Assembly (NCBI GenBank): GCA_028768545.1
Contig: CP054838.1
Coordinates: 1,915,501-1,979,500 of the forward strand
Source of the DNA: Desulfobacter sp.
Lineage (GTDB): Bacteria; Desulfobacterota; Desulfobacteria; Desulfobacterales; Desulfobacteraceae
Length of the DNA: 64,000 nt
Reading direction: 5' to 3'
The position numbers were made by a program, and so were the translations under genes. Numbering within the stretch: the stretch's first letter is position 1; every line of letters begins with the position of its first letter. Positions 1 to 64,000 of this stretch are shown piece by piece. The notes under the pieces are model-generated. The model searched no databases. It was given only the letters and a program-made list of their open reading frames with translations, and was not told where the DNA came from.

Positions 1-2
1 AT

Positions 3-227
3 CTTTTGAACCTGGCCCGGAAAAAACTGACCCGGTTCAATGATTTGATTTTCCTGGCTGAAACCTATGCTCTGGCGGCAGGGGATGTGCAGACGGCAAC
101 TGCTGTGTATGAAGATGCCGAGAAAAAAGCCATTTCCAACCAGACCCTGTCCCAATTGGCTACCAGCATTTCCAACCGGCTGAATGATGCCAAGTGGACA
201 TCCAGGATTCTGGGGAAAATTAACTAG
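3..227 (+). CDS. C-terminal end of an unidentified protein (partial)
   Basis: The reading frame is open from the left edge of the window to a TAG stop, so only about 74 C-terminal residues are visible and the true start lies outside. The fragment is hydrophilic, predicted alpha-helical, and rich in Ala, Thr and Leu; it has the look of TPR-like helical repeats (AETYALAAGDVQTATAVYED) but no motif is firm enough to name it. A rho-independent terminator follows about 60 bp downstream, which supports this being the real 3' end of a transcription unit. Confidence 0.55.
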   Translation, partial: LLNLARKKLTRFNDLIFLAETYALAAGDVQTATAVYEDAEKKAISNQTLSQLATSISNRLNDAKWTSRILGKIN

Positions 228-285
228 AAAAGACAACCTGACGGCCCTGGTTTTAATTAACCAGAGGCCATCCATGATATCAAAA

Positions 286-318
286 CCAGTTGCTGGGATT
301 TTTCCGGCAGCTGGTTTT
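286..318 (+). terminator. Rho-independent terminator after the partial gene
   Basis: An 11-bp stem (CCAGTTGCTGG with CCGGCAGCTGG, two G-U pairs) with a 7-nt loop is followed by TTTTGTGTTTT. It sits downstream of the stop codon of the truncated gene at the left edge. The remaining bases up to metF hold no convincing gene; a 90-codon antisense frame there has no family resemblance. Confidence 0.7.
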
Positions 319-581
319 GTGTTTTAGGTTGCGATTCAGATGACGTAATTTTGCGACCCGCAATTTTTAAGGTGTCGATTCTGCACTCTTTGAACCCTGT
401 GTTTTTTTTGGGGGCCCTTGGAATAAACCTGGGGTCTGCCTTTAATATATAGCGCTTTGACGATCCGGTTGAAAATTTTGTTTTCGGGTATGTTTTTTGC
501 TCGGTTTTTCTATCCTTAGGTAAAATCATGGAAACCCCATGGCATTTTTAAATGATGGGCTTATGCTTTCAAAGGAGACAG

Positions 582-1460
582 ATGATGCGCGTGCCAGCCT
601 TGTACCGGGATAAAAAACCGGTGATTTCGTTTGAGTTCTTTCCGTTCAGAGATTCTAAAACCCAAGAGACATTCAACCGGGTTATTGATGGACTATCCCC
701 CTTGACTCCTGACTATTATTCGGTCACCTTTGGGGCCGGGGGCTCAAACCGTGAGGGCTCCTATGATACGGTAAAGACCCTTATTAAGGACAGGCAATTG
801 CCCACAGTGGCCTATATTGCCGGATACGGGTTAGGCCCTGAGGATATCAGGCAGGTTTTGGACCATTACCAGGACCTTGGGGTTGAAACCATTTTTGTTC
901 TCAGGGGGGACAAACCCAGGGAAGAGGGCTTCACCCCCCATCCGGACAGCTTTGCCAATGCCTCTGATCTGATTGAATTCATTCGGTCCAACTATAGATT
1001 TTCCCTGGGATGTGCAGGTTATCCCGAAGGCCATGTTGAGGCCAAGACCCTTGAATCCGATATCCAGTTTTTAAAGCTCAAGCAGGACAAGGGTGCCGAG
1101 TATTCAGTGGTCCAGTATTTTTATGACAATGAATTTTATTTTTCCTATGTGGATAAATGCCGTAACGCCGGGATTGAAATTCCCATTATTCCGGGCATCA
1201 TGCCGGTATATACCTTGAAACTGACAAAAATTTTATCCCGGGTCTGCGGGGCTGCCATTCCCCCGGCGCTTCAAAAAAAGATTGACGGGGTGGATCCGGA
1301 CAATGCGTCTGCCGTCCTGGACATGGGCATTGAGTATGCCCTGGGTCAATGCCGGGGCCTGCTGGAAAAAGGGGTGCCGGGCCTTCATTTTTACACCATG
1401 AACCGGGACCGTTCCACCTGGGAAATTGTTGAGACCTTAAAAAAGGAAAATCTAATTTAA
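582..1460 (+). CDS. metF: Methylenetetrahydrofolate reductase (MetF-like)
   Basis: Flavoprotein of the MTHFR family, which interconverts 5,10-methylene- and 5-methyl-tetrahydrofolate for methionine synthesis and, in sulfate reducers, the methyl branch of the Wood-Ljungdahl pathway. The N-terminus carries ISFEFFPFRD with the conserved Glu of the family's FEFFPP motif, then VTFGAGGS and LRGDKP, and a YFYDNEFYFSYVDKCR segment followed by IPIIPGIMPV, all in family order for a TIM barrel. About 292 residues is the usual length. An AAAGGAG Shine-Dalgarno ends four to five bases before ATG 582 and better spaced from ATG 585, so an upstream in-frame ATG at 552 is rejected. The gene is monocistronic; the next gene converges on it. 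Confidence 0.9.
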   Translation: MMRVPALYRDKKPVISFEFFPFRDSKTQETFNRVIDGLSPLTPDYYSVTFGAGGSNREGSYDTVKTLIKDRQLPTVAYIAGYGLGPEDIRQVLDHYQDLGVETIFVLRGDKPREEGFTPHPDSFANASDLIEFIRSNYRFSLGCAGYPEGHVEAKTLESDIQFLKLKQDKGAEYSVVQYFYDNEFYFSYVDKCRNAGIEIPIIPGIMPVYTLKLTKILSRVCGAAIPPALQKKIDGVDPDNASAVLDMGIEYALGQCRGLLEKGVPGLHFYTMNRDRSTWEIVETLKKENLI

Positions 1461-1478
1461 TCCAGCCGTCCAAAGATC

Positions 1479-1559
1479 ATAAAAGGATTCAGCTCCAAGG
1501 TACTCAGACCCCAAGCGCTATTGTATTGGTGCCAAGCCCCAGGGGATGAATCCTTTTAT
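1479..1559. repeat. Inverted repeat between convergent genes
   Basis: A perfect 13-bp inverted repeat (ATAAAAGGATTCA at 1479-1491 and its complement at 1547-1559) encloses 55 bp between metF and the convergent LysR gene. It could act as a long bidirectional terminator or be a small non-autonomous element; the T-rich right arm favours a terminator role for metF. Confidence 0.45.
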
Positions 1560-1607
1560 TACGTTTCCCCCCCCTAACCCAAATTTTCATTTCAGCAAGG
1601 TTCCGTA

Positions 1608-2486
1608 TCAAGCCCGCTTTTGATTGCTGATTTCCGCTTCCAGGTAACTGATAAAAACATCTCTGGCGTTGTTTTGTTTATTTTTGTCTGTAAAAACTGC
1701 GATGGAGAACATGGGCAGTTCCGGCAGTTCCAGCTTGGAAGGCGCCTTTATCAAGCCTTGCTTTAATGCACCCATCGGTAAAACAGACAACCCCATGCCT
1801 GCCTGTACAGCGGTCTGAATGCTTGAAATGGATGTCCCTGTGAAAACTATTTTCCATTTCCGGTTTTCTTGTTCAAGGGTTTGGGTGGCAAGTTTTCTAA
1901 AATGGCAGGGAGACGGCAGCACCACAAGAGGCAGGGTGTCATCTATGTCAAATTCCATGCCTTTTCCTATTGTCCAGACTAATGGTTCCTGAACAAGCAC
2001 CCGGCAGCTGCCCTGGTACATATCCTTTCCGGCAACCACCAGATCCAGATCGCCTTTTTTAAAGGCTGGGATGAGACCTGTGCCCAAATCCATTTGAACT
2101 TCAAGATAGATATTGGGATATCGTTTTTTGAACTGGCTGAGGATACCCGGCAATAGTTCGGGCAAAACATAATCTATCAGTCCGACACGGAGAAGGCCGG
2201 AGGCTTTGGGGGCGGTTAACTGGCTGACCGCTTCGTCATGGGCTGACAGAATCCGCTGTGCATGGGCCAGCAATGTTTCGCCCACATGGGTCAGGGACAG
2301 ATTTTTACTTGTCCTGTTGAAAACCTTGGCATCCAAACGTTCTTCGAGCCGGCGGATTTTTGTGCTGACGCCTGCCTGGGTCAGGCCGATATTATTTCCG
2401 GCCCGGGTAAAGCTTTTGGTTTCAGCAACCTGCTTAAAACAGCGCAGCATGTTTATGTCCAGATCAATGGGTATCATGGGCGTCAT
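1608..2486 (-). CDS. LysR-family transcriptional regulator
   Basis: About 292 residues. Residues 10-70 form the winged helix-turn-helix typical of LysR proteins (MLRCFKQVAETKSFTRAG then LTQAGVSTKIRRLEERL), and the rest is the periplasmic-binding-protein-like effector domain (GLLRVGLIDYVLPELLPGIL, LDLVVAGKD). The gene is divergent from the IS-split ABM-type monooxygenase at 2631 and so is a likely regulator of that ABM/SDR/radical SAM neighbourhood, the usual LysR arrangement. A second ATG three codons in (2477) is an equally possible start; no strong Shine-Dalgarno is visible for either. Confidence 0.88.
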   Translation of the reverse strand: MTPMIPIDLDINMLRCFKQVAETKSFTRAGNNIGLTQAGVSTKIRRLEERLDAKVFNRTSKNLSLTHVGETLLAHAQRILSAHDEAVSQLTAPKASGLLRVGLIDYVLPELLPGILSQFKKRYPNIYLEVQMDLGTGLIPAFKKGDLDLVVAGKDMYQGSCRVLVQEPLVWTIGKGMEFDIDDTLPLVVLPSPCHFRKLATQTLEQENRKWKIVFTGTSISSIQTAVQAGMGLSVLPMGALKQGLIKAPSKLELPELPMFSIAVFTDKNKQNNARDVFISYLEAEISNQKRA

Positions 2487-2665
2487 AATAGTTTGTTATG
2501 GTTTGTATGACAACTATTAATTTGTATTATTTTTAACCGCTTGTATAATTCAATCCAGTTGGAGATGGCTCTCCAATCTGAATTTGTTAAAAAAATCGGC
2601 ACCTTAATATCGTGGGAGCAGGTTGGGAAAATGATCACCCAGATTGTCAAATTTAATGTAAAACC

Positions 2666-3976
2666 CAGTAGTGTCCGGTTAGGTTGTTGCATATAAAAAG
2701 CATCTAAAATCATTGAAAAAACAGTCTGTTTTGTGTTGACAAATGTGCGTAAAAATTTTTGTGCGCCTTGAAAATTTAACTCAAGGAGCTCAAATGACGC
2801 ACATCTCAGTCCCTAAAAAACAACTACGGTCCCTGAACTTTGACAATTTCAGGTGCCCTCTGATAAAGTCACTTTCAAAAGCACCGGAATTACAATCTCG
2901 AGGAGACCGCCCTTTAAAAATGACATTCGAAGACCAGATAAATGCTTTGGTTTATTTCCATCTTCAGGAGCACAAGTCTGCCCGACATTTAATTCAGGAT
3001 CTCAAGGAGAATGTTTTTGCTAAAGAAAATATTGCGCCAGACGGTGGTATCAGCCGTAGTAGTTTCTGTGAAGCCATCAATCACAGGGGACTCGAACAAC
3101 TGCAATTTATCTTTGAGGATCTTTATAAACAGGCTCTTGAGTGTCATCCGGGTGAACACGCCGAGTTAGGAGAGTTGGTTTCCATTGACGGTAGTCTCAT
3201 AAATGCAGTCCTTTCAATGCACTGGGCGAACTACAGAAAAGGAAGTAAAAAAGCCAAAGTACATTGCGGATTTGACATTAATCACGGAATCCCAAACAAA
3301 ATCTTTTTGACTGAAGGCAACGGCGCTGAACGCACTTTTGTTCCCAAAATACTTTCCAAGGGGCAAACAGGTGTTATGGATCGTGGATATCAATCCCATA
3401 AAGAATTTGACCTGCTTCAGGAGCAAGGCAAACATTTTGTCTGCCGTATAAAAACCAGGACAACAAGAACAATTATTGATAACCACGAGACCTCTTCCGA
3501 CAGCTACATTTTTTATGATGCACTGGTTAAACTTGGTACTCCGAATCAAAACCAGACGAAAAGGCCTGTTCGGGTTGTTGGCTATAAAATTGCTGGCGTC
3601 AAATACTATGTGGCAACTGACAGGCATGATTTAACAGCGGAACAAATAGCAACAATTTATAAACTCCGGTGGACCATTGAGGATTTTTTCAAATGGTGGA
3701 AAGAACATCTGAAGGTATATCATCTCATTGCCCGCAGTGAATACGGCCTTATGGTTCAGATTCTTGGCGGCCTTATCACTTACCTGTTACTGGCAATCCA
3801 TTGCCAAAAACAGTTTAATGAAAAGGTCACGATCAAAAGAGTTCGGCAGCTGCGAACCGCCATTCTAAATGACCTGTTTGGCTGCGAGGAGCAGGGCTCT
3901 CATAGTTCAAACAGGGACAATATTGTCAAAGATCAAAAAATTATTGAGCAAGCAAAAACCTAACCGGACATCACTG
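2666..3976 (+). mobile_element. IS4-family insertion sequence, copy 1 (1311 bp)
   Basis: Complete element. The left end reads CAGTAGTGTCCGGTTAGG and the right end, complemented, CAGTGATGTCCGGTTAGG, giving terminal inverted repeats of about 25 bp with three mismatches. It is flanked by a 9-bp target duplication TGTAAAACC (2657-2665 and 3977-3985). Identical boundaries and length are found for two other copies in this window (41227-42537, 59927-61237). The single gene inside is the transposase. Confidence 0.95.
2794..3963 (+). CDS. IS4-family transposase, copy 1
   Basis: DDE transposase of about 389 residues. The catalytic triad regions are visible: VSIDGSLINA (first Asp), GVMDRGYQSHKEF (second Asp) and the YREK-like block YKLRWTIEDFFKWWKEHLK with the catalytic Glu. 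The start chosen is the ATG preceded by AAGGAG with seven bases spacing; an upstream in-frame GTG would add 17 residues without a ribosome-binding site. It differs from copy 2 by only a couple of residues, so all copies are recent. Confidence 0.93.
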   Translation: MTHISVPKKQLRSLNFDNFRCPLIKSLSKAPELQSRGDRPLKMTFEDQINALVYFHLQEHKSARHLIQDLKENVFAKENIAPDGGISRSSFCEAINHRGLEQLQFIFEDLYKQALECHPGEHAELGELVSIDGSLINAVLSMHWANYRKGSKKAKVHCGFDINHGIPNKIFLTEGNGAERTFVPKILSKGQTGVMDRGYQSHKEFDLLQEQGKHFVCRIKTRTTRTIIDNHETSSDSYIFYDALVKLGTPNQNQTKRPVRVVGYKIAGVKYYVATDRHDLTAEQIATIYKLRWTIEDFFKWWKEHLKVYHLIARSEYGLMVQILGGLITYLLLAIHCQKQFNEKVTIKRVRQLRTAILNDLFGCEEQGSHSSNRDNIVKDQKIIEQAKT

Positions 3977-4308
3977 TGTAAAACCGGAATATTGCGACGC
4001 TTTTAAAAGCGCATTGATCCAAGATAAAAAAAATGCTGAGCAGGAGGCCGGGTATATTCAAATGCTGCTTTTTGCAGATCAAATACAGCCCAATCTTATT
4101 TTCTGCTACGAAGTCTGGGAAGACCAGGATGCCCTGGATTACCACCGGGAGCATCCCTATACCGTAAAAATATGTCAACTGGTGGATACGGCCCTTGTAT
4201 CTCCGGTGGAAATCCTGGCCAGGCCGGCACCCTTTTAAGCGAGGCCTTAGCGGGCAATATGGACCCATGAATTTTGTAACACCAATTGATTGATAGAAGG
4301 GGAGAATC

Positions 4309-5050
4309 ATGCAAAAAACCATTATGATCACCGGCGCAACCGACGGCATTGGATTGGAAACCGCCAGAATGCTGGCAAGACAGGGACACAACCTCATAAT
4401 CCACGGGCGGCAATTTGACAAGTTACCCAGGTGATTTTTCAAACCTCAAGGATGTAAAAGAACTTGGGGCGGCAGTGGCTCAAGACCATACCAGGCTTGA
4501 TGTATTGATAAATAATGCCGGTGTTTTCAGAGTTCAGAATCCTGCCACCCGGGAGGGGCTTGACCTGAGATTTGCCGTTAATGCCATTGCCCCCTACGTG
4601 TTGACCAAAAAGCTGCTGTTCCTGTTCTGTCTATCGGGCCGGATCATCAACCTCTCCTCGGCAGCCCAGGCCCCGGTGGACACGGCAGCCCTGGCAGGCC
4701 CTCCACGGCTGCCCGAGGGTGAGGCCTATGCCCAGAGCAAGCTGGCCCTGACCATGTGGTCATGCCATATGGGCCTAACCCTCAAGGAAAAAGGCCCTGC
4801 CGTCATTGCGGTGAATCCCGCCTCCTTTTTGGGCAGCAAAATGGTGAAAGAGGCATACGGGATTGACGGCAAAGATCTTGGCATCGGAGCTGACATTCTC
4901 TGCCGGGCAGCCCTGTCCCATGAATTTGCCTCAGCCTCTGGGCGTTATTTTGACAATGATTCCAAACGGTTTTCTTCTCCCCACCCCGATGCGCTCAACG
5001 ATCTAAAATGTAAAACAATCATCCAAACCATTGAGTCGGTGCTGGCATAA
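4309..5050 (+). pseudogene. Short-chain dehydrogenase/reductase, frameshifted
   Basis: The first 41 codons from ATG 4309 (Shine-Dalgarno AAGGGGAG) give the NAD(P)-binding motif TGATDGIG and end [13 protein letters not shown] at a TGA (4432). The rest of the SDR fold continues in another frame from about 4415: [25 protein letters not shown], the catalytic Ser in INLSSAAQ and YAQSKLALT (YxxxK). The total length is 1 mod 3, and the stretch between the HGR motif and GDFSNL is shorter than in typical retinol-dehydrogenase-like SDRs, so a small out-of-frame deletion near 4405-4420 is the likely lesion. All catalytic residues remain but no single product contains both halves. It lies between the ABM pseudogene and a radical SAM gene. 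Confidence 0.78.
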
Positions 5051-5071
5051 AAAAAGACACAGGAGAATAAA

Positions 5072-5946
5072 ATGAACTACCAAGGAAAAATATACCGGCC
5101 CTGGATCGAGGCCAACAGTCTGCTCATACAGATCACCCTGGGCTGTACCCATAATAAATGTACATTCTGTGACATGTTCAGGGAAAAAAGATTCGGAATC
5201 AGACCGCTTGAAGATATTTTCAAGGATATTGATGAGGCAAGACAGCTTTTTCCTCATGTGGGCGCTATCTTTCTCATTGACGGAAATGTACTGGCCCTAG
5301 AGACCGGATTTCTTTTAAAAGTGATTGAAAAGAGCAGGTCCACTTTTGATGAGTGCTCAAAGATTTCCCTCTACGCAGGGTTCAATGATCTTAGACGCAA
5401 ATCCGTTTCAGAACTTTTTGACCTCAGACAGGCCGGATTGACCATGGCCTATTCCGGGCTGGAATCGGGCCATCCTGAAATCCTTAAACGGGTGAAAAAA
5501 GGGCTGACCCCGGAACAGGCCCTGGCCGGGATGGAACATGCAAAAGCTGCCAAAATTGATGTATTGCTCTCCTTTATCTTCGGGCTGGGGGAAAAGAGCA
5601 TTCCTTTGAGCATATGGTTCAAACCACACGGCTACTCAACCTGATGAAGCCCGAAGAGATTGCCCCCATGGCCCTGGCGGTGCAGTCGGGAACCGAGCTG
5701 GCCAAAGAGATTGAGGCCAAAAAATTCATCCAGGCCACCCCCCTGCAGATTCTTGAAGAGGAAAAATATCTTCTTGAAAACCTTAGGGACTTTACCACCT
5801 TTTACTGGGGGGACCATGGCAACAATATCGTGTCCTCCAAAGGCAGGCTGCCCGAACTTCAGAAGGACTTTCTTGAAAAAATAGACCAGGCCATTGCCAC
5901 CCACCCGGCAACCCAACATAAGGTGCTTAAAACATTTGCATGGTAA
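5072..5946 (+). pseudogene. Radical SAM protein, one-base frameshift
   Basis: The N-terminal part (ITLGCTHNKCTFCDMF) carries the Cys triad of a radical SAM [4Fe-4S] cluster of the type found in YgiQ/HemN-like oxygen-independent enzymes, and GLESGHPEILKRVKKGLTP matches the usual SAM-binding region. The frame ends at 5644, but the family's continuation, EHMVQTTRLLNLMKPEEIAP through to a TAA at 5946, lies in the +1-shifted frame. Adding one G to the G5 run at 5587-5591 would restore GLGGKEHSFEHMVQTTR and a protein of about 291 residues. This is therefore either a homopolymer sequencing error or a real phase-variable or decayed gene. Substrate is unknown. Confidence 0.82.
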
Positions 5947-6036
5947 GTCATGCCGCGGTTGGTGGTTTTGTAAGAGAATATTAAAATCTGCATATCACCC
6001 AAGAACAATAATCGTAAATTAAAAGGATTAAATGAG

Positions 6037-6606
6037 ATGAAACAAAACATCAGCCGGTACCCTGTACCTGAATTTGAAGATCTGCCCGAGGACCTCAAGG
6101 AAATTTTCCTTGCCGTAAAAGAGAAGATGGGATTTATGCCCAATGTCTTGTTTGCCCTGGCCCACCGGCCGGAGGAACTCCGTGCCTTTCTGGCATACAA
6201 CGAGGCCCTGATGAACAGGGAAAGCGGGCTGCCCCCTGCCGACAAGGAAATGATCATCATTGCCCATTCCAATTACAATGGGTGCACCTATTGTGTCCAG
6301 TCCCATGGTGCGGCCCTTCGCCTTGCCATGAAAAATCCCCGGATCGCCGACCAGGTGTCGGTAAATTATCATGAAGCAGATATCACCCCCCGCCAGAAAG
6401 CAAAGATTGATTTTGCAATGAAGATGACAAAGGAGCCCGGAACAATCAATGAAACAGATTTTCAGACCCTTCGGACCCACGGGTTCAGTGACGAAGATAT
6501 CTGGGATATTGCGGGCATCACAGCCTTTTTTAATATGTCCAACCGGATGATGACCTTTGCTGGGGTCCGCCCGGATGACCAATTTTATATGATGGGCCGC
6601 CATTGA
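6037..6606 (+). CDS. AhpD-like carboxymuconolactone decarboxylase-family protein (peroxidase-related)
   Basis: About 189 residues. The segment HSNYNGCTYCVQSHGAAL holds the AhpD-type CxxC with a following His, the redox motif used by alkylhydroperoxidase AhpD relatives; the surrounding helices fit the 'uncharacterised peroxidase-related' subgroup of the CMD family. A start ATG is preceded by AAAAGGA. It lies 90 bp after the radical SAM pseudogene and 74 bp before the DUF169 gene on the same strand, and may share their transcript. In an anaerobe a role in peroxide or disulfide handling is plausible but inferred. Confidence 0.85.
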   Translation: MKQNISRYPVPEFEDLPEDLKEIFLAVKEKMGFMPNVLFALAHRPEELRAFLAYNEALMNRESGLPPADKEMIIIAHSNYNGCTYCVQSHGAALRLAMKNPRIADQVSVNYHEADITPRQKAKIDFAMKMTKEPGTINETDFQTLRTHGFSDEDIWDIAGITAFFNMSNRMMTFAGVRPDDQFYMMGRH

Positions 6607-6680
6607 TCTTTTCATACAAATGCCGGTCCAATCGAGATCATGGGAAAAAAGAATCGTCTTAAATCAGAAAGGAAAACAAA

Positions 6681-7469
6681 ATGACAAACTGGAAAGAACT
6701 TAATAAAGACCTGAACGAACTGCTGCAGCTGGACTCCCGGGGTATCGCCGTAAAGAGACTGGAAAAAAAAGAGGGGCTTGGGAATATCCCGGGGATGGAA
6801 AGGCCTGAATCTGCATTTACCTTTTGCCAGCTGCCCTACCTTGTCAGAAAACAGGGCAAAACCATCGGTATCACACAGGAGGATGCCAAACCCCTGGCAG
6901 ATAAAATGCAGTTAAAATACCGCTGTTTGAGAATCCAGGGCCTGGCCCCGGTCGACCAGGAACAGATAGACAGCGAAGCCAAGGGGTTTGCCGGGTTCTG
7001 GTTCAATGATTATGAAACGGCAAAACAGGCCGTTGGCAGCTATCCTGTACCATCTCCCATTGAAGCCCTGGCCCTGAGTCCCCTGGATGAGGAACGATTT
7101 GAACCGGAATATCTTTTGATTTATGCCAACGGCGGGCAAATGACCCTGCTGATGAACGGACTGCAGTATTATGAATATGAACGGGTGGAATCAAGCTTTT
7201 CAGGAGAAGGGTCCTGTACAGACGCTCTGCCCCGGTGCGTGGCCACCGGCAAGCCCTCCCTTTGCCTGCCCTGCCTGGGGGAAAGAAGTTTTGGCCGGGT
7301 CAATGACGATGAAATGGTGCTGGCCCTGCCTGCCGACCGGCTGGACCGTACGGTCAAAGGGTTGAAAACCATGAAAGAGACCGGCCTTGCCTATCCTGTG
7401 GGCCACCAGGAATCGGGCATGGATGTGACCTCTTTGTTTACCAACTGGTATCCTGTTCAAGATCATTAA
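6681..7469 (+). CDS. DUF169-family protein
   Basis: About 262 residues with the pattern of DUF169 proteins, a family of unknown function common in anaerobic archaea and bacteria: an N-terminal LDSRGIAVKRLEKKEGL, a Cys-containing FCQLPYLVRKQGKTIGI segment, then a central YLLIYANGGQMTLLMNGLQ and a Cys cluster PSLCLPCLGERSFGRV followed by DDEMVLALPADRL. The paired cysteines suggest metal or redox chemistry but no function is established. Shine-Dalgarno AAAGGA precedes the ATG. It ends the plus-strand unit; a strong terminator follows. Confidence 0.8.
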   Translation: MTNWKELNKDLNELLQLDSRGIAVKRLEKKEGLGNIPGMERPESAFTFCQLPYLVRKQGKTIGITQEDAKPLADKMQLKYRCLRIQGLAPVDQEQIDSEAKGFAGFWFNDYETAKQAVGSYPVPSPIEALALSPLDEERFEPEYLLIYANGGQMTLLMNGLQYYEYERVESSFSGEGSCTDALPRCVATGKPSLCLPCLGERSFGRVNDDEMVLALPADRLDRTVKGLKTMKETGLAYPVGHQESGMDVTSLFTNWYPVQDH

Positions 7470-7477
7470 CCCCCAAG

Positions 7478-7510
7478 GCGCCTGCTGTATCATAAACAGC
7501 AGGCGCTTTC
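7478..7510 (+). terminator. Rho-independent terminator after the DUF169 gene
   Basis: Perfect 10-bp stem GCGCCTGCTG / CAGCAGGCGC with a 9-nt loop, followed by a short T run. It separates this unit from the convergent OsmC-like gene. Confidence 0.85.
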
Positions 7511-7578
7511 TGGATGATAAAAGCCGCCACAATTTTCAACCCTATACCGACAAAGGGGCCGCCTTGATCTTTTTCAAA

Positions 7579-8871
7579 CTATTTGATGATCCTTCCATTA
7601 AGGTAGACATCTGATTTCATCTCTGTCTCATTTTGAATGCCTTCACCCGCAAAACACATTTGAAGGGCTTGTTTTGCATAATGGGTCAATGCCTCTTTTG
7701 CTGCGCCACTTTTTACGATAACTCTGGTGGTCACATCATCCAGGTGACCTGCCATGGCGGGGGTCATAAAATGATCCTGCTGGTAGTTAAACTGGTGTTC
7801 AACTCTAAAATCATCGATATTGATCCCCTTTTTTTGAAAGTACATTTTATTGGCAGTCAGCTGACTCATCAGACAAAAGGAAGTGCCTATGGTAAAATAG
7901 TCCCTTGATGTCGGTGCCTTGTCTATCCCCTCATACCCCCGACTGTCATCGGCATAAAGCGCCCATGTCTGGTAATTTTCAGTCAGGGATTTTGCCCTTA
8001 TTTTATGCAGGTATGGCCGAGACGCATCCTCTGCCGATTCGGCTATGCAGATTTCAGTAAATATAAATGGGTTGGGGAAATCATGCATATCCAGTGTGAG
8101 ATCTTTTTCTATTTTTATTGTTTGCAGATCCAGATCCTCTGTTACATTGGTGATGGTGAGACCATTATCCACAGAGATTGGGGATTTTACTTTACCGGGA
8201 CGAGCTTGCAATCCACCCCAGTCATCGGCATTGATAAGTATCTTCACATCAATTGTTGTTTTATTTGCCAGGCCCTCACCAACCGCCCAGGCCTTCAGTG
8301 CTTTTTCTTTTAACGTTTTTATTTTTTCAGGCGATTCACCGCTTTTGATCAGAATATTAGAGATCACCTTATCCGTATACCCGGACCAGTGATCGCTCAT
8401 CGGATCAGCCCATCTGAAAAAAATTTTTGATTCTACTTTTACATCTTCAACCTTTAAATCCAATAGTTGTATCAACCTTTCAACCTGGGTCAACAAGCTT
8501 GAAGAGGCTCCGGCAGCATAATAGGTCAGAGGATTCGGCGCGGTTTGGTGATGTGCTGAACCGCCCTCGTCACTGACAAGTTCCCATGGGCTGAATGAAT
8601 CTTCGCCAACAGGCTTTACCATCCCTTTTTTAAGAAAAACAGCCTCTTTGCTGACTATGTTTTGGGTGGTGGTTGCAATATTTTCACAAATAGCCCCGTT
8701 GACAGGAACGGCTTTTACCGGCGTAAATGTTGTCGGGCGCATATGATTGTCCAGCCGGGTTTCAACCTGATAAACTTTTGGGCGCTGGGATAGATCATCT
8801 TGTGCCTGCGCTGCACTCAGTGACATAAGAAGTGCCGCTATGATTGACAATATACTTAATTTTGTTTTCAT
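7579..8871 (-). CDS. Exported protein with two OsmC-like domains
   Basis: 430 residues with a clear signal peptide (about residues 1-23, hydrophobic core LSIIAALLMSLSAAQA). The mature part holds two OsmC-fold-like halves. In the second half (about 235-425) Cys333 (TSFCLMSQL) and Cys406 (ALQMCFAGEGI) sit where OsmC/Ohr hydroperoxide reductases keep their redox pair. In the first half (about 35-215) the matching places are Ser (GASSSLLTQV) and Trp (ALKAWAVGEGL), so it probably is a non-catalytic scaffold. OsmC proteins are normally cytosolic single-domain dimers; an exported fused pair is unusual. The gene is followed upstream by a ferredoxin gene and an FMN/ferredoxin gene on the same strand, suggesting a redox role in the periplasm. 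Fold assignment is by motif reading only. Confidence 0.65.
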   Translation of the reverse strand: MKTKLSILSIIAALLMSLSAAQAQDDLSQRPKVYQVETRLDNHMRPTTFTPVKAVPVNGAICENIATTTQNIVSKEAVFLKKGMVKPVGEDSFSPWELVSDEGGSAHHQTAPNPLTYYAAGASSSLLTQVERLIQLLDLKVEDVKVESKIFFRWADPMSDHWSGYTDKVISNILIKSGESPEKIKTLKEKALKAWAVGEGLANKTTIDVKILINADDWGGLQARPGKVKSPISVDNGLTITNVTEDLDLQTIKIEKDLTLDMHDFPNPFIFTEICIAESAEDASRPYLHKIRAKSLTENYQTWALYADDSRGYEGIDKAPTSRDYFTIGTSFCLMSQLTANKMYFQKKGINIDDFRVEHQFNYQQDHFMTPAMAGHLDDVTTRVIVKSGAAKEALTHYAKQALQMCFAGEGIQNETEMKSDVYLNGRIIK

Positions 8872-8912
8872 TTTATGTGTTCCTTGTTCATAATTAATTT
8901 ATTTTTGATGAA

Positions 8913-9161
8913 TTAAACGAACTGAATCGCTCGTTCATGGCAGTATTTGATGCACAGGCCGCATTCCACACAATTTTCAAAATTCACGGCAAAGGATTTT
9001 ACTCTTCCTTTGATCTTTGTTTTAAATTTCCCCAATATTTTCAGGGAATCATACTCATCGGTTGTGATTTTTCTAAGTTCAAACACCTGGTTTGGACAGG
9101 TATCCAGACACTTTCCATCACCGTCGCACTTGTTCATATTGATCTTAATTGTTCTATTCAT
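8913..9161 (-). CDS. Ferredoxin-like protein with two [4Fe-4S] motifs
   Basis: 82 residues. Cys patterns CDGDGKCLDTCP near the N-terminus and CVECGLCIKYC near the C-terminus make a small two-cluster ferredoxin-type domain with an insertion of about 30 residues between the halves. It lies 38 bp downstream of the FMN/ferredoxin gene and 41 bp upstream of the OsmC-like gene on the same strand, so the three likely form one transcript and this protein is a candidate electron carrier for its neighbours. Confidence 0.85.
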   Translation of the reverse strand: MNRTIKINMNKCDGDGKCLDTCPNQVFELRKITTDEYDSLKILGKFKTKIKGRVKSFAVNFENCVECGLCIKYCHERAIQFV

Positions 9162-9199
9162 CTTTTCTAAGGCGCCTTTAAGACTTTATTATCAGTCGG

Positions 9200-9883
9200 T
9201 TAAATTGTCTTTGACAGTTGAATGGCATCCTGGGGGCAGGCCTGGATACAGCTGCCGCACTCATCACACCGGGAGCCATTGACCGTGTAGGTTTCTTCGC
9301 CGGGAACAATGGCTTTGAAGGTACATCTGTCATAACACTCCCCGCATGCAATACATTGATCCGGATCAATATGAGTCCCGGCCGGGTTGACGGTCTCACC
9401 GCCAAAGGCGAATCGTTTACGCAGCAGTTTATGATCACGGGTCTCCATCTCGAAATCATAGTCAAACAGCTCTCCTTTTCCTTTAAAGATGCAAAAAAGT
9501 TTCATTGCCGGGTAACGGGCAGCCTCTTGCCGAGCATATTCATGGATCTGACTGCCTGCTGTCGCTTTCCTTTTTAATTCGGAGTCTGAAACCTCGCAGG
9601 TTTCACCTGTAACCCGTACAAAAAAGCCCGGCGGCCAATATGGCTGCCCATCTTTATTTTGGCCTTCTTTTCTGCCCGATGGATATATGCCGCAGATGGA
9701 AATTTGCGGATTGCTTTTAAGCTGGCGATAGAAGGGCTTTACATTCATGGTCAAAAAGTAAATACCCTGATCATCACCGCCGCAGATGCTGATGATCCGA
9801 CTGTGCATCGTTTTTCCGTCAAGGGTGGTAGCCGATAAACTCCTGGTTTTTGCCAGGGCTGAACAGATTTCTTTTAAGGTCAT
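9200..9883 (-). CDS. Pyridoxamine-5'-phosphate-oxidase-like FMN protein fused to a two-cluster ferredoxin domain
   Basis: About 227 residues. The N-terminal 150 residues have the split-barrel flavin-binding look (ATTLDGKTMHSRIISI, GIYFLTMNVKPFYRQLKSN, QISICGIYPS), and the C-terminus has two [4Fe-4S] motifs, CIACGECYDRCTFKAI and CDECGSCIQACPQDAI. Such fusions are common in anaerobes and are presumed FMN-dependent reductases of unknown substrate. The start is the ATG at 9883 (MTLKEICSAL), preceded by GAGG; longer in-frame extension overlaps the divergent LysR gene and is rejected. It is the first gene of a three-gene unit and is divergent from a LysR regulator. Confidence 0.82.
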   Translation of the reverse strand: MTLKEICSALAKTRSLSATTLDGKTMHSRIISICGGDDQGIYFLTMNVKPFYRQLKSNPQISICGIYPSGRKEGQNKDGQPYWPPGFFVRVTGETCEVSDSELKRKATAGSQIHEYARQEAARYPAMKLFCIFKGKGELFDYDFEMETRDHKLLRKRFAFGGETVNPAGTHIDPDQCIACGECYDRCTFKAIVPGEETYTVNGSRCDECGSCIQACPQDAIQLSKTI

Positions 9884-9938
9884 TTTATTATTCGCCTCTT
9901 TTTTAAAAATGAAGGTCTCTGTTGGTTTTAATTTGATT

Positions 9939-9956
9939 ATGCAAATTTTATTGCAT
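9939..9956. promoter_or_regulatory. Candidate LysR operator
   Basis: Palindrome ATGCAA-N6-TTGCAT in the 103-bp gap between the divergent FMN/ferredoxin gene and the LysR gene. Position and symmetry fit an autoregulatory LysR-type binding site; this is inferred from placement only. Confidence 0.45.
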
Positions 9957-9986
9957 CTAAACAACAGATGTGTTCTCATGTTACAC

Positions 9987-10898
9987 ATGAAGAAAATCGA
10001 TTGGTTATCCCTGGATGGAAAAAGTCTGCGTGTATTTATCACCGTAATGGAAGTCGGCACGATCACAGGTGCTGCGGATCGACTCGGCATTACTCAATCT
10101 GCTGTCAGCCATACGGTGGAAAAACTACGAAAGATTTTAGGAGACCCCCTTTTTATCCGGGCAGGAAGAACAATTTCCCCGACAGTGTATGCACAACAGA
10201 TCGTTGAAAAGGTAGAAAAAATTTTAGATCAGCTCCAAGGCCTTGTACAAACTGCCTCATTTTCACCTGCTGAAAGCGAAATAGACCTGGTTATCGCTGC
10301 CAATGATTTTCAGAGCAGCCTGCTTATGCCCCTGTTCTATGAGCAGGTCAAAAAAAAACTGAAACGCTTCACGCTCAAGGTGATTTCACCCCATTTGCCC
10401 TCGGCCGAACTGCTGCGTGACAAAAAATGCGATTTGGCCATTGTTGGATTCAGTCCCGACGCACCTGACATAATTCAAAGGGCCCTTTTCACCATGAACA
10501 CGGTCGTTTTTTATGATCCAGCGGTGAGGAAGGCCCCCAAAAATATGAGGGACTACCTAAATTCCAAACATATCGGGCTCTCATTTCTCCAGAATTTTAA
10601 GGGCGGGATAGATGATTATTTAATCACCCGGGGGCAACAGCGCCAAGTTGATATTTTTGCCCCCAATTTTTCCAGTGTTGCCACCTATTTAAAGGGAACT
10701 GATATGCTTGCGACTCTGCCATCCCTGATGGCACTCACAGAAATGCGTGGTTTTGCCTGTTCTCCTTTGCCTTTTCAATTTTTGTCGGGAAAAATGAATA
10801 TGATCTGGCATCAATCCTATCAGGAGGATGAACCGCACAAATGGCTGAGAAAGCAGATGGTAAAAGTTGTTAATGCTATTCTTGAAAAAGAATCATAA
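9987..10898 (+). CDS. LysR-family transcriptional regulator
   Basis: About 303 residues. N-terminal HTH: SLRVFITVMEVGTITGAA then LGITQSAVSHTVEKLRK, with the usual DPLFIRAGRTISPT wing, and an effector-binding domain of the NodD/NahR-like branch (LVIAANDFQSSLLMPLFYE, DLAIVGFSPDAPD). Start taken at ATG 9987 (MKKIDWLSLDG); a start three codons earlier at 9978 is possible and neither has a strong Shine-Dalgarno. It is divergent from the FMN/ferredoxin, ferredoxin, OsmC-like unit, which it probably controls. Confidence 0.87.
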   Translation: MKKIDWLSLDGKSLRVFITVMEVGTITGAADRLGITQSAVSHTVEKLRKILGDPLFIRAGRTISPTVYAQQIVEKVEKILDQLQGLVQTASFSPAESEIDLVIAANDFQSSLLMPLFYEQVKKKLKRFTLKVISPHLPSAELLRDKKCDLAIVGFSPDAPDIIQRALFTMNTVVFYDPAVRKAPKNMRDYLNSKHIGLSFLQNFKGGIDDYLITRGQQRQVDIFAPNFSSVATYLKGTDMLATLPSLMALTEMRGFACSPLPFQFLSGKMNMIWHQSYQEDEPHKWLRKQMVKVVNAILEKES

Positions 10899-11326
10899 CC
10901 CAGGGACAGATTTTTTTTCACAGTGGGGGCGGATGACTGCACTCGAGGAGAGTGGGGTGCACCCATGGGGTATTGAGATTGGGGATTGTCTGAAGTGCAA
11001 AAATGATTAAAAAACAGGGTCCCGCCTCCGGGATCTTATAAAAGGTTTGACACTTTGCTAAACAAAACGTAGATTTCTATCCTGAATATTTTACGAATCG
11101 ATTTTGCTTTAGCTGTATGGCGTCAGGCCGTCAAGCCCTAATGTTTATACTGCAAAAGGCTGCAACGCCGCAGATGAGGTGAAATATTCGGGCGATCCTT
11201 ATGGATACAATGAATGATGGATACAATGAATGCGTTTTTCATTTGTCCGTATCATGGGTGATACCTGTGTCACTCCATGAAAATAATATTTTAAATTAAT
11301 TTATACAATGAACCAGGAATTTTGCC
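10899..11326. other. Intergenic region with short repeats, no gene
   Basis: No supported coding frame. It holds a GTCCCG/CGGGAT-type hairpin near 11020-11038 that may end the LysR transcript, an imperfect inverted repeat (CCTGAATATTTTAC near 11081 against GTGAAATATTCGGG near 11180) enclosing about 80 bp, and an exact tandem duplication of the 16-mer ATGGATACAATGAATG at 11201-11232. The arrangement could be a decayed small element. Confidence 0.4.
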
Positions 11327-11677
11327 ATGTCAGACGAACAACATATCTGTCCCAAATGTAATTCACCTTATGCCTATCCCGATGGACTTCTGTGGATATG
11401 CCCCGAATGTGCCCATGAGTGGGTACCTGATCAGGCGTCTGATGCACCTGAGCAAGAGGCGTCCCAATTTCTCGATGCCAATGGTACTCCCTTGCAGGAT
11501 GGAGATACCGTCACCACGATCAAAGACCTCAAGGCCGGGAAGGATACAATGAAGCTGGGTACCAAGGTGAAAAACATCAAACTCCTTGATGACCCTGTAA
11601 ACGGCCACGATATTTCCTGTAAGATTCCAGGTTTCGGCGGTATGTACCTTAAATGTTCCGTTGTTAAAAAGGCGTAA
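11327..11677 (+). CDS. yjdM: PhnA/YjdM-family zinc-ribbon protein
   Basis: 116 residues. The N-terminal zinc ribbon (CPKCNSPYAYPDG then CPECAHEW) and the C-terminal SH3-like domain (LDANGTPLQDGDTVTTIKDL, KVKNIKLLDDPVNGHDISCK) match the widespread PhnA (YjdM) family in order and length. Despite the old 'alkylphosphonate uptake' name its function is not settled. ATG is preceded by a weak AGGAATT. It is a single-gene unit bounded by a bidirectional terminator shared with the fdhA operon. Confidence 0.92.
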   Translation: MSDEQHICPKCNSPYAYPDGLLWICPECAHEWVPDQASDAPEQEASQFLDANGTPLQDGDTVTTIKDLKAGKDTMKLGTKVKNIKLLDDPVNGHDISCKIPGFGGMYLKCSVVKKA

Positions 11678-11693
11678 AACAAGAGACTGAAAC

Positions 11694-11730
11694 AAGGCGG
11701 TGTCCTTTAAACCGGACACCGCCTTAAACT
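11694..11730. terminator. Bidirectional terminator between yjdM and fdhA
   Basis: Near-perfect 11-12-bp stem (AAGGCGGTGTCC / GGACACCGCCTT) with an 8-nt loop, with T-rich sequence on the plus side and A-rich on the other, lying between the convergent yjdM gene and the end of the hdr-fdh operon. Confidence 0.85.
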
Positions 11731-11736
11731 TTTCGT

Positions 11737-13785
11737 CTAGTGAATCAGCCGTTCTAACTTAACGGCCCCGACCTTGAATTCGGGAATTTTGGCCAACGGG
11801 TCAAACGCCTTTGAACTGGTCAGGATATTGGTGGGGTTTTCACCAAAATGAATGGGCAAAAACAGGTTTCCGGGTTTCACATCCCGGGTGATCCTGGCCG
11901 GCACCTCCATCTGCCCCCGCCGTGAGGTCAGCAGCACAAGATCGTTGACTTTAATCTTGAGGTCTTCGGCATTTTTGGGGTGGATTTCCACATACCCGGT
12001 TCTCTGCTCCACGTCCAGATGCTTTGATATCCGTGTCATGGTCCCGGTATGGAAATGGGCAAACATCCGTCCTGTGGTCAGTAAAAAAGGATAGTCTTCA
12101 CAGGCCAGTTCAGCCGGATCCTTATATTCCACAGCATGGAACTTGCCCTTGCCCCTGGCAAATTGCTCCTTGTGAAGATAAGGGGTGCCGGGATGATCCT
12201 CGGCGGGGCAGGGCCATTGCAGACCGTTGATCCCAAGCCGTTCGTAGGTCATTCCCCCATAACTTTTTTCCGTGAGACCGGTCATCTCGTCGAAGATTTC
12301 TTCGGCAGACTCATAGGCCATCTCATATCCCATGGCCGTGGAGAGCCGTGAAAAGATTTCCCAGTCCGGCAGGGCGTTGCCCACAGGTTCAACCGCTTTC
12401 TGGGTGAGCATGCACCGCCGTTCCGTGTTGGTAAAGGTGCCTTGTCGCTCCCCTAAAGCGGCTGAAGAGAGGACCACGTCAGATACCTGGGCGGTTTCCG
12501 AAAGAAAGATATCCTGGGTGACCAGAAAGTCCAGTTTTTTCAAGGCATGGTTGAGGTGGTTCCAGTCCGGGTCACTCAGTTTGGGATTTTCTCCAATCAC
12601 ATACAAGGCCCGTATTTTGCCCGTGTCAATGGCTGATATCATATCGGTGATGGTCATGCCGGGCTTGTCTGAAAGTTCACAATTCCAGGCCTTGGAAAAC
12701 TTTTTATTGGCCTCAGGATCATTCACAGGCTGGTACCCGGTGAACACGTTGGGCAGTCCGCCCATGTCGCAGGCGCCCTGGACATTGTTCTGGCCCCGTA
12801 ACGGATTGACGCCCCCGCCTTTTACCCCTACATTTCCGCAGAGCATGGCAAGGTTGCAGCAGGATTTAACATTGTCCACCCCGGTGGTGTGCTGGGTGAT
12901 ACCCATGGCGTAGAGCAGGGCTGCAGGAGAATTCTGGGCGTAAGTCTCAGCCATTTTGATGATATCTTTTTCCGGCACCTGGGTGATTTTAGAGACCCGG
13001 GCCGGGGTATAGGCTTCAAGGGTGGCGGCCAGGGCCTCAAAATCCTCGCACCGGGTCTGGATATAGTCTTGGTCATGCCAATTGTTTTTGACAATAACAT
13101 GCATCATTCCGTTGAGTAGCGCCACATCAGAGCCCAGGCGGTGGTGGACGGTCAGGTCTGCCAGCCGGGCCAGCTGGATATTTCTGGGGTCGGCCACAAT
13201 GAGCTTGGCCCCGTTTTCCTTTGCCTGGATAATACGGCTGGCAATGAGCGGGTGACAGGCTGTGGTGTTGGAGCCGATCACAAAAATCACCTGGGAATCA
13301 TGTTCAAACTCGGCAATGGAGTTTGTCATGGCTCCGCTTCCAAAAGCAGCGGCAAGACCTGCCACTGTGGAAGAATGTCACAATCGGGCACAATGATCTA
13401 TGTTGTTGGTGCCGATGGCGGCCCGGGTGAATTTCTGGGCCAGATAATTTTCTTCATTGGTGATTTTGGCCGAGACCAGCACCCCGATCGCATCCGGGCC
13501 GTATGTTTCCTTTACCCTGCCAAGGCCTTGTGCTGCGGTGCTGATCGCCTCTTTCCAGGTGGCTTTTTCAAATTTTCCATCCTCTTTGATCAAAGGGGAT
13601 TTTAACCGCATATAGCTGTTGATGTATTCATGCAAACTCCATCCCTTGATGCACAATTTGCCCTGGTTTACGGGATGGGATTTCAAGGGCAGGGTGGATT
13701 CTATTTTTCTGTCAATGACTTCGAACAAGACCCCGCACCCGGTTCCGCAATATGAACAGACTGATGGTACAAATTTACAGTCCAT
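11737..13785 (-). CDS. fdhA: Formate dehydrogenase catalytic subunit, selenocysteine-containing
   Basis: Molybdenum/tungsten-bis-MGD enzyme oxidising formate (or reducing CO2). The N-terminus holds the [4Fe-4S] motif CSYCGTGCGV...KLCIKG. An in-frame TGA (13378-13380, codon 136) falls in NIDHCARL-U-HSSTVAGLAA, exactly the Sec-His active site of FdhF/FdhA (Sec140 in E. coli FdhF), and the same frame continues to 11737, giving about 682 residues. So this is one selenoprotein gene, not two fragments. Later motifs include YAMGITQHTTGVDNVKSC, GGGVNPLRGQNNVQGACDMG and a C-terminal molybdopterin-binding domain. ATG 13785 has GGAG upstream. It is the last gene of the minus-strand operon with hdrA, mvhD and an Fe-S subunit, so formate electrons are probably passed to HdrA via MvhD. 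Redox partner is inferred. Confidence 0.93.
13347..13367 (-). promoter_or_regulatory. SECIS hairpin of fdhA
   Basis: Ten bases after the UGA the mRNA forms an 8-bp stem CAGUGGCA / UGCCGCUG with a GGUCU loop. The E. coli fdhF SECIS has the same apical AGGUCU arrangement recognised by SelB, so this is a textbook bacterial SECIS in place and shape. Confidence 0.88.
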
Positions 13786-13841
13786 GGTTATTCTCCTTGT
13801 ATATAATTGCCTGATCGACAATTTATGTGTTCAACCATTGA

Positions 13842-14669
13842 TTAGGCATCCAATGGTTTGAGCTGGGCTTCAATCTTATCCCCGATGATGCTGAAAGGGG
13901 AGTTATCCAAACCGCTTCCCGGCTGGAAGTCAAAAATGTCAGATACAATTTCATTGGCCTCCCGGTAGAGAAGCCGCAAGGGGATATGGGCGGGGCAGGC
14001 ATCCTCACACAATCCGCAGTCAATACACCGGCCGGCCATATGGGTGGCACGGACCAGATGGAAAATGGGGACTTCAGGAGGAAGCCTCCCCGGTTCGATC
14101 AGCCCTTCATGCTCAAGGCTGCACTCTTTGCAAAAACATACCGGACAGATATTTCTGCACCCGTAACATTTGATGCATTTATTAAATTCATACATCCATC
14201 TTGAAAACCGGTCCTTGTTTCCCATGGTGTCCAAAATACTCTCTGGTGAGGCGTTATAATCAATTCCATGTTCTTGTTTATATTCACCCGTGGTTTTAGG
14301 CGCAAGGTAGGAACAGTCGCCATGGGCTTTGAAAGGGGAGGGACAGCAGTTCACCCCGATGGTTTCAACTTTTTTTGGGTCCAGCTGATTCCAGGTATAC
14401 AATACGTTCAATGTCCTCTGGTTGCAGTCCCTGGCAATCAGCCCGATCTTAAGATCCGAATCTTTTTTGGCCAGATGAATGGCCACCTTTTCAAGGGGGT
14501 ATCGGTTCCGGCTGACACACAATCCTTCAAGTTCGTCCAGATTGTCCCGGGTATATCCATGGGGGATTTTATGGCCGCAAAGTTCCCTGTATCCCAGGAA
14601 AATATCCACCCGTTCCTGGACAAGCCATTGCCGGGCCTCCTGAATGATTTTTAATTTGGCAGTATCCAT
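13842..14669 (-). CDS. Iron-sulfur electron-transfer subunit of the Hdr/formate dehydrogenase operon
   Basis: 275 residues. The N-terminal two thirds resemble the FdhB/FrhB-like subunits of formate dehydrogenases and F420-type hydrogenases in style (GYRELCGHKIPHGYT, IGLIARDCNQRTLNVLY, IGVNCCPSP). The C-terminal third has two [4Fe-4S] motifs: CIKCYGCRNICPVCFC and CIDCGLCEDACPAHIP. No transmembrane segment is seen, so it is cytosolic. It lies one base downstream of mvhD and 56 bp upstream of fdhA, so it probably wires FdhA to MvhD/HdrA. The exact family name is not certain. Confidence 0.75.
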   Translation of the reverse strand: MDTAKLKIIQEARQWLVQERVDIFLGYRELCGHKIPHGYTRDNLDELEGLCVSRNRYPLEKVAIHLAKKDSDLKIGLIARDCNQRTLNVLYTWNQLDPKKVETIGVNCCPSPFKAHGDCSYLAPKTTGEYKQEHGIDYNASPESILDTMGNKDRFSRWMYEFNKCIKCYGCRNICPVCFCKECSLEHEGLIEPGRLPPEVPIFHLVRATHMAGRCIDCGLCEDACPAHIPLRLLYREANEIVSDIFDFQPGSGLDNSPFSIIGDKIEAQLKPLDA

Positions 14670-14670
14670 T

Positions 14671-15102
14671 TTATCTCACTTCCTGGGCCATTGCCCTTAA
14701 AGGGTTGGGACCCATCTCTCTGATTTTTTCGGTGAACCGGGTCACCACCTCAACATATTTTTGGGCCTCGGCTGATGAGATCCATTCAAGGTGGAGACGT
14801 CCTTCAAGTCCCATGAACTTGAGCAGTTCCTGGACAAAGGCCATGCGTTTAATGGTCATATGATTACCTGACAGGTAATGGCAGTCGCCGATATGTCAGC
14901 CGCCGACCAGGACACCGTCCGCATTGCTCTGCAGCGCCCTCAGAATATGGTGGGGGGATACGGATGCGGAGCACATCACCCTTACCGGCATGATATTGGC
15001 CGGGTATTGGAGGCGTGAGACCCCGGCCAGGTCGGCCGCGCCATAGGCACACCAATTACACATAAAGGCGATGATTTTGGGTTCAAATATGTCTGCTTTC
15101 AC
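14671..15102 (-). CDS. mvhD: MvhD-like electron-transfer subunit, selenocysteine-containing
   Basis: 143 residues after recoding. The first 68 (MCNWCAYGAADLAG, ANIMPVRVMCSAS, GVLVGG) and the part after the stop (HIGDCHYLSGN, KRMAFVQELLKFMGLEGRL) are the two halves of the small [2Fe-2S] MvhD/FlpD family. They are joined in frame by TGA at 14896-14898, at the place where homologues read GVLVGGCHIGDCHY; the methanogen VhuD orthologue is a known selenoprotein with Sec here. MvhD passes electrons from a hydrogenase or formate dehydrogenase to HdrA. It lies 18 bp downstream of hdrA and one base upstream of the Fe-S subunit gene. Confidence 0.9.
14863..14879 (-). promoter_or_regulatory. Candidate SECIS hairpin of mvhD
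   Basis: Sixteen bases after the UGA the mRNA contains the perfect palindrome AUUACCUG-U-CAGGUAAU, which can fold into a stem of six to eight pairs. Its position fits a bacterial SECIS, but the loop is less canonical than those of fdhA and hdrA because the GGU falls on the 3' side of the stem. Confidence 0.6.
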
Positions 15103-15120
15103 TGGATAACTCCTTATATT

Positions 15121-18100
15121 TTAAGCGCTTAATGCGCTTTTAATCTGCACATAGAGCTGTTCATTGTTAAACCCTTCCAGGGTCAGGGCTTCGGAGGGAC
15201 ATGCGGCCGCACAGGCCCCGCATCCCTTGCACAACGCATTGTTGATCTCGACAATGGATTGGTCCTTGTCCATTGTGATGGCCCCGTAGGGACAGACCTT
15301 GATGCAGCCCTGGCAGCCCGAACAGAGCTGGGGGTTGACCCTGGATACGATTCCGCCCACAAAGATGGTATCCCGTGCCAGGGTGGTCACGGCTCTTGAG
15401 GCTGCGGCCTTGGCCTGGGCAATGCTCTCGTCCATGGGCTTGGGATAGTGGGCCATGCCGCAGAGAAAGAGCCCGTCCGTGGCAAAATCAACGGGCCGCA
15501 GTTTTTGGTGGGCCTCTAAAAGCCAGCCGTCAGCGTCGCAGGTGACTTTGAATGCCTGGGCCAGTTCCTGGTTCTCATGGGCCTCAATTCTTGAGGCCAG
15601 GCAGAGCAGATCCGCGTCAATACTGAGCCTGCGGTCCAGGACATGGTCGGTGAATTCAACGGTAACGCATTGGTCGCCTGACTCAACAACAGGTTTATGA
15701 TCGGGCTCGTACTGGAAAAACAAGATGCCCATATCCCTGGCCTGTTTGTAGATCATTTCCCGTTTGCCGTATGTCCTGATATCCCTGTACAGGATGATGA
15801 CATTGGCATCGGGGTTTTTTTCTTTCACCTGGATGGCCGAATGGATGGAATGGGTGCAGCAGACCTTGGAGCAATAGGGATGGTTTTCATCCCTGGACCC
15901 CACGCATTGGATAAACACCACATTGTCCGCCCGGTCAATCCGCGGGTCTTTGTTTTTGAGCAGCCCGTCAAAATCCAGGTGGGTAAACACCCTTTCATCT
16001 TTTCCGTAGAGGTACTCCTCAGGCTTGGATTCCCTGGCACCGGTGGCCAGAACCGCCACCCCGTGCGAAATGAGATGGTCTTTTTCATCCGTGGATACAC
16101 AGGTGTTGAAATTGCCCACAAATCCCTGGACCTCCTTGATTTGAGCTCCCAAAAAAACCGTGATCAGGTCTGAGGCATCTATCTGCTGGATCAATTCTTT
16201 GACATGGCCGGCAATATTTTCATTCATATAGGTGGTAAAAAGCTGCCTTGTATTGCCGCCCAGGTATTGGTCCCTTTCCACCAAAGAGACGGCAAATCCC
16301 TGGTTGGCCAGGGACAGGGCGCTGGTCATCCCGGCCACCCCGCCGCCCACGACCAGGGCAGACCTTGTCACGGGCAGCTGGGTTTCAAACAGAGGAGACA
16401 AAAGAAGGCTTTTTGCCGCTGCCATGCGGACCAGGTCCATGGCCTTTTGGGTGGCCTTTTCAGGGGTCTTGGAATGAACCCAGGAGTCCTGGTTCCGGAT
16501 ATTGGCCATCTCAAGAAGATATCTGTTCAGGCCGGCGTTGATCAAGGTTTCCTGGAACAGGCCTTCATGGGTTTTAGGCGAACAGGCTGCCACAACCACC
16601 CGGTTGAGCCCCTGGTCTTGAATCACCTCGGCCATTTTGTCCTGGGTATCCTGGGAGCAGGTAAACAGGTTCTCTTCGGCATAGGTCACCCCGGGAAGCG
16701 TTCGGGTATACTCAACCACGGCGGGTACATCAACCACCCCGCCGATATTGGTGCCGCAATTGCATACAAACACCCCTATTTTTGGAAATTCGCCTCCAAG
16801 GTCTCTTTCCTTGGGAATGGTTATGGCCCGGGTCAGGGTATGTCTTGCCTGGGAGATCTTTTCCCCTGCTGCTGCCGCGGCAGAGCTGGCCTCCATCACG
16901 GACTGGGGAATATCCTTGGGACCGGTGAGCACACCGCAGGCAAAAATTCCCGGAACCGAGGTGGACACGGGATGAAAGTTGTCCGTCTGGATGAAATTAT
17001 GGGCATCCAGTTCAACACCCATGGTGGCGGCAAGGGCTGCAGAGGCCGCGCTGATCTGAAGACCTGTGGACAGGACAACCATATCAAAGCGTTCATCTTT
17101 CATGATCCCTGATCCATTGGCATACCGTAATCGTATGCCGTTTTTGTCCTTTTGGGGTTCCACTGAGTGGACCCTGGACCGGATAAAGCGGACCCCGCCT
17201 TTTTTTGCATTTTCCACATACCGGTCAAAATCCTTGCCCTGGGTTCTCATGTCCATGTAGAAGATGGCCCGGTCCAGGGGCGCAGCGCTGTGCTCTCCTG
17301 CCATGACCGCTTGTTTTACCGCGTACATGCAGCATACGGATGAGCAATACCCGTTTGAACATCTGTTTTCATCCCTGGACCCCACGCATTGGAGCCAGGC
17401 GATTTTTTTGGGGTGGGTCTTATGCTTTTTGTCCGAGGGCAGGCAGAGGTGACCGCCGGTGGGGCCTGTGGCTGACAGCACTCGTTCAAATCCCATGGAG
17501 GTTACAATATCCGGATGCTGGGAATAGCTTAAGTAGTCCAGAGAAGAGGGATCAAAGGAATCAAATCCCGTGGACAGGATAATGGACCCCACATGGATGG
17601 ACAATTCTTTTTGGGTGTCCTGATAATTGATGGCCCCGGACGGGCAGATTTTTTCACACAGCCCGCATTTGTTTTTATTCAAAAACAGGCATTGGGTATC
17701 GTCAATGGCGTATTTGAGGGGCACTGCCTGGGAATAGGGCACATAGATGGCCTTTCTTTTGCCCAGGCCCTCATTATACTCGTCATCCACTCGTTTGGGG
17801 CATTTTTCAGCACAGAGTCCGCAGGCAATACATTTGTCCGGATCCACATACCGCGGGTGCTGGGTGACTGCAACTTTAAAATTTCCCTGTGACCCTGAAA
17901 CCCGGGTGATTTGAGCAAGGGTCAAAAGTTCAATATTGACATGCCGGCCGACCTCGACCAGTTTGGGGGAAATAATTCACATGGCACAGTCATTGGTGGG
18001 AAAAGTCTTGTCCAGCTGGGCCATTTTTCCGCCAATGGCCGAAGATCGTTCGACCAGGTAAACGTAAAATCCTGAATTGGCCAGGTCCAATGCGGCCTGC

Positions 18101-18189
18101 ATGCCGGAAATACCGCCTCCGACAACCATGGCCGATCCCTGAAGGCCTTCCGGCCTGATATCCTGTAGAGTTTCCATTTGAGTATTCAT
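15121..18189 (-). CDS. hdrA: HdrA-type flavoprotein, tandem-fused and selenocysteine-containing
   Basis: About 1022 residues in one recoded frame. The first HdrA unit has the FAD motif GGGISG (residues 24-29), then [16 protein letters not shown] with TGA at 17977-17979 as codon 71; HdrA homologues have Cys there and methanogen HdrA is a known selenoprotein. It continues with [12 protein letters not shown] (about 120-131), CGLCEKICP (about 175-183), a [10 protein letters not shown]...YCSSVCC region, and [15 protein letters not shown] second unit starts with GGGVAG (about 615-620), again has [17 protein letters not shown], and the C-terminus has two [4Fe-4S] motifs, [12 protein letters not shown] and [12 protein letters not shown]. 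HdrA is the flavin-bifurcating hub. It is preceded four bases upstream by a receiver gene and followed by mvhD and fdhA. No hdrB or hdrC lies nearby, so the low-potential and disulfide partners are unknown. Confidence 0.9.
17944..17961 (-). promoter_or_regulatory. Candidate SECIS hairpin of hdrA
   Basis: Fifteen bases after the UGA the mRNA forms the 7-bp stem CUGGUCG / CGGCCGG closing an AGGU loop. The loop carries the GGU element typical of SelB-recognised bacterial SECIS hairpins. Confidence 0.78.
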
Positions 18190-18193
18190 ATCT

Positions 18194-18577
18194 TTAATTT
18201 GTTTGGGTATCTGATTCCTTGAAAGCGTTTCGAACCGCAATGATAATGTCGTCGTCATTAAAGGGTTTTGAAATATAATCGTTGGCCCCAAGCTTCATGG
18301 CTTTGACTGCATTTTTAACGGTTGAGTATCCGGTGATCACAACAACATATAATTGGGGCTTGGCTTTTTTGACCTTTTCTAAGATCTCCATCCCGTCTAT
18401 GTCTTTGAGTTTCATGTCAAGCAAAAGTACATCATAGGGCAGTTCCATAACCGTTTTAAGGCCGTTAACACCCGACAGGGAATGGTCACATGCATATCCC
18501 ATTTCATCCAAAATCATCTTACAGCCTTTACAGATGACGTTTTCATCATCTATGATCAATACTCTTTTTCGGTTCAT
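18194..18577 (-). CDS. Single-domain response regulator (receiver only)
   Basis: 127 residues consisting of one CheY-like receiver: acidic pocket IIDDE, phospho-acceptor Asp54 ([12 protein letters not shown]), Thr in VVITGYST and Lys in ISKPFND. No output domain. It abuts the histidine kinase gene upstream (stop of that gene is adjacent to this start) and ends 4 bp before hdrA, so it is translationally linked to the Hdr/Fdh operon. It may relay phosphate to another regulator, such as the NtrC-type protein at 20838. Confidence 0.92.
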
Positions 18578-19825
18578 TCATCTGCCTTTCGTAATATGTT
18601 CACCCTGTTCATTTAAAATGGGAAGTTTTATGGTGATCAAGGTACCGCCGGCCTGCTGGCTCATGATCTCAATATTTCCCTGGTGATTTTTGATAATACC
18701 GTAGCTCACGGCCAGTCCAAGCCCCGTTCCTTCGGCCTTGGTGGTATAAAAAGGTTCAAATATTTTTTTAAGTTTATCCTGGGGAATCCCGTATCCGTTA
18801 TCCTGGATCTTGATGATGGCCATATGGTTTTCCACGTCCATTCCGGACCGGATGCTGATGATCCCTTTTTCGTCCAAGGCCTGGACAGCATTGAGCAGCA
18901 GGTTGATGACCACCTGTTCGATCTGGTTGTCGTCCAGTTGAAAGTTGATAAGGTTGGGATCCAGACGCTTTTTGATCTGGATTCGCTTGATTAAAAATTC
19001 GTTGTCCATGAGGGCTAAAGACCGTTCGATCACGGTATTGATATTGGCATCCACTTTTTCAGGCTTTTTTTCCCGTGAAAAATCAAGGAGCCCCTGGATG
19101 GTTGTTTTACACCTCTGGGTCTCGCTCATAATGATTTCCAGCCCCTCTTTAAAGGGGCCGCCTTCATCGGCTTTTTTATAGAGGTTGGAGCTGTAGAGCA
19201 GGATCCCGGTCAGGGGATTGTTGATTTCATGGGCGATCCCGGCAGCCATTCTTCCTAGAGAGGAAAGCCTGTCAATCTTGGTGGCCAGTCGATTATACTT
19301 GAGGGTATGAAATTTGATCCGGTCATTATGCTGGATGGCGCATGCCAGCTGTTCGGTCACAGCCTCGATGAAATCCAGTTCTTCCGGGGAAAACTCTTTT
19401 TGTTCGCCAAAATAGCCCCGGATACACCCGAACAGGACATTATCAAAAACCAAAGGCACATCCACCATCATCTGGATGCCTTCGTCCCAGGCTTTTTGGG
19501 GATATTTAATCCGGGGGGCATTCATGATATCCGTGATAATATGGATATTGGCTTCTCCCTCGGGCCAGGGCATAAAATCTTTGCCCGACATGGGTTCGAG
19601 TTCCAGGTATTTTTCATCAATGCCATAGGAGGCCTGGATTTTAAAAATATTGGTTTTCTTATCCAGGATACACAAGACCATCCCTTTGGCATTGAGTCCC
19701 CGGGTGGTGCTCGACACAATGAGTTTGAGTACCTCTTTCATGTCGGTTCCGCTCTTTGAATGGACCAGCTTGCTCACTTCTCTGAAAGCACGATAAAATG
19801 TTTTAAATTGTGGTAAGTCAGTCAT
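18578..19825 (-). CDS. Cytosolic GAF-domain sensor histidine kinase
   Basis: 415 residues without signal peptide or membrane segment. Residues about 20-175 form a GAF-like sensor (MVLCILDKKTNIFKIQASYG, MVDVPLVFDNVLFGCIRGYF), then a HisKA domain with the phospho-His in GIAHEINNPLTG, and an HATPase_c domain with N box (NLLLNAVQAL), G1 (DNGYGIP), F box (FEPFYTTK) and G2 (GTGLGLAVSYGI). A soluble kinase in an operon with formate/heterodisulfide-type electron-transfer genes probably reads an internal redox or metabolite signal. It lies between two receiver genes. Confidence 0.92.
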   Translation of the reverse strand: MTDLPQFKTFYRAFREVSKLVHSKSGTDMKEVLKLIVSSTTRGLNAKGMVLCILDKKTNIFKIQASYGIDEKYLELEPMSGKDFMPWPEGEANIHIITDIMNAPRIKYPQKAWDEGIQMMVDVPLVFDNVLFGCIRGYFGEQKEFSPEELDFIEAVTEQLACAIQHNDRIKFHTLKYNRLATKIDRLSSLGRMAAGIAHEINNPLTGILLYSSNLYKKADEGGPFKEGLEIIMSETQRCKTTIQGLLDFSREKKPEKVDANINTVIERSLALMDNEFLIKRIQIKKRLDPNLINFQLDDNQIEQVVINLLLNAVQALDEKGIISIRSGMDVENHMAIIKIQDNGYGIPQDKLKKIFEPFYTTKAEGTGLGLAVSYGIIKNHQGNIEIMSQQAGGTLITIKLPILNEQGEHITKGR

Positions 19826-19888
19826 AGTTATCTCTTTGCGTTTAAGAGTTTCAGTCGGATATTTTAGGGTTTCAGCCAGAAAAAAAGG

Positions 19889-20563
19889 TTACCAGGCTTC
19901 CCTTTCCAGGCGTTTGTAAACAAACATCAATTGTTTCTGGGTCAGCTCCCCGATGTTTTCATTGATCCATTTTAAGTCACCTGAGGCAATGGCGGATTTT
20001 GCAGGGGAAGAGAGGGCATATTCCGACAGGGCTGCGCTACCCTGTTCCATGAGAGAAAGCCAGAACCCGGGGTCTTCGCTGGTCCTGTTCAGCACCTTTA
20101 AGACTTCGCGTTTCTGGATGGACGGATCCTGCGCCATGCCCATGGATGAATCAATTTCCTTCATCCTGTGTTCGGCCAGAGCCTTTCTGATGGAATCCTT
20201 GATCTGTTCTTCGGTAAAGGGTTTGGCTATGAAATCATGGGCGCCCAGCTTCATGGCATCAACGGCCAGGGCACTTGTGGCATACCCGGTCATCACGATT
20301 ACCTGGGTCTCGGGCCGGGTTTCCTTGATCCGCTTTACCACCTGCATGCCATCAATATCGGGCAGCCTCAGATCGGCCATGAGAAGGTCGTAATCATACT
20401 GGCCCATGGCGGCCATCGCCCCCCGGCCTGTTCCCTCAAGATCAACCTGATACCCTTGTTCACCCAGTATCATTTTTAATCCCTTGGCCACATTCAGGTC
20501 GTCTTCCATCACCAAAATATGGGATTCATCTGTGTTTTTGTTTTTTTCCTTTACGGCAGTCAT
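19889..20563 (-). CDS. Response regulator with uncharacterised C-terminal domain
   Basis: 224 residues. Residues 15-130 are a receiver with acidic MEDD, phospho-acceptor Asp64 (LLMADLRLPDIDG), VIVMTGYAT and IAKPFTEE. The last 80 residues (KVLNRTSEDPGFWLSLMEQG, LKWINENIGELTQKQLMFVY) are helical and match no output domain I know; there is no obvious DNA-binding helix-turn-helix. First gene of the operon, with AGGAAAGG before the ATG, 32 bp downstream of a predicted sigma-54 transcription start. Confidence 0.85.
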   Translation of the reverse strand: MTAVKEKNKNTDESHILVMEDDLNVAKGLKMILGEQGYQVDLEGTGRGAMAAMGQYDYDLLMADLRLPDIDGMQVVKRIKETRPETQVIVMTGYATSALAVDAMKLGAHDFIAKPFTEEQIKDSIRKALAEHRMKEIDSSMGMAQDPSIQKREVLKVLNRTSEDPGFWLSLMEQGSAALSEYALSSPAKSAIASGDLKWINENIGELTQKQLMFVYKRLEREAW

Positions 20564-20605
20564 ATCTGCATCCTTTCCTTAGGGTTTGGGTTACAAATCC
20601 TAAGT

Positions 20606-20621
20606 TGCATTTGCCGTGCCG
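20606..20621 (-). promoter_or_regulatory. Candidate sigma-54 promoter of the two-component/hdr/fdh operon
   Basis: Minus-strand sequence CGGCACG-GCAA-ATGCA matches the sigma-54 consensus TGGCACR-N4-TTGCW except at two positions, with the invariant GG and GC exactly 12 bases apart. Predicted transcription start about 20595, 32 bp before the first gene. A sigma-54 activator is encoded immediately upstream. Confidence 0.6.
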
Positions 20622-20837
20622 GAATGAGCCAATGAATTTTAAAGTTTTATTTTAGTGTTATTTCAATAAGTTACGCTTTTGGGCGATTGAGAATTACGAC
20701 CCTGTAGTTTGAAAATTTTAAATTTCGTATAAAAAAATATATGGGAAATGAAAAAAATCAATGGGTTGGGGAGGAAATGCCCAAAAACAGGGGGGTATAA
20801 AAAAAAATACGATATATATAAAAATATATGGTTTTAA

Positions 20838-22235
20838 CTATTTTGAATATTTGATCTGGTATTTTTTCATGAGGGTTGAAAAATTTGACCGCTGCATGCC
20901 TACATTTTTAGCGGCCCGGGAGATATTCCCGTCGGCATTTGAAAGGGCCTGTTTTAAAAAAGAGACTTCGATTTTTCCAAAATGGTTTTCCAGAAAAGAT
21001 TTTTTAGCGGCCTTGAGCTCATTTAGGTTTTTGGGTGTTGACAGGTCCGTGAAATCGGTTTGTCTTTTTATTTCCAGGTGTTCGTACAAAAATTTTTGGT
21101 TTAACTGGGGCCCGTCAGACATTATCACAAGCCGTTCCACCACATTTTTCAATTGCCTGACATTTCCGGGCCAGTTGAAATTGACAAGGATTTCCAATGC
21201 CTGGTCTGAAAATCCCTTGATTTGTTTTCCTGTTTTTCGGCAGAACCGTTTTAAAAAATAATAGGCCAGCCTTGGAATATCATCTTTTCTCTCCCTCAGG
21301 GGCGGAATCAAAACAGGAAAGACATTCAACCGGTAAAACAGGTCCTGGCGGAATTTTTTTTTGCCCACCATTTTTTTAAGATCCACATTTGTTGCGGCAA
21401 TGATCCGGGCATTGGTCTTTTTCATCTGGCTGGATCCCACAGCTTTAAACTCTCCTGTTTCCAGCACCCGGAGCAGTTTACCCTGAATATCCATGTCCAG
21501 ATTGGAGACCTCGTCCAGAAACAGGGTGCCAGGAGAGGCAATTTCGAAAATCCCGGGGCTGGTTTTGTCTGCCCCGGTATAGGCCCCTTTGACATGGCCG
21601 AACAACTCATTTTCCAGCAGGGAGGCGGAAAAGGTGTTGCAGTCCACTGCCAGAAACCGTTCACTGGCCCGTTTGCTCCGGGCGTGGATGGCGTTGGCAA
21701 ACAACTCCTTGCCCGTGCCGCTCTCTCCGTCCAAAAGCACTGTGGCTTCCATGGGGGCCACCCGTTCTATCTTATGAAAAACATCGACAATCTTTTGGTT
21801 TTCTCCGATGATATTATCAAAACTGAATTTATCGTAGAGCTGTTTTTTCAAAGAAAGGTTTTCCTGCACCAGCCGCCTGCTTTCACAGGCCTTGTCAATG
21901 GCCTTTAAAATTTCTTTGTCGTCAAAGGGCTTGGTAATATAATCAAAGGCCCCGTTTTTCATGGCATCCACGGCATTCTCCACCGTTCCGTGACCGGTCA
22001 TGATGATCACATAGGTCCCTGATTTCTCTTTGTTGATTTTTTTTAGGATATCAATGCCGCAGATGTCCGGAAGCCTGATGTCCAAAAGGATAATATCAAA
22101 GCAATTGTTCGATATTTTTTCCAGAGCGTCCAGGCCGGATAATGATATGTCAGCCTCATACCCTTCTTCTGAAAGAACCAGCTGGCACCCGTTGCAAATA
22201 TTGGGTTCATCATCAACAACTAAAATTTTTTCCAT
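20838..22235 (-). CDS. NtrC-family sigma-54-dependent response regulator
   Basis: About 465 residues from ATG 22235; an in-frame TTG ten codons earlier is less likely. Receiver domain with Asp52 (IILLDIRLPDICG) and TKPFDD, AAA+ domain with Walker A GESGTGKELF and the sigma-54 contact loop GAYTGA (Phe replaced by Tyr, a tolerated variant), and a Fis-like HTH (NISRAAKNVGMQRSNFS) at the C-terminus. It is separated by 270 bp of AT-rich DNA from the operon that carries a sigma-54-type promoter, so it is the prime candidate activator of the GAF-kinase/hdrA/mvhD/fdhA genes. The 270-bp gap holds no gene. Confidence 0.93.
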   Translation of the reverse strand: MEKILVVDDEPNICNGCQLVLSEEGYEADISLSGLDALEKISNNCFDIILLDIRLPDICGIDILKKINKEKSGTYVIIMTGHGTVENAVDAMKNGAFDYITKPFDDKEILKAIDKACESRRLVQENLSLKKQLYDKFSFDNIIGENQKIVDVFHKIERVAPMEATVLLDGESGTGKELFANAIHARSKRASERFLAVDCNTFSASLLENELFGHVKGAYTGADKTSPGIFEIASPGTLFLDEVSNLDMDIQGKLLRVLETGEFKAVGSSQMKKTNARIIAATNVDLKKMVGKKKFRQDLFYRLNVFPVLIPPLRERKDDIPRLAYYFLKRFCRKTGKQIKGFSDQALEILVNFNWPGNVRQLKNVVERLVIMSDGPQLNQKFLYEHLEIKRQTDFTDLSTPKNLNELKAAKKSFLENHFGKIEVSFLKQALSNADGNISRAAKNVGMQRSNFSTLMKKYQIKYSK

Positions 22236-22491
22236 ATTATTCAGGCTTTCAGAGGTGACATCCAAAATTATTGACCCCTGTCAATGTTTTTGTATCCTTG
22301 ACCCGTTCCCACCAGATGATCATGCCCTAATCCGGGAGGGGGCGATAGTGTTTATGGCTTTTTTTCAACAGTATAAACCAGGGCAGACAGATCTTCAATA
22401 TCTGATTGACAGCAGCCTGACCCTTTTTGCAGGTCTTCTCTGCCCTGGTCTGCTCGCCCGTACATCCCATTGAGATTGGGCGAGGTGAACA

Positions 22492-23232
22492 TCAGCTTTC
22501 AATAAGTTCGATGATTGATGTCATATCGGCCAGGATTTTTTCTTTGGATACATCTTCATATCCCTCATACTTGATCCGGGTCAGTTCCTTGAGAAACCGG
22601 CCCAAAAGCTGGGTGTATTTGGCCGCACCCCCCAAGCCGTCGGTTGCACGACCCTTGATTTCACCACTCTCTCTCCGGAGTTCCTGAATGTCATTAAAGG
22701 CCTGATTAATGGACTTTTTACCGGTCTTTACCTGATCCTGGATCTGCTCATCCCCGTGTTCCATTACCTTTCTGGCTTTGTTCACCTTGGCCGGACTGAT
22801 GCCCAGTTCCTTTGCCCGGTCCTGGTTCAATGCCTTTTGGGTCTTTTGGGGCGCCTCTTGTTTGTCTTCTCCTGAACCGTGGATACTATCTAAAAGGGCC
22901 AGGCATTTGAGGATGTTTTCATCGGAGATGTTCCGCCGGTTCCGCTGGATGTGAAAACTGTAGAGCAGGGCATCATCCTCGTTTTCAAATGATTTGAGGA
23001 CAACCGGAACCTTTTCAAGATCCAGATCCCTTGCCGCGGTAAACCGGGTATGGCCGTCCACCACAATGGATTTTTCCTCCCAGACCACAAGGGGGAATAC
23101 CGGGTCAAATCCGTTGGCCTCCATATCCTGACGTATGGCGGTCAGGGTCTCCTGTCCAATGGGGAAAAGGGAGTCAAAAGGCTCCCGGGTATTTAATGAA
23201 CCTGTTTCGACTATCTTGGGGCTTGCATCCAT
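22492..23232 (-). CDS. ParB/Spo0J N-domain protein
   Basis: About 246 residues from ATG 23232; ATG 23268 is an alternative and neither has a good Shine-Dalgarno. The ParB-like nuclease/CTPase fold is shown by ETLTAIRQDMEANGF, PLVVWEEKSIVVDGHTRF and HIQRNRRNISDENILKCLAL, followed by a KorB/HTH-like segment (AKELGISPAKVNKARKVMEH) and a helical tail. It lacks a ParA partner here and probably is a chromosomal regulator-like ParB paralogue rather than the segregation protein. The kinase-like gene upstream is on the same strand. Confidence 0.8.
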   Translation of the reverse strand: MDASPKIVETGSLNTREPFDSLFPIGQETLTAIRQDMEANGFDPVFPLVVWEEKSIVVDGHTRFTAARDLDLEKVPVVLKSFENEDDALLYSFHIQRNRRNISDENILKCLALLDSIHGSGEDKQEAPQKTQKALNQDRAKELGISPAKVNKARKVMEHGDEQIQDQVKTGKKSINQAFNDIQELRRESGEIKGRATDGLGGAAKYTQLLGRFLKELTRIKYEGYEDVSKEKILADMTSIIELIES

Positions 23233-23391
23233 AAGTTTTGTATTTCCTAAATATTGCGACGGTTGCATGGGGTTGTATTCAGGGTGTGGGTTATACCTGA
23301 ATTCCAATAAATATTCAACGATTTGAATTCCCCTGCCGGCCAATGCCATCCATCCAGGAAACTAAAAAATACCCGGGAGTCAGCCGCCCGA

Positions 23392-24132
23392 TTATTCAGG
23401 GTTGAATTTTTGTTCAAACGCACAGGCAATAATTCTGGTGGCTTGGCGTGCGTCCCTGATATGGTCCCGGCTGATGACAAGATCAAAGTCTTTTGGGTCA
23501 TTGCCCTCTGTATTAAAAACGCTTTTAAAATATTGTTTCTGCTCTTTGTCCAGAACTTTGAGCTGATTTTCAGCCTCAGTGCGGGAAACATTGATAATGC
23601 GTGCCAGCCGATCGATCCTGTAGTCTGTACCCGAGACCAGGCTCACGGCCAACACCCTTTTCCGGGGAAGAATCAGGTGGGTGCCCCGGCCCACGAAGAT
23701 GGTGGGTTCCGTACCGGCCAGGACGGTAACGGTTCTGGCCAGCTGCCTGGCATAATCGCTTTTTAAAAATGTTTTTTCACTGATCAGCATGGAAAATAAT
23801 TCACTCATTTTCCCTGGATATCGCTCGTCAAAAAAGGCAATGGCCTTTTCAGACAGGTTTTTTTCCTTGGCCATATATTCCAGAATTTCCCGGTCAACCA
23901 CCCGGTAAGGCAGGGCTTTGGACAGATAATCTGCTATTTTCAGGGCACCGACCCCGATCTGCCTTGAAAAACAGATGCAGGGGAAGATATCTTGATCTTG
24001 TTTTACCGGTATGTCAGGGGTTGATCGGTTATCCCACTTTTTGATATTGGCATCTGCCCAGGCCGCCGCACTCAGTCTTTTTTTACCATAGGCGCCGGGT
24101 TTATACTTGGTGTTTAATCTGTCATTGGTCAT
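23392..24132 (-). CDS. Cytidylate kinase-like family protein
   Basis: 246 residues resembling the cytidylate-kinase-2 (P-loop kinase) family: CFSRQIGVGALKIADYLS replaces a canonical GSGKS loop, then YRVVDREILEYMAKEKNLSE, a VFVGRG-like IFVGRGTHLILP and a lid-like RIINVSRTEAENQLKVLDKEQ followed by FDLVISRDHI. Proteins of this group are widespread in Desulfobacterota and their substrate is unknown. It lies 160 bp upstream of the ParB-like gene. The first 50 residues are basic and variable, so the start is uncertain. Confidence 0.75.
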   Translation of the reverse strand: MTNDRLNTKYKPGAYGKKRLSAAAWADANIKKWDNRSTPDIPVKQDQDIFPCICFSRQIGVGALKIADYLSKALPYRVVDREILEYMAKEKNLSEKAIAFFDERYPGKMSELFSMLISEKTFLKSDYARQLARTVTVLAGTEPTIFVGRGTHLILPRKRVLAVSLVSGTDYRIDRLARIINVSRTEAENQLKVLDKEQKQYFKSVFNTEGNDPKDFDLVISRDHIRDARQATRIIACAFEQKFNPE

Positions 24133-24685
24133 GAGTGGTTTCCTTTTTAATGGGAGATCCTTGGTTTTTTGTCTTTTGTTGACGACAAAGACAAATTAAA
24201 AGGAAAATTTAAAGGGAGTTAATTTTTTTTGCCCTTTTATCCTTTTGGCTTATACCCGTAATCATCAATCATCAAGAGCAATAACAATGCCAGGGCAAAG
24301 GAGGTCTTTTTTTTAAAAAAAAAACCTGTAAACCCTTTTTATTCAGGGGGAAAAAGGAAAACCGTTGAAAAATCAATTGAGGTTAAAGTTCAGGGGTATG
24401 TCCATTTTTCTTTCACCTTGTAAATGATTTTTTACAGCCTTGGCCTGGTTTTTATTTGTGAAAATGAGTTTGGACAAGCCGGGCCAGGCGGGTGAACCTC
24501 TGTGGGCCTGAACGGGTGCTTATAGGTCGTGTCCCTATAATTTTTTGCCCGTGGGGTTTTTAACCCCTATCCCGCATATTTCATGACAATTTGTTTCCTT
24601 GGGATTATTTTGCCAAGCCATTATAAGTTTTTGTATTTAAAGATATTTTGATCCGGATTTTTTAAATGGTCATGAAATATGCGGC
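24133..24685. other. 553-bp intergenic region
   Basis: No coding frame with family resemblance on either strand. It is AT-rich near the kinase-like gene, has a small GGGGTT/AACCCC hairpin near 24553-24567, and contains a long inverted repeat listed separately. Confidence 0.5.
24572..24684. repeat. 16-bp perfect inverted repeat enclosing 81 bp
   Basis: CCGCATATTTCATGAC at 24572-24587 is repeated in inverse orientation at 24669-24684, immediately after the stop codon of the SGNH-hydrolase gene. It could be a transcription-end structure or a MITE-like element; the interior shows no gene. Confidence 0.6.
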
Positions 24686-25291
24686 CTATTGGAGATAAGG
24701 CCTTAGGGCCTGGTGAAAATGGCGGGCCATGATGGTGTAGCCTTGGCTGTTGGGATGGATGGGGTCACTCATAAGGCCGGGGGTGCCCATGATGCCGTCC
24801 AGAACGTTGGGGATTAGAACCGCGCCTGTTCGTTGGGCAAGATCCTGGTAGCCCCGGGCAAAGCCCCGGCCGTAAAAGGGGATGTCTATCCCGCCGAGGA
24901 TCACCAGTGCTCCGCTCTCCTGGAGGGTGAGGATCAGGGTTTCAAGGTTGTTAAAGGCGGTTGATTTACTGACCCTGTTTTTAAGATCATTCCCTCCCAG
25001 GGTGATTATGACGATTTTGGGATCAAGTTCAAGGATTTGATCAATGCGTTCAAGGGCCTGGGCCGTGGTCTCCCCGGGAACTCCCGCGTTGATGATCTCC
25101 ATCCCTGTTAAAGCAGACAGCTGGGCAGGGTAATCTATGCCCAAAGATGCGCCTGTCCCGTAGGTGAGACTGTCTCCGAAGCAGACAATACTCTCTCCTT
25201 TGGGATTCGTGTTTCTGATTTCAGAAGAAGAGGAGAATAAAAATATTAAAAGGACTGTCCCAAGGGCTGCCAAGATTAAAATTTTTTTCAT
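24686..25291 (-). CDS. SGNH/GDSL-type esterase, membrane-anchored or exported (TesA-like)
   Basis: About 201 residues from ATG 25291. Starts with an uncleaved-looking signal anchor (ILILAALGTVLLIFLF). Catalytic blocks of SGNH hydrolases are present in order: block I FGDSLTYGTGAS with the nucleophile Ser, block II Gly in NAGVPGETT, block III GGNDL with the oxyanion Asn, and block V SDPIHPNSQGY with the catalytic Asp and His. It resembles TesA-type arylesterase/lysophospholipases acting in the periplasm. An extra ten codons upstream are possible. The gene's upstream flank carries IS256-like copy A 90 bp away. Confidence 0.88.
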   Translation of the reverse strand: MKKILILAALGTVLLIFLFSSSSEIRNTNPKGESIVCFGDSLTYGTGASLGIDYPAQLSALTGMEIINAGVPGETTAQALERIDQILELDPKIVIITLGGNDLKNRVSKSTAFNNLETLILTLQESGALVILGGIDIPFYGRGFARGYQDLAQRTGAVLIPNVLDGIMGTPGLMSDPIHPNSQGYTIMARHFHQALRPYLQ

Positions 25292-25381
25292 GGTTAAATA
25301 TTGTGAACATTCACAAGGCATTTGTCAATATGGGGGAGGGGGTGGACTCGGATAAATTATGTATGATTCTTGGGGTCTGGA

Positions 25382-26832
25382 GGGAATGTTCAGAATTCTG
25401 TGTCACGGTTTCGGTTCCCGGATCTGCCTCAGCGCCAGCGGAAGTAAAAGTCAGGTCCGAGAATGGGCCTTCAATCAGCCACGTCGGAGGAGTTGACTTT
25501 TGCTGGAGTGGAGTTCCTGGAACCATCTTTTCCATCTGTAAATAAATCCCTATCAAATTCCCAGCTCTTTATCCAGCCGGCCTTCAAAGAAAATTGCCAA
25601 CTGGGAAATTGTCAGTGACCAATTTTGAATCGGCATTGTCCATTTTTTACTGGCGTTCTGGATCCCCATGTAAAGCAGCTTTAACAGGCTGTCCTGGTTC
25701 GGGAATGATCCCTTTGTTTTGGTCAGTTTTCGAAACTGTCGATGCACAGCCTCAATGGTATTTGTGGTGTATATTATCCGTCGAATCTCTTCTGGATATT
25801 TAAAGAAATGACTGAGGCGTTCCCAGTTGTTCCGCCAGGATTTTATCACAATCGGGTATTTGTCATTCCATTTATTTTCCAAGATATCCAGTTCTTCTTC
25901 GGCCAGATCCTTATTGACCGCTTTATAAACACGTTTTAGATCTGCCATAAATTCCTTTTTATTTTTGGAACCAACGTATTTCAATGAATTTCGGATCTGG
26001 TGGACTACGCAGAGTTGAACTTCTGTGTCCGGGAATATGGTCTCAATGGCCTCGGGAAAACCTTTTAGACCATCAACACAGGCAATCAGGATATCTTTTA
26101 CCCCTCGGTTTGAAAGGTCTGTTAACACCTGCAGCCAGAAGTTCGCACCCTCATTCTCGGATATGTACAGCCCAAGAACCTCTTTACGGCCCTCGATATT
26201 CACCCCAAGAATTGTGTAAACGGCTTTGCTGCCGACCTTTCCGTTTTCTCGTACTTTATAATGTATGGCATCAAGCCATACGATTGGGTACACATTTTCC
26301 AACGGCCTGGCCTGCCATTCTTTGACGGTATGGATGATTTTATCGGTAATGGTGCTCAGAGTGGCATTTGAAATCTCAAGTCCATAGATTTCCTGTAAAT
26401 GGGAAGCCATATCATTATAACTCATGCCCAGGCCGTAAAGGGCTATTATCTTTCTTTCAATTTCATCGCTGAGCGTTGTCTGATGTTTTTTGACGATCTG
26501 TGGAGAGAAGGTTCCGGCCCTGTCACGCGGGGTTTCCAGCTCAAATTTACCATCCAGGGATTTAATGGTCTTTTTGCTTTTTCCATTACGGCGGTTGGCA
26601 GAAACTTCCTGCCCGAGATGGGACTCCAACTCTCCTTCAAGATCAGCTTCAGCAAGATTTTTGATTAATGATGTAAGGACGCCGCCCTTACCTGTGAAGG
26701 GTTTACCTTCCTGGATGCCTTTAAGGGCTTTTTGAAAATCAAATTCGGTGTTTTCTTCGGTCATGTCAGTTCTCCTTATTTAGCTGAGTATATCAGCTTT
26801 CATTCAACTGACACAGAATTTTGAACGCCCTT
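25382..26832 (-). mobile_element. IS256-family insertion sequence, copy A (1451 bp)
   Basis: Complete element with ends GGGAATGTTCAGAATTC and, complemented, AAGGGCGTTCAAAATTC followed by the common CTGTGTCA. An 8-bp target duplication GGTCTGGA flanks it (25374-25381 and 26833-26840). The outermost base pair at the transposase-proximal end differs from the other copies (AAGGGCG instead of GAGGGCG). It landed between the esterase gene and the porin pseudogene. Confidence 0.95.
25553..26764 (-). CDS. IS256-family (Mutator-type) transposase, copy A
   Basis: 403 residues. Catalytic DDE region: PIVWLDAIHYKVRENGKV (first Asp), LIACVDGLKGFPEAI (second Asp), and YTTNTIEAVHRQFRK (Glu), as in Mutator-type transposases. 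AAGGAG lies eight bases before the ATG. It differs from copies C and D by a few residues (for example EADLEGEL instead of EAALEGEL). Confidence 0.95.
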   Translation of the reverse strand: MTEENTEFDFQKALKGIQEGKPFTGKGGVLTSLIKNLAEADLEGELESHLGQEVSANRRNGKSKKTIKSLDGKFELETPRDRAGTFSPQIVKKHQTTLSDEIERKIIALYGLGMSYNDMASHLQEIYGLEISNATLSTITDKIIHTVKEWQARPLENVYPIVWLDAIHYKVRENGKVGSKAVYTILGVNIEGRKEVLGLYISENEGANFWLQVLTDLSNRGVKDILIACVDGLKGFPEAIETIFPDTEVQLCVVHQIRNSLKYVGSKNKKEFMADLKRVYKAVNKDLAEEELDILENKWNDKYPIVIKSWRNNWERLSHFFKYPEEIRRIIYTTNTIEAVHRQFRKLTKTKGSFPNQDSLLKLLYMGIQNASKKWTMPIQNWSLTISQLAIFFEGRLDKELGI

Positions 26833-26875
26833 GGTCTGGAAATTAGATGCGGGTTGGTGGCCGTTTAGGCCTTTA

Positions 26876-26905
26876 AAAAAAGGACGGTTTTTCAACCGCC
26901 CTTTT
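26876..26905 (-). terminator. Rho-independent terminator after the porin gene
   Basis: Stem AAAAAGGaCGGTT / AACCGcCCTTTTT (one A-C mismatch) with a four-base loop, reading into a run of T on the minus strand. It follows the porin stop by about 45 bp. Confidence 0.75.
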
Positions 26906-26945
26906 TGAGTTTTAGGACTTTGTCATCGTTATGCCCTTTACCCGA

Positions 26946-27963
26946 TTAGAAGTTGATTTGCCATTTGGCGCCAAAATTAGGTGGTGTCTCCTTGTTCTGC
27001 TCCCAAATTGTCCTGTTTTTCATCCCGCTTACCAATTTCAGGAACCAGATACACTCCCGGGGCCAGTGTGATCTTGCTCTGGAGATAATAGTGCGCGGCT
27101 TCGTCGTCCTGGGATCCGTCCAGTTCTCCTTTGATATAGCCGTAACCTGCTTCAAACTTGAACATATCGTTTAGTTTGTAACCACCCACCAGAACATAAC
27201 CGATATTATCATTGTCCTGAACACTGCTGCCGGTAATTGTGGGGTCTATGTCCACATTGGTTTTGAATCCATAGGTCCCCAGGTTCTGGCCGGTAAAGGC
27301 AGAGGCCTTAAGATAGGCCGGGCCAAAGGAACCTTGGGCACCCACACCCAGAACATAGGCGTCAATATCGTGGGTGTCATCCACCTCATAGGAATTATAC
27401 CCGCCTAAAATCTTTAAGGACATGTTGTCAAATTTAAAGGTGTAAGAGGCTTCCACTTTAGGGATTGTAACTTCTGTGCTGGTTCCGGTGAGTTTATCCG
27501 TTTTAGGTTCAATTGCGGCGATTTTGAAATCCCCAAAAGTCAGCTGGAGCATGGATTTACGGCTGGCCGAAATGGTGTCATACCCTTCGAGGGCAGCGCC
27601 GTCGTCAAAAACAGAGGATGAGTATCCCGTGTAAATGGGGGTATAGGTTTGGCCGATCAATAGTTTACCCGGGCCAAAGTTCCCTTCACCCCAGAGCTGC
27701 CTGAGGTTGGCGGTACCGTTTTTTGTACCGTATTCAAAACGGGCCTTCAAATCATCGCTGACAGTGACCTTTGCCCCGATTCTGGCATTGGACTGCTGAC
27801 CCCATACCGTGTTTTTAGTGCTGGTGCCGCTGCCCTTGTCCTCATCAACTGACATTGTTTCAAGCCTTGCGCTGCCGTAGAAATTCCAGCTGCTGGCCTG
27901 GGCCGTTGTGACCATGGTCAGTGCTGCTAACACAAGGATTACGCCTTTTACTCATTCATTCAT
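26946..27963 (-). pseudogene. Outer-membrane porin with nonsense codon and terminal frameshift
   Basis: The gene begins with GGAGAAAAAAG-ATG-AAT-GAA-TGA: codon 4 is a stop, after which the frame continues as the rest of a signal peptide (VKGVILVLAALTMVTTAQA) and the mature beta-barrel SSWNFYGSARLETMS. At the other end the frame stops after EQGDTT, but one base fewer in the AAAATT stretch near 26973-26978 would give YFGAKWQINF, the Phe-ended last strand that outer-membrane proteins need for assembly. The span is 1018 bp, one more than a multiple of three. The body is an about 320-residue trimeric-porin-like barrel with Gly/Tyr/Phe-rich alternating strands. A downstream GTG at 27933 could start translation but cuts the signal peptide. 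Upstream is a 395-bp region without genes. Confidence 0.75.
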
Positions 27964-28358
27964 CTTTTTTCTCCTTTGGTTATAAAACGTTTTTCGGCCT
28001 TCCACCTTTTATGGAAACGCCGGAGGATTCAGTGGGCATCACATCGTTGTGAATAACCCTCTGGACTCGATGGATATTGGCCTTTTATTGTTTTGATACA
28101 ATAAGGTTTATGTGTGGGGGGTACATGGATTAAGTTAGACGCGATGAAAATGATTTATACCTGTTCTTATTTTTTGGGGAACGGATATTGTTTTATCAGG
28201 ATGTGTCTTTTATGAATAGAGGGATACCCGGTAGGAAAATAGATCCCGTGCCGGGCATTTTGGAAGGTTTCTATGAAAGTCTTGGGAAAACCGATATGAA
28301 CTTTCATTGTTCGTTGTGCGGCAAACCAGAGTGAAAAATCAGATCTGCCACATGGCCG
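27964..28358. other. Intergenic region upstream of the porin pseudogene
   Basis: No coding frame. It should hold the porin promoter and 5' leader. A hairpin CGGCcTTCCA / TGGAAacGCCG near 27993-28024 lies in the leader; nothing else could be identified. Confidence 0.4.
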
Positions 28359-28664
28359 TTATTGGTTTTCAGACATGGCGTTTAACTGGGCTTTAATGGC
28401 TTTGAGTTCCTCTTCCAGAGTTTTGGCCCTCGCCTCCAATGAGGTCTCGGCAAACTGAGCCTGGCCCTGACCGAGCCCCGGGCCAAACCCTCTGCCGAGT
28501 CCCCGGCCGCAGCCTCTTTTACCCCCTCGACCGCCTTGGAATCCCTGGCCTGCAAATCCGCCTCGGGCAAATCCCTGGCCTGCGCCCTGGTTCTGGCATA
28601 CGCCCTGGCCCCGTCCGGTCATGGGTCCTTGTCCTTGTGGTCCTCTCTGGTTTAATCCTGGCAT
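28359..28664 (-). CDS. DUF5320-like Gly/Gln-rich small protein
   Basis: About 101 residues from ATG 28664. The N-terminus MPGLNQRGPQGQGPMTGRG is the hallmark of DUF5320 proteins, followed by Gly/Arg/Gln-rich sequence with a few Cys (GVCQNQ, GKRGCGRG), and a C-terminal coiled coil (SLEARAKTLEEELKAIKAQL). Homologues usually sit with DUF134 regulators and dinitrogenase-cofactor-type NifX/NifB-domain proteins; function unknown, metal handling is suspected. AAGGAGG lies before the ATG. It is 29 bp downstream of the DUF134 gene. Confidence 0.82.
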   Translation of the reverse strand: MPGLNQRGPQGQGPMTGRGQGVCQNQGAGQGFARGGFAGQGFQGGRGGKRGCGRGLGRGFGPGLGQGQAQFAETSLEARAKTLEEELKAIKAQLNAMSENQ

Positions 28665-28693
28665 GGTATTTCCTCCTTTTTTAGGATGGGTGT

Positions 28694-29026
28694 TTATTTT
28701 CCCCGGCCCCTTCTGCATCTTCCCCGGCCATGGCCCCTGGTTCTGATCTGATAGCTTCCCCCGCTGACCTTGAGGCTGAGTCCTTCTACAATGGCTTTTG
28801 CCACCGAGGCTCTTCCCTGTTTGAGTATCCGCCCGACAGTCTGCCGGGAAACACCCATCACTTGGGCGGCGCCACTCTGGTCCATTCCTTGGTAGTCTAT
28901 GAGGCGGATGGCTTCAAATTCTTCCAGAGAAAGGGTGACTTCTCCGTTGGACCTCTGCTGTTCAGGGCCAAAGGTGTCAACATCCGGTCTTGCCATGATC
29001 CGTCTTAATCGTTTGGGTCTGGGCAT
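28694..29026 (-). CDS. DUF134-family DNA-binding protein
   Basis: About 110 residues from ATG 29026 (MPRPKRLRRI, the conserved DUF134 start). A sigma-70 region-4-like HTH (LSLEEFEAIRLIDYQGMDQS, AAQVMGVSRQTVGRILKQGR) is followed by a basic tail RTRGHGRGRCRRGRGK. The family is a set of small putative transcription regulators found with DUF5320 genes, as here. Two copies of a palindromic box lie directly upstream (29041-29106) and suggest autoregulation. Confidence 0.88.
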   Translation of the reverse strand: MPRPKRLRRIMARPDVDTFGPEQQRSNGEVTLSLEEFEAIRLIDYQGMDQSGAAQVMGVSRQTVGRILKQGRASVAKAIVEGLSLKVSGGSYQIRTRGHGRGRCRRGRGK

Positions 29027-29040
29027 TGAATCTCCTATTA

Positions 29041-29106
29041 TGATCATTTGACCATAATATAAATATGATAAATCCCGGTGTCAAGAAAATAATGATCAAA
29101 TGACCA
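29041..29106. promoter_or_regulatory. Paired palindromic operator candidates for the DUF134 gene
   Basis: TGATCATTTGACCA at 29041-29054 and TGATCAAATGACCA at 29093-29106 are two near-identical quasi-palindromes (TGRTCA-WW-TGAYCA) whose spacing of 52 bp equals about five helical turns. The first lies 14 bp before the ATG of the DUF134 gene, the usual place for a repressor site. Confidence 0.6.
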
Positions 29107-29260
29107 AAATAAAAAGGGAGTTTGCCTGGGATAAAAACAGTCCGGCTTAAATTTTAATCAGAATGCCGGCGGAAAAAGGCCTGGGCCTGATCGTCGGCCA
29201 GGCTGCCCAAGCTGGCGGGTCCTGCACAATATCCGGTATGAAAAAAGGGGGGGGCAGGCC

Positions 29261-30331
29261 TTAAACCCTGCACAGGAAATGGAGGTTAAACGGGTCGTTG
29301 GGAATCTCTTCTTGGGTCACCCGGGAGAATCCGGCCCTGGTCAGCAGATCCATGGCCTTTTGCCGGCCCCACATCATGCCAAGCCCCTGGCCCTTGTCGT
29401 TAAGTCCTATGGGCATGCAGTGCATCAGGCTGACCGTGTAGAGAAAAGGTGCCATGGGATGGTCTTTATTTTCCTGGATTTCTGACTGGGCCTTGATGTC
29501 GATCATGGAAAAGCGTCCCTCCGGCTTGAGCATGTATCGGATTCCGGCCAGGACCTGCAGGGGATGGGACTGGTCATGGACGGCATCAAAGGCGCAGATA
29601 TAATCAAAATAATGTTCAAGGGATTTGTTTTGATGAACCGTTGCCGCATCCTGGAGGATGAAGCTGGCATTGGAAATGCCAAGGGCGTTGGCAGATTTTT
29701 TTGCCTGGTCAATGGCCCTGTCATGGTTGTCAATGCCGACAAATTCAGAGTTTGGAAATGCCTGGGCCATGAGGTTGAGGGCCACGCCCTGGCCGCAGCC
29801 AATATCACAGGCCCGTATTCCTGATTCAAGATTTTTGACCAGGCGGCCCTGGTCCACGGAAGGTAAAAAATCCTTGATCAGAACCTGGCCGTGTTTGGCA
29901 TTGGACAGTTCTGCCATAAAGGATTGAAATCTGGGGTATTTTGAAAATGGCACCCCCTTTCCCACAGCAAAATCTTGTTGAACCTCATCCATGGCAATGG
30001 CGGTGAGCAAAGGAATCTCCTGGGTATATACCCCAAGATTGTTGTTGCCGGCCCGCCGGCACAGCAGGTCACCATGGGCTTTGGGCAGAGAAAACAATTG
30101 CTCGCCCTGTTTTTTTTCAAGCTCAACAATCTCCCCGCAGACCATGATGGAGAGCCATTCTTTAAGATATCGGCTATGAAGCCCCGAAATTTTGGCAAGT
30201 TCATCCAGGGTCAGGGCTTTTTGGGCCCCATCCATGAGATCAAAAATCTTTAAGGCATAGCCCATGCCAAGGGCCAGGTTAAGGGAACCATGGTTGAGGA
30301 TTTCAACCAGTTTATCTGAAAAAGCTGTCAT
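29261..30331 (-). CDS. Class I SAM-dependent methyltransferase with winged-helix N-domain
   Basis: 356 residues. N-terminal dimerisation/winged-helix region (LDELAKISGLHSRYLKEWL) followed by a Rossmann methyltransferase domain with motif I ACDIGCGQGVALNLM, acidic loop GIDNHD, and YICAFDAVHDQSHP. This layout resembles small-molecule O-methyltransferases of the class found in vertebrate-like 'S-adenosylmethionine-dependent methyltransferase Rv2258c' proteins. Substrate unknown. It overlaps the VanZ gene by 4 bp (ATGA), so the two are translationally coupled downstream of thrS. Confidence 0.83.
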   Translation of the reverse strand: MTAFSDKLVEILNHGSLNLALGMGYALKIFDLMDGAQKALTLDELAKISGLHSRYLKEWLSIMVCGEIVELEKKQGEQLFSLPKAHGDLLCRRAGNNNLGVYTQEIPLLTAIAMDEVQQDFAVGKGVPFSKYPRFQSFMAELSNAKHGQVLIKDFLPSVDQGRLVKNLESGIRACDIGCGQGVALNLMAQAFPNSEFVGIDNHDRAIDQAKKSANALGISNASFILQDAATVHQNKSLEHYFDYICAFDAVHDQSHPLQVLAGIRYMLKPEGRFSMIDIKAQSEIQENKDHPMAPFLYTVSLMHCMPIGLNDKGQGLGMMWGRQKAMDLLTRAGFSRVTQEEIPNDPFNLHFLCRV

Positions 30332-30759
30332 GACAGATCCGTTTTTAAAGGCCTTGTAAACAGGCCTGCCCCGGCCAGGCTTCCTGTAAAATCTGCTAAC
30401 CAGTCCCCCACACCTGCAACCCTGCCCGGTACAAAGGCCTGGTGGATCTCGTCAGATAAGCCGAAAAGGGCGCCAAATCCTGCCGCCCAAAGAAAAAGGC
30501 TTTTTTTATTTAGCCGTGGCATTTCCGTTTTCAGTGCCCTGGCCGCTAAATAGGCCAGGAGCCCGTAAATCATCAAATGGATGATTTTGTCCTGGTGGTC
30601 AAACAAGACCTTTGTTTCAACACTTGGAAAAGAGGACATGAAAAAAATAATAAGGCTCAGGCCCAGGACAGGCAGCCAGTATAAAACCAGCCGCCCGGCA
30701 AAAGAGATTTTGGGCCCCCCGAATTTGGGGCATGATCCCGGGTTAGAGGACAATTTCAT
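30328..30759 (-). CDS. VanZ-family membrane protein
   Basis: 143 residues with about four hydrophobic segments and the VanZ family features: DKIIHLMIYGLLAYLAARAL near residues 57-75 and the acidic GLSDEIHQAFVPGRVAGVGD followed by DWLADFTGSLAG. Function of the family is unclear (VanZ confers low-level teicoplanin resistance in enterococci). It overlaps thrS by 17 bp and the methyltransferase by 4 bp. Confidence 0.88.
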   Translation of the reverse strand: MKLSSNPGSCPKFGGPKISFAGRLVLYWLPVLGLSLIIFFMSSFPSVETKVLFDHQDKIIHLMIYGLLAYLAARALKTEMPRLNKKSLFLWAAGFGALFGLSDEIHQAFVPGRVAGVGDWLADFTGSLAGAGLFTRPLKTDLS

Positions 30760-32653
30760 CTAATTCTCTGTTTCTGATATGGGCGCTGACCGTGGAGAGA
30801 AAATCCTCGTGGTCCATGCCCATTTTGACCTTGCCGTCCAGGGTCCTTACAGACAAGACATTCCCCTTTTTTTCCTTGTCCCCGATGGTGATGATCAAGG
30901 GGATATAATTGAGCTGGGCTTCCCTGATTTTCTTTTTCAAGGTCTCACTGCGGGCATCCACCTCGCACCGGATTTTGTGGGCCTCAAGCAGGTCTTTTAC
31001 CTCCTGGGCATATCCTGCCAGATCCTGGTTAATGGGCAGCAGAACCGCCTGTACCGAAGCCAGCCATAGAGGAAATTTACCTGCAAAATGTTCCACTAAA
31101 ATGCCGAAAAATCGTTCCATGGATCCGTAGATCACCCGGTGAATCATGATGGGCCGGTGTTTTTCATTGTCCTGGCCCTTGTAGCTTAAATCAAAGCGCT
31201 CGGGCAGGGCCATGTCCAGCTGGATTGTGCCGCATTGCCAGGTCCTTCCCAGGGCATCCTTGATATGGATATCGATTTTGGGACCGTAAAAGGCCCCGTC
31301 TCCCTCATTGATCACATAGTCCTGACCGTACTCTTCCAGGGCGGCTTTAAGTCCGTTGGTGGCCTCTTCCCATTTTTCGTCGCTGCCAATGGATTTTTTA
31401 GGCCGGGTGGACAATTCCAGGTGAAAGGTCAAACCGAATCGTTTGTAGATCCGTTCTGCCAGCCGGAGCACCCCTAGTACCTCTTGTCCGATCTGATCCG
31501 GGGTCATGAAGATGTGGGCATCATCCTGGTGAAAGGCCCTGACCCTGAACAGGCCTGACAGGGCGCCTGAAAGTTCGTGGCGGTGAACCAGTCCCACTTC
31601 TCCTGCCCGTACGGGAAGATCTCTGTAGGAATAGGCCTTGGTCTTGTAGAGAATCATTCCCCCGGGGCAGTTCATGGGTTTGATGGCATATTCTTCATCA
31701 TCAATCACTGAGGTATACATGTTTTCCCTGTAATTGTCCCAGTGGCCGCTTTGCTCCCAGAGTTTCCGGTTGAGCATGACCGGGGTTTTGGTTTCAACAT
31801 AACCGTCTTTTTTGTGCTCTTCCCGCCAATAGTCCAAAAGGGTGTTCCACATGTCAATGCCCTTGGCATGGAAAAAGGGCATGCCTGCGGCCTCGTCATG
31901 GAAGGAGTATAGATCCAGCCGGGTCCCAAGTTTCCTGTGGTCCCTTTTCTGGGCCTCTTCTATCATGTGCAGGTATTTATTGAGTTTCTTTTTGTCAAAA
32001 AAGGAGATGCCGTAAATGCGCTGGAGCTGTTCTCTTTCCTGGTCTGCCCGCCAGTATGCCCCTGAGATCTTCAGCAGTTTCACCCCTTTGATCATTCCGG
32101 TGTGGGGGATGTGGGGACCCCGGCACAGATCCACAAATTTACCGTTTTTGTACAGGGAAATCTCCTGGTCAACAAGTTCATTGATTAGCTCAAGCTTAAA
32201 GGGATTATCCTTGAACAATTCCAAGGCCTCTTGTTTTGAGACCACGCTCCGTTCAAAGTTTGCCTTGGCCTTGATGATTTTTTTCATCTCCGCTTCAATC
32301 TTTCCCAGTTCATCTTCGGAAATAGGGGCCATGTCAATATCATAGTAGAATCCGTCTTCCACCACAGGCCCGATGGTGAGCTTGGCATCGGGATAGAGGT
32401 TGAGGACGGCTTCGGCCATGACATGGGCCGAAGAGTGGCGTAAAATATCCAAGCCCTCTTCATCGTTGGCCGTGACAAAGCTGATGGCAGCATCCTTTTC
32501 AATGATCTGCCCCAGGTCAAGGAGCTGATCATCAATTTTCATGGCCACGCAGTTTCTTGCAAATCCTTCGGAAATGCTTTTGGCCACATCCAGGCCCGTG
32601 AAGGGATTGTCAAAATGTTTTACGGCATTATCCGGAAATGTGATTTGAGTCAT
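30743..32653 (-). CDS. thrS: Threonyl-tRNA synthetase
   Basis: 636 residues, full length. TGS domain at the N-terminus, an editing domain with the HxxxH motif in HSSAHVMAEAV, and a class II catalytic domain with PMNCPGGM (zinc Cys), FRVRAFHQDDAHIF (motif 2), and the C-terminal HRVIYGSMERFFGILVEHF (motif 3 with Zn-His), followed by an anticodon-binding domain (VQAVLLPINQDLAGYAQEV). Charges tRNA-Thr with threonine in the cytosol. It heads a unit with the VanZ and methyltransferase genes and is divergent from rnd. No T-box or leader was recognised in the 100-bp gap. Confidence 0.97.
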   Translation of the reverse strand: MTQITFPDNAVKHFDNPFTGLDVAKSISEGFARNCVAMKIDDQLLDLGQIIEKDAAISFVTANDEEGLDILRHSSAHVMAEAVLNLYPDAKLTIGPVVEDGFYYDIDMAPISEDELGKIEAEMKKIIKAKANFERSVVSKQEALELFKDNPFKLELINELVDQEISLYKNGKFVDLCRGPHIPHTGMIKGVKLLKISGAYWRADQEREQLQRIYGISFFDKKKLNKYLHMIEEAQKRDHRKLGTRLDLYSFHDEAAGMPFFHAKGIDMWNTLLDYWREEHKKDGYVETKTPVMLNRKLWEQSGHWDNYRENMYTSVIDDEEYAIKPMNCPGGMILYKTKAYSYRDLPVRAGEVGLVHRHELSGALSGLFRVRAFHQDDAHIFMTPDQIGQEVLGVLRLAERIYKRFGLTFHLELSTRPKKSIGSDEKWEEATNGLKAALEEYGQDYVINEGDGAFYGPKIDIHIKDALGRTWQCGTIQLDMALPERFDLSYKGQDNEKHRPIMIHRVIYGSMERFFGILVEHFAGKFPLWLASVQAVLLPINQDLAGYAQEVKDLLEAHKIRCEVDARSETLKKKIREAQLNYIPLIITIGDKEKKGNVLSVRTLDGKVKMGMDHEDFLSTVSAHIRNRELDEIVL

Positions 32654-32754
32654 TATTTATTTTCCCAATCTTGATTAACCATTGAATTTAGATCTAATTA
32701 AATATAAAAATAAGAATTTTAAAAGAAGTGATGTAAACAATCAAGGGAAAACTA

Positions 32755-33885
32755 GTGGATTATCAGTTTATTACCTCGGATGAGGCGTTAGAATCAATTT
32801 GTCGGGACCTGGACCTGGAAAAAATAATTGCCGTGGACCTGGAAGCAGACTCCATGCACAGTTTTACTGAAAAAATTTGTCTGATCCAGATTGCAGCAGG
32901 TCCAAGAGCCTTTTTAGTGGACCCTTTTGAGATTTCTGATTTTTCACCCTTTTCCCGGGTTCTTGAAAATCCAAATATTGTCAAGGTCTTTCACGGATCG
33001 GATTTTGATGTCCGCAGCCTGGACCGGGAACTGGGCGTTGAAATTAAAAATTTATTTGATACGGAAATTGCCTGCCGCTTTCTCAATGTCAAGGAACGGG
33101 GGCTGGGTGCCCTGCTCAAGGATCATTTTAATGTGCATGTGGATAAACGCTTCCAAAAGGTGGACTGGTCCAAAAGGCCTTTAAAAGAGGATATGATTGC
33201 CTATTCCGTAGGGGATGTGGCCAACCTGGTTGAACTCCACGACAGGCTCAGATCAAGGCTTGAAGACATGGGAAGACTTGCCTGGGCCCAGGAAGAGTTT
33301 GAGGCCCAGGCAAAGGTGTGTTATGAATCCAACCATCAATTGCCCTTGTTCAAACGGTTCAAGGGGGCAGGCAAACTCAACAACAGAACCCTGGCTGTTC
33401 TGGAAAATCTGCTTCTGGCCCGCCTGGACATGGCCGGAAAAAAGGATCTGCCTTTGTTTAAAATCATTTCCAGCCAGTCCATCATGACCATGGCCGTTGA
33501 ACAGCCAAAGGACATCAAAACGATTTTGAACCTCAAGGCCCTGAGCAAAAAGCAGGCATCCATGTACGGGGAGGCCTGTGTTCATGCGATTAAAGAAGGA
33601 CTTGCCCTTGCCCACAAGGATCTGCCCTCATACCCCAGAACCCCCACGCCCCGAAAAACCCCCAAGGTGATGGAGCGGATCAAGCAGTTGAAAAAAATGC
33701 GGGAAAAATATTCTGTTTCCGTGGGCATGGAACCCGGGTTTTTGATCAACAATAATTTAATTACCACCCTGGCCCTGGCCAATCCAGATGAAGAAAAGGA
33801 TTTGTTTGGGATTGAGGGCATGAGAAAATGGCAGGTTCAGGCCCTGGGAGATGCCATTACCAAGACCCTGAGTCGCTGCCCCTGA
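32755..33885 (+). CDS. rnd: Ribonuclease D
   Basis: 376 residues, GTG start at 32755 preceded by AAGGGA. DEDDy 3'-5' exonuclease: Exo I VDLEADSM, Exo II FHGSDFDVRSL, Exo III YSVGDVANLVEL with the Tyr and Asp. The C-terminal half holds HRDC-type domains (LLLARLDMAGKKDLPLFKII). Trims the 3' end of tRNA precursors. Next gene dapF starts 32 bp after its stop. Confidence 0.93.
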   Translation: MDYQFITSDEALESICRDLDLEKIIAVDLEADSMHSFTEKICLIQIAAGPRAFLVDPFEISDFSPFSRVLENPNIVKVFHGSDFDVRSLDRELGVEIKNLFDTEIACRFLNVKERGLGALLKDHFNVHVDKRFQKVDWSKRPLKEDMIAYSVGDVANLVELHDRLRSRLEDMGRLAWAQEEFEAQAKVCYESNHQLPLFKRFKGAGKLNNRTLAVLENLLLARLDMAGKKDLPLFKIISSQSIMTMAVEQPKDIKTILNLKALSKKQASMYGEACVHAIKEGLALAHKDLPSYPRTPTPRKTPKVMERIKQLKKMREKYSVSVGMEPGFLINNNLITTLALANPDEEKDLFGIEGMRKWQVQALGDAITKTLSRCP

Positions 33886-33917
33886 TGATAAAGATCAATG
33901 AAGGAGAGAAAATAGCC

Positions 33918-34769
33918 ATGGAAATTGAGTTTTGGAAAATGGAAGGTCTGGGCAACGACTTTATCATGATGGATGACCGGGATGAGAAGATCATGGGGCA
34001 GATATCCTATTCAGATCTGGCCATCCGCCTTTGCGACCGGCATTTCGGCATCGGCGGGGACGGGATTATCCTGGCAAAGCATTCTGATACCCATGATATC
34101 CGGTTTGTGATCATCAATTCCGACGGCACCGAACCCCAGATGTGCGGCAACGGCATGCGCTGTTTTGCCAAGTACCTCTATGAAACAGGGATTCTGGTCA
34201 AAGAAGAGATCCGGGTTGAGACCCTGGCCGGCACAGTCATACCCAGGGTGAAAATCGATTCTAAAGATCAGGTTGTCTCTGTCCGGGTGGACATGGGAAC
34301 CCCTGAACTTTCTCCTCTTAAAATTCCCTTTGTCTGTGACAAAAAAAAGGCGGTTGAAGAAAGACTTGAGACCCAAGAGGGGAACGTATCGGTCACCTGC
34401 GTGTCCATGGGCAATCCCCATGCCGTGATCTTTGTGGATGATTTAAACCGGATCAATGTTAAAAAACAGGGTATTGCCGTGGAAACCCATGAGCGGTTTC
34501 CGGAAAAGACCAATGTTGAATTTATCCAGGTCCTCTCCGACAATGAGCTGGACATGAAGGTTTGGGAGCGGGGGGCCGGCATCACCCTTGCCTGCGGCAC
34601 CGGGGCCTGCGCCAGCCTTGTCGCGGCCCATCTCACCGGCAGAACCGGGGATCATGCCCTTGTCCACCTGGCCGGAGGGGATCTTGAGATCCATTGGGAC
34701 AGAAAAACAGGTCATCTTTTTAAGACCGGCCCTGCCTGCCTGGCCTTTGAGGGACGGATCAGGATTTAA
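33918..34769 (+). CDS. dapF: Diaminopimelate epimerase
   Basis: About 283 residues from ATG 33918 (MEIEFWKMEGLGNDF) with AAGGAGAG upstream; an extension into the end of rnd is rejected. The two catalytic cysteines lie in PQMCGNGMRC and TLACGTGACA, the pseudo-symmetric halves of DapF. Converts LL- to meso-diaminopimelate for lysine and peptidoglycan synthesis. It follows rnd closely and may share its transcript. Confidence 0.96.
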   Translation: MEIEFWKMEGLGNDFIMMDDRDEKIMGQISYSDLAIRLCDRHFGIGGDGIILAKHSDTHDIRFVIINSDGTEPQMCGNGMRCFAKYLYETGILVKEEIRVETLAGTVIPRVKIDSKDQVVSVRVDMGTPELSPLKIPFVCDKKKAVEERLETQEGNVSVTCVSMGNPHAVIFVDDLNRINVKKQGIAVETHERFPEKTNVEFIQVLSDNELDMKVWERGAGITLACGTGACASLVAAHLTGRTGDHALVHLAGGDLEIHWDRKTGHLFKTGPACLAFEGRIRI

Positions 34770-34970
34770 GCAGGATTTTTTTGTCTGGGATCCGGTTCGC
34801 AAGATGACTCTGATCAGGCCAGAGCCTTCCTGACATTGCAAGTTGTACTTAAGAAGGGGGCAATTCAATCTGATGGAAAAAAGAGATCAAGGCGATGTGT
34901 AAAGTGATTTTATAAAGTATCCATCATGGGAAATGACAAGTAAATTATCAACTTCAAAAGGAAAATTATA

Positions 34971-35609
34971 ATGGAATTCACCGGGCGTGAATTGCAAAAA
35001 TTAAGAACAAGATGCAATAAGCTAGCTGATGGTCCTGATTATCGAGTTGATGATTATGTCTTAAACTTATTAATCACTGTTTTAGATTTTCAAATGAATA
35101 GTGATGTTGTTGACGCTGCTATACATTATTTTGAAGATAATCATGGTTTCAAAACACATAAAAAAATGAAACAGATTTTGTCTGGTTTTTCTAACACTAA
35201 AAAAGGGAATTTAGCGCTTGCCAATTTTCTTTGGAATAATAGACATTGGACAAGGGCGAAGTTTTTACGAAAATTATTAGCCGCTTTTGAAGAGAGGGGC
35301 ATAAAAGGACAAAAAAGTTTACAAAGATGGTTTAAAGATGCTGACTTTGAACGTGATGTAAAAGGACAATTCAAAACCAAAGAACACAGTATTGGTCCTG
35401 CATTGTTTCATTGGTTAAGGCTTCGTCTTGGTTTTTCCAATACAATTAAAGCTGACGTACACATTATGAACTTTGTTGCGGATGCAATAGGTCGAAAGAT
35501 ATCTCAAAAAGAGGCTTTTGAAGGGTTGTTAAAAGTTGCAGAACAAACCAGGAGAAATGCTGCGCTGCTAGATGCGGCCATTTGGCATTATCAAAAAGAA
35601 AACGGTTAA
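34971..35609 (+). CDS. Unrecognised AT-rich protein, faintly like HhH-GPD DNA glycosylases
   Basis: 212 residues, start ATG with AAAAGGAAAATTATA upstream. The codon use is clearly more AT-rich than in the flanking dapF and hdr genes, suggesting transfer. A C-terminal GPALFHWLRLRLGFSNTIK then ADVHIMNFVADAIGRKIS, with an Asp-His pair at the end of a helix, resembles the helix-hairpin-helix/'VDTHV' catalytic corner of endonuclease III-like glycosylases, and the tail LDAAIWHYQ fits such domains. I do not recognise the N-terminal part (LNLLITVLDFQMNSDVVDAA). The assignment is speculative. IS256-like copy B follows by 107 bp. Confidence 0.5.
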   Translation: MEFTGRELQKLRTRCNKLADGPDYRVDDYVLNLLITVLDFQMNSDVVDAAIHYFEDNHGFKTHKKMKQILSGFSNTKKGNLALANFLWNNRHWTRAKFLRKLLAAFEERGIKGQKSLQRWFKDADFERDVKGQFKTKEHSIGPALFHWLRLRLGFSNTIKADVHIMNFVADAIGRKISQKEAFEGLLKVAEQTRRNAALLDAAIWHYQKENG

Positions 35610-36139
35610 CCCGGTATCATCCTCCCCTCAGCAGTGGCCGAAAATAACCTTTAACAGCAAAATCAATGTTGTGGTTTAAAAATTTAAACTTAAAGCGTTT
35701 AGGGGCTGTTTTTAAAGAGGGCGTTCAAAATTCTGTGTCAGTTGAATGAAAGCTGATATACTCAGCTAAATAAGGAGAACTGACATGACCGAAGAAAACA
35801 CCGAATTTGATTTTCAAAAAGCCCTTAAAGGCATCCAGGAAGGTAAACCCTTCACAGGTAAGGGCGGCGTCCTTACATCATTAATCAAAAATCTTGCTGA
35901 AGCTGCTCTTGAAGGAGAGTTGGAGTCCCATCTCGGGCAGGAAGTTTCTGCCAACCGCCGTAATGGAAAAAGCAAAAAGACCATTAAATCCCTGGATGGT
36001 AAATTTGAGCTAAAAACCCCGCGTGACAGGGCCGGAACCTTCTCTCCACAGACCGTCAAAAAACATCAGACAACGCTCAGCGATGAAATTGAAAGAAAGA
36101 TAATAGCCCTTTACGGCCTGGGCATGAGTTATAATGATA

Positions 36140-37590
36140 GGGAATGTTCAGAATTCTGTGTCACGGTTTCGGTTCCCGGATCTGTCTCGGCGCCAGCGGA
36201 AGTAAAAGCCAGGTCCGAGAATGGGCCTTCAATCTGCCACGTCGGAGGAGTTGGCTTTTGCTGGAGCGGAGTTCCTGGAACCATCTTTTCCATCTGTAAA
36301 TAAATCCCTATCAAATTCCCAGCTCTTTATCCAGCCGGCCTTCAAAGAAAATTGCCAACTGGGAAATTGTCAGTGACCAGTTTTGAACCGGCATTGTCCA
36401 TTTCTTACTGGCGTTCTGGATCCCCATGTAAAGCAGCTTTAACAGGCTGTCCTGGTTAGGAAACGATCCCTTTGTTTTGGTCAGTTTTCGAAACTGTCGA
36501 TGCACAGCCTCAATGGTATTTGTGGTGTATATTATCCGTCGGATCTCTTCTGGATATTTAAAGAAATGACTGAGGCGCTCCCAGTTGTTCCGCCAGGATT
36601 TTATCACAATCGGGTATTTGTCATTCCATTTATTTTCCAAGATATCCAGTTCTTCTTCGGCCAGATCCTTATTGACCGCTTTATAAACACGTTTTAGATC
36701 TGCCATAAATTCCTTTTTATTTTTGGAACCAACGTATTTCAATGAATTTCGGATCTGGTGGACTACGCAGAGTTGAACTTCTGTGTCCGGGAATATGGTC
36801 TCAATGGCCTCGGGAAAACCTTTTAGACCATCAACACAGGCAATCAGGATATCTTTTACCCCTCGGTTTGAAAGGTCTGTTAACACCTGCAGCCAGAAGT
36901 TCGCACCCTCATTCTCGGATATGTACAGCCCAAGAACCTCTTTGCGGCCCTCGATATTCACCCCAAGAATTGTGTAAACGGCTTTGCTGCCGACCTTTCC
37001 GTTTTCTCGTACTTTATAATGTATGGCATCAAGCCATACGATTGGGTACACATTTTCCAACGGCCTGGCCTGCCATTCTTTAACGGTATGAATAATTTTA
37101 TCGGTAATAGCGCTAAGGGTGGCATTTGAAATCTCAAGTCCATAGATTTCCTGTAAATGGGCAGCCATGTCATTATAGCTCATGCCCAGGCCGTAAAGGG
37201 CTATTATCTTTCTTTCAATTTCATCGCTGAGCGTTGTTTGGTGTTTTTTGACGATTTGTGGAGAGAAGGTTCCGTTCCGATCACGCGGGGTTTTTAGCTC
37301 AAATTTACCATCCAGGGACTTAATGGTCTTTCTGCTTTTTCCATTACGGCGGTTGGCAGAAATTTCCTGTCCGAGATGGGACTCCAACTCTCCTTCAAGA
37401 GCAGCTTCCGCAAGATTTTTGATTAATGATGTAAGGACGCCGCCCTTACCTGTGAAGGGTTTACCTTCCTGAATACCTTTAAGAGCTTTTTGAAAATCAA
37501 ATTCGGTGTTGTCTTCGGTCATGTCAGTTCTCCTTATTTAGCTGAGTATATCAGCTTTGATTCAACTGACACAGAATTTTGAACGCCCTC
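36140..37590 (-). mobile_element. IS256-family insertion sequence, copy C, nested in copy B (1451 bp)
   Basis: Complete element in opposite orientation to its host copy B, inserted in the transposase gene between the codons for MSYND and MASHL. An 8-bp target duplication TAATGATA flanks it (36132-36139 and 37591-37598). Confidence 0.95.
36311..37522 (-). CDS. IS256-family transposase, copy C
   Basis: 403 residues, intact, DDE motifs as in copy A. Small differences (MTEDNTEF, EISANRRNGKSRK, RDRNGTFSP, HLQEIYGLEISNATLSAI) make it the most diverged of the four copies. AAGGAG lies eight bases before the ATG. Confidence 0.95.
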   Translation of the reverse strand: MTEDNTEFDFQKALKGIQEGKPFTGKGGVLTSLIKNLAEAALEGELESHLGQEISANRRNGKSRKTIKSLDGKFELKTPRDRNGTFSPQIVKKHQTTLSDEIERKIIALYGLGMSYNDMAAHLQEIYGLEISNATLSAITDKIIHTVKEWQARPLENVYPIVWLDAIHYKVRENGKVGSKAVYTILGVNIEGRKEVLGLYISENEGANFWLQVLTDLSNRGVKDILIACVDGLKGFPEAIETIFPDTEVQLCVVHQIRNSLKYVGSKNKKEFMADLKRVYKAVNKDLAEEELDILENKWNDKYPIVIKSWRNNWERLSHFFKYPEEIRRIIYTTNTIEAVHRQFRKLTKTKGSFPNQDSLLKLLYMGIQNASKKWTMPVQNWSLTISQLAIFFEGRLDKELGI

Positions 37591-38626
37591 TAATGATATG
37601 GCTTCCCATTTACAGGAAATCTATGGACTTGAGATTTCAAATGCCACTCTGAGCACCATTACCGATAAAATCATCCATACCGTCAAAGAATGGCAGGCCA
37701 GGCCGTTGGAAAATGTGTACCCAATCGTATGGCTTGATGCCATACATTATAAAGTACGAGAAAACGGAAAGGTCGGCAGCAAGGCCGTTTACACAATTCT
37801 TGGGGTGAATATCGAGGGCCGCAAAGAGGTTCTTGGGCTGTACATATCCGAGAATGAGGGTGCGAACTTCTGGCTGCAGGTGTTAACAGACCTTTCAAAC
37901 CGAGGGGTAAAAGATATCCTGATTGCCTGTGTTGATGGTCTAAAAGGTTTTCCCGAGGCCATTGAGACCATATTCCCGGACACAGAAGTTCAAGTCTGCG
38001 TAGTCCACCAGATCCGAAATTCATTGAAATACGTTGGTTCCAAAAATAAAAAGGAATTTATGGCAGATCTAAAACGTGTTTATAAAGCGGTCAATAAGGA
38101 TCTGGCCGAAGAAGAACTGGATATCTTGGAAAATAAATGGAATGACAAATACCCGATTGTGATAAAATCCTGGCGGAACAACTGGGAACGCCTCAGTCAT
38201 TTCTTTAAATATCCAGAAGAGATTCGACGGATAATATACACCACAAATACCATTGAGGCTGTGCATCGACAGTTTCGAAAACTGACCAAAACAAAGGGAT
38301 CATTCCCGAACCAGGACAGCCTGTTAAAGCTGCTTTACATGGGGATCCAGAACGCCAGTAAAAAATGGACAATGCCGATTCAAAATTGGTCACTGACAAT
38401 TTCCCAGTTGGCAATTTTCTTTGAAGGCCGGCTGGATAAAGAGCTGGGAATTTGATAGGGATTTATTTACAGATGGAAAAGATGGTTCCAGGAACTCCAC
38501 TCCAGCAAAAATCAACTCCTCCGACGTGGCTGATTGAAGGCCCATTCTCGGACCTGACTTTTACTTCCGCTGGCGCTGAGGCAGATCCGGGAACCGAAAC
38601 CGTGACACAGAATTCTGAACATTCCC

Positions 38627-39365
38627 TGAGCACATGGTACCCATGGCCGCATTCGCTCAGAACCAGGGTTTTTATCCCTAATTTTTCAGCCGGTTCCACC
38701 ACCATCAAGGCCATGCGGCGGGCAATCTCATCATTGCCAGCAAAATATCCTCAATTGGTTACATCTGTGTGAAAACAGGACATGGTCCAGCTTTCTTTTG
38801 TGGCGTAGAACAATTTTGCCATGGCCGTCAAATGGAGCAAATTGATGCCAAGCTCCCTGGGATTGGGCAGGTAAAGAAAGGTGGCCCCTGCTTGATCATA
38901 GGGAATCTGGGCTTTTTCATCTTCCATTTCATCTGAAAATTCTTCAGAGACCCATTCAATCGTCTCTATGAATTCCTCCCGGGTCAGGCCGTTGACATCC
39001 CCCTTGTCCAGCCTGTTTTGAATGCCCTTTTGAATATCTTCAGGCATGATGCTTTGTGCTGCGGCAAGGCTTCTGGCCTTGCACACCACCACATCCATGT
39101 CAATGCCCATGGGGCAGGTTTCAGTGCAGCGGTTACAGACCAGGCAGTCCCAGAGCATCCCGGATTGAATCAATTGCCGGTCAAGGCCCAGACCCGCCAT
39201 TCGGACCATCTGCCTGGGCATGGGGCCGCCAGGGCCGTCAAACCAGGTGCACCTTGAACTGCAGGCACCGCAGGTCAGGCATTCCGATATATTGCCCCCG
39301 ATCCTTGGGGGTGAAAAGAGCTGTGCCAGTTCTGAGTTTGTATCGACCTTTAACCGGTTCATCAT
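38627..39365 (-). pseudogene. HdrC/HdrB-like Fe-S protein, cut by an IS and with an in-frame TGA
   Basis: The N-terminal half (about 204 codons) has two [4Fe-4S] motifs, CLTCGACSSRC and CLVCNRCTETCPMGID, as in HdrC, and continues into a CCG-type region. The frame meets TGA at 38751-38753 in CFHTDVTN-*-GYFAGNDEIARRMAL, then goes on in the same frame to SECGHGYHVL, where IS256-like copy B cuts it off at 38626. The missing end is not found on the far side of copy B. In relatives I recall Trp at the stop position, so TGG to TGA is the simplest view; a hairpin (GGCAAU / AUUGCC) 13 bases downstream leaves selenocysteine as a weak alternative. It is the third gene of the second hdr cluster. Confidence 0.75.
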
Positions 39366-40060
39366 GGTCTCCTCATCCGTGGGTTTGATTTTTTTGAAAG
39401 AATCCGGGCAAAGGTTTGGGGCTCCGTGGCTGAGATGGGCTGCCAGGCCACCTTGTCCTTGGGTATGCCCGGCATGGACAACACAGATTCAACAATTTTG
39501 CGGGCAAGATCACTGCCCTGTCCGGACTGGCAGTTGCCCTTGTGGCACCCCATGACCATGACCTTGTCCGCCCCTTTGACCAGGGCTTTGAGAATTAAGT
39601 CCTGACTGATCCTGCAGGCACAGGGAATGGGCACAAGGGCGATGTTGCGGGGTAGGGGGCCTGCGGCCAGGACGGCTGAGCGCCTGCAGGCAAAAACAAG
39701 GGATTTTCCTTTTGGGGCCGGTGTTGTGAGATCTTCATTGGTCATGCCCGAAGCTGTGATGGCCTGGGCCGGACAATTGGACACGCAGGCCTGGCAGGCA
39801 AAACAGGCATGATCCGAGATTCGGGGGGGATGGTCCTGGTTTAGCGCCACAGCCCTGTGGGAGCAGACCCGATAGCAGGTCAGGCATCGGGCATAGGCGG
39901 TTTCATCGATAAAGACCCTGTCTTTTGAGGGCCCCAGCGGATTGACAGGGCTGGTTTCCAGGTCTGCCAGTATGGCTTGGATTTCAAAGGCCAGGTCTTC
40001 ACGATCAATGTCGTCATGGCCGGTGCCTGATATTGGCCTCCTGGAGAAAATTTTCTTCAT
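39362..40060 (-). CDS. 4Fe-4S and MvhD-domain fusion protein
   Basis: 232 residues. N-terminal ferredoxin-like motifs (CLTCYRVCSHRAV and CFACQACVSNCPAQAI) followed by an MvhD-like domain, SLVFACRRSAVLAAG, VPIPCACRISQDLILKALVK and KVMVMGCHKGNCQSGQGSD with Cys rather than Sec. The normal role would be electron transfer to HdrA. It overlaps the hdrA pseudogene by 47 bp and the downstream hdrC/B-like gene by 4 bp, so it was part of the same operon. With hdrA split by two insertions its expression and function are doubtful, although its own frame is intact. Confidence 0.8.
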   Translation of the reverse strand: MKKIFSRRPISGTGHDDIDREDLAFEIQAILADLETSPVNPLGPSKDRVFIDETAYARCLTCYRVCSHRAVALNQDHPPRISDHACFACQACVSNCPAQAITASGMTNEDLTTPAPKGKSLVFACRRSAVLAAGPLPRNIALVPIPCACRISQDLILKALVKGADKVMVMGCHKGNCQSGQGSDLARKIVESVLSMPGIPKDKVAWQPISATEPQTFARILSKKSNPRMRRP

Positions 40061-41226
40061 CCAGGACCAGTTTTAAAAGATCTGCCAGTTCAGGGAAGTC
40101 TTGAGAGGCGCAGCGGGTGTCGGGCACCACAAGGGTCTGGGCATAAAGTTCAATTTTAATTCCCGGCAGGGTGGATTCGTTGATAATAAATTTAACGCCC
40201 CGGCCCTTGGGCCGTATGTTCAGATCTGTCTGGCGCTTGTAACGGAAAAACCCGATCCCGGCTTTTTTGGCCTGGTCGTAAACCTGCTGGCCTGTGGGGC
40301 CGTGGACCCGGATATGGTTCATGAGAATATCCACCTGACAGCCTTGGCTTTGGGCGGTCAATGCCGCAGCAAGCGCCTGTCCTGCCTGGTCTTTTGATTC
40401 AGGTCCAAAGTAGTCCAGAAGAATGAGGATTTTGTCAGGGACAGGGAGGGAAGAAGACGGTTCCTTTTTGTTTATCATCCGGATAAAGGTGCCAAGGTCC
40501 ATGGCCGAGGGAAAATGGGAGGTGTTTGATCTGCTTTCGGCCTGGGCCGCTGCAATGATGGCCCCGCAGGTCAGACGGTTTTTTTTACCCTTAAGATCAT
40601 AGGAAATAAAAAAATGGCCCAGGCTGCCTTCAATGGAAAAAATCCTGGCCTGGCTCAGGTCCTTTACCCCGGGTGCAGGGCCGGGGCCGTCTGCGAAAAA
40701 CAAAGCGGGATAGCCATTTTCTTCCAGGGTTTTGGCGATGAGAACTGCCTGGGCGCCCTTGCCCATGACGGCAATATCCATTTTGGGATTTTTTTTAAGG
40801 CCCAGGTCTTTGATGATCTTTGCCCCGGCAATTTTCCCCTCCTGAATGGCGGTTGTGATATTTTTGGAGCCCTTGGCACATCCGGCCACATAAATATCCG
40901 GGCCCATACCGGCCTGGGGGGTATTGAAAAATCCCCATTTGTTGGGGGTAAGGTCTAAAAGACCGGCAATGTCGGCGGTTTCAGGGGCCGGGATCATGCC
41001 CACGGACAAGATTACCATATCAAAACTTTGGGATTGGCATGACCCGGTCTCGGAATTTTCAACGATCATGGTCAGGCCTGAGTCCCTTTCTAAAATTTCA
41101 CCCGGCACCCCCTGGATGAGGTGAACGTTGCCGGGCAGTCGGGCGGCATTTTTCCGGGCTTCTTTGCCCATGATCTGGAGGTCCATGTAAAACAGGCTGA
41201 TATCTGCACCGGGAATCAGATGAGCC

Positions 41227-42537
41227 CAGTAGTGTCCGGTTAGGTTGTTGCATATAAAAAGCATCTAAAATCATTGAAAAAACAGTCTGTTTTGTGTTGA
41301 CAAATGTGCGTAAAAATTTTTGTGTGCCTTGAAAATTTAACTCAAGGAGCTCAAATGACGCACATCTCAGTCCCTAAAAAACAACTACGGTCCCTGAACT
41401 TTGACAATTTCAGGTGCCCTCTGATAAAGTCACTTTCAAAAGCACCGGAATTACAATCTCGAGGAGACCGCCCTTTAAAAATGACATTCGAAGACCAGAT
41501 AAATGCTTTGGTTTATTTCCATCTTCAGGAGCACAAGTCTGCCCGACATTTAATTCAGGATCTCAAGGAGAATGTTTTTGCTAAAGAAAATATTGCGCCA
41601 GACGGTGGTATCAGCCGTAGTAGTTTCTGTGAAGCCATCAATCACAGGGGACTCGAACAACTGCAATTTATCTTTGAGGATCTTTATAAACAGGCTCTTG
41701 AGTGTCATCCGGGTGAACACGCCGAGTTAGGAGAGTTGGTTTCCATTGACGGTAGTCTCATAAATGCAGTCCTTTCAATGCACTGGGCGAACTACAGAAA
41801 AGGAAGTAAAAAAGCCAAAGTACATTGCGGATTTGACATTAATCACGGAATCCCAAACAAAATCTTTTTGACTGAAGGCAACGGCGCTGAACGCACCTTT
41901 GTTCCCAAAATAGTTTCCAAGGGGCAAACAGGTGTTATGGATCGTGGATATCAATCCCATAAAGAATTTGACCTGCTTCAGGAGCAAGGCAAACATTTTG
42001 TCTGCCGTATAAAAACCAGGACAACAAGAACAATTATTGATAACCACGAGACCCCTTCCGACAGCTACATTTTTTATGATGCACTGGTTAAACTTGGTAC
42101 TCCGAATCAAAACCAGACGAAAAGGCCTGTTCGGGTTGTTGGCTATAAAATTGCTGGCGTCAAATACTATGTGGCAACTGACAGGCATGATTTAACAGCG
42201 GAACAAATAGCAACAATTTATAAACTCCGGTGGACCATTGAGGATTTTTTCAAATGGTGGAAAGAACATCTGAAGGTATATCATCTCATTGCTCGCAGTG
42301 AATACGGCCTTATGGTTCAGATTCTTGGCGGCCTTATCACTTACCTGTTACTGGCAATCCATTGCCAAAAACAGTTTAATGAAAAGGTCACGATCAAAAG
42401 AGTTCGGCAGCTGCGAACCGCCATTCTAAATGACCTGTTTGGCTGCGAGGAGCAGGGCTCTCATAGTTCAAACAGGGACAATATTGTCAAAGATCAAAAA
42501 ATTATTGAGCAAGCAAAAACCTAACCGGACATCACTG
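41227..42537 (+). mobile_element. IS4-family insertion sequence, copy 2 (1311 bp)
   Basis: Complete, ends as in copy 1. 9-bp target duplication AGATGAGCC at 41218-41226 and 42538-42546. It lies inside the hdrA-like pseudogene in opposite orientation to that gene. Confidence 0.96.
41355..42524 (+). CDS. IS4-family transposase, copy 2
   Basis: 389 residues, intact, same DDE motifs and same ATG after AAGGAG as copy 1. Differs by ILSKG to IVSKG and ETSSDS to ETPSDS. Confidence 0.93.
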   Translation: MTHISVPKKQLRSLNFDNFRCPLIKSLSKAPELQSRGDRPLKMTFEDQINALVYFHLQEHKSARHLIQDLKENVFAKENIAPDGGISRSSFCEAINHRGLEQLQFIFEDLYKQALECHPGEHAELGELVSIDGSLINAVLSMHWANYRKGSKKAKVHCGFDINHGIPNKIFLTEGNGAERTFVPKIVSKGQTGVMDRGYQSHKEFDLLQEQGKHFVCRIKTRTTRTIIDNHETPSDSYIFYDALVKLGTPNQNQTKRPVRVVGYKIAGVKYYVATDRHDLTAEQIATIYKLRWTIEDFFKWWKEHLKVYHLIARSEYGLMVQILGGLITYLLLAIHCQKQFNEKVTIKRVRQLRTAILNDLFGCEEQGSHSSNRDNIVKDQKIIEQAKT

Positions 42538-42576
42538 AGATGAGCCAGTTTATTTGCCTGGCGCATGGATATTTTG

Positions 42577-43942
42577 GGTTCATCAGAAAATCGCGTACCT
42601 GGACTGAGAAACATCACTGGGAAGGCAATAACACAGTAAGGATTTTTATGCTTGAAATGATGGTGTGAACATGATCATGTTCTAATTTTTTTGTGTTATT
42701 TGCACAAAATCGGAGAATGAATTAATGTCCACAAGCTTCATATACCATGCCTTTGGCCTTCGTGACTACTTTTATAAAACAACGCGTTTCATCGGTGGAA
42801 TAATCACTTTTGAACTCATACCAAAACCGGAGGCGGTAAAATGCCCGGAATGTAATTCCAGGTCCGTCACCAGGAAAGGGATTGTGACAAGAGATCTCAG
42901 AACAATACCGGTAGGTTCAAAACCCGTGATTCTCAGGACGGCTATCCAGAGAATTTGGTGTTCGTTCTGTCAATTTGTCCGGCAAATCAAACTATCCTTT
43001 GCCCAGGAGGGGAAAAGCTATACCCGGGCTTTTGAACGGTATGTCTTGGAGTTGTCTCAGTTCATGACAATCAAAGATATTGCCATCCATTTAAGGATCA
43101 GCTGGGATACGATAAAGCAGATCCAGAAAGAAGACCTGCTGAGGCGTTATCGAAATATCCCCCTTGAGAAAGTCCGGCAGATTGCCATAGATGAAATTTC
43201 CATAGGGAAAGGGCATAAATACTTGACCATCGTGATGGATCTGGAATCCGGTAGAATTCTGCACGTGGGAGAAGGAAAAGGTGGTGAAGCTTTGAAATCT
43301 TTTTGGACAAAAGTGAAAATATCGAAAGCAAAAATCAAAGCCGTCAGCATCGATATGTCCCCGGCATACTTGAGTGCTGTTATTGAAAATCTTTCTGGTT
43401 CAGCAATTGTCTTTGACAGATTTCATGTTGTTAAATTGTTCAATGAGAAACTGTCGGATTTCAGGCGAAAGCTCTACAACCTTCTTGCCAATACCGGGCA
43501 ACAAAAACTTCTGAAGGGAGTCCGGTGGCTTTTGTTAAAAAATCCCGAAAACCTCAGTGATGACAAGAAGGAGGCCCAACGGTTAGAAGAAGCATTGAAA
43601 ATAAATCAGCCGCTATTGGTAGTCTACTATATGAAAGAGGAACTCAGGCAAATATGGAATTAAAAGAAAAAAGAAACAGCTGAAAAGATAGTCAGCAATT
43701 GGATCAATCTGGCCAATATTTCCAAAATTCCAATGTTGATGAAATTTGCCAAGACCTTGGCTGTGCAAAGGCAAAGAATCCTTTCATACTATGATTACAG
43801 GATATCTACAGGTCCTTTAGAAGGGACAAATAACAAGATAAAAACCATGAAACGGAAAGCTTATGGATACAGGGATTCGGAGTTTTTCAGGTTGAAACTT
43901 TTGGACCTTCACAATAAAAGGTACGCATTAATCGGATGAACC
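42577..43942 (+). mobile_element. ISL3-family insertion sequence, copy A (1366 bp)
   Basis: Complete element from GGTTCATCAGAAAATCGCG to the inverse of GGTTCATCCGATTAATGCG, with an 8-bp target duplication ATATTTTG (42569-42576 and 43943-43950), the usual ISL3 duplication length. It sits in the hdrA-like pseudogene, 39 bp from IS4-like copy 2. Confidence 0.95.
42725..43939 (+). pseudogene. ISL3-family transposase, copy A, with nonsense codon
   Basis: 404 codons. N-terminal zinc ribbon CPECNSRSVTRKG, catalytic AIDEISIGKGHKY and VSIDMSPAYL, and late GPLEGTNNKIKTMKR. At 43661-43663 a TAA replaces the CAA (Gln) present in copy B (QIWN-*-KKKETAEK), cutting off the last third, including the final catalytic Glu region. 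So copy A cannot make its own full transposase and would need help from copy B. Confidence 0.92.
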
Positions 43943-44645
43943 ATATTTTGCAGCAGACCTGGGAGCAATAATCCCGGTTCTCTTGTTTATTTCTGGATCC
44001 TACGCATTGGAGAAAGGCAATTTTGGGCGATTTCCCTAGAAGGGTTGTTATTTTTTCTTCTCGAATCAGGGTGTTGAGGCGGGCTGTGGTGACCACATTT
44101 TTCTGGGTCTGGGTGTGAAAGGATGAAATACGATCCGGGTCAAAGGGGGAAAATCCTGTGGCGATAAGGGTTTTAACAGGGGTCAGGGTGGTGCCGTTAG
44201 AGAGCGTGGCTGTGGTTTTCCTCTTTTTTTGATTGACGGCAACAAGAGCGGTGTTGAGATGCAGGGTGATATTGGGGGTTGTTTTGATTTGGGCTGCCAT
44301 TTCAGAGGCCAGGCAGGCCCCGCAGTTCTGGCAGGTCTGGGTGGCCAGACAGGCCCAGGAGGCGGCATGACCGCCCAGGTCTTTTTCCTTTTCAACCAGA
44401 TGGATCCCAAGGTTTTGGTGCTTTAGGGCAAGGGCTGCGGACATGCCGGCAACACCGCCGCCGAGTATCAGAATGTCTGGACAGATCTCTTTCATAGATC
44501 TCCTCCATTTGCTGATCGTGGGTTATTGTCTGTTCAGGGCTGATAGGGAGTCGCGTACAAAATTTCTATCATAATATTTAAAGGACGAAAAGAGATTTAT
44601 AAGGTATTGAAAATAAGGATTTTATCCAGATATAGACAAATTAAT

Positions 44646-45506
44646 CTAAATCCCCTGGCAGACGGCCGCAAAAATAATGATGATTACCAGGGCCAGGCAG
44701 ATTCTTTCAATCATGGGGCTGGACAGGATATTGAACAAGGGGAAAAACAAGAGGCCAATGACCGTGCCCGATACAAACCCGAAAAAATGGGCAGCCAGAT
44801 CTGTATTTTCTCCCTGGCTGAACATGGCCATGAGTGTGGCGCCGGCAGCCAGGGGGAAGAGGCCTTTAACGCTTGGCCATTGCCTCTGAGATCTGTTTTT
44901 TTTGATGAGCTGCCGGGCGGTGAGCAGTCCTGCCGCTGCCATGACAATGGTGGAGGCCCCGATGGAAAGCCGGGCAGTATCCCCAAAGCCGGCTGAAATC
45001 AGGTTCCCGGTGGTGGCTGCCAAGAGAAGCACAAAGGGGCCGGACCCGTACCCGGTCAGCCTGATCAGGGGGCCTGCAAAGATCAAAAGCCCGGCCAGAT
45101 TTCCCAGAAGGTGTTCAAGGTCGACATGGAGAAAAAGGGCGGTGATGGCCCTGAAGGTTTCTCCCTGACCCAGAAAATAAGAAGAGGCGCCGAATTTGAA
45201 CACCATAAAATCGTGGATTCCTGCTCTTGTGGTGGCGATGTGGACAAGGGTGATACTTCCCATGATGAAAAAAAGGGTCCGGGAAAAAAAAGAAGGGCTG
45301 GGCGGGGGAGGCTCTTTTTTAAACTGGATGGCGTTTTCTCGTTCATACCGGGCCAGGTGGGCCATGGCCTTGGGGTATTGGGATGAGGGCACGTGGATCT
45401 GGTATGTTTTGTTTTTTTCAATCCGGGTTTCAATGGACTGGGATGCCAGGATCACCAGGATTAAATCGGCTGTTTTCGGGTCAGTCCCTTGAAAAACACG
45501 TTTCAT
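44646..45506 (-). CDS. Rhomboid-family intramembrane serine protease
   Basis: 286 residues. A cytosolic N-terminal part (about 75 residues) is followed by six to seven membrane helices. The rhomboid signatures are LHVDLEHLLGNLAGLLIFAG, the catalytic Ser in SIGASTIVM (GxS), and the His in DLAAHFFGFVSGT. It cleaves transmembrane substrates in the membrane; targets unknown. It lies alone between two ISL3-like copies of opposite orientation. The upstream 130 bp up to the hdrA start holds no gene, and ISL3-like copy B begins 31 bp before its start codon, probably separating it from its former promoter. Confidence 0.9.
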   Translation of the reverse strand: MKRVFQGTDPKTADLILVILASQSIETRIEKNKTYQIHVPSSQYPKAMAHLARYERENAIQFKKEPPPPSPSFFSRTLFFIMGSITLVHIATTRAGIHDFMVFKFGASSYFLGQGETFRAITALFLHVDLEHLLGNLAGLLIFAGPLIRLTGYGSGPFVLLLAATTGNLISAGFGDTARLSIGASTIVMAAAGLLTARQLIKKNRSQRQWPSVKGLFPLAAGATLMAMFSQGENTDLAAHFFGFVSGTVIGLLFFPLFNILSSPMIERICLALVIIIIFAAVCQGI

Positions 45507-45536
45507 TTTTATCGTTTTTGGTGCATAAATATTTAG

Positions 45537-46902
45537 GGTTCATCCGATTAATGCGTACCTTTTATTGTGAAGGTCCAAAAGTTTCAACCTGAAAAACTCC
45601 GAATCCCTGTATTCATAAGCTTTCCGTTTCATGGTTTTTATCTTGTTATTTGTCCCTTCTAAAGGACCTGTAGATATCCTGTAATCATAGTATGAAAGGA
45701 TTCTTTGCCTGTGCACAGCCAAGGTCTTGGCAAATTTCATCAACATTGGAATTTTGGAAATATTGGCCAGATTGATCCAATTGCTGACTATCTTTTCAGC
45801 TGTTTCTTTTTTCTTTTGATTCCATATTTGCCTGAGTTCCTCTTTCATGTAGTAGACTGCCAATAGCGGCTGATTTATTTTCAATGCTTCTTCTAACCGT
45901 TGGGCCTCCTTCTTGTCATCACTGAGGTTTTCGGGATTTTTTAACAAAAGCCACCGGACTCCCTTCAGAAGTTTTTGTTGCCCGGTATTGGCAAGAAGGT
46001 TGTAGAGCTTTCGCCTGAAATCCGACAGTTTCTCATTGAACAATTTAACAACATGAAATCTGTCAAAGACAATTGCTGAACCAGAAAGATTTTCAATAAC
46101 AGCACTCAAGTATGCCGGGGACATATCGATGCTGACGGCTTTGATTTTTGCTTTCGATATTTTCACTTTTGTCCAAAAAGATTTCAAAGCTTCACCACCT
46201 TTTCCTTCTCCCACGTGCAGAATTCTACCGGATTCCAGATCCATCACGATGGTCAAGTATTTATGCCCTTTCCCTATGGAAATTTCATCTATGGCAATCT
46301 GCCGGACTTTCTCAAGGGGGATATTTCGATAACGCCTCAGCAGGTCTTCTTTCTGGATCTGCTTTATCGTATCCCAGCTGATCCTTAAATGGATGGCAAT
46401 ATCTTTGATTGTCATGAACTGAGACAACTCCAAGACATACCGTTCAAAAGCCCGGGTATAGCTTTTCCCCTCCTGGGCAAAGGATAGTTTGATTTGCCGG
46501 ACAAATTGACAGAACGGACACCAAATTCTCTGGATAGCCGTCCTGAGAATCACGGGTTTTGAACCTACCGGTATTGTTCTGAGATCTCTTGTCACAATCC
46601 CTTTCCTGGTGACGGACCTGGAATTACATTCCGGGCATTTTACCGCCTCCGGTTTTGGTATGAGTTCAAAAGTGATTATTCCACCGATGAAACGCGTTGT
46701 TTTATAAAAGTAGTCACGAAGGCCAAAGGCATGGTATATGAAGCTTGTGGACATTAATTCATTCTCCGATTTTGTGCGAATAACACAAAAAAATTAGAAC
46801 ATGATCATGTTCACACCATCATTTCAAGCATAAAAATCCTTACTGTGTTATTGCCTTCCCAGTGATGTTTCTCAGTCCAGGTACGCGATTTTCTGATGAA
46901 CC
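45537..46902 (-). mobile_element. ISL3-family insertion sequence, copy B (1366 bp)
   Basis: Complete element in inverted orientation relative to copy A, 8-bp target duplication ATATTTAG (45529-45536 and 46903-46910). Because each copy has its own duplication, the two are independent insertions, not ends of one composite transposon. Confidence 0.95.
45540..46754 (-). CDS. ISL3-family transposase, copy B
   Basis: 404 residues, intact: zinc ribbon, two catalytic Asp regions and the GPLEGTNNKIKTMKRKAYEYR Glu region are all present. GGAG lies eight bases before the ATG. Differs from copy A at about five residues. Confidence 0.95.
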   Translation of the reverse strand: MSTSFIYHAFGLRDYFYKTTRFIGGIITFELIPKPEAVKCPECNSRSVTRKGIVTRDLRTIPVGSKPVILRTAIQRIWCPFCQFVRQIKLSFAQEGKSYTRAFERYVLELSQFMTIKDIAIHLRISWDTIKQIQKEDLLRRYRNIPLEKVRQIAIDEISIGKGHKYLTIVMDLESGRILHVGEGKGGEALKSFWTKVKISKAKIKAVSIDMSPAYLSAVIENLSGSAIVFDRFHVVKLFNEKLSDFRRKLYNLLANTGQQKLLKGVRWLLLKNPENLSDDKKEAQRLEEALKINQPLLAVYYMKEELRQIWNQKKKETAEKIVSNWINLANISKIPMLMKFAKTLAVHRQRILSYYDYRISTGPLEGTNNKIKTMKRKAYEYRDSEFFRLKLLDLHNKRYALIG

Positions 46903-46945
46903 ATATTTAGAGACTATCCCAAGGATAATAAAAAATAAAGGATAC

Positions 46946-47764
46946 ATGATGAAGATTATTCGTTTTCTTGATCCGGATGACAACATTGTCTGGGGAACAG
47001 GGTGGGACGGAGAGTCGGCCTCTTTGCTGGAAGGGGATATGTTTCCACGTCCTGTTGACACAGGGGTAAAGTGCATCGTCAAGTAGGTGCTGCCCGTCAT
47101 ATGGCCCTCGGCGGTGATCTGCATCGGCTTGAATTACCGTGCCCATGCCCGGGAGACCGGGCTTGACCTGCCGTCCCATCCGGTGGTGTTCATGAAAAAT
47201 CCCGGTGCCGTGACCGGACATAAATCACCCATTATCATACCCAAGTGCTGTACTGATCCTCCTGAAGTGGATTTTGAGGCGGAACTCGGGGTGATTATCA
47301 AGCACCCGGCCAAAAATGTGACCGCGGAAAAAGCCCTTGACCATGTCATGGGGTACACCTGCGCCAATGATGTCTCTGCCCGGCGATGGCAGAAAAATGC
47401 AGGTGCTGGACAATGGGTTAAGGCAAAGAGTTTTGACACTTTTTGTCCCTGCGGGCCTGTGATGGTCACCCCGGATGAGCTTAAAGATCCCCAGACCCTG
47501 GACATCCAATGCCGGGTGAATGGAAAGACCATGCAGCAGAGCAATACCAGCGACATGATCTTTTCCGTGGCCCAGATTATTTCCTATCTTTCCCAGTCCT
47601 GCACCCTGATGCCCGGCACTTTGATTTTGACGGGCACACCCGAAGGGGTGGGATTTATCCGCAACCCGCCGAGCTATTTAATGCCCAACGACCGGGTTGA
47701 AGTGGAGATTGAAGGGATTGGTATCCTGGAAAATAATCTTATTTTAGAAAATACTAGCGAATAG
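46946..47764 (+). pseudogene. Fumarylacetoacetate-hydrolase-family enzyme with in-frame amber codon
   Basis: Starts at ATG 46946 (MMKIIRFLDPDDNIVWGTGW) with the short N-terminal domain of the family, then TAG at 47084-47086 after VDTGVKCIVK, then the main domain in the same frame (ICIGLNYRAHARETG, EVDFEAELGVIIKHP with the metal-binding Glu, DVSARRWQK, TLILTGTPEGVGF). A Gln (CAG) or Lys-like codon is expected, so C to T giving TAG is likely. Members cleave C-C bonds or tautomerise 2-keto acids in aromatic or sugar-acid degradation. An internal GTG directly after the stop could start a truncated main domain, but without a Shine-Dalgarno. ISL3-like copy B lies 36 bp upstream of the gene. Confidence 0.82.
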
Positions 47765-47782
47765 AGTCTTTTTTTAAAAAGG

Positions 47783-47818
47783 CCCAAGCACCCGGAATCT
47801 TTGTCCTGGGTGCTTGGG
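47783..47818. terminator. Terminator between the FAH-family pseudogene and zraP
   Basis: Perfect 11-bp stem CCCAAGCACCC / GGGTGCTTGGG with a 14-nt loop. On the minus strand it is followed by CCTTTTT, so it mainly ends the zraP-like transcript; it may also stop the plus-strand one. Confidence 0.8.
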
Positions 47819-47920
47819 AAATATTTATTCATTGGGGGGAGTCACCCGGTTAGAATAAAACCTCCCATATCTCTTATATTTTTAATCATATTTTGGAAGA
47901 TTTTAATTCGACCGTGGGCC

Positions 47921-48409
47921 TTACTCCTGGACAGGCTGGCCCTGGCCGTTCCCACAGGGCCGATGCCCCTGGCCGCCTTTGCCAAATCCACCCTTGCCGC
48001 CTCTGCCGCAGTTTCTAAAGGCGGAAAGATTCAGTTCCGGAGAAATCTTTTTGGCCTTGAGGACAAAGTCAATCTGTTTGTCAGCCAGGGCTTTTTTCAT
48101 ATCCATGATTTCGTCAGAAAGGGTGGTCAGTTTATTTTTGTCAGGGCTGGAGGTTTCCAGAAGCATCCTGACTTGCTGGTGTTTGGCCATCATGGCTGCC
48201 CTTGTTTCATAGGTGTCATCAATATACTGCTGGCGCAATTGTTTCAGCTCGGCCTGCTGATCCGCGGTCAGGTTGGATAACATGGCCCGGCCCTGGCCTT
48301 TTCCCCTGCACCCATTGTTAAATCCGTTTCCCTGTCCCCAGGCAAAGGCAGAGGCTGCCATAAATCCGACAATTAAAACGGCTGTGAGTGTAATCAATGT
48401 TTTTTTCAT
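47921..48409 (-). CDS. zraP: ZraP/Spy-CpxP-like periplasmic metal-stress chaperone
   Basis: 162 residues with a signal peptide (LITLTAVLIVGFMAASAFA). The body has the LTxxQ-type helix (SNLTADQQAELKQLRQQYID) and a long helical segment typical of ZraP/CpxP relatives, and ends in a Gly/Lys/Cys/His-rich tail (CGRGGKGGFGKGGQGHRPC) that may bind metal. It lies divergently from a histidine kinase/sigma-54 regulator pair matching ZraS/ZraR, and carries a sigma-54 promoter, the same arrangement as enterobacterial zraP-zraSR. Confidence 0.88.
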   Translation of the reverse strand: MKKTLITLTAVLIVGFMAASAFAWGQGNGFNNGCRGKGQGRAMLSNLTADQQAELKQLRQQYIDDTYETRAAMMAKHQQVRMLLETSSPDKNKLTTLSDEIMDMKKALADKQIDFVLKAKKISPELNLSAFRNCGRGGKGGFGKGGQGHRPCGNGQGQPVQE

Positions 48410-48462
48410 AATTTAGGTCTCCTTGGGTTTTGTTTGGATCAAAATCGATCTGCCCTGTGTAG

Positions 48463-48478
48463 AGCAAGGGGTGTGCCA
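48463..48478 (-). promoter_or_regulatory. Sigma-54 promoter of zraP
   Basis: Minus-strand TGGCACA-CCCC-TTGCT matches the sigma-54 consensus perfectly, GG and GC 12 bases apart; start predicted near 48452, about 43 bp before the ATG of zraP. The divergent ZraR-like protein carries the GAFTGA sigma-54 loop. Confidence 0.88.
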
Positions 48479-48562
48479 AATTGTCGAAAAAATTATAAGT
48501 ACTTGAAATTTCAACTTTAAATTTGAAATGTTAATAGGATCAGGATTTGGCTCATTGGGGAT

Positions 48563-48633
48563 GGGTGTGTATTTTATACCCGGATATTTTCCCCATGTGT
48601 ATACTTTTTACCCGGGTTGGGGTATACTTTTTG
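48563..48633. promoter_or_regulatory. Candidate ZraR enhancer repeats
   Basis: Two direct repeats GTATACTTTTT at 48599-48609 and 48622-48632, 23 bp apart, plus a related GTGTATTTTATACCC near 48566. They lie about 85-155 bp upstream of the zraP sigma-54 promoter, the usual distance for activator sites, and just before the kinase gene. Confidence 0.45.
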
Positions 48634-48691
48634 ACGACAGACCGGGCGTCGTGTGGACCTAAAGGGGCGGTACTGAATTTGCAGAGCAAAA

Positions 48692-50479
48692 ATGATTATG
48701 AAATTTTTAAATAAAAAAATATCCATTCCCATGTCTCCTTTGATGATGGCAGGGGTGCTTGGGGTCCTGCTGCCCCTGTTTGTCTTTATGACCCTGGACC
48801 GGATGGAAAAGCAGAATGAACATTTCAAGGAACGGTTTATGGTCAAGGGGATTTCCCTGATCCGCACCTTTGAGGCCGGGACAAGGACAGGAATGCTGAC
48901 CATGGGATGGGGGCTGAAAAGGGTCCAGGCCATGCTGGTGGAAACCGCAAGCCAGCCGGAAATCGCTTATATCATGATCACGGATGCCCATGGCAAAGTT
49001 CTTGCCCACAGTGATCCTGAACAAATGGGAACGAGATATGAGACCCTGCCTGATATCCTTGCCCTGGAAAAGCACCAAGTCTTCAGCCGGACCTGCCAAA
49101 TGGACGGGAAATCTGTTTTTGAAGTCTACAAGCGGTTTGTCCCCTTGAATTCCGGGCGAAGGAGCAAGCATGGACGGCATATGAAAACCAGGGAAATGCA
49201 TGACATGCAAAGACGTATGGCCCCGGGTCTCGGCCATGATCCTTATTTTTTTGAAACAGGTGAATACTTTATATTTGCCGGCCTGTCCATGGCCAGGGTC
49301 GAAGCCCTTCAAAAAAAGATGACACGGTTGATTATCGGCCGGGGTTTCTTCTTTTTTATCCTTGGATGCGCCGGGATCATCGCCTTGTTTGCCTTTCAGG
49401 CCTATCAATCTGCCAAAGCCTCGTTAAACCGGGTCCAGGCCTTTTCAGACAATGTGGTCCAGAATATGCCTTCAGGACTGATTACCCTGAACCTGGAGTG
49501 TCAGGTCACCTCTGCCAACAGGGCGGCCAGGGATATGCTTGGACAGATCCCTGAGAAAGCCTATCCCCAGATGATTTACCTGGCCCTTGAAATGAACCGG
49601 TCCAAGGCTGCTGTCACAAGAGAGGTGGTCCTTGAACATGGATTGCCCGCAAAATTGCGCCTGGACATGACAGCCTCTCCCATTCTGGATCATGATGGAC
49701 ACATTCAAGCCTATATATTGTTGTTCAGGGACATCACCCAGGTTGAACAATTGAAAAAAGAGGTGGAGACCAACCGCCGTCTGGCTGCCATTGGCAAGCT
49801 GGCAGGAGGCGTGGCCCACGAGATCAGAAATCCCTTAAGTTCCATCAAGGGATTTGCCACCTATTTTGCCAACCGGTATGAAAATGAACCCGAGGACTTG
49901 GACACCGCAAGGATCATGGTTCAAGAGGTGGAACGGATCAACCGGTCCATTACCCAGCTTTTGGAATTTGCCAAACCCATGATCGTGGAGATCAAAGCGG
50001 TGGAGGTTGAGTCGTTGATCCGTCATTCGCTTAAACTGGTCTCCCATGATCTTGAGAAAAAAAATATTACCACAAACCTTGAGATTAAAACCTGCTGCAG
50101 GGTCATGAAAACCGATCCCGACAGAATAAACCAGGTGCTGCTCAACTTGTACATGAATTCCCTCAATGCCATGGCAGGGCCCGGTATTCTGACCGTGTCG
50201 GTGGTGGATGTGGAAAACGGGGTTCAGATCCGGGTGGCAGATACCGGCTGCGGCATTGATCCCAAGGATATGGAAGAGATTTTTGATCCCTATTTTACCA
50301 CCCGTCCCCAGGGTACAGGGCTTGGACTCTCCATTGTTCACAGGATTGTTGAAAACCTTAAAGGTGAGGTCCGGGTTGAAAGCCAAAAGGGTAAAGGCAG
50401 CTGTTTTATCATTGATCTGCCTGTTCTGGATCCGGATTTTGGCGGTGCGCAAGATGATGAAGAAAGGACAAAAATATGA
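48692..50479 (+). CDS. zraS: ZraS-like membrane sensor histidine kinase
   Basis: 595 residues. Transmembrane segment near residues 12-32 and a second near 215-240 (GFFFFILGCAGIIALFAFQA) bracket a periplasmic sensor region of about 180 residues. After these come a PAS domain (VQNMPSGLITLNLECQVTSA), a HisKA domain with phospho-His in GGVAHEIRNPLSSIKG, and an HATPase_c domain (NLYMNSLNAM, DTGCGIDP, GTGLGLSIVHRIVENL). Senses an envelope signal (zinc or lead in E. coli ZraS) and phosphorylates the ZraR-like protein, whose gene overlaps its stop by 4 bp. Confidence 0.88.
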   Translation: MIMKFLNKKISIPMSPLMMAGVLGVLLPLFVFMTLDRMEKQNEHFKERFMVKGISLIRTFEAGTRTGMLTMGWGLKRVQAMLVETASQPEIAYIMITDAHGKVLAHSDPEQMGTRYETLPDILALEKHQVFSRTCQMDGKSVFEVYKRFVPLNSGRRSKHGRHMKTREMHDMQRRMAPGLGHDPYFFETGEYFIFAGLSMARVEALQKKMTRLIIGRGFFFFILGCAGIIALFAFQAYQSAKASLNRVQAFSDNVVQNMPSGLITLNLECQVTSANRAARDMLGQIPEKAYPQMIYLALEMNRSKAAVTREVVLEHGLPAKLRLDMTASPILDHDGHIQAYILLFRDITQVEQLKKEVETNRRLAAIGKLAGGVAHEIRNPLSSIKGFATYFANRYENEPEDLDTARIMVQEVERINRSITQLLEFAKPMIVEIKAVEVESLIRHSLKLVSHDLEKKNITTNLEIKTCCRVMKTDPDRINQVLLNLYMNSLNAMAGPGILTVSVVDVENGVQIRVADTGCGIDPKDMEEIFDPYFTTRPQGTGLGLSIVHRIVENLKGEVRVESQKGKGSCFIIDLPVLDPDFGGAQDDEERTKI

Positions 50480-51834
50480 GGGGCAATTCAATTTTGGTTG
50501 TGGATGATGATGGGGCTCATGCCCGGATGCTTGCGACCCTGATCCAGGACTGGGGATACAAGATTCATCTGGCCAATGACGGTGATGTGGGCCTGGACAT
50601 GGTTAAAAAACAATCCTTTCACCTGGTGCTCATGGATATGAAAATGGTGAATATGTCAGGCATGGAGGCCCTGGAGCAGATTCATGCCTTTAATCCTTCC
50701 TTGCCCGTGATCATCATGACCGCCTTTTCTTCCGTGGACACGGCTGTAAAGGCATTGAAAATCGGGGCCTATGATTATCTGACAAAACCTTTGGATTTTG
50801 ACAAGCTCAAGCTGACCATTGAACGGGTGTTTGAACGCCAGGACCTGAAATCCGAAAACAAGGTGTTAAAAGACCGGCTGGAAAAAAAAGGGTTTCAACA
50901 CAGAATCCTGGGAAAAAGCCCTGCCATGACGGCTCTTTTGGACACCATCCACATGGTGGCACCCACAGACGCCAATGTGCTTGTGACCGGGGCCTCCGGC
51001 ACGGGAAAAGAGTTGGTTTCCTCGGCCATCCATTACAACAGTCCGCGGAAAAATGCTCCCTATATCCGGATCAATTGCGCAGCCATAACCCAGACTCTGC
51101 TCGAGTCTGAACTCTTCGGCCATGAGCGGGGGGCCTTTACAGGGGCGGACAAGAAACGTAAAGGCAAGTTTCTTCTGGCAGACAAGGGCAGCATCCTTTT
51201 GGACGAGATCGGGGAAATGAGCCTTGCCATGCAGGCCAAACTGCTCCGGGTGATCCAGGAAAAAGAGATCACCCCTGTGGGATCGGACAAGACCATTGGG
51301 GTGGATGTCCGGGTCATTGCCGCCACCAACCGGGATCTTAAGTCCATGGCCGCCAAAAAAGAGTTCAGGGAAGATCTTTACTATCGGTTGAATGTGGTCT
51401 GCATAGATATTGTGCCCCTTTGCCGCAGGCCGGAAGATATTCCTGAACTGGCCCTTCATTTTCTGGCGTTGTTCGCCCAAAAAAACAAGCGGGACATCAA
51501 AGGGTTTACCCCCAATGCCATGGATACCCTGATCCGGTATCACTGGCCGGGCAATGTCAGGGAATTGATGAATGCCGTGGAGCGGGGAGTGGTCATGGCC
51601 AGAACCGATTATTTGAGAAAAAACGATCTTTTTTTTATTTCAGAACAGGCAGTCCAGGATCCGGTACCGGATAGAGGCCTTGAGAATCTCAGCCTGTCAA
51701 AGGTCGAGGAAAAAGCGATTTTGTCCACCCTGGCGGCGGCAGAGGGAAATAAAAGTGAAACCGCAAGACGGTTGGGCATTACCCGGAAAACATTGCTCAA
51801 TAAATTAAAACAATACCAAAAGGACGATCAATGA
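50476..51834 (+). CDS. zraR: ZraR-like sigma-54-dependent response regulator
   Basis: 452 residues. Receiver with acidic VDDDGAH and phospho-acceptor Asp in HLVLMDMKMVNMSG, AAA+ domain with GASGTGKELV and the intact ERGAFTGADKKRKG loop, and a Fis-type HTH (NKSETARRLGITRKTLLNKL). Activates sigma-54 promoters, here most likely zraP. Overlaps zraS by 4 bp. Confidence 0.92.
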   Translation: MRGNSILVVDDDGAHARMLATLIQDWGYKIHLANDGDVGLDMVKKQSFHLVLMDMKMVNMSGMEALEQIHAFNPSLPVIIMTAFSSVDTAVKALKIGAYDYLTKPLDFDKLKLTIERVFERQDLKSENKVLKDRLEKKGFQHRILGKSPAMTALLDTIHMVAPTDANVLVTGASGTGKELVSSAIHYNSPRKNAPYIRINCAAITQTLLESELFGHERGAFTGADKKRKGKFLLADKGSILLDEIGEMSLAMQAKLLRVIQEKEITPVGSDKTIGVDVRVIAATNRDLKSMAAKKEFREDLYYRLNVVCIDIVPLCRRPEDIPELALHFLALFAQKNKRDIKGFTPNAMDTLIRYHWPGNVRELMNAVERGVVMARTDYLRKNDLFFISEQAVQDPVPDRGLENLSLSKVEEKAILSTLAAAEGNKSETARRLGITRKTLLNKLKQYQKDDQ

Positions 51835-52013
51835 ATCAAACTATTTCCCTGCACCCGGCACTGGTTGCTGCGGTTGTGAAAATTCAAGATTTTATTACCC
51901 ATACCACGGGGTGCCCGCCCACGCCTGAGGAGTTGGCCCATGCCATGACAAAATATTTTGTGCTCAACGAAATCCTTGGATTTGTTGAAATGTCCAGGGA
52001 TACTCCCCAATAA
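51831..52013 (+). CDS. Small hypothetical protein in the zraSR operon
   Basis: 60 residues, MNQTISLHPALVAAVVKIQ and so on, ending SRDTPQ. It overlaps the ZraR stop by four bases (ATGA) and is therefore coupled to that operon. The sequence has no family I know; the segment TPEELAHAMTKYFVLNEIL is helical and soluble-looking. Its conserved position would be the best support, which cannot be tested here. Confidence 0.6.
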   Translation: MNQTISLHPALVAAVVKIQDFITHTTGCPPTPEELAHAMTKYFVLNEILGFVEMSRDTPQ

Positions 52014-52042
52014 AATCCCGGGTTTACAATCTTACCAGGACC

Positions 52043-52059
52043 TTATCCGTCACGGATAA
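52043..52059 (+). terminator. Hairpin after the zraSR operon
   Basis: Perfect 8-bp repeat TTATCCGT-C-ACGGATAA followed by TCCTTTT; a modest terminator candidate for the zraSR unit. Confidence 0.45.
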
Positions 52060-52093
52060 TCCTTTTGGGTTCCGCCAATGATTGGCTGGGGGA

Positions 52094-52129
52094 TTTAGGA
52101 CTTGACAGCAGCTTGGATACTGTCCTAAA
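52094..52129. promoter_or_regulatory. Inverted repeat upstream of the aap genes
   Basis: TTTAGGAC at 52094-52101 and GTCCTAAA at 52122-52129 enclose 20 bp that contain a TTGACA-like -35 box. It lies about 110 bp upstream of the aapJ start and is a candidate operator-promoter region. Confidence 0.4.
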
Positions 52130-52239
52130 CAACAGTGTTATGCCTTGGCAAACTCATGGTGTCGTTGAGGGTTTCCAAGGAAAAAATTTTTGCCCATATG
52201 TGGAGAGAATTTTAAACAGAGTATAATTTAAGGAGAACA

Positions 52240-53258
52240 ATGATGTTGAAGAGGAAAATGATAAGTTTTTGCATGGCCTTTTTGCTGCTTGCCGCAGGAG
52301 CTGCCTTTGGGTCGACCTTGAGGATGTAAAGAAAAAAGAGTATGTGAATATCGGGGTTTCCGGTAAAGTTGTGGGCTTTTCAGCGCCCAGCGCCACAGGT
52401 GTCTGGACCGGTATTGATGTGGATTTCGGTCGCGCCGTGGCCAGCGCCATCTTCAATGATCCCAACAAGGCCAGATTTACCCCGGTGGCATTCAAGGAAG
52501 CCTTTACCGCGCTTCAGTCTGGAGAGATTGATATTCTGTCCAGAAACACCACCTGGACATTCCAGCGGGATACCAAGCTGGGTCTTGAGTTTGTGGGAAC
52601 CATCTTTTACGACGGCCAGGGCTTTCTCGTACCCAAGAAACTGGGGGTGAAAAGTGCTAAAGAACTCGACGGGGCCAGTTTCTGCACCCAGGCCGGCACC
52701 ACCACCGAGCTGAATTTGACCGATTATTTTGCCAGTCACAAGATGAGTTATAAACCCGTGGTATATGAGAGTGCGGACGAGGCCACCGTGATTTATGATA
52801 CCGGACGCTGCGACGTATACACCACAGATACTTCAGGGCTTGCCGCCCGGAGAACCACCCTGACCAAACCCGATGATCATATGATCCTTCCTGAAGTCAT
52901 TTCAAAAGAACCCCTGGGGCCTGCGGTCCGCCAGGGAGACCAGCAGTGGAGCGACATTGTCCGCTGGACCCTCTTTGCCCTGATCAATGCCGAGGAAATG
53001 GGCATTACCTCCAAAAATGTTGACCAGATGATGACATCCGATAATCCGGGGGTCCGCCGTTTTCTATGTGTGGATTCCGATTTTGGCCAGCATCTCGGCC
53101 TGACCCGGGACTGGGCCTACCGCATCGTCAAGCATGTGGGCAACTATGGTGAATTGTATGACCGGAATGTGGGACCTAAAACTGTTTTGGGCCTTGACCG
53201 CGGGGTAAATGCCCTCTGGTCCGACGGTGGTCTGATGTATGCTCCGCCCATCCGCTAA
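52240..53258 (+). pseudogene. aapJ: AapJ-like amino-acid-binding protein, one-base frameshift
   Basis: ATG 52240 (Shine-Dalgarno AAGGAGAA) starts a signal peptide MISFCMAFLLLAAGAAFGST that then runs into TAA. In the shifted frame the mature protein begins LEDVKKKEYVNIGVSGKVVG and continues to a TAA at 53256 with all features of the general L-amino-acid binding proteins (GVWTGIDVDFGRAVASAIF, CDVYTTDTSGLAARR, WSDIVRWTLFALINAE). One missing C in the ACCTTG at about 52315-52320 explains it (span is 2 mod 3). The product would be the periplasmic receptor of an AapJQMP-type ABC importer. A real frameshift would abolish export; a sequencing error is possible. Confidence 0.82.
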
Positions 53259-53259
53259 A

Positions 53260-53353
53260 CCCACCCCTTGCATCAGGTGGGATTTTTCGCCTGGTGTAAA
53301 ATATGCGTTATTGAGATATTCACAGGCCCTTGGTTAAAGGGCCTGTGAATATC
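53260..53353 (+). terminator. Two hairpins between aapJ and aapQ
   Basis: First hairpin CCCACC / GGTGGG followed by ATTTTT (53260-53287). Second, a perfect 17-bp stem GATATTCACAGGCCCTT / AAGGGCCTGTGAATATC with a 5-nt loop at 53315-53353, followed by TTTTCC. Placed between the receptor gene and the permease genes, they fit intra-operon attenuation that leaves the receptor in excess. Confidence 0.75.
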
Positions 53354-53386
53354 TTTTCCAGTTGTTTTAACCAGGAAATAGACGAC

Positions 53387-54568
53387 ATGAGATCTTCCAA
53401 ACCTTTGGCTCGATTGAAAATTCTTTTCAATGACCGACGCTTCCGCTCGTGGTGTATCCAGGCCTTTGTTCTGATCATCCTGGCATGCGGGATCGGATAC
53501 GGCGTATACAATACCGCCTATAATCTCCAGCGGGCCGGGGTCACCACCGGATTTGAATTCTTAGGATCACGGTCCGGGTTTGACATCAGCCAGACCCTGG
53601 TTGAATATTCCGGGAACAGCATTTACAGCCGTGCCTTGCTGGTCGGTATCCTGAATACCCTTCTGGTTTCCGGCCTGGCCATTGTCAGCTCTACGATCCT
53701 GGGATTTTCCTTAGGGATTATCCGCCTGTCTCCCAACTGGCTGATGGCCAGGATGGCCGAAGGGTATACGGAGATGATCCGTAATATTCCTTTGCTTCTT
53801 CAGATTCTGTTCTGGTACTTGGCCGTGCTTTCTCCTCTGCCCGGTCCCCGCCAGGCCTATGAATGGGGAGATATGTTTTTTTTGTGCAACTGGGGGATGC
53901 AGATTCCAAAACTTGCCCAGGGCCAGAACCTGATGCCCTTGGGCATTGCCCTGATTGTTGCGGTCCTTTTTTCCTGGGTATTGATTGCCTGGAACCGGTA
54001 TAGGCAACGCCAGACCGGGCAGCGGTTTCCTGCCGTGCTCATCAGTCTGGGCCTGATCATCCTGCTTCCCCTTGGGGTTCAAATGGCCACCGGCCGATCC
54101 ATTCAGTTTGAAATGCCGGTGCTCAGGGGGTTTAACTTTGTGGGGGGCATTACGGTGCTTCCGGAACTCATTGCCCTGTGGCTGGCCCTGACCCTTTATT
54201 CGGCCACCTTTATCGGTGAATATGTCCGGTCCGGGATCATGGCGGTGGACTCGGGACAAAAAGAGGCGGCCCATGCCCTGGGCCACCGGGGGTGGACCAC
54301 CTATTGGCTGATCATCATTCCCCAGGCCATGCGGGCCACAACCCCGCCGTTGATCAGCCAGTATCTGACCCTGGTCAAAAACTCCTCTCTGGCCGTGGTC
54401 ATCGGGTACCCGGATCTGGTCCATGTCTTTGCCGGAACCGCCCTGAACCAGTCGGGCCAGGCCGTGGAAATCGTCTGCATTACCATGGCGGTCTACCTGA
54501 TCATCAGCCTGGTGATTTCCCTTTTCATGAACTGGTACAATAAGAAATTTGCCCTCCGGGGTCTTTAG
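53387..54568 (+). CDS. aapQ: AapQ-like amino-acid ABC transporter permease
   Basis: 393 residues from ATG 53387. Eight or so membrane helices; the N-terminal part is YGVYNTAYNLQRAG with FEFLGSRSGFDISQTLVEYS typical of AapQ. The coupling EAA-type loop KEAAHALGHRGWTTYWLIII and PQAMRATTPPLISQYLTLVKN are present. Shine-Dalgarno AGGAAA before the ATG. Forms the membrane part with AapM. Confidence 0.93.
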   Translation: MRSSKPLARLKILFNDRRFRSWCIQAFVLIILACGIGYGVYNTAYNLQRAGVTTGFEFLGSRSGFDISQTLVEYSGNSIYSRALLVGILNTLLVSGLAIVSSTILGFSLGIIRLSPNWLMARMAEGYTEMIRNIPLLLQILFWYLAVLSPLPGPRQAYEWGDMFFLCNWGMQIPKLAQGQNLMPLGIALIVAVLFSWVLIAWNRYRQRQTGQRFPAVLISLGLIILLPLGVQMATGRSIQFEMPVLRGFNFVGGITVLPELIALWLALTLYSATFIGEYVRSGIMAVDSGQKEAAHALGHRGWTTYWLIIIPQAMRATTPPLISQYLTLVKNSSLAVVIGYPDLVHVFAGTALNQSGQAVEIVCITMAVYLIISLVISLFMNWYNKKFALRGL

Positions 54569-54577
54569 GAGTTCACC

Positions 54578-55996
54578 ATGGGTTTAAATCCCCAAATGCA
54601 GAAAAAAACCCTGTTTACAAATATTTCAAAATGGATGCACCAGAATCTGTTTTCCTCGCCGGGCAACACCCTTTTAACCCTGGCGGGCCTATGCTTTTTT
54701 GTCTGGGCCATTCCCCCCATTTTTAACTGGGCCATTGTGGATGCAACCTGGCTGGGAGATTCAAGGACCGCCTGTGATGCCAATGCGCAAAGACTGGGTG
54801 CCTGCTGGGTATTTATCAAGGTGAGAATGAATCTTTTTATTTACGGATTCTATCCCCAAACCGAGCAATGGCGGATCAATCTGAGTTCTGTTCTCTTTGC
54901 CGCGGCTGTGCTGCCCCTGCTCATGCCGGCAACCTTTAAATCCCGGATCAGCCAGGTGATTTTGTTTCTGGCGGCCGGGGCCGGGGTTTTGGCCTGGTGG
55001 GGACCTGGTTTTGCCTTATTTGTCCTGGTGTTTTTGTTGGCGCCCCTGGTGTTAGAACGGTTTTCTTTAAGATTTTTGGTGTTCAGATCCGGGATCAAAG
55101 CACCTGTTTCCCGGGGGCTGGCCCTGGCCTGTGCAGGGTTATGGGGTGCGGGCGCCTATGGGATCATGATGATGATCAACGCGGGCCAGGCTGCCATGGC
55201 CGCAGCATGGGCCGCAGGGCTTGTGGCTTTGCCGATGCTGCTCTTTAAACCGCTTCCTGTCCGGACCTGGCAATATACGCTGATGCTTGTGGTCTATCCG
55301 GTCTTTGCCTTTTTCATGTTCACAGGAGAGGTGTTGGGCCTAGCCCACGTGGAAACCCATTTTTGGGGCGGTCTTTACCTCACCCTTGTCATTGCCGTGA
55401 CAGGCCTTGTGGCCTGCCTGCCCATCGGTATTCTCCTGGCCTTAGGAAGGCAGTCCAAGATGCCGGCCATTAAATTTATCTGTGTGTTTTTCATCGAGAT
55501 TGTCCGGGGAGTCCCCCTGGTCAGTGTGCTGTTCATGGCCTCGGTCATGTTTCCGCTTTTTCTGCCGCCGGGCGCTCATTTTGATAAGCTGCTCAGGGCT
55601 TTGATCGGGGTTTCGTTTTTCTATGCCGTTTATATTGCCGAGGTGATCCGCGGGGGGCTCCAGGCCATTCCCAAGGGGCAGTACGAGGCGGCCCAGGCCC
55701 TGGGGTGGGGATACTGGAAAATGATGAGCCTGATCATTATTCCCCAGACCCTGCGTTTGGTGATTCCGGGGCTGGCCAACAATATCCTTTCCCTGTTCAA
55801 GGATACCACCCTTGTGGCCGTGATCGGGCTGCTGGATCTTTTGGGGGTGGCCAAGGCTGCCATGGCCGATGCCCAGTGGCTGGGATTTACCAAAGAGGCC
55901 TACGTGTTTGCCGGACTGGTGTTCTGGATCCTGTGTTTTTCCATTTCCCGGTACAGCAACCATCTGGAAAAAAAATACCACAGCAGTTACCATTAG
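54578..55996 (+). CDS. aapM: AapM-like amino-acid ABC transporter permease
   Basis: 472 residues, 9 bp after aapQ. Extended N-terminal region with WLGDSRTACDANAQRLGACW characteristic of AapM/BztC, about nine membrane helices, and the coupling loop KGQYEAAQALGWGYWKMMSL followed by IIPQTLRLVIPGLANNILSL. Partner of AapQ in the inner membrane. Confidence 0.93.
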   Translation: MGLNPQMQKKTLFTNISKWMHQNLFSSPGNTLLTLAGLCFFVWAIPPIFNWAIVDATWLGDSRTACDANAQRLGACWVFIKVRMNLFIYGFYPQTEQWRINLSSVLFAAAVLPLLMPATFKSRISQVILFLAAGAGVLAWWGPGFALFVLVFLLAPLVLERFSLRFLVFRSGIKAPVSRGLALACAGLWGAGAYGIMMMINAGQAAMAAAWAAGLVALPMLLFKPLPVRTWQYTLMLVVYPVFAFFMFTGEVLGLAHVETHFWGGLYLTLVIAVTGLVACLPIGILLALGRQSKMPAIKFICVFFIEIVRGVPLVSVLFMASVMFPLFLPPGAHFDKLLRALIGVSFFYAVYIAEVIRGGLQAIPKGQYEAAQALGWGYWKMMSLIIIPQTLRLVIPGLANNILSLFKDTTLVAVIGLLDLLGVAKAAMADAQWLGFTKEAYVFAGLVFWILCFSISRYSNHLEKKYHSSYH

Positions 55997-56056
55997 GGTG
56001 TTGGAAAACAGCCTGTAATCAGATATTCATTCATATATATTGGCGAGAAAAAATCC

Positions 56057-56806
56057 ATGAAAGAAAAACTCATTATCAGTGTTTCCAACCTTAACAAATG
56101 GTTTGGGGACTTCGATGTTTTAAAAGATATCGACCTTGTGGTAAAAAAAGGGGAAAAGGTGGTCATCTGCGGGCCCTCCGGCTCAGGGAAAGCCACCTTT
56201 ATCCGGTGCATCAACCGGCTGGAAGAACACCAGAAGGGACAGATCATCGTGGACGGCATCGAGCTGACCAATGATGTCAAGCACATTGACCAGGTGCGGC
56301 GGGAAGTCGGCATGCTCTTCCAGAATTTTAACCTTTTTCCCCATATGACCGTATTGGAAAACCTGACCCTCTCTCCTGTCTGGATACGGAAAATGCCTTT
56401 GAAAGAGGCCCGGGAGCTGGCCTTTAATTATCTTGAACGGGTGAAAATCCCTGAGCTGGCCCAAAAATATCCGAACCAGTGTTCCGGCGGTCAGCAGCAG
56501 CGGATTGCCATTGCAAGGTGCCTGTGCATGAATTCCAAGGTCATGCTCTTTGACGAGCCCACCTCTGCTTTGGATCCTGAAATGATCAAAGAGGTGCTTG
56601 ATGTGATGATTGATCTGGCTGAATCCGGTATGACCATGCTCTGTGTAACCCATGAGATGGGGTTTGCCAGGACCGTTGCCAACACGGTTATTTTTATGGA
56701 CGGGGGTGAAATTGTGGAAAAGGGGAACCCTGAAACCTTTTTCAACCATCTCAAATCCAAACGGACCATTAGTTTTTTAAGCCAGATTATCAGCCATGAG
56801 ATCTAA
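56057..56806 (+). CDS. aapP: AapP-like ABC transporter ATPase with altered Walker A and signature
   Basis: 249 residues. ATPase of the amino-acid importer: Walker A at about residue 39-47 reads GPSGSGKAT instead of GPSGSGKST, so the Mg-coordinating Ser after the Lys is Ala. The signature reads CSGGQQQR with Cys in place of Leu. Q-loop [17 protein letters not shown], Walker [16 protein letters not shown] and H-loop VTHEMGFAR are normal. Loss of the Ser/Thr that ligates magnesium normally cripples ATP hydrolysis, so this importer may be inactive, in line with the frameshifted receptor gene upstream. It overlaps the next gene by 11 bp. Confidence 0.93.
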
Positions 56807-58175
56807 CCCTTCAGTGTTCGGACTTTCCAGGGATCTTGCCCGGTATGCGGTCTCATTTTCCCTTGACCAGACGCCCTGTGAGGTGATTGATTATGCCCAA
56901 TACCTGATCCTGGACCTTTTAGGCGCAGCCCTGGCTGGGGTTGCCACTCCCGAGGCCAAAGCCGCTCAAAATGCCGTGCGCATGCTGGCTGGTCAAGGAC
57001 CCTGCACCCTCTGGGGAACCCCCCACCATACCACAGCCGGGGGCGCTGCCCTGGCCAATGGAATTTGTGCCCATGCCAGGGAATTGGATGATTTCGGGGG
57101 GGTGGATCACACCGGCGCCGTGGTGATCCCGGCCCTTGGGGCCCTGGCCCAATTTTTGCTGGGCCTGACAGGCAAGGCGTTTCTTGAATCCATGATTATC
57201 GGGTATGAGGTGGGTCGCCGCGTTTTGGATGCCTGCGGGGGATATAGGCCCCACAACCATGAAGACGGGTTTCATTCCACAGGAACCATTGGCAGCTTTG
57301 CCGCTGCGGCTGCCGCGGCCCGGGCCATGAACCTGGATGAGGACCAGACGGTCTGGGCCATGGGCCTTGCCGGCAGTTTTACCGGCGGCACCTGGGCCTT
57401 TGCCCGGGACGGGGCCATGGGCAAACGCTTCCATGCGGGCTGGGCTGCAGAAACCGGGGTTACCGCAGCCGTTCTCGCCTCCCAGGGGTTTACCGGCCCG
57501 GAATTTATATTTGAAGCAGAATGGGGCGGTTTTTTCTCCACCTATGCCAGATCCGCTTCCTGTCCTGAAAAACTGGTTCAAGACCTGGGAACCACCTTTG
57601 CCATCATGAGAACTGGCATCAAACCCTATGCTGCCTGCCGGGATATTCATTCCAGCCTTGATGTGGTCCTCAGGGCCCGTGATAAACACAGACTTTTGCC
57701 GGAAGATATCCAGGAGATTCTGGTTCGAGCCACCCCTGAAACCTTTCAGATGGTGGGGCAGAACCCTTACCCTGAAACCCGGCCCCAGGCACAGCTGAGC
57801 CTTTCTTACAGCCTGGCTGCGGCCATGGTTACAGGCCGCGCCTTTGTTGAAGAATTTGAAGAGGCCATGATTGAAAATTTTGATGTGCAGGAGATGGCCA
57901 GGCGGGTGAGGGTGGTGGAAGATAAGGGCCTGCCCTTTGATTCAGAACCCCATATCCGTATCCTTACCCGGGCCGGCCACACCTTTGCCGGTCATGTGGC
58001 CCAGGCCTCGGGCAGCCACTTGAATCCTCTGGCCCCGGATAAAATTATTGAAAAATTTGACAGCCTGACCCACCCCCTTTTGCCCGGCCATGCGGGCCGG
58101 GCATTGAAGGCGGCTGTATTCTCCATTGACAAGTTGCCAGATGCCGGAAGGCTTTTCAGCCTTCTTGAAATTTAA
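56796..58175 (+). CDS. MmgE/PrpD-family protein
   Basis: 459 residues. Features of the 2-methylcitrate dehydratase/MmgE family: [16 protein letters not shown] near the N-terminus, [20 protein letters not shown] with [46 protein letters not shown], and [20 protein letters not shown]. Substrate is unknown; family members act on cyclic or branched dicarboxylates, and the location after an amino-acid importer gene hints at amino-acid catabolism. 11-bp overlap with aapP suggests coupling. Confidence 0.88.
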
Positions 58176-58196
58176 TCTGCCTCAAAAAGAATGGGA

Positions 58197-59513
58197 TCAG
58201 GATAAAAATTTTTCCATAAACCGGTAATCTTCAGTGAATTCGCCTTTAAACAAAATCATGGCCCTTTTAAGCTCAGCCGGCAGATCCAGGCGGTTAAAAT
58301 CCGTGGTATAATCTGCCCGGGCCAGGGCCGGTAAAAAGGGAAACAAGGCACGGGAGAATGTTTCTGAGGCTTCCTTGGGAAATTCACAGGGCAGATTGTC
58401 CACGGCCATAATCACGGGGCCAGGGCCCTGGACCCCGTCTGTGACCCTTCCGGTTTCAGGATCATACACATAGACCGGATTGTCCGGCGGTGTTGCCTTG
58501 GTGGTGCAGGCAATGGATCCTTCTATGTCACAGGTGATGTCCCCAATGACTTTGAGCCTGGGGGATTTGCCTTTTCCATAGGCCTGTTTAAGATACTGTT
58601 TTGTGACCAGTACAGGGTAGGGGGTATCCCAGTAAATGCAATTGACCAGAACGGTGAGGTGGGGCAAAAAGGTTTCAAAGCATCCCGTATACAATTCGGG
58701 CCGGGTAAAATAGGTGTTCAGGTCAAAAGACCGGGACGGGTCCAAAGGACAAAACATATCTTGTTCCCGGAAGACAACCTTGTACAATTTGCAAGGGTCA
58801 AAGGTCTTGGATGCCGTGAGCTGGGCAAGGTCCCCGGGCAAAACAGTTTCCACAGGAAAGTTGTATAAAATTTCCTGGGCCCCGGCAGAGACATTGCCGT
58901 ATCCGGCGAACCCCACCACCAGCGGCCCTGTCATACCGGGTATGCCGTTTTGGACAATTTTTTCTCCGATTTGCTTTAAATGGGTTTTACAGGCCCCAAG
59001 GTCTTCATACTGGTAGGCAGCCTTGATTTCTCCCAAAGGGGTCTGGGGTATGCCTTCATGGATCATCCGCTGGCCTAAGGCTCTCAGGGTATCCACCATT
59101 CCGGCAAGCCCTGCATGGCGGCCGAAAAAAACCAGGCGCCGGCCCTGGTCATCTGCAATGCGCTCATAATCAATGAGCGAACATTTTTTATCCATCAACT
59201 GCCGGAGCATATCCATATTATAGGACTGGCCTTTGACGGTATGGGAAAAAAACATATAGGTTGTATTTTTTACCAGCAGGTCCTTGGGGATCTCTTTGAC
59301 CGCCAGCACCACAGGTGTGGTTTCAAGTTCCCCGGATATTTCGGCCCCGGCCTGTTCAAAGCTCTGATCTGAAAAAATTCGGATGGGCGAGGACTGAACC
59401 TTAAATTTGAGGTTTTCTGATTGGGCCAGTTTTTCAAGGTCTGCGGGAACAACAGGCACACGCCGCTCCCATTTGTTTTTATCTTCTTTGCGTATGCCGA
59501 TTGAATGTGTCAT
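58197..59513 (-). CDS. Lysine-ketoglutarate reductase/saccharopine-dehydrogenase-like protein
   Basis: 438 residues. N-terminal alanine-dehydrogenase/PNT-like domain (IGIRKEDKNKWERRVPVVPA), LIDYERIADDQGRRLVFFGR and HAGLAGMVDTLRALGQR, then GPLVVGFAGYGNVSAGAQEI, a Rossmann-type glycine pattern, and VIGDITCDIEGSIACTTKAT. This is the organisation of the LKR half (lysine + 2-oxoglutarate to saccharopine) of bifunctional LKR/SDH enzymes. In bacteria it may work on lysine catabolism or a related amino acid. It converges on the MmgE/PrpD gene, with 21 bp between stops. Confidence 0.85.
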   Translation of the reverse strand: MTHSIGIRKEDKNKWERRVPVVPADLEKLAQSENLKFKVQSSPIRIFSDQSFEQAGAEISGELETTPVVLAVKEIPKDLLVKNTTYMFFSHTVKGQSYNMDMLRQLMDKKCSLIDYERIADDQGRRLVFFGRHAGLAGMVDTLRALGQRMIHEGIPQTPLGEIKAAYQYEDLGACKTHLKQIGEKIVQNGIPGMTGPLVVGFAGYGNVSAGAQEILYNFPVETVLPGDLAQLTASKTFDPCKLYKVVFREQDMFCPLDPSRSFDLNTYFTRPELYTGCFETFLPHLTVLVNCIYWDTPYPVLVTKQYLKQAYGKGKSPRLKVIGDITCDIEGSIACTTKATPPDNPVYVYDPETGRVTDGVQGPGPVIMAVDNLPCEFPKEASETFSRALFPFLPALARADYTTDFNRLDLPAELKRAMILFKGEFTEDYRFMEKFLS

Positions 59514-59917
59514 TTTGTACTCCTTGCCGTTGGCTTAAAAAAAATACTGCCTGATCAGGCGCCTTTGTTCTCTTTCATCCCAGGCCCTTTTCAGAAGGTT
59601 GAAATTGTCGTTTACACCCCTGCCTTTATTTTTTCAATATTTTTTTATATTATCCCCCAAGGTTGCAAAAAACCGAGCAATTGTGCAGGGGGGATACTGG
59701 GACCCGCCATATTAAATTGGCCGGATGATATGCACACCTTTGCCCGAGAGTATTCCCCTTTAATTCAAAATTAAACGTTTAATTTTTCTGGGATGCCCTG
59801 GCAAAGAATTTAAATTGATTGCCGCGGTACCGCCCTCAGTCTCAAATAGACCCAGCTTTTTTATACGCCCGGATAATGTTCAATGATTTTTTGGCTTCTT
59901 TTTTTTAGAAAGGAAAT
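59514..59917. other. 404-bp intergenic region
   Basis: No gene with family resemblance and no clear terminator. It should hold the LKR/SDH-like promoter. It ends at the target duplication of IS4-like copy 3. Confidence 0.4.
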
Positions 59918-59926
59918 ATAGCAGGC

Positions 59927-61237
59927 CAGTGATGTCCGGTTAGGTTTTTGCTTGCTCAATAATTTTTTGATCTTTGACAATATTGTCCCTGTTTGAACTA
60001 TGAGAGCCCTGCTCCTCGCAGCCAAAAAGGTCATTTAGAATGGCGGTTCGCAGCTGCCGAACTCTTTTGATCGTGACCTTTTCATTAAACTGTTTTTGGC
60101 AATGGATTGCCAGTAACAGGTAAGTGATAAGGCCGCCAAGAATCTGAACCATAAGGCCGTATTCACTGCGGGCAATGAGATGATATACCTTCAGATGTTC
60201 TTTCCACCATTTGAAAAAATCCTCAATGGTCCACCGGAGTTTATAAATTGTTGCTATTTGTTCCGCTGTTAAATCATGCCTGTCAGTTGCCACATAGTAT
60301 TTGACGCCAGCAATTTTATAGCCAACAACCCGAACAGGCCTTTTCGTCTGGTTTTGATTCGGAGTACCAAGTTTAACCAGTGCATCATAAAAAATGTAGC
60401 TGTCGGAAGGGGTCTCGTGGTTATCAATAATTGTTCTTGTTGTCCTGGTTTTTATACGGCAGACAAAATGTTTGCCTTGCTCCTGAAGCAGGTCAAATTC
60501 TTTATGGGATTGATATCCACGATCCATAACACCTGTTTGCCCCTTGGAAAGTATTTTGGGAACAAAAGTGCGTTCAGCGCCGTTGCCTTCAGTCAAAAAG
60601 ATTTTGTTTGGGATTCCGTGATTAATGTCAAATCCGCAATGTACTTTGGCTTTTTTACTTCCTTTTCTGTAGTTCGCCCAGTGCATTGAAAGGACTGCAT
60701 TTATGAGACTACCGTCAATGGAAACCAACTCTCCTAACTCGGCGTGTTCACCCGGATGACACTCAAGAGCCTGTTTATAAAGATCCTCAAAGATAAATTG
60801 CAGTTGTTCGAGTCCCCTGTGATTGATGGCTTCACAGAAACTACTACGGCTGATACCACCGTCTGGCGCAATATTTTCTTTAGCAAAAACATTCTCCTTG
60901 AGATCCTGAATTAAATGTCGGGCAGACTTGTGCTCCTGAAGATGGAAATAAACCAAAGCATTTATCTGGTCTTCGAATGTCATTTTTAAAGGGCGGTCTC
61001 CTCGAGATTGTAATTCCGGTGCTTTTGAAAGTGACTTTATCAGAGGGCACCTGAAATTGTCAAAGTTCAGGGACCGTAGTTGTTTTTTAGGGACTGAGAT
61101 GTGCGTCATTTGAGCTCCTTGAGTTAAATTTTCAAGGCGCACAAAAATTTTTACGCACATTTGTCAACACAAAACAGACTGTTTTTTCAATGATTTTAGA
61201 TGCTTTTTATATGCAACAACCTAACCGGACACTACTG
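59927..61237 (-). mobile_element. IS4-family insertion sequence, copy 3 (1311 bp)
   Basis: Complete, minus orientation, 9-bp target duplication ATAGCAGGC at 59918-59926 and 61238-61246. Inserted in an intergenic region. Confidence 0.96.
59940..61109 (-). CDS. IS4-family transposase, copy 3
   Basis: 389 residues, intact, same start logic and catalytic motifs as copies 1 and 2; its sequence has ILSKG (as copy 1) and ETPSDS (as copy 2). Confidence 0.93.
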   Translation of the reverse strand: MTHISVPKKQLRSLNFDNFRCPLIKSLSKAPELQSRGDRPLKMTFEDQINALVYFHLQEHKSARHLIQDLKENVFAKENIAPDGGISRSSFCEAINHRGLEQLQFIFEDLYKQALECHPGEHAELGELVSIDGSLINAVLSMHWANYRKGSKKAKVHCGFDINHGIPNKIFLTEGNGAERTFVPKILSKGQTGVMDRGYQSHKEFDLLQEQGKHFVCRIKTRTTRTIIDNHETPSDSYIFYDALVKLGTPNQNQTKRPVRVVGYKIAGVKYYVATDRHDLTAEQIATIYKLRWTIEDFFKWWKEHLKVYHLIARSEYGLMVQILGGLITYLLLAIHCQKQFNEKVTIKRVRQLRTAILNDLFGCEEQGSHSSNRDNIVKDQKIIEQAKT

Positions 61238-61417
61238 ATAGCAGGCATAAAATTGACTGTTGCAATTTTTGACAGAGAGTGCTTAATCTTCAATTGAATT
61301 TAAAGGAGTTACGCAAATCGGGATAACATTAAAATTGTCTTGTTATACAGATAGATAATCAATTTTGAATGATACCCAGATCTGCTGATCATCTTGTTAG
61401 CTTTCAAAGGAGTTAGT

Positions 61418-61927
61418 GTGCCGATATTGGGATCCTGTAAGCTATGTGATCAAACTAAAGACCTTCATGTATCCCATGCGGTAGGAGATTCCATATTTAA
61501 AAAACTTTTCCAAAAAAATTCTGGTCAAGCAATTGCTATCCCATCGGGGAAAGATCCAATAAAGTATACACAAGACAGCTGGGCCGAGTATCAACTTTGC
61601 ACAGACTGCGAGCAACTTCTAAATGAAGAATATGAAAAATATTCTCTTGGTATTTTGAGGGGGAAGGGATGTACTGTGTCAACCAATCGTTCAGGAGTGA
61701 CACTTTCAGGCATAAATCAACATAAATTGATGTTGTATTTTTTATCCATTTACTGGCGAGCTACTAATTCAAGTCATCCATCTTATGAGAAAGTTATAAT
61801 TCATCAAAGCGACCAAATTTTTCTAAAAAAAGCCATATTAAATAATGAAAGTATTCCTCCATATAGGTTCACCGTGAGGATGCACCGCCTAACTGATCTA
61901 ACACCTAAAGGAGGATTCTCATTATCC
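61418..61927 (+). pseudogene. Cys-rich orphan interrupted by an IS256-like element
   Basis: GTG start at 61418 with AAAGGAG five bases upstream; 170 codons precede the IS. It has a zinc-finger-like N-terminus (GSCKLCDQTKDLHVSHAVGD, Cys-x2-Cys with a following His) and LCTDCEQLLNEEYEKY, a pattern seen in HNH-like or zinc-binding hypothetical proteins of accessory regions that carry CxLC, SHxxP and CxxCE motifs. Codon use is AT-rich, unlike the core genes. IS256-like copy D cuts it at 61927; beyond the IS the sequence soon enters a further transposase, so the natural C-terminus is not evident. No function is assigned. Confidence 0.55.
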
Positions 61928-63378
61928 GGGAATGTTCAGAATTCTGTGTCACGGTTTCGGTTCCCGGATCTGCCTCAGCGCCAGCGGAAGTAAAAGTCAG
62001 GTCCGAGAATGGGCCTTCAATCAGCCACGTCGGAGGAGTTGACTTTTGCTGGAGTGGAGTTCCTGGAACCATCTTTTCCATCTGTAAATAAATCCCTATC
62101 AAATTCCCAGCTCTTTATCCAGCCGGCCTTCAAAGAAAATTGCCAACTGGGAAATTGTCAGTGACCAATTTTGAATCGGCATTGTCCATTTTTTACTGGC
62201 GTTCTGGATCCCCATGTAAAGCAGCTTTAACAGGCTGTCCTGGTTCGGGAATGATCCCTTTGTTTTGGTCAGTTTTCGAAACTGTCGATGCACAGCCTCA
62301 ATGGTATTTGTGGTGTATATTATCCGTCGAATCTCTTCTGGATATTTAAAGAAATGACTGAGGCGTTCCCAGTTGTTCCGCCAGGATTTTATCACAATCG
62401 GGTATTTGTCATTCCATTTATTTTCCAAGATATCCAGTTCTTCTTCGGCCAGATCCTTATTGACCGCTTTATAAACACGTTTTAGATCTGCCATAAATTC
62501 CTTTTTATTTTTGGAACCAACGTATTTCAATGAATTTCGGATCTGGTGGACTACGCAGAGTTGAACTTCTGTGTCCGGGAATATGGTCTCAATGGCCTCG
62601 GGAAAACCTTTTAGACCATCAACACAGGCAATCAGGATATCTTTTACCCCTCGGTTTGAAAGGTCTGTTAACACCTGCAGCCAGAAGTTCGCACCCTCAT
62701 TCTCGGATATGTACAGCCCAAGAACCTCTTTGCGGCCCTCGATATTCACCCCAAGAATTGTGTAAACGGCTTTGCTGCCGACCTTTCCGTTTTCTCGTAC
62801 TTTATAATGTATGGCATCAAGCCATACGATTGGGTACACATTTTCCAACGGCCTGGCCTGCCATTCTTTGACGGTATGGATGATTTTATCGGTAATGGTG
62901 CTCAGAGTGGCATTTGAAATCTCAAGTCCATAGATTTCCTGTAAATGGGAAGCCATATCATTATAACTCATGCCCAGGCCGTAAAGGGCTATTATCTTTC
63001 TTTCAATTTCATCGCTGAGCGTTGTCTGATGTTTTTTGACGATCTGTGGAGAGAAGGTTCCGGCCCTGTCACGCGGGGTTTTTAGCTCAAATTTACCATC
63101 CAGGGATTTAATGGTCTTTTTGCTTTTTCCATTACGGCGGTTGGCAGAAACTTCCTGCCCGAGATGGGACTCCAACTCTCCTTCAAGAGCAGCTTCAGCA
63201 AGATTTTTGATTAATGATGTAAGGACGCCGCCCTTACCTGTGAAGGGTTTACCTTCCTGGATGCCTTTAAGGGCTTTTTGAAAATCAAATTCGGTGTTTT
63301 CTTCGGTCATGTCAGTTCTCCTTATTTAGCTGAGTATATCAGCTTTCATTCAACTGACACAGAATTTTGAACGCCCTC
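61928..63378 (-). mobile_element. IS256-family insertion sequence, copy D (1451 bp)
   Basis: Complete element with GGGAATGTTCAG at the left and GAACGCCCTC at the right. Target duplication CATTATCC (61920-61927) and CATTTTCC (63379-63386) match at seven of eight bases, suggesting an older insertion than the others or a later substitution. Confidence 0.92.
62099..63310 (-). CDS. IS256-family transposase, copy D
   Basis: 403 residues, intact, DDE motifs as in copy A; identical to the deduced copy A protein except for two N-terminal changes (EAALEGEL, FELKTPRD). Confidence 0.95.
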   Translation of the reverse strand: MTEENTEFDFQKALKGIQEGKPFTGKGGVLTSLIKNLAEAALEGELESHLGQEVSANRRNGKSKKTIKSLDGKFELKTPRDRAGTFSPQIVKKHQTTLSDEIERKIIALYGLGMSYNDMASHLQEIYGLEISNATLSTITDKIIHTVKEWQARPLENVYPIVWLDAIHYKVRENGKVGSKAVYTILGVNIEGRKEVLGLYISENEGANFWLQVLTDLSNRGVKDILIACVDGLKGFPEAIETIFPDTEVQLCVVHQIRNSLKYVGSKNKKEFMADLKRVYKAVNKDLAEEELDILENKWNDKYPIVIKSWRNNWERLSHFFKYPEEIRRIIYTTNTIEAVHRQFRKLTKTKGSFPNQDSLLKLLYMGIQNASKKWTMPIQNWSLTISQLAIFFEGRLDKELGI

Positions 63379-63389
63379 CATTTTCCCGG

Positions 63390-64000
63390 TTATACCGCTG
63401 GCACTGGATTGTGCATGTTTGCCATCTGCTTCAGGCAGTTCCAACGCCCTGCTTTATAAAATGATCGCAGCATAATCATTTTTTCTGCATTCTCCCGATA
63501 CCAAAAGATGCATGGACCTTTAAGACGTAAATTCACGACTCTCCGAATAGAACTTTCAATAGCACCGCTGCCAATAGGTAAGTTCAACGCTTTTACAGTT
63601 GAGAAATTAAGCCTCAGTTCATTGCGCACAAAATAATCCCGTTCCGTCTTAATAGCCTTACTGTTTCTGCCTCTACAAAGTTTCTGGACGGCCTGTACCA
63701 CCTCAATCGCCTTTCCCTTCAGCAGAAGACCTCGCTGCTTCGATACCCAGCGTTTGCGTTCCTTGGATGACCAGGTCTTCCTTAAGCCTACTACTGTACC
63801 CAGATGCTCAACTGCATGGTAGAAATCGAGAAGTTCATACACACGCTCAGGAGCCAAACCCAATGCTTTTAGCAGTCCGGGGATTCGATTCCAAATCCAA
63901 TGTGCCCCATCTGCAACAAACAGTATTTTGTCTGAGTTCTGAATATGAAGGGAGTTCAAATAACCCTTTAACAAGTGGAATACACCATCCGGTCCATTGA
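63390..64000 (-). CDS. Transposase fragment of another IS family (runs off the window)
   Basis: The frame is open at the right edge (GPDGVFHLLKGYLNSLHI) and ends with TAA at 63390. Motifs: ILFVADGAHWIWNRIPGL with a catalytic-type Asp, ELLDFYHAVEHLGTVVG, and LPIGSGAIESSIRRVVNLRL with the Glu, in the style of ISKra4/UPF0236-like DDE transposases. Only the C-terminal 203 residues are seen. Family naming is tentative. The stop lies 12 bp from IS256-like copy D. Confidence 0.7.
   Translation of the reverse strand, partial: NGPDGVFHLLKGYLNSLHIQNSDKILFVADGAHWIWNRIPGLLKALGLAPERVYELLDFYHAVEHLGTVVGLRKTWSSKERKRWVSKQRGLLLKGKAIEVVQAVQKLCRGRNSKAIKTERDYFVRNELRLNFSTVKALNLPIGSGAIESSIRRVVNLRLKGPCIFWYRENAEKMIMLRSFYKAGRWNCLKQMANMHNPVPAV

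Follow-up and report, generated by a model that had tools for sequence, protein, structure and literature searches.

In sulfate reducers, Hdr-Mvh-Fdh complexes presumably link formate to low-potential carriers. Desulfobacterium autotrophicum HRM2 has hdrA/hdrL-mvhD-fdhB-fdhA loci whose Hdr, MvhD and FdhA products contain selenocysteine, and the Fig. 4 legend of its 2009 genome paper includes regulators in what is drawn at hdr loci: a response regulator, a histidine kinase and a CheY-like regulator (PMC2702500). In other words, a response regulator and a kinase are already known among the hdr-locus neighbours; the portions of the paper's text consulted gave no promoter, palindromes or regulatory role (PMC2702500). 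As to sigma-54 control, the Desulfovibrio vulgaris regulome, in the sections considered, shows a similar picture to the one reported below, i.e. an adjacent activator, a conserved sigma-54 promoter and an AT-rich palindrome for DVU2275; the terms hdr, heterodisulfide and formate dehydrogenase are absent from its main text (PMC4641369). A pan-bacterial survey found sigma-54 promoters before COG3383 formate dehydrogenases and the most activators in Desulfobacteria; the parts of the survey covered report the COG3383 promoter enrichment in proteobacterial classes and Bacilli and make no mention of heterodisulfide (PMC12316311). Neither the promoter logic described here nor a regulator assigned by function to Hdr-Mvh-Fdh complexes was found in the open literature searched.

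The locus lies in a 64,000-nucleotide stretch of a Desulfobacter sp. genome (contig CP054838.1), which we call the window. Its minus strand carries, in this order, an NtrC-type activator gene, a 274-bp gap, and the genes of a receiver protein (RR1), a GAF histidine kinase, a second receiver (RR2), hdrA, mvhD, an fdhB-like protein and fdhA, the hdrA-mvhD-fdhB-fdhA part being the same set, here with predicted selenocysteine, as at the HRM2 hdr loci (PMC2702500). The gaps along RR1-kinase-RR2-hdrA are 63, 0 and 4 bp, exactly as noted in the original prediction, and the TGA stop of the kinase gene abuts the RR2 start. Judging from this spacing, RR1 through fdhA are probably cotranscribed.

The enzyme genes form a predicted selenoprotein operon, with in-frame TGA codons in hdrA, mvhD and fdhA and a tRNA-Sec in the genome (75.4 bits against a gathering threshold of 47). 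The hdrA product (15121..18189, 1022 aa, TGA at 17979-17977, predicted Sec71) matches the HdrA2 model with 938.6 bits, which is under its cut-off of 1100. MvhD (14671..15102, TGA at 14898-14896, predicted Sec69) matches Pfam FlpD (MvhD) with 170 bits. The fdhB-like 4Fe-4S protein (13842..14669) was recognized by Pfam and is named by position and after PMC2702500, and fdhA (11737..13821, TGA at 13380-13378, predicted Sec148), the formate dehydrogenase alpha subunit, reaches 818 bits with TIGR01591 (cut-off 666) when the TGA is read through. The first reading of this DNA had included neither the in-frame TGA of hdrA nor mvhD, which lies between hdrA and the fdh genes and also has a TGA.

Pfam and the alignments bore out the domain reading of the original prediction, namely receivers in RR1 and RR2, a GAF kinase and an NtrC protein with a GAYTGA loop. 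The activator (20838..22265, the start may be ATG 22235) consists of a receiver, a sigma-54 AAA domain with GAYTGA, a GAFTGA-like loop, at residue 227, and a Fis-type HTH. The 415-aa kinase (18578..19825, His199), presumably cytosolic, is filled by its GAF, HisKA and HATPase domains. RR1 (19889..20563) has a receiver with Asp64 and a helical tail of about 85 residues, whereas RR2 (18194..18577) is a stand-alone receiver with Asp54. As in NtrC-type sigma-54 two-component systems, a kinase with HisKA and HATPase domains is encoded near such an activator, the target genes are preceded by a predicted -24/-12 promoter, and the genome has one rpoN match. The receivers of the system are 41-48% identical to each other, RR2 and NtrC being at 48%, and 28-33% identical to a further receiver encoded in the window. 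For 30 loci and the window, the distance correlations among the regulators (kinase-NtrC 0.86, NtrC-RR1 0.84, kinase-RR1 0.83) exceed those with HdrA (0.48-0.69), so the three co-vary more closely with one another than with HdrA. A TGA in the kinase genes of two relatives (G023 and G008) was rejected as selenocysteine; its position, the C-terminal end of the alignment, is that of a normal stop which had been read past.

Among the known two-component systems, the kinase core is best matched by the AtoS and ZraS models and the activator by the AtoC and NtrC models. Nevertheless, the locus is not AtoSC, ZraSR or NtrBC proper, as the NCBIfam equivalog cut-offs are missed: AtoC scores 415 of 714 bits and ntrC 382 of 559, and the kinase is far below the curated cut-offs of AtoS (232 of 646) and ZraS (187 of 479). 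Unlike in these three systems, the input domain is GAF, and the kinase and two receivers without DNA-binding domains are encoded within the operon that they would control. In E. coli, FhlA is a GAF-type sigma-54 activator that binds formate. Its control of formate hydrogenlyase shares with the present locus the GAF input, the sigma-54 promoter and a formate dehydrogenase target, but FhlA is a one-component activator, unlike the kinase-regulator system seen here. The FhlA palindrome, as given in the part of the source considered, has TGT and ACA with a 10-12 bp spacer and differs from the GTATA-N6-TATAC type described below (PMC6615313).

The CGGCACG-N4-ATGCA promoter candidate of the original prediction is present in the gap at 20621-20606 with GG-N10-GC spacing. 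This putative -24/-12 element (20606..20621, minus strand, CGGCACGGCAAATGCA) is conserved in place, and a start would be expected near 20595. By itself the motif is weak and was rejected as evidence: it ranks second among 35 window sites scoring at least 17 of 19.9, i.e. it is not beyond chance. A sigma-70 start before RR1 had been named as the case against a sigma-54 promoter, and no minus-strand sigma-70-like match was found in the 274-bp gap. The first reading had also overlooked two palindromes in this gap. The distal one (20795..20810, minus strand, GTATTTTTTTTTATAC), a candidate upstream activator site, forms a conserved pair with the proximal one (20727..20742, minus strand, ATATATTTTTTTATAC) at 68 bp. 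In the whole 4.96-Mb genome there is one such pair with spacing 68 and at most 3 mismatches, and none in the control.

The two copies of the GTATA-N6-TATAC type recur in the kinase loci with centres 67-71 bp apart. A composite of the sigma-54 site and the palindrome pair, scored with hand-set weights and spacing limits, was detected in 41 of 49 kinase loci from the phylum that were scanned whole, preceding the RR1 gene in all but one of the 41. It was found upstream of 39 of 45 RR1 genes, as opposed to 0 of 4500 shuffles and 0 of 45 reverse strands; these counts are not independent, since the loci are related and the family in which the motif was found is included. In regions obtained after the motif was first noticed the composite occurred in 12 of 14. 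The eight loci lacking it by the scoring rule comprise four that end at or near contig ends (L096, L118, L127, L136), one without RR1 (L095), and three with a sigma-54 site but no palindrome pair (L086, L123, L134). It is thus the recurrence of site and palindromes together across the phylum that settles the promoter reading, the site alone being doubtful, and the predicted arrangement recurs in many sulfate-reducing bacteria and relatives.

The gene order NtrC-RR1-kinase-RR2-hdrA-mvhD-fdhB-fdhA is identical in 10 of the 10 family relatives found, so the arrangement has the conservation that had been called for; one region scored as lacking the kinase (G015) shows RR2 before hdrA at a contig edge. 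NtrC orthologues occur at 53-73% identity in most kinase loci. In 18 further genomes of the genus, the kinase was absent at E 1e-60. Five paralogous hdr-fdh operons, taken from 24 lower-identity fdhB matches and covered 7-10 kb upstream, contain no close kinase, NtrC, RR1 or palindrome pair, and distant kinases and receivers (26-32% identity) lie near two of them. Two kinds of target go with these regulators, hdrA-mvhD-fdhBA and nuoEF-fdhA, and what they usually share is formate dehydrogenase.

The original claim that the kinase and NtrC protein control the hdr-fdh genes is therefore strongly supported, as the loci sampled from the phylum repeatedly combine the gene linkage with the sigma-54 site and the paired palindromes. 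We consider it probable, at about four chances in five, that the locus is a dedicated, sigma-54-dependent, self-amplifying two-component switch for the hdr-fdh operon with one promoter before RR1. Sequence comparison gives the gene set, the predicted promoter with paired palindromes and, in the sequences scanned, their restriction to these operons; phosphotransfer and palindrome binding by NtrC are predicted. A cytosolic signal would act on the GAF kinase, which would autophosphorylate at His199 and pass the phosphate to Asp62 of the NtrC protein. The latter would bind both palindromes (20810-20795 and 20742-20727), and its GAYTGA loop would open sigma-54 RNA polymerase at 20621-20606, giving a single transcript from about 20595 that covers RR1, kinase, RR2, hdrA, mvhD, fdhB-like and fdhA. 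With the kinase and extra receivers on the enzyme transcript, they would rise together with the enzyme, and RR1 and RR2 may either compete for the same phosphate or report it, which would provide feedback or enzyme-level control. If this is right, a target can be assigned to one of these bacteria's many sigma-54 activators (this genome has 49 AAA-domain matches), and the recurring promoter with its defined palindromes is a direct handle on what turns the operon on.

It is very unlikely that regulators and enzyme genes are mere neighbours and that hdrA has its own promoter: a sigma-70-like match (9/12) is present inside RR2 at 18459-18431, but the number of such matches, 19 against a mean of 13.1 (sd 3.7), is close to chance, the gap to hdrA is 4 bp, and linkage and promoter are conserved. 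Selenium supply as the signal is the least probable of all. The hdr-type operons do carry in-frame TGA (HdrA 31/31, FdhA 22/22, MvhD 24/25), yet nuo-type operons of the same regulators have Cys in 9 of 9 FdhA, and TGA is also present in paralogous operons that lack these regulators.

As the signal for the switch, two candidates are the most likely, formate and the redox state of carriers used by this enzyme. Our tentative first choice, short of even odds, is that the GAF domain binds formate or a C1 metabolite, which would make the system a split counterpart of FhlA. The same regulators stand before two electron-acceptor modules, hdrA-mvhD-fdhBA and nuoEF-fdhA, and formate dehydrogenase, the target common to both, points to formate; four loci, however, have no close fdhA in the neighbouring operon (L095, L097, L132, L134), and the kinase structure model (mean pLDDT 35) is too poor for inspection of a pocket. 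The second choice, equally tentative and almost level with the first, is that the kinase senses the redox state of a carrier or thiol in the cytosol, in line with targets that carry electrons between formate and low-potential carriers. One of the four loci, L097, ties the system to a nuoE, nuoF and HdrA-type cluster, and Cys162 at the end of the GAF part, which keeps a redox signal possible, is Cys in 29 of 32 aligned kinases. On the other hand, the remaining GAF cysteines of the window kinase vary (Cys52 in 12/32, Cys134 in 1/32), and none of the kinase domains detected by Pfam is of an Fe-S, haem or flavin type.

RR1, the first gene product after the promoter, lacks a DNA-binding domain, and its effect may be exerted on the enzyme itself. 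Its conserved, helical tail ends with RLERE-A/V-W in 24 of 35 aligned rows and matches no Pfam family in the window protein, with sub-threshold matches in relatives (LigA at E 0.11); RR1 thus carries a domain without family that travels with formate dehydrogenase. The structure model from three sequences has a mean pLDDT of 54, with tail blocks at 61-80 over residues 151-224, and the Foldseek matches listed are receivers or receiver-containing proteins. We regard it as unlikely that RR1 serves the formate dehydrogenase complex as a regulatory subunit under phosphorylation control, its tail docking on HdrA or NuoE. In that case the same kinase would set the enzyme amount via NtrC and its running via RR1, i.e. 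an Hdr-type electron-transfer enzyme would be controlled directly by a two-component system. In 395 phylum genomes there were no receiver-NuoE fusions and no full-length receiver-HdrA match, empty answers that show little with 3-5 candidates scored per genome. The subunit reading fits two fusions, each seen in one genome: a receiver-NuoE fusion (L089:5263-6225) and a receiver-receiver fusion to the front part of HdrA (L097:4844-6580).

The operon lies in a genome of 4.96 Mb in one contig and is organised as originally predicted: RR1 (a receiver with a helical tail), the GAF kinase, the stand-alone receiver RR2 and hdrA follow each other with gaps of 63, 0 and 4 bp, the CGGCACG-N4-ATGCA site is in place, and the NtrC-type protein has its GAYTGA motif. 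That prediction had included neither the AT-rich palindromes within the 274-bp gap between the NtrC and RR1 genes, nor the fact that hdrA is a single 1022-residue frame only if its codon 71, a TGA, encodes selenocysteine. One internal TGA is also found in mvhD (15102-14671, minus strand; Pfam FlpD) and in fdhA, and the genome contains a tRNA-Sec scoring above the gathering cut-off.

Kinase matches were found in 11 of 78 family genomes (E 1e-60), 24 of 242 order genomes (E 1e-80) and 14 of 297 phylum genomes (E 1e-80), each draw including the window genome. The surroundings of 48 other matches (10, 23 and 15, respectively) were fetched, which gives 49 loci with the window; the lone kinase of genome G035, inside locus L018, was excluded from this count. 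By our own reading of the gene orders, 19 of the 49 loci share the window order, i.e. NtrC followed by RR1-kinase-RR2-hdrA (several are cut at contig ends), and 14 have kinase-NtrC followed by RR1-hdrA with RR2 missing or placed elsewhere. In a further nine, including L089, RR1 lies upstream of nuoE-/nuoF-type genes and of an fdhA whose front part resembles NuoG, the kinase-NtrC pair being divergent from RR1-nuo in six of them. The remaining seven loci are more varied: L132 has nuoE without RR1, L097 combines receivers, nuoE and nuoF with an HdrA-type cluster, L134 has RR1 with no enzyme genes, and no RR1 was seen in L095, L096, L127 and L136, three of which are at or near contig ends. Formate dehydrogenase is thus the target that the loci usually have in common. 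In genome G015, scored as lacking the kinase, RR2 precedes hdrA at a contig edge. L018 also carries a second GAF kinase (5487-6725, plus strand; 58% identical), convergent with the fdhA of its operon, and L122 has two tandem hdr-mvhD-fdhB-fdhA operons with NtrC, RR1 and kinase between them, before the second.

On aligning the window gap with the corresponding gaps from 10 family loci (one locus contributing two of the 12 rows), a GG-N10-GC element and two palindromes became apparent. The pair was seen again in 17 order-level gaps as GTATA-N6-TATAC, with at most two mismatches per site and centres 68-71 bp apart. The sigma-54 site on its own is unremarkable: on a loose score set by hand it reaches 18.9 of 19.9, second best in the window, where 35 sites score at least 17. 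The palindrome pair (spacing 68, up to three mismatches) occurs once in the window genome, at this gap, with 0 in the reversed control; exact single palindromes are present at two further places. The top-scoring sigma-54-like site of the window is at 48478-48463 (minus strand, TGGCACACCCCTTGCT), with a frame for a receiver-type sigma-54 activator (50461-51831, plus strand) some 2 kb away.

A joint rule (sigma-54 score of at least 17; no more than three palindrome mismatches in total; palindrome spacing 66-72; palindromes 95-140 bp upstream of GG) was matched 5' of 39 of the 45 RR1 genes, against none of 4500 dinucleotide shuffles and none of the 45 reverse strands. Among the 14 regions fetched once the motif had been noticed, 12 fit the rule. 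Three of the six misses were an RR1 copy downstream of fdhA (L083:10784), a second RR1 in a locus where the composite precedes the first (L084:5007) and one member of the RR1 pair in L022; the other three, L086, L123 and L134, carry a sigma-54 site with no palindrome pair. When whole loci were scanned with wider distance limits, the composite was found in 41 of the 49 (44 rows; all but L086, L095, L096, L118, L123, L127, L134 and L136). Every row precedes an RR1 gene except in L132, where it faces nuoE; in L022 it lies between two RR1 genes, and the same sites give an additional reverse-strand row in L099. No minus-strand sigma-70-like match was found in the window gap. The regulatory reading is supported, with the paired palindromes now defined.

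The three receivers are 41-48% identical to one another versus 28-33% to another window receiver, as would be expected if a single kinase serves all three. Since kinase, RR1 and RR2 are downstream of the promoter, activation would also increase the amount of sensor made. No DNA-binding domain was found in RR1 or RR2 with Pfam; the RR1 tail is well conserved, has no Pfam family, was found once in the window genome and is modelled as five helices with low to moderate confidence (three sequences). Two fusions, each from a single genome, raise the idea, without establishing it, that RR1 might act on the enzyme: a receiver with a NuoE-type 2Fe-2S subunit (L089:5263-6225, minus strand) and two receivers with the front part of HdrA (L097:4844-6580, minus strand), each in one frame. 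These may be real or assembly effects.

As to the signal, formate fits the shared formate dehydrogenase target, and redox is kept open by Cys162, present in 29 of 32 kinases. The TGA codon is found in HdrA (31/31), FdhA (22/22) and MvhD (24/25) of the hdr-type loci, the FdhA codon being Cys in 9/9 nuo-type loci; rows from L097 that have Cys, and one L132 FdhA row (24% identity), were excluded beforehand. Selenium is an unlikely signal, because paralogous hdr operons without these regulators carry TGA as well.

Loci of the hdr-mvhD-fdhBA kind and their selenoproteins are described in PMC2702500, and since the genes in its Fig. 4 include, according to the legend, a response regulator, a histidine kinase and a CheY-like regulator, the neighbourhood was probably already seen in 2009, with no promoter or role given in the parts covered. 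A term search of PMC4641369 gave no mention of hdr or formate dehydrogenase. The portions of PMC12316311 covered report sigma-54 promoters at some formate dehydrogenases and activators most numerous in Desulfobacteria. No account of this regulator was recognised in the open literature searched, most subscription papers lying outside that search. The switch is of a known kind, in a place and arrangement that seem new.

Five paralogous hdrA-mvhD-hdrA-mvhD-fdhB-fdhA operons were fetched out of 24 lower-identity fdhB matches. They have no close kinase, NtrC, RR1 or palindrome pair within the 7-10 kb read upstream; distant kinases and receivers (26-32%) are near two of them. One of the five is a second, TGA-bearing operon in the window genome itself (L145, G000:C1:2113000-2129000), likewise without these regulators. 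Because both the kinase and the close-type fdhB-like protein are absent from all 18 other genomes of the genus (40-44% homologues of the latter occur in three), the cassette seems, from its distribution, to be gained or lost as one unit. Elsewhere in the window, frames 25553-26764 (minus strand) and 35785-36303 (plus strand), which we take to be transposase-like, are nearly identical over their first ~110 residues, the second being truncated.
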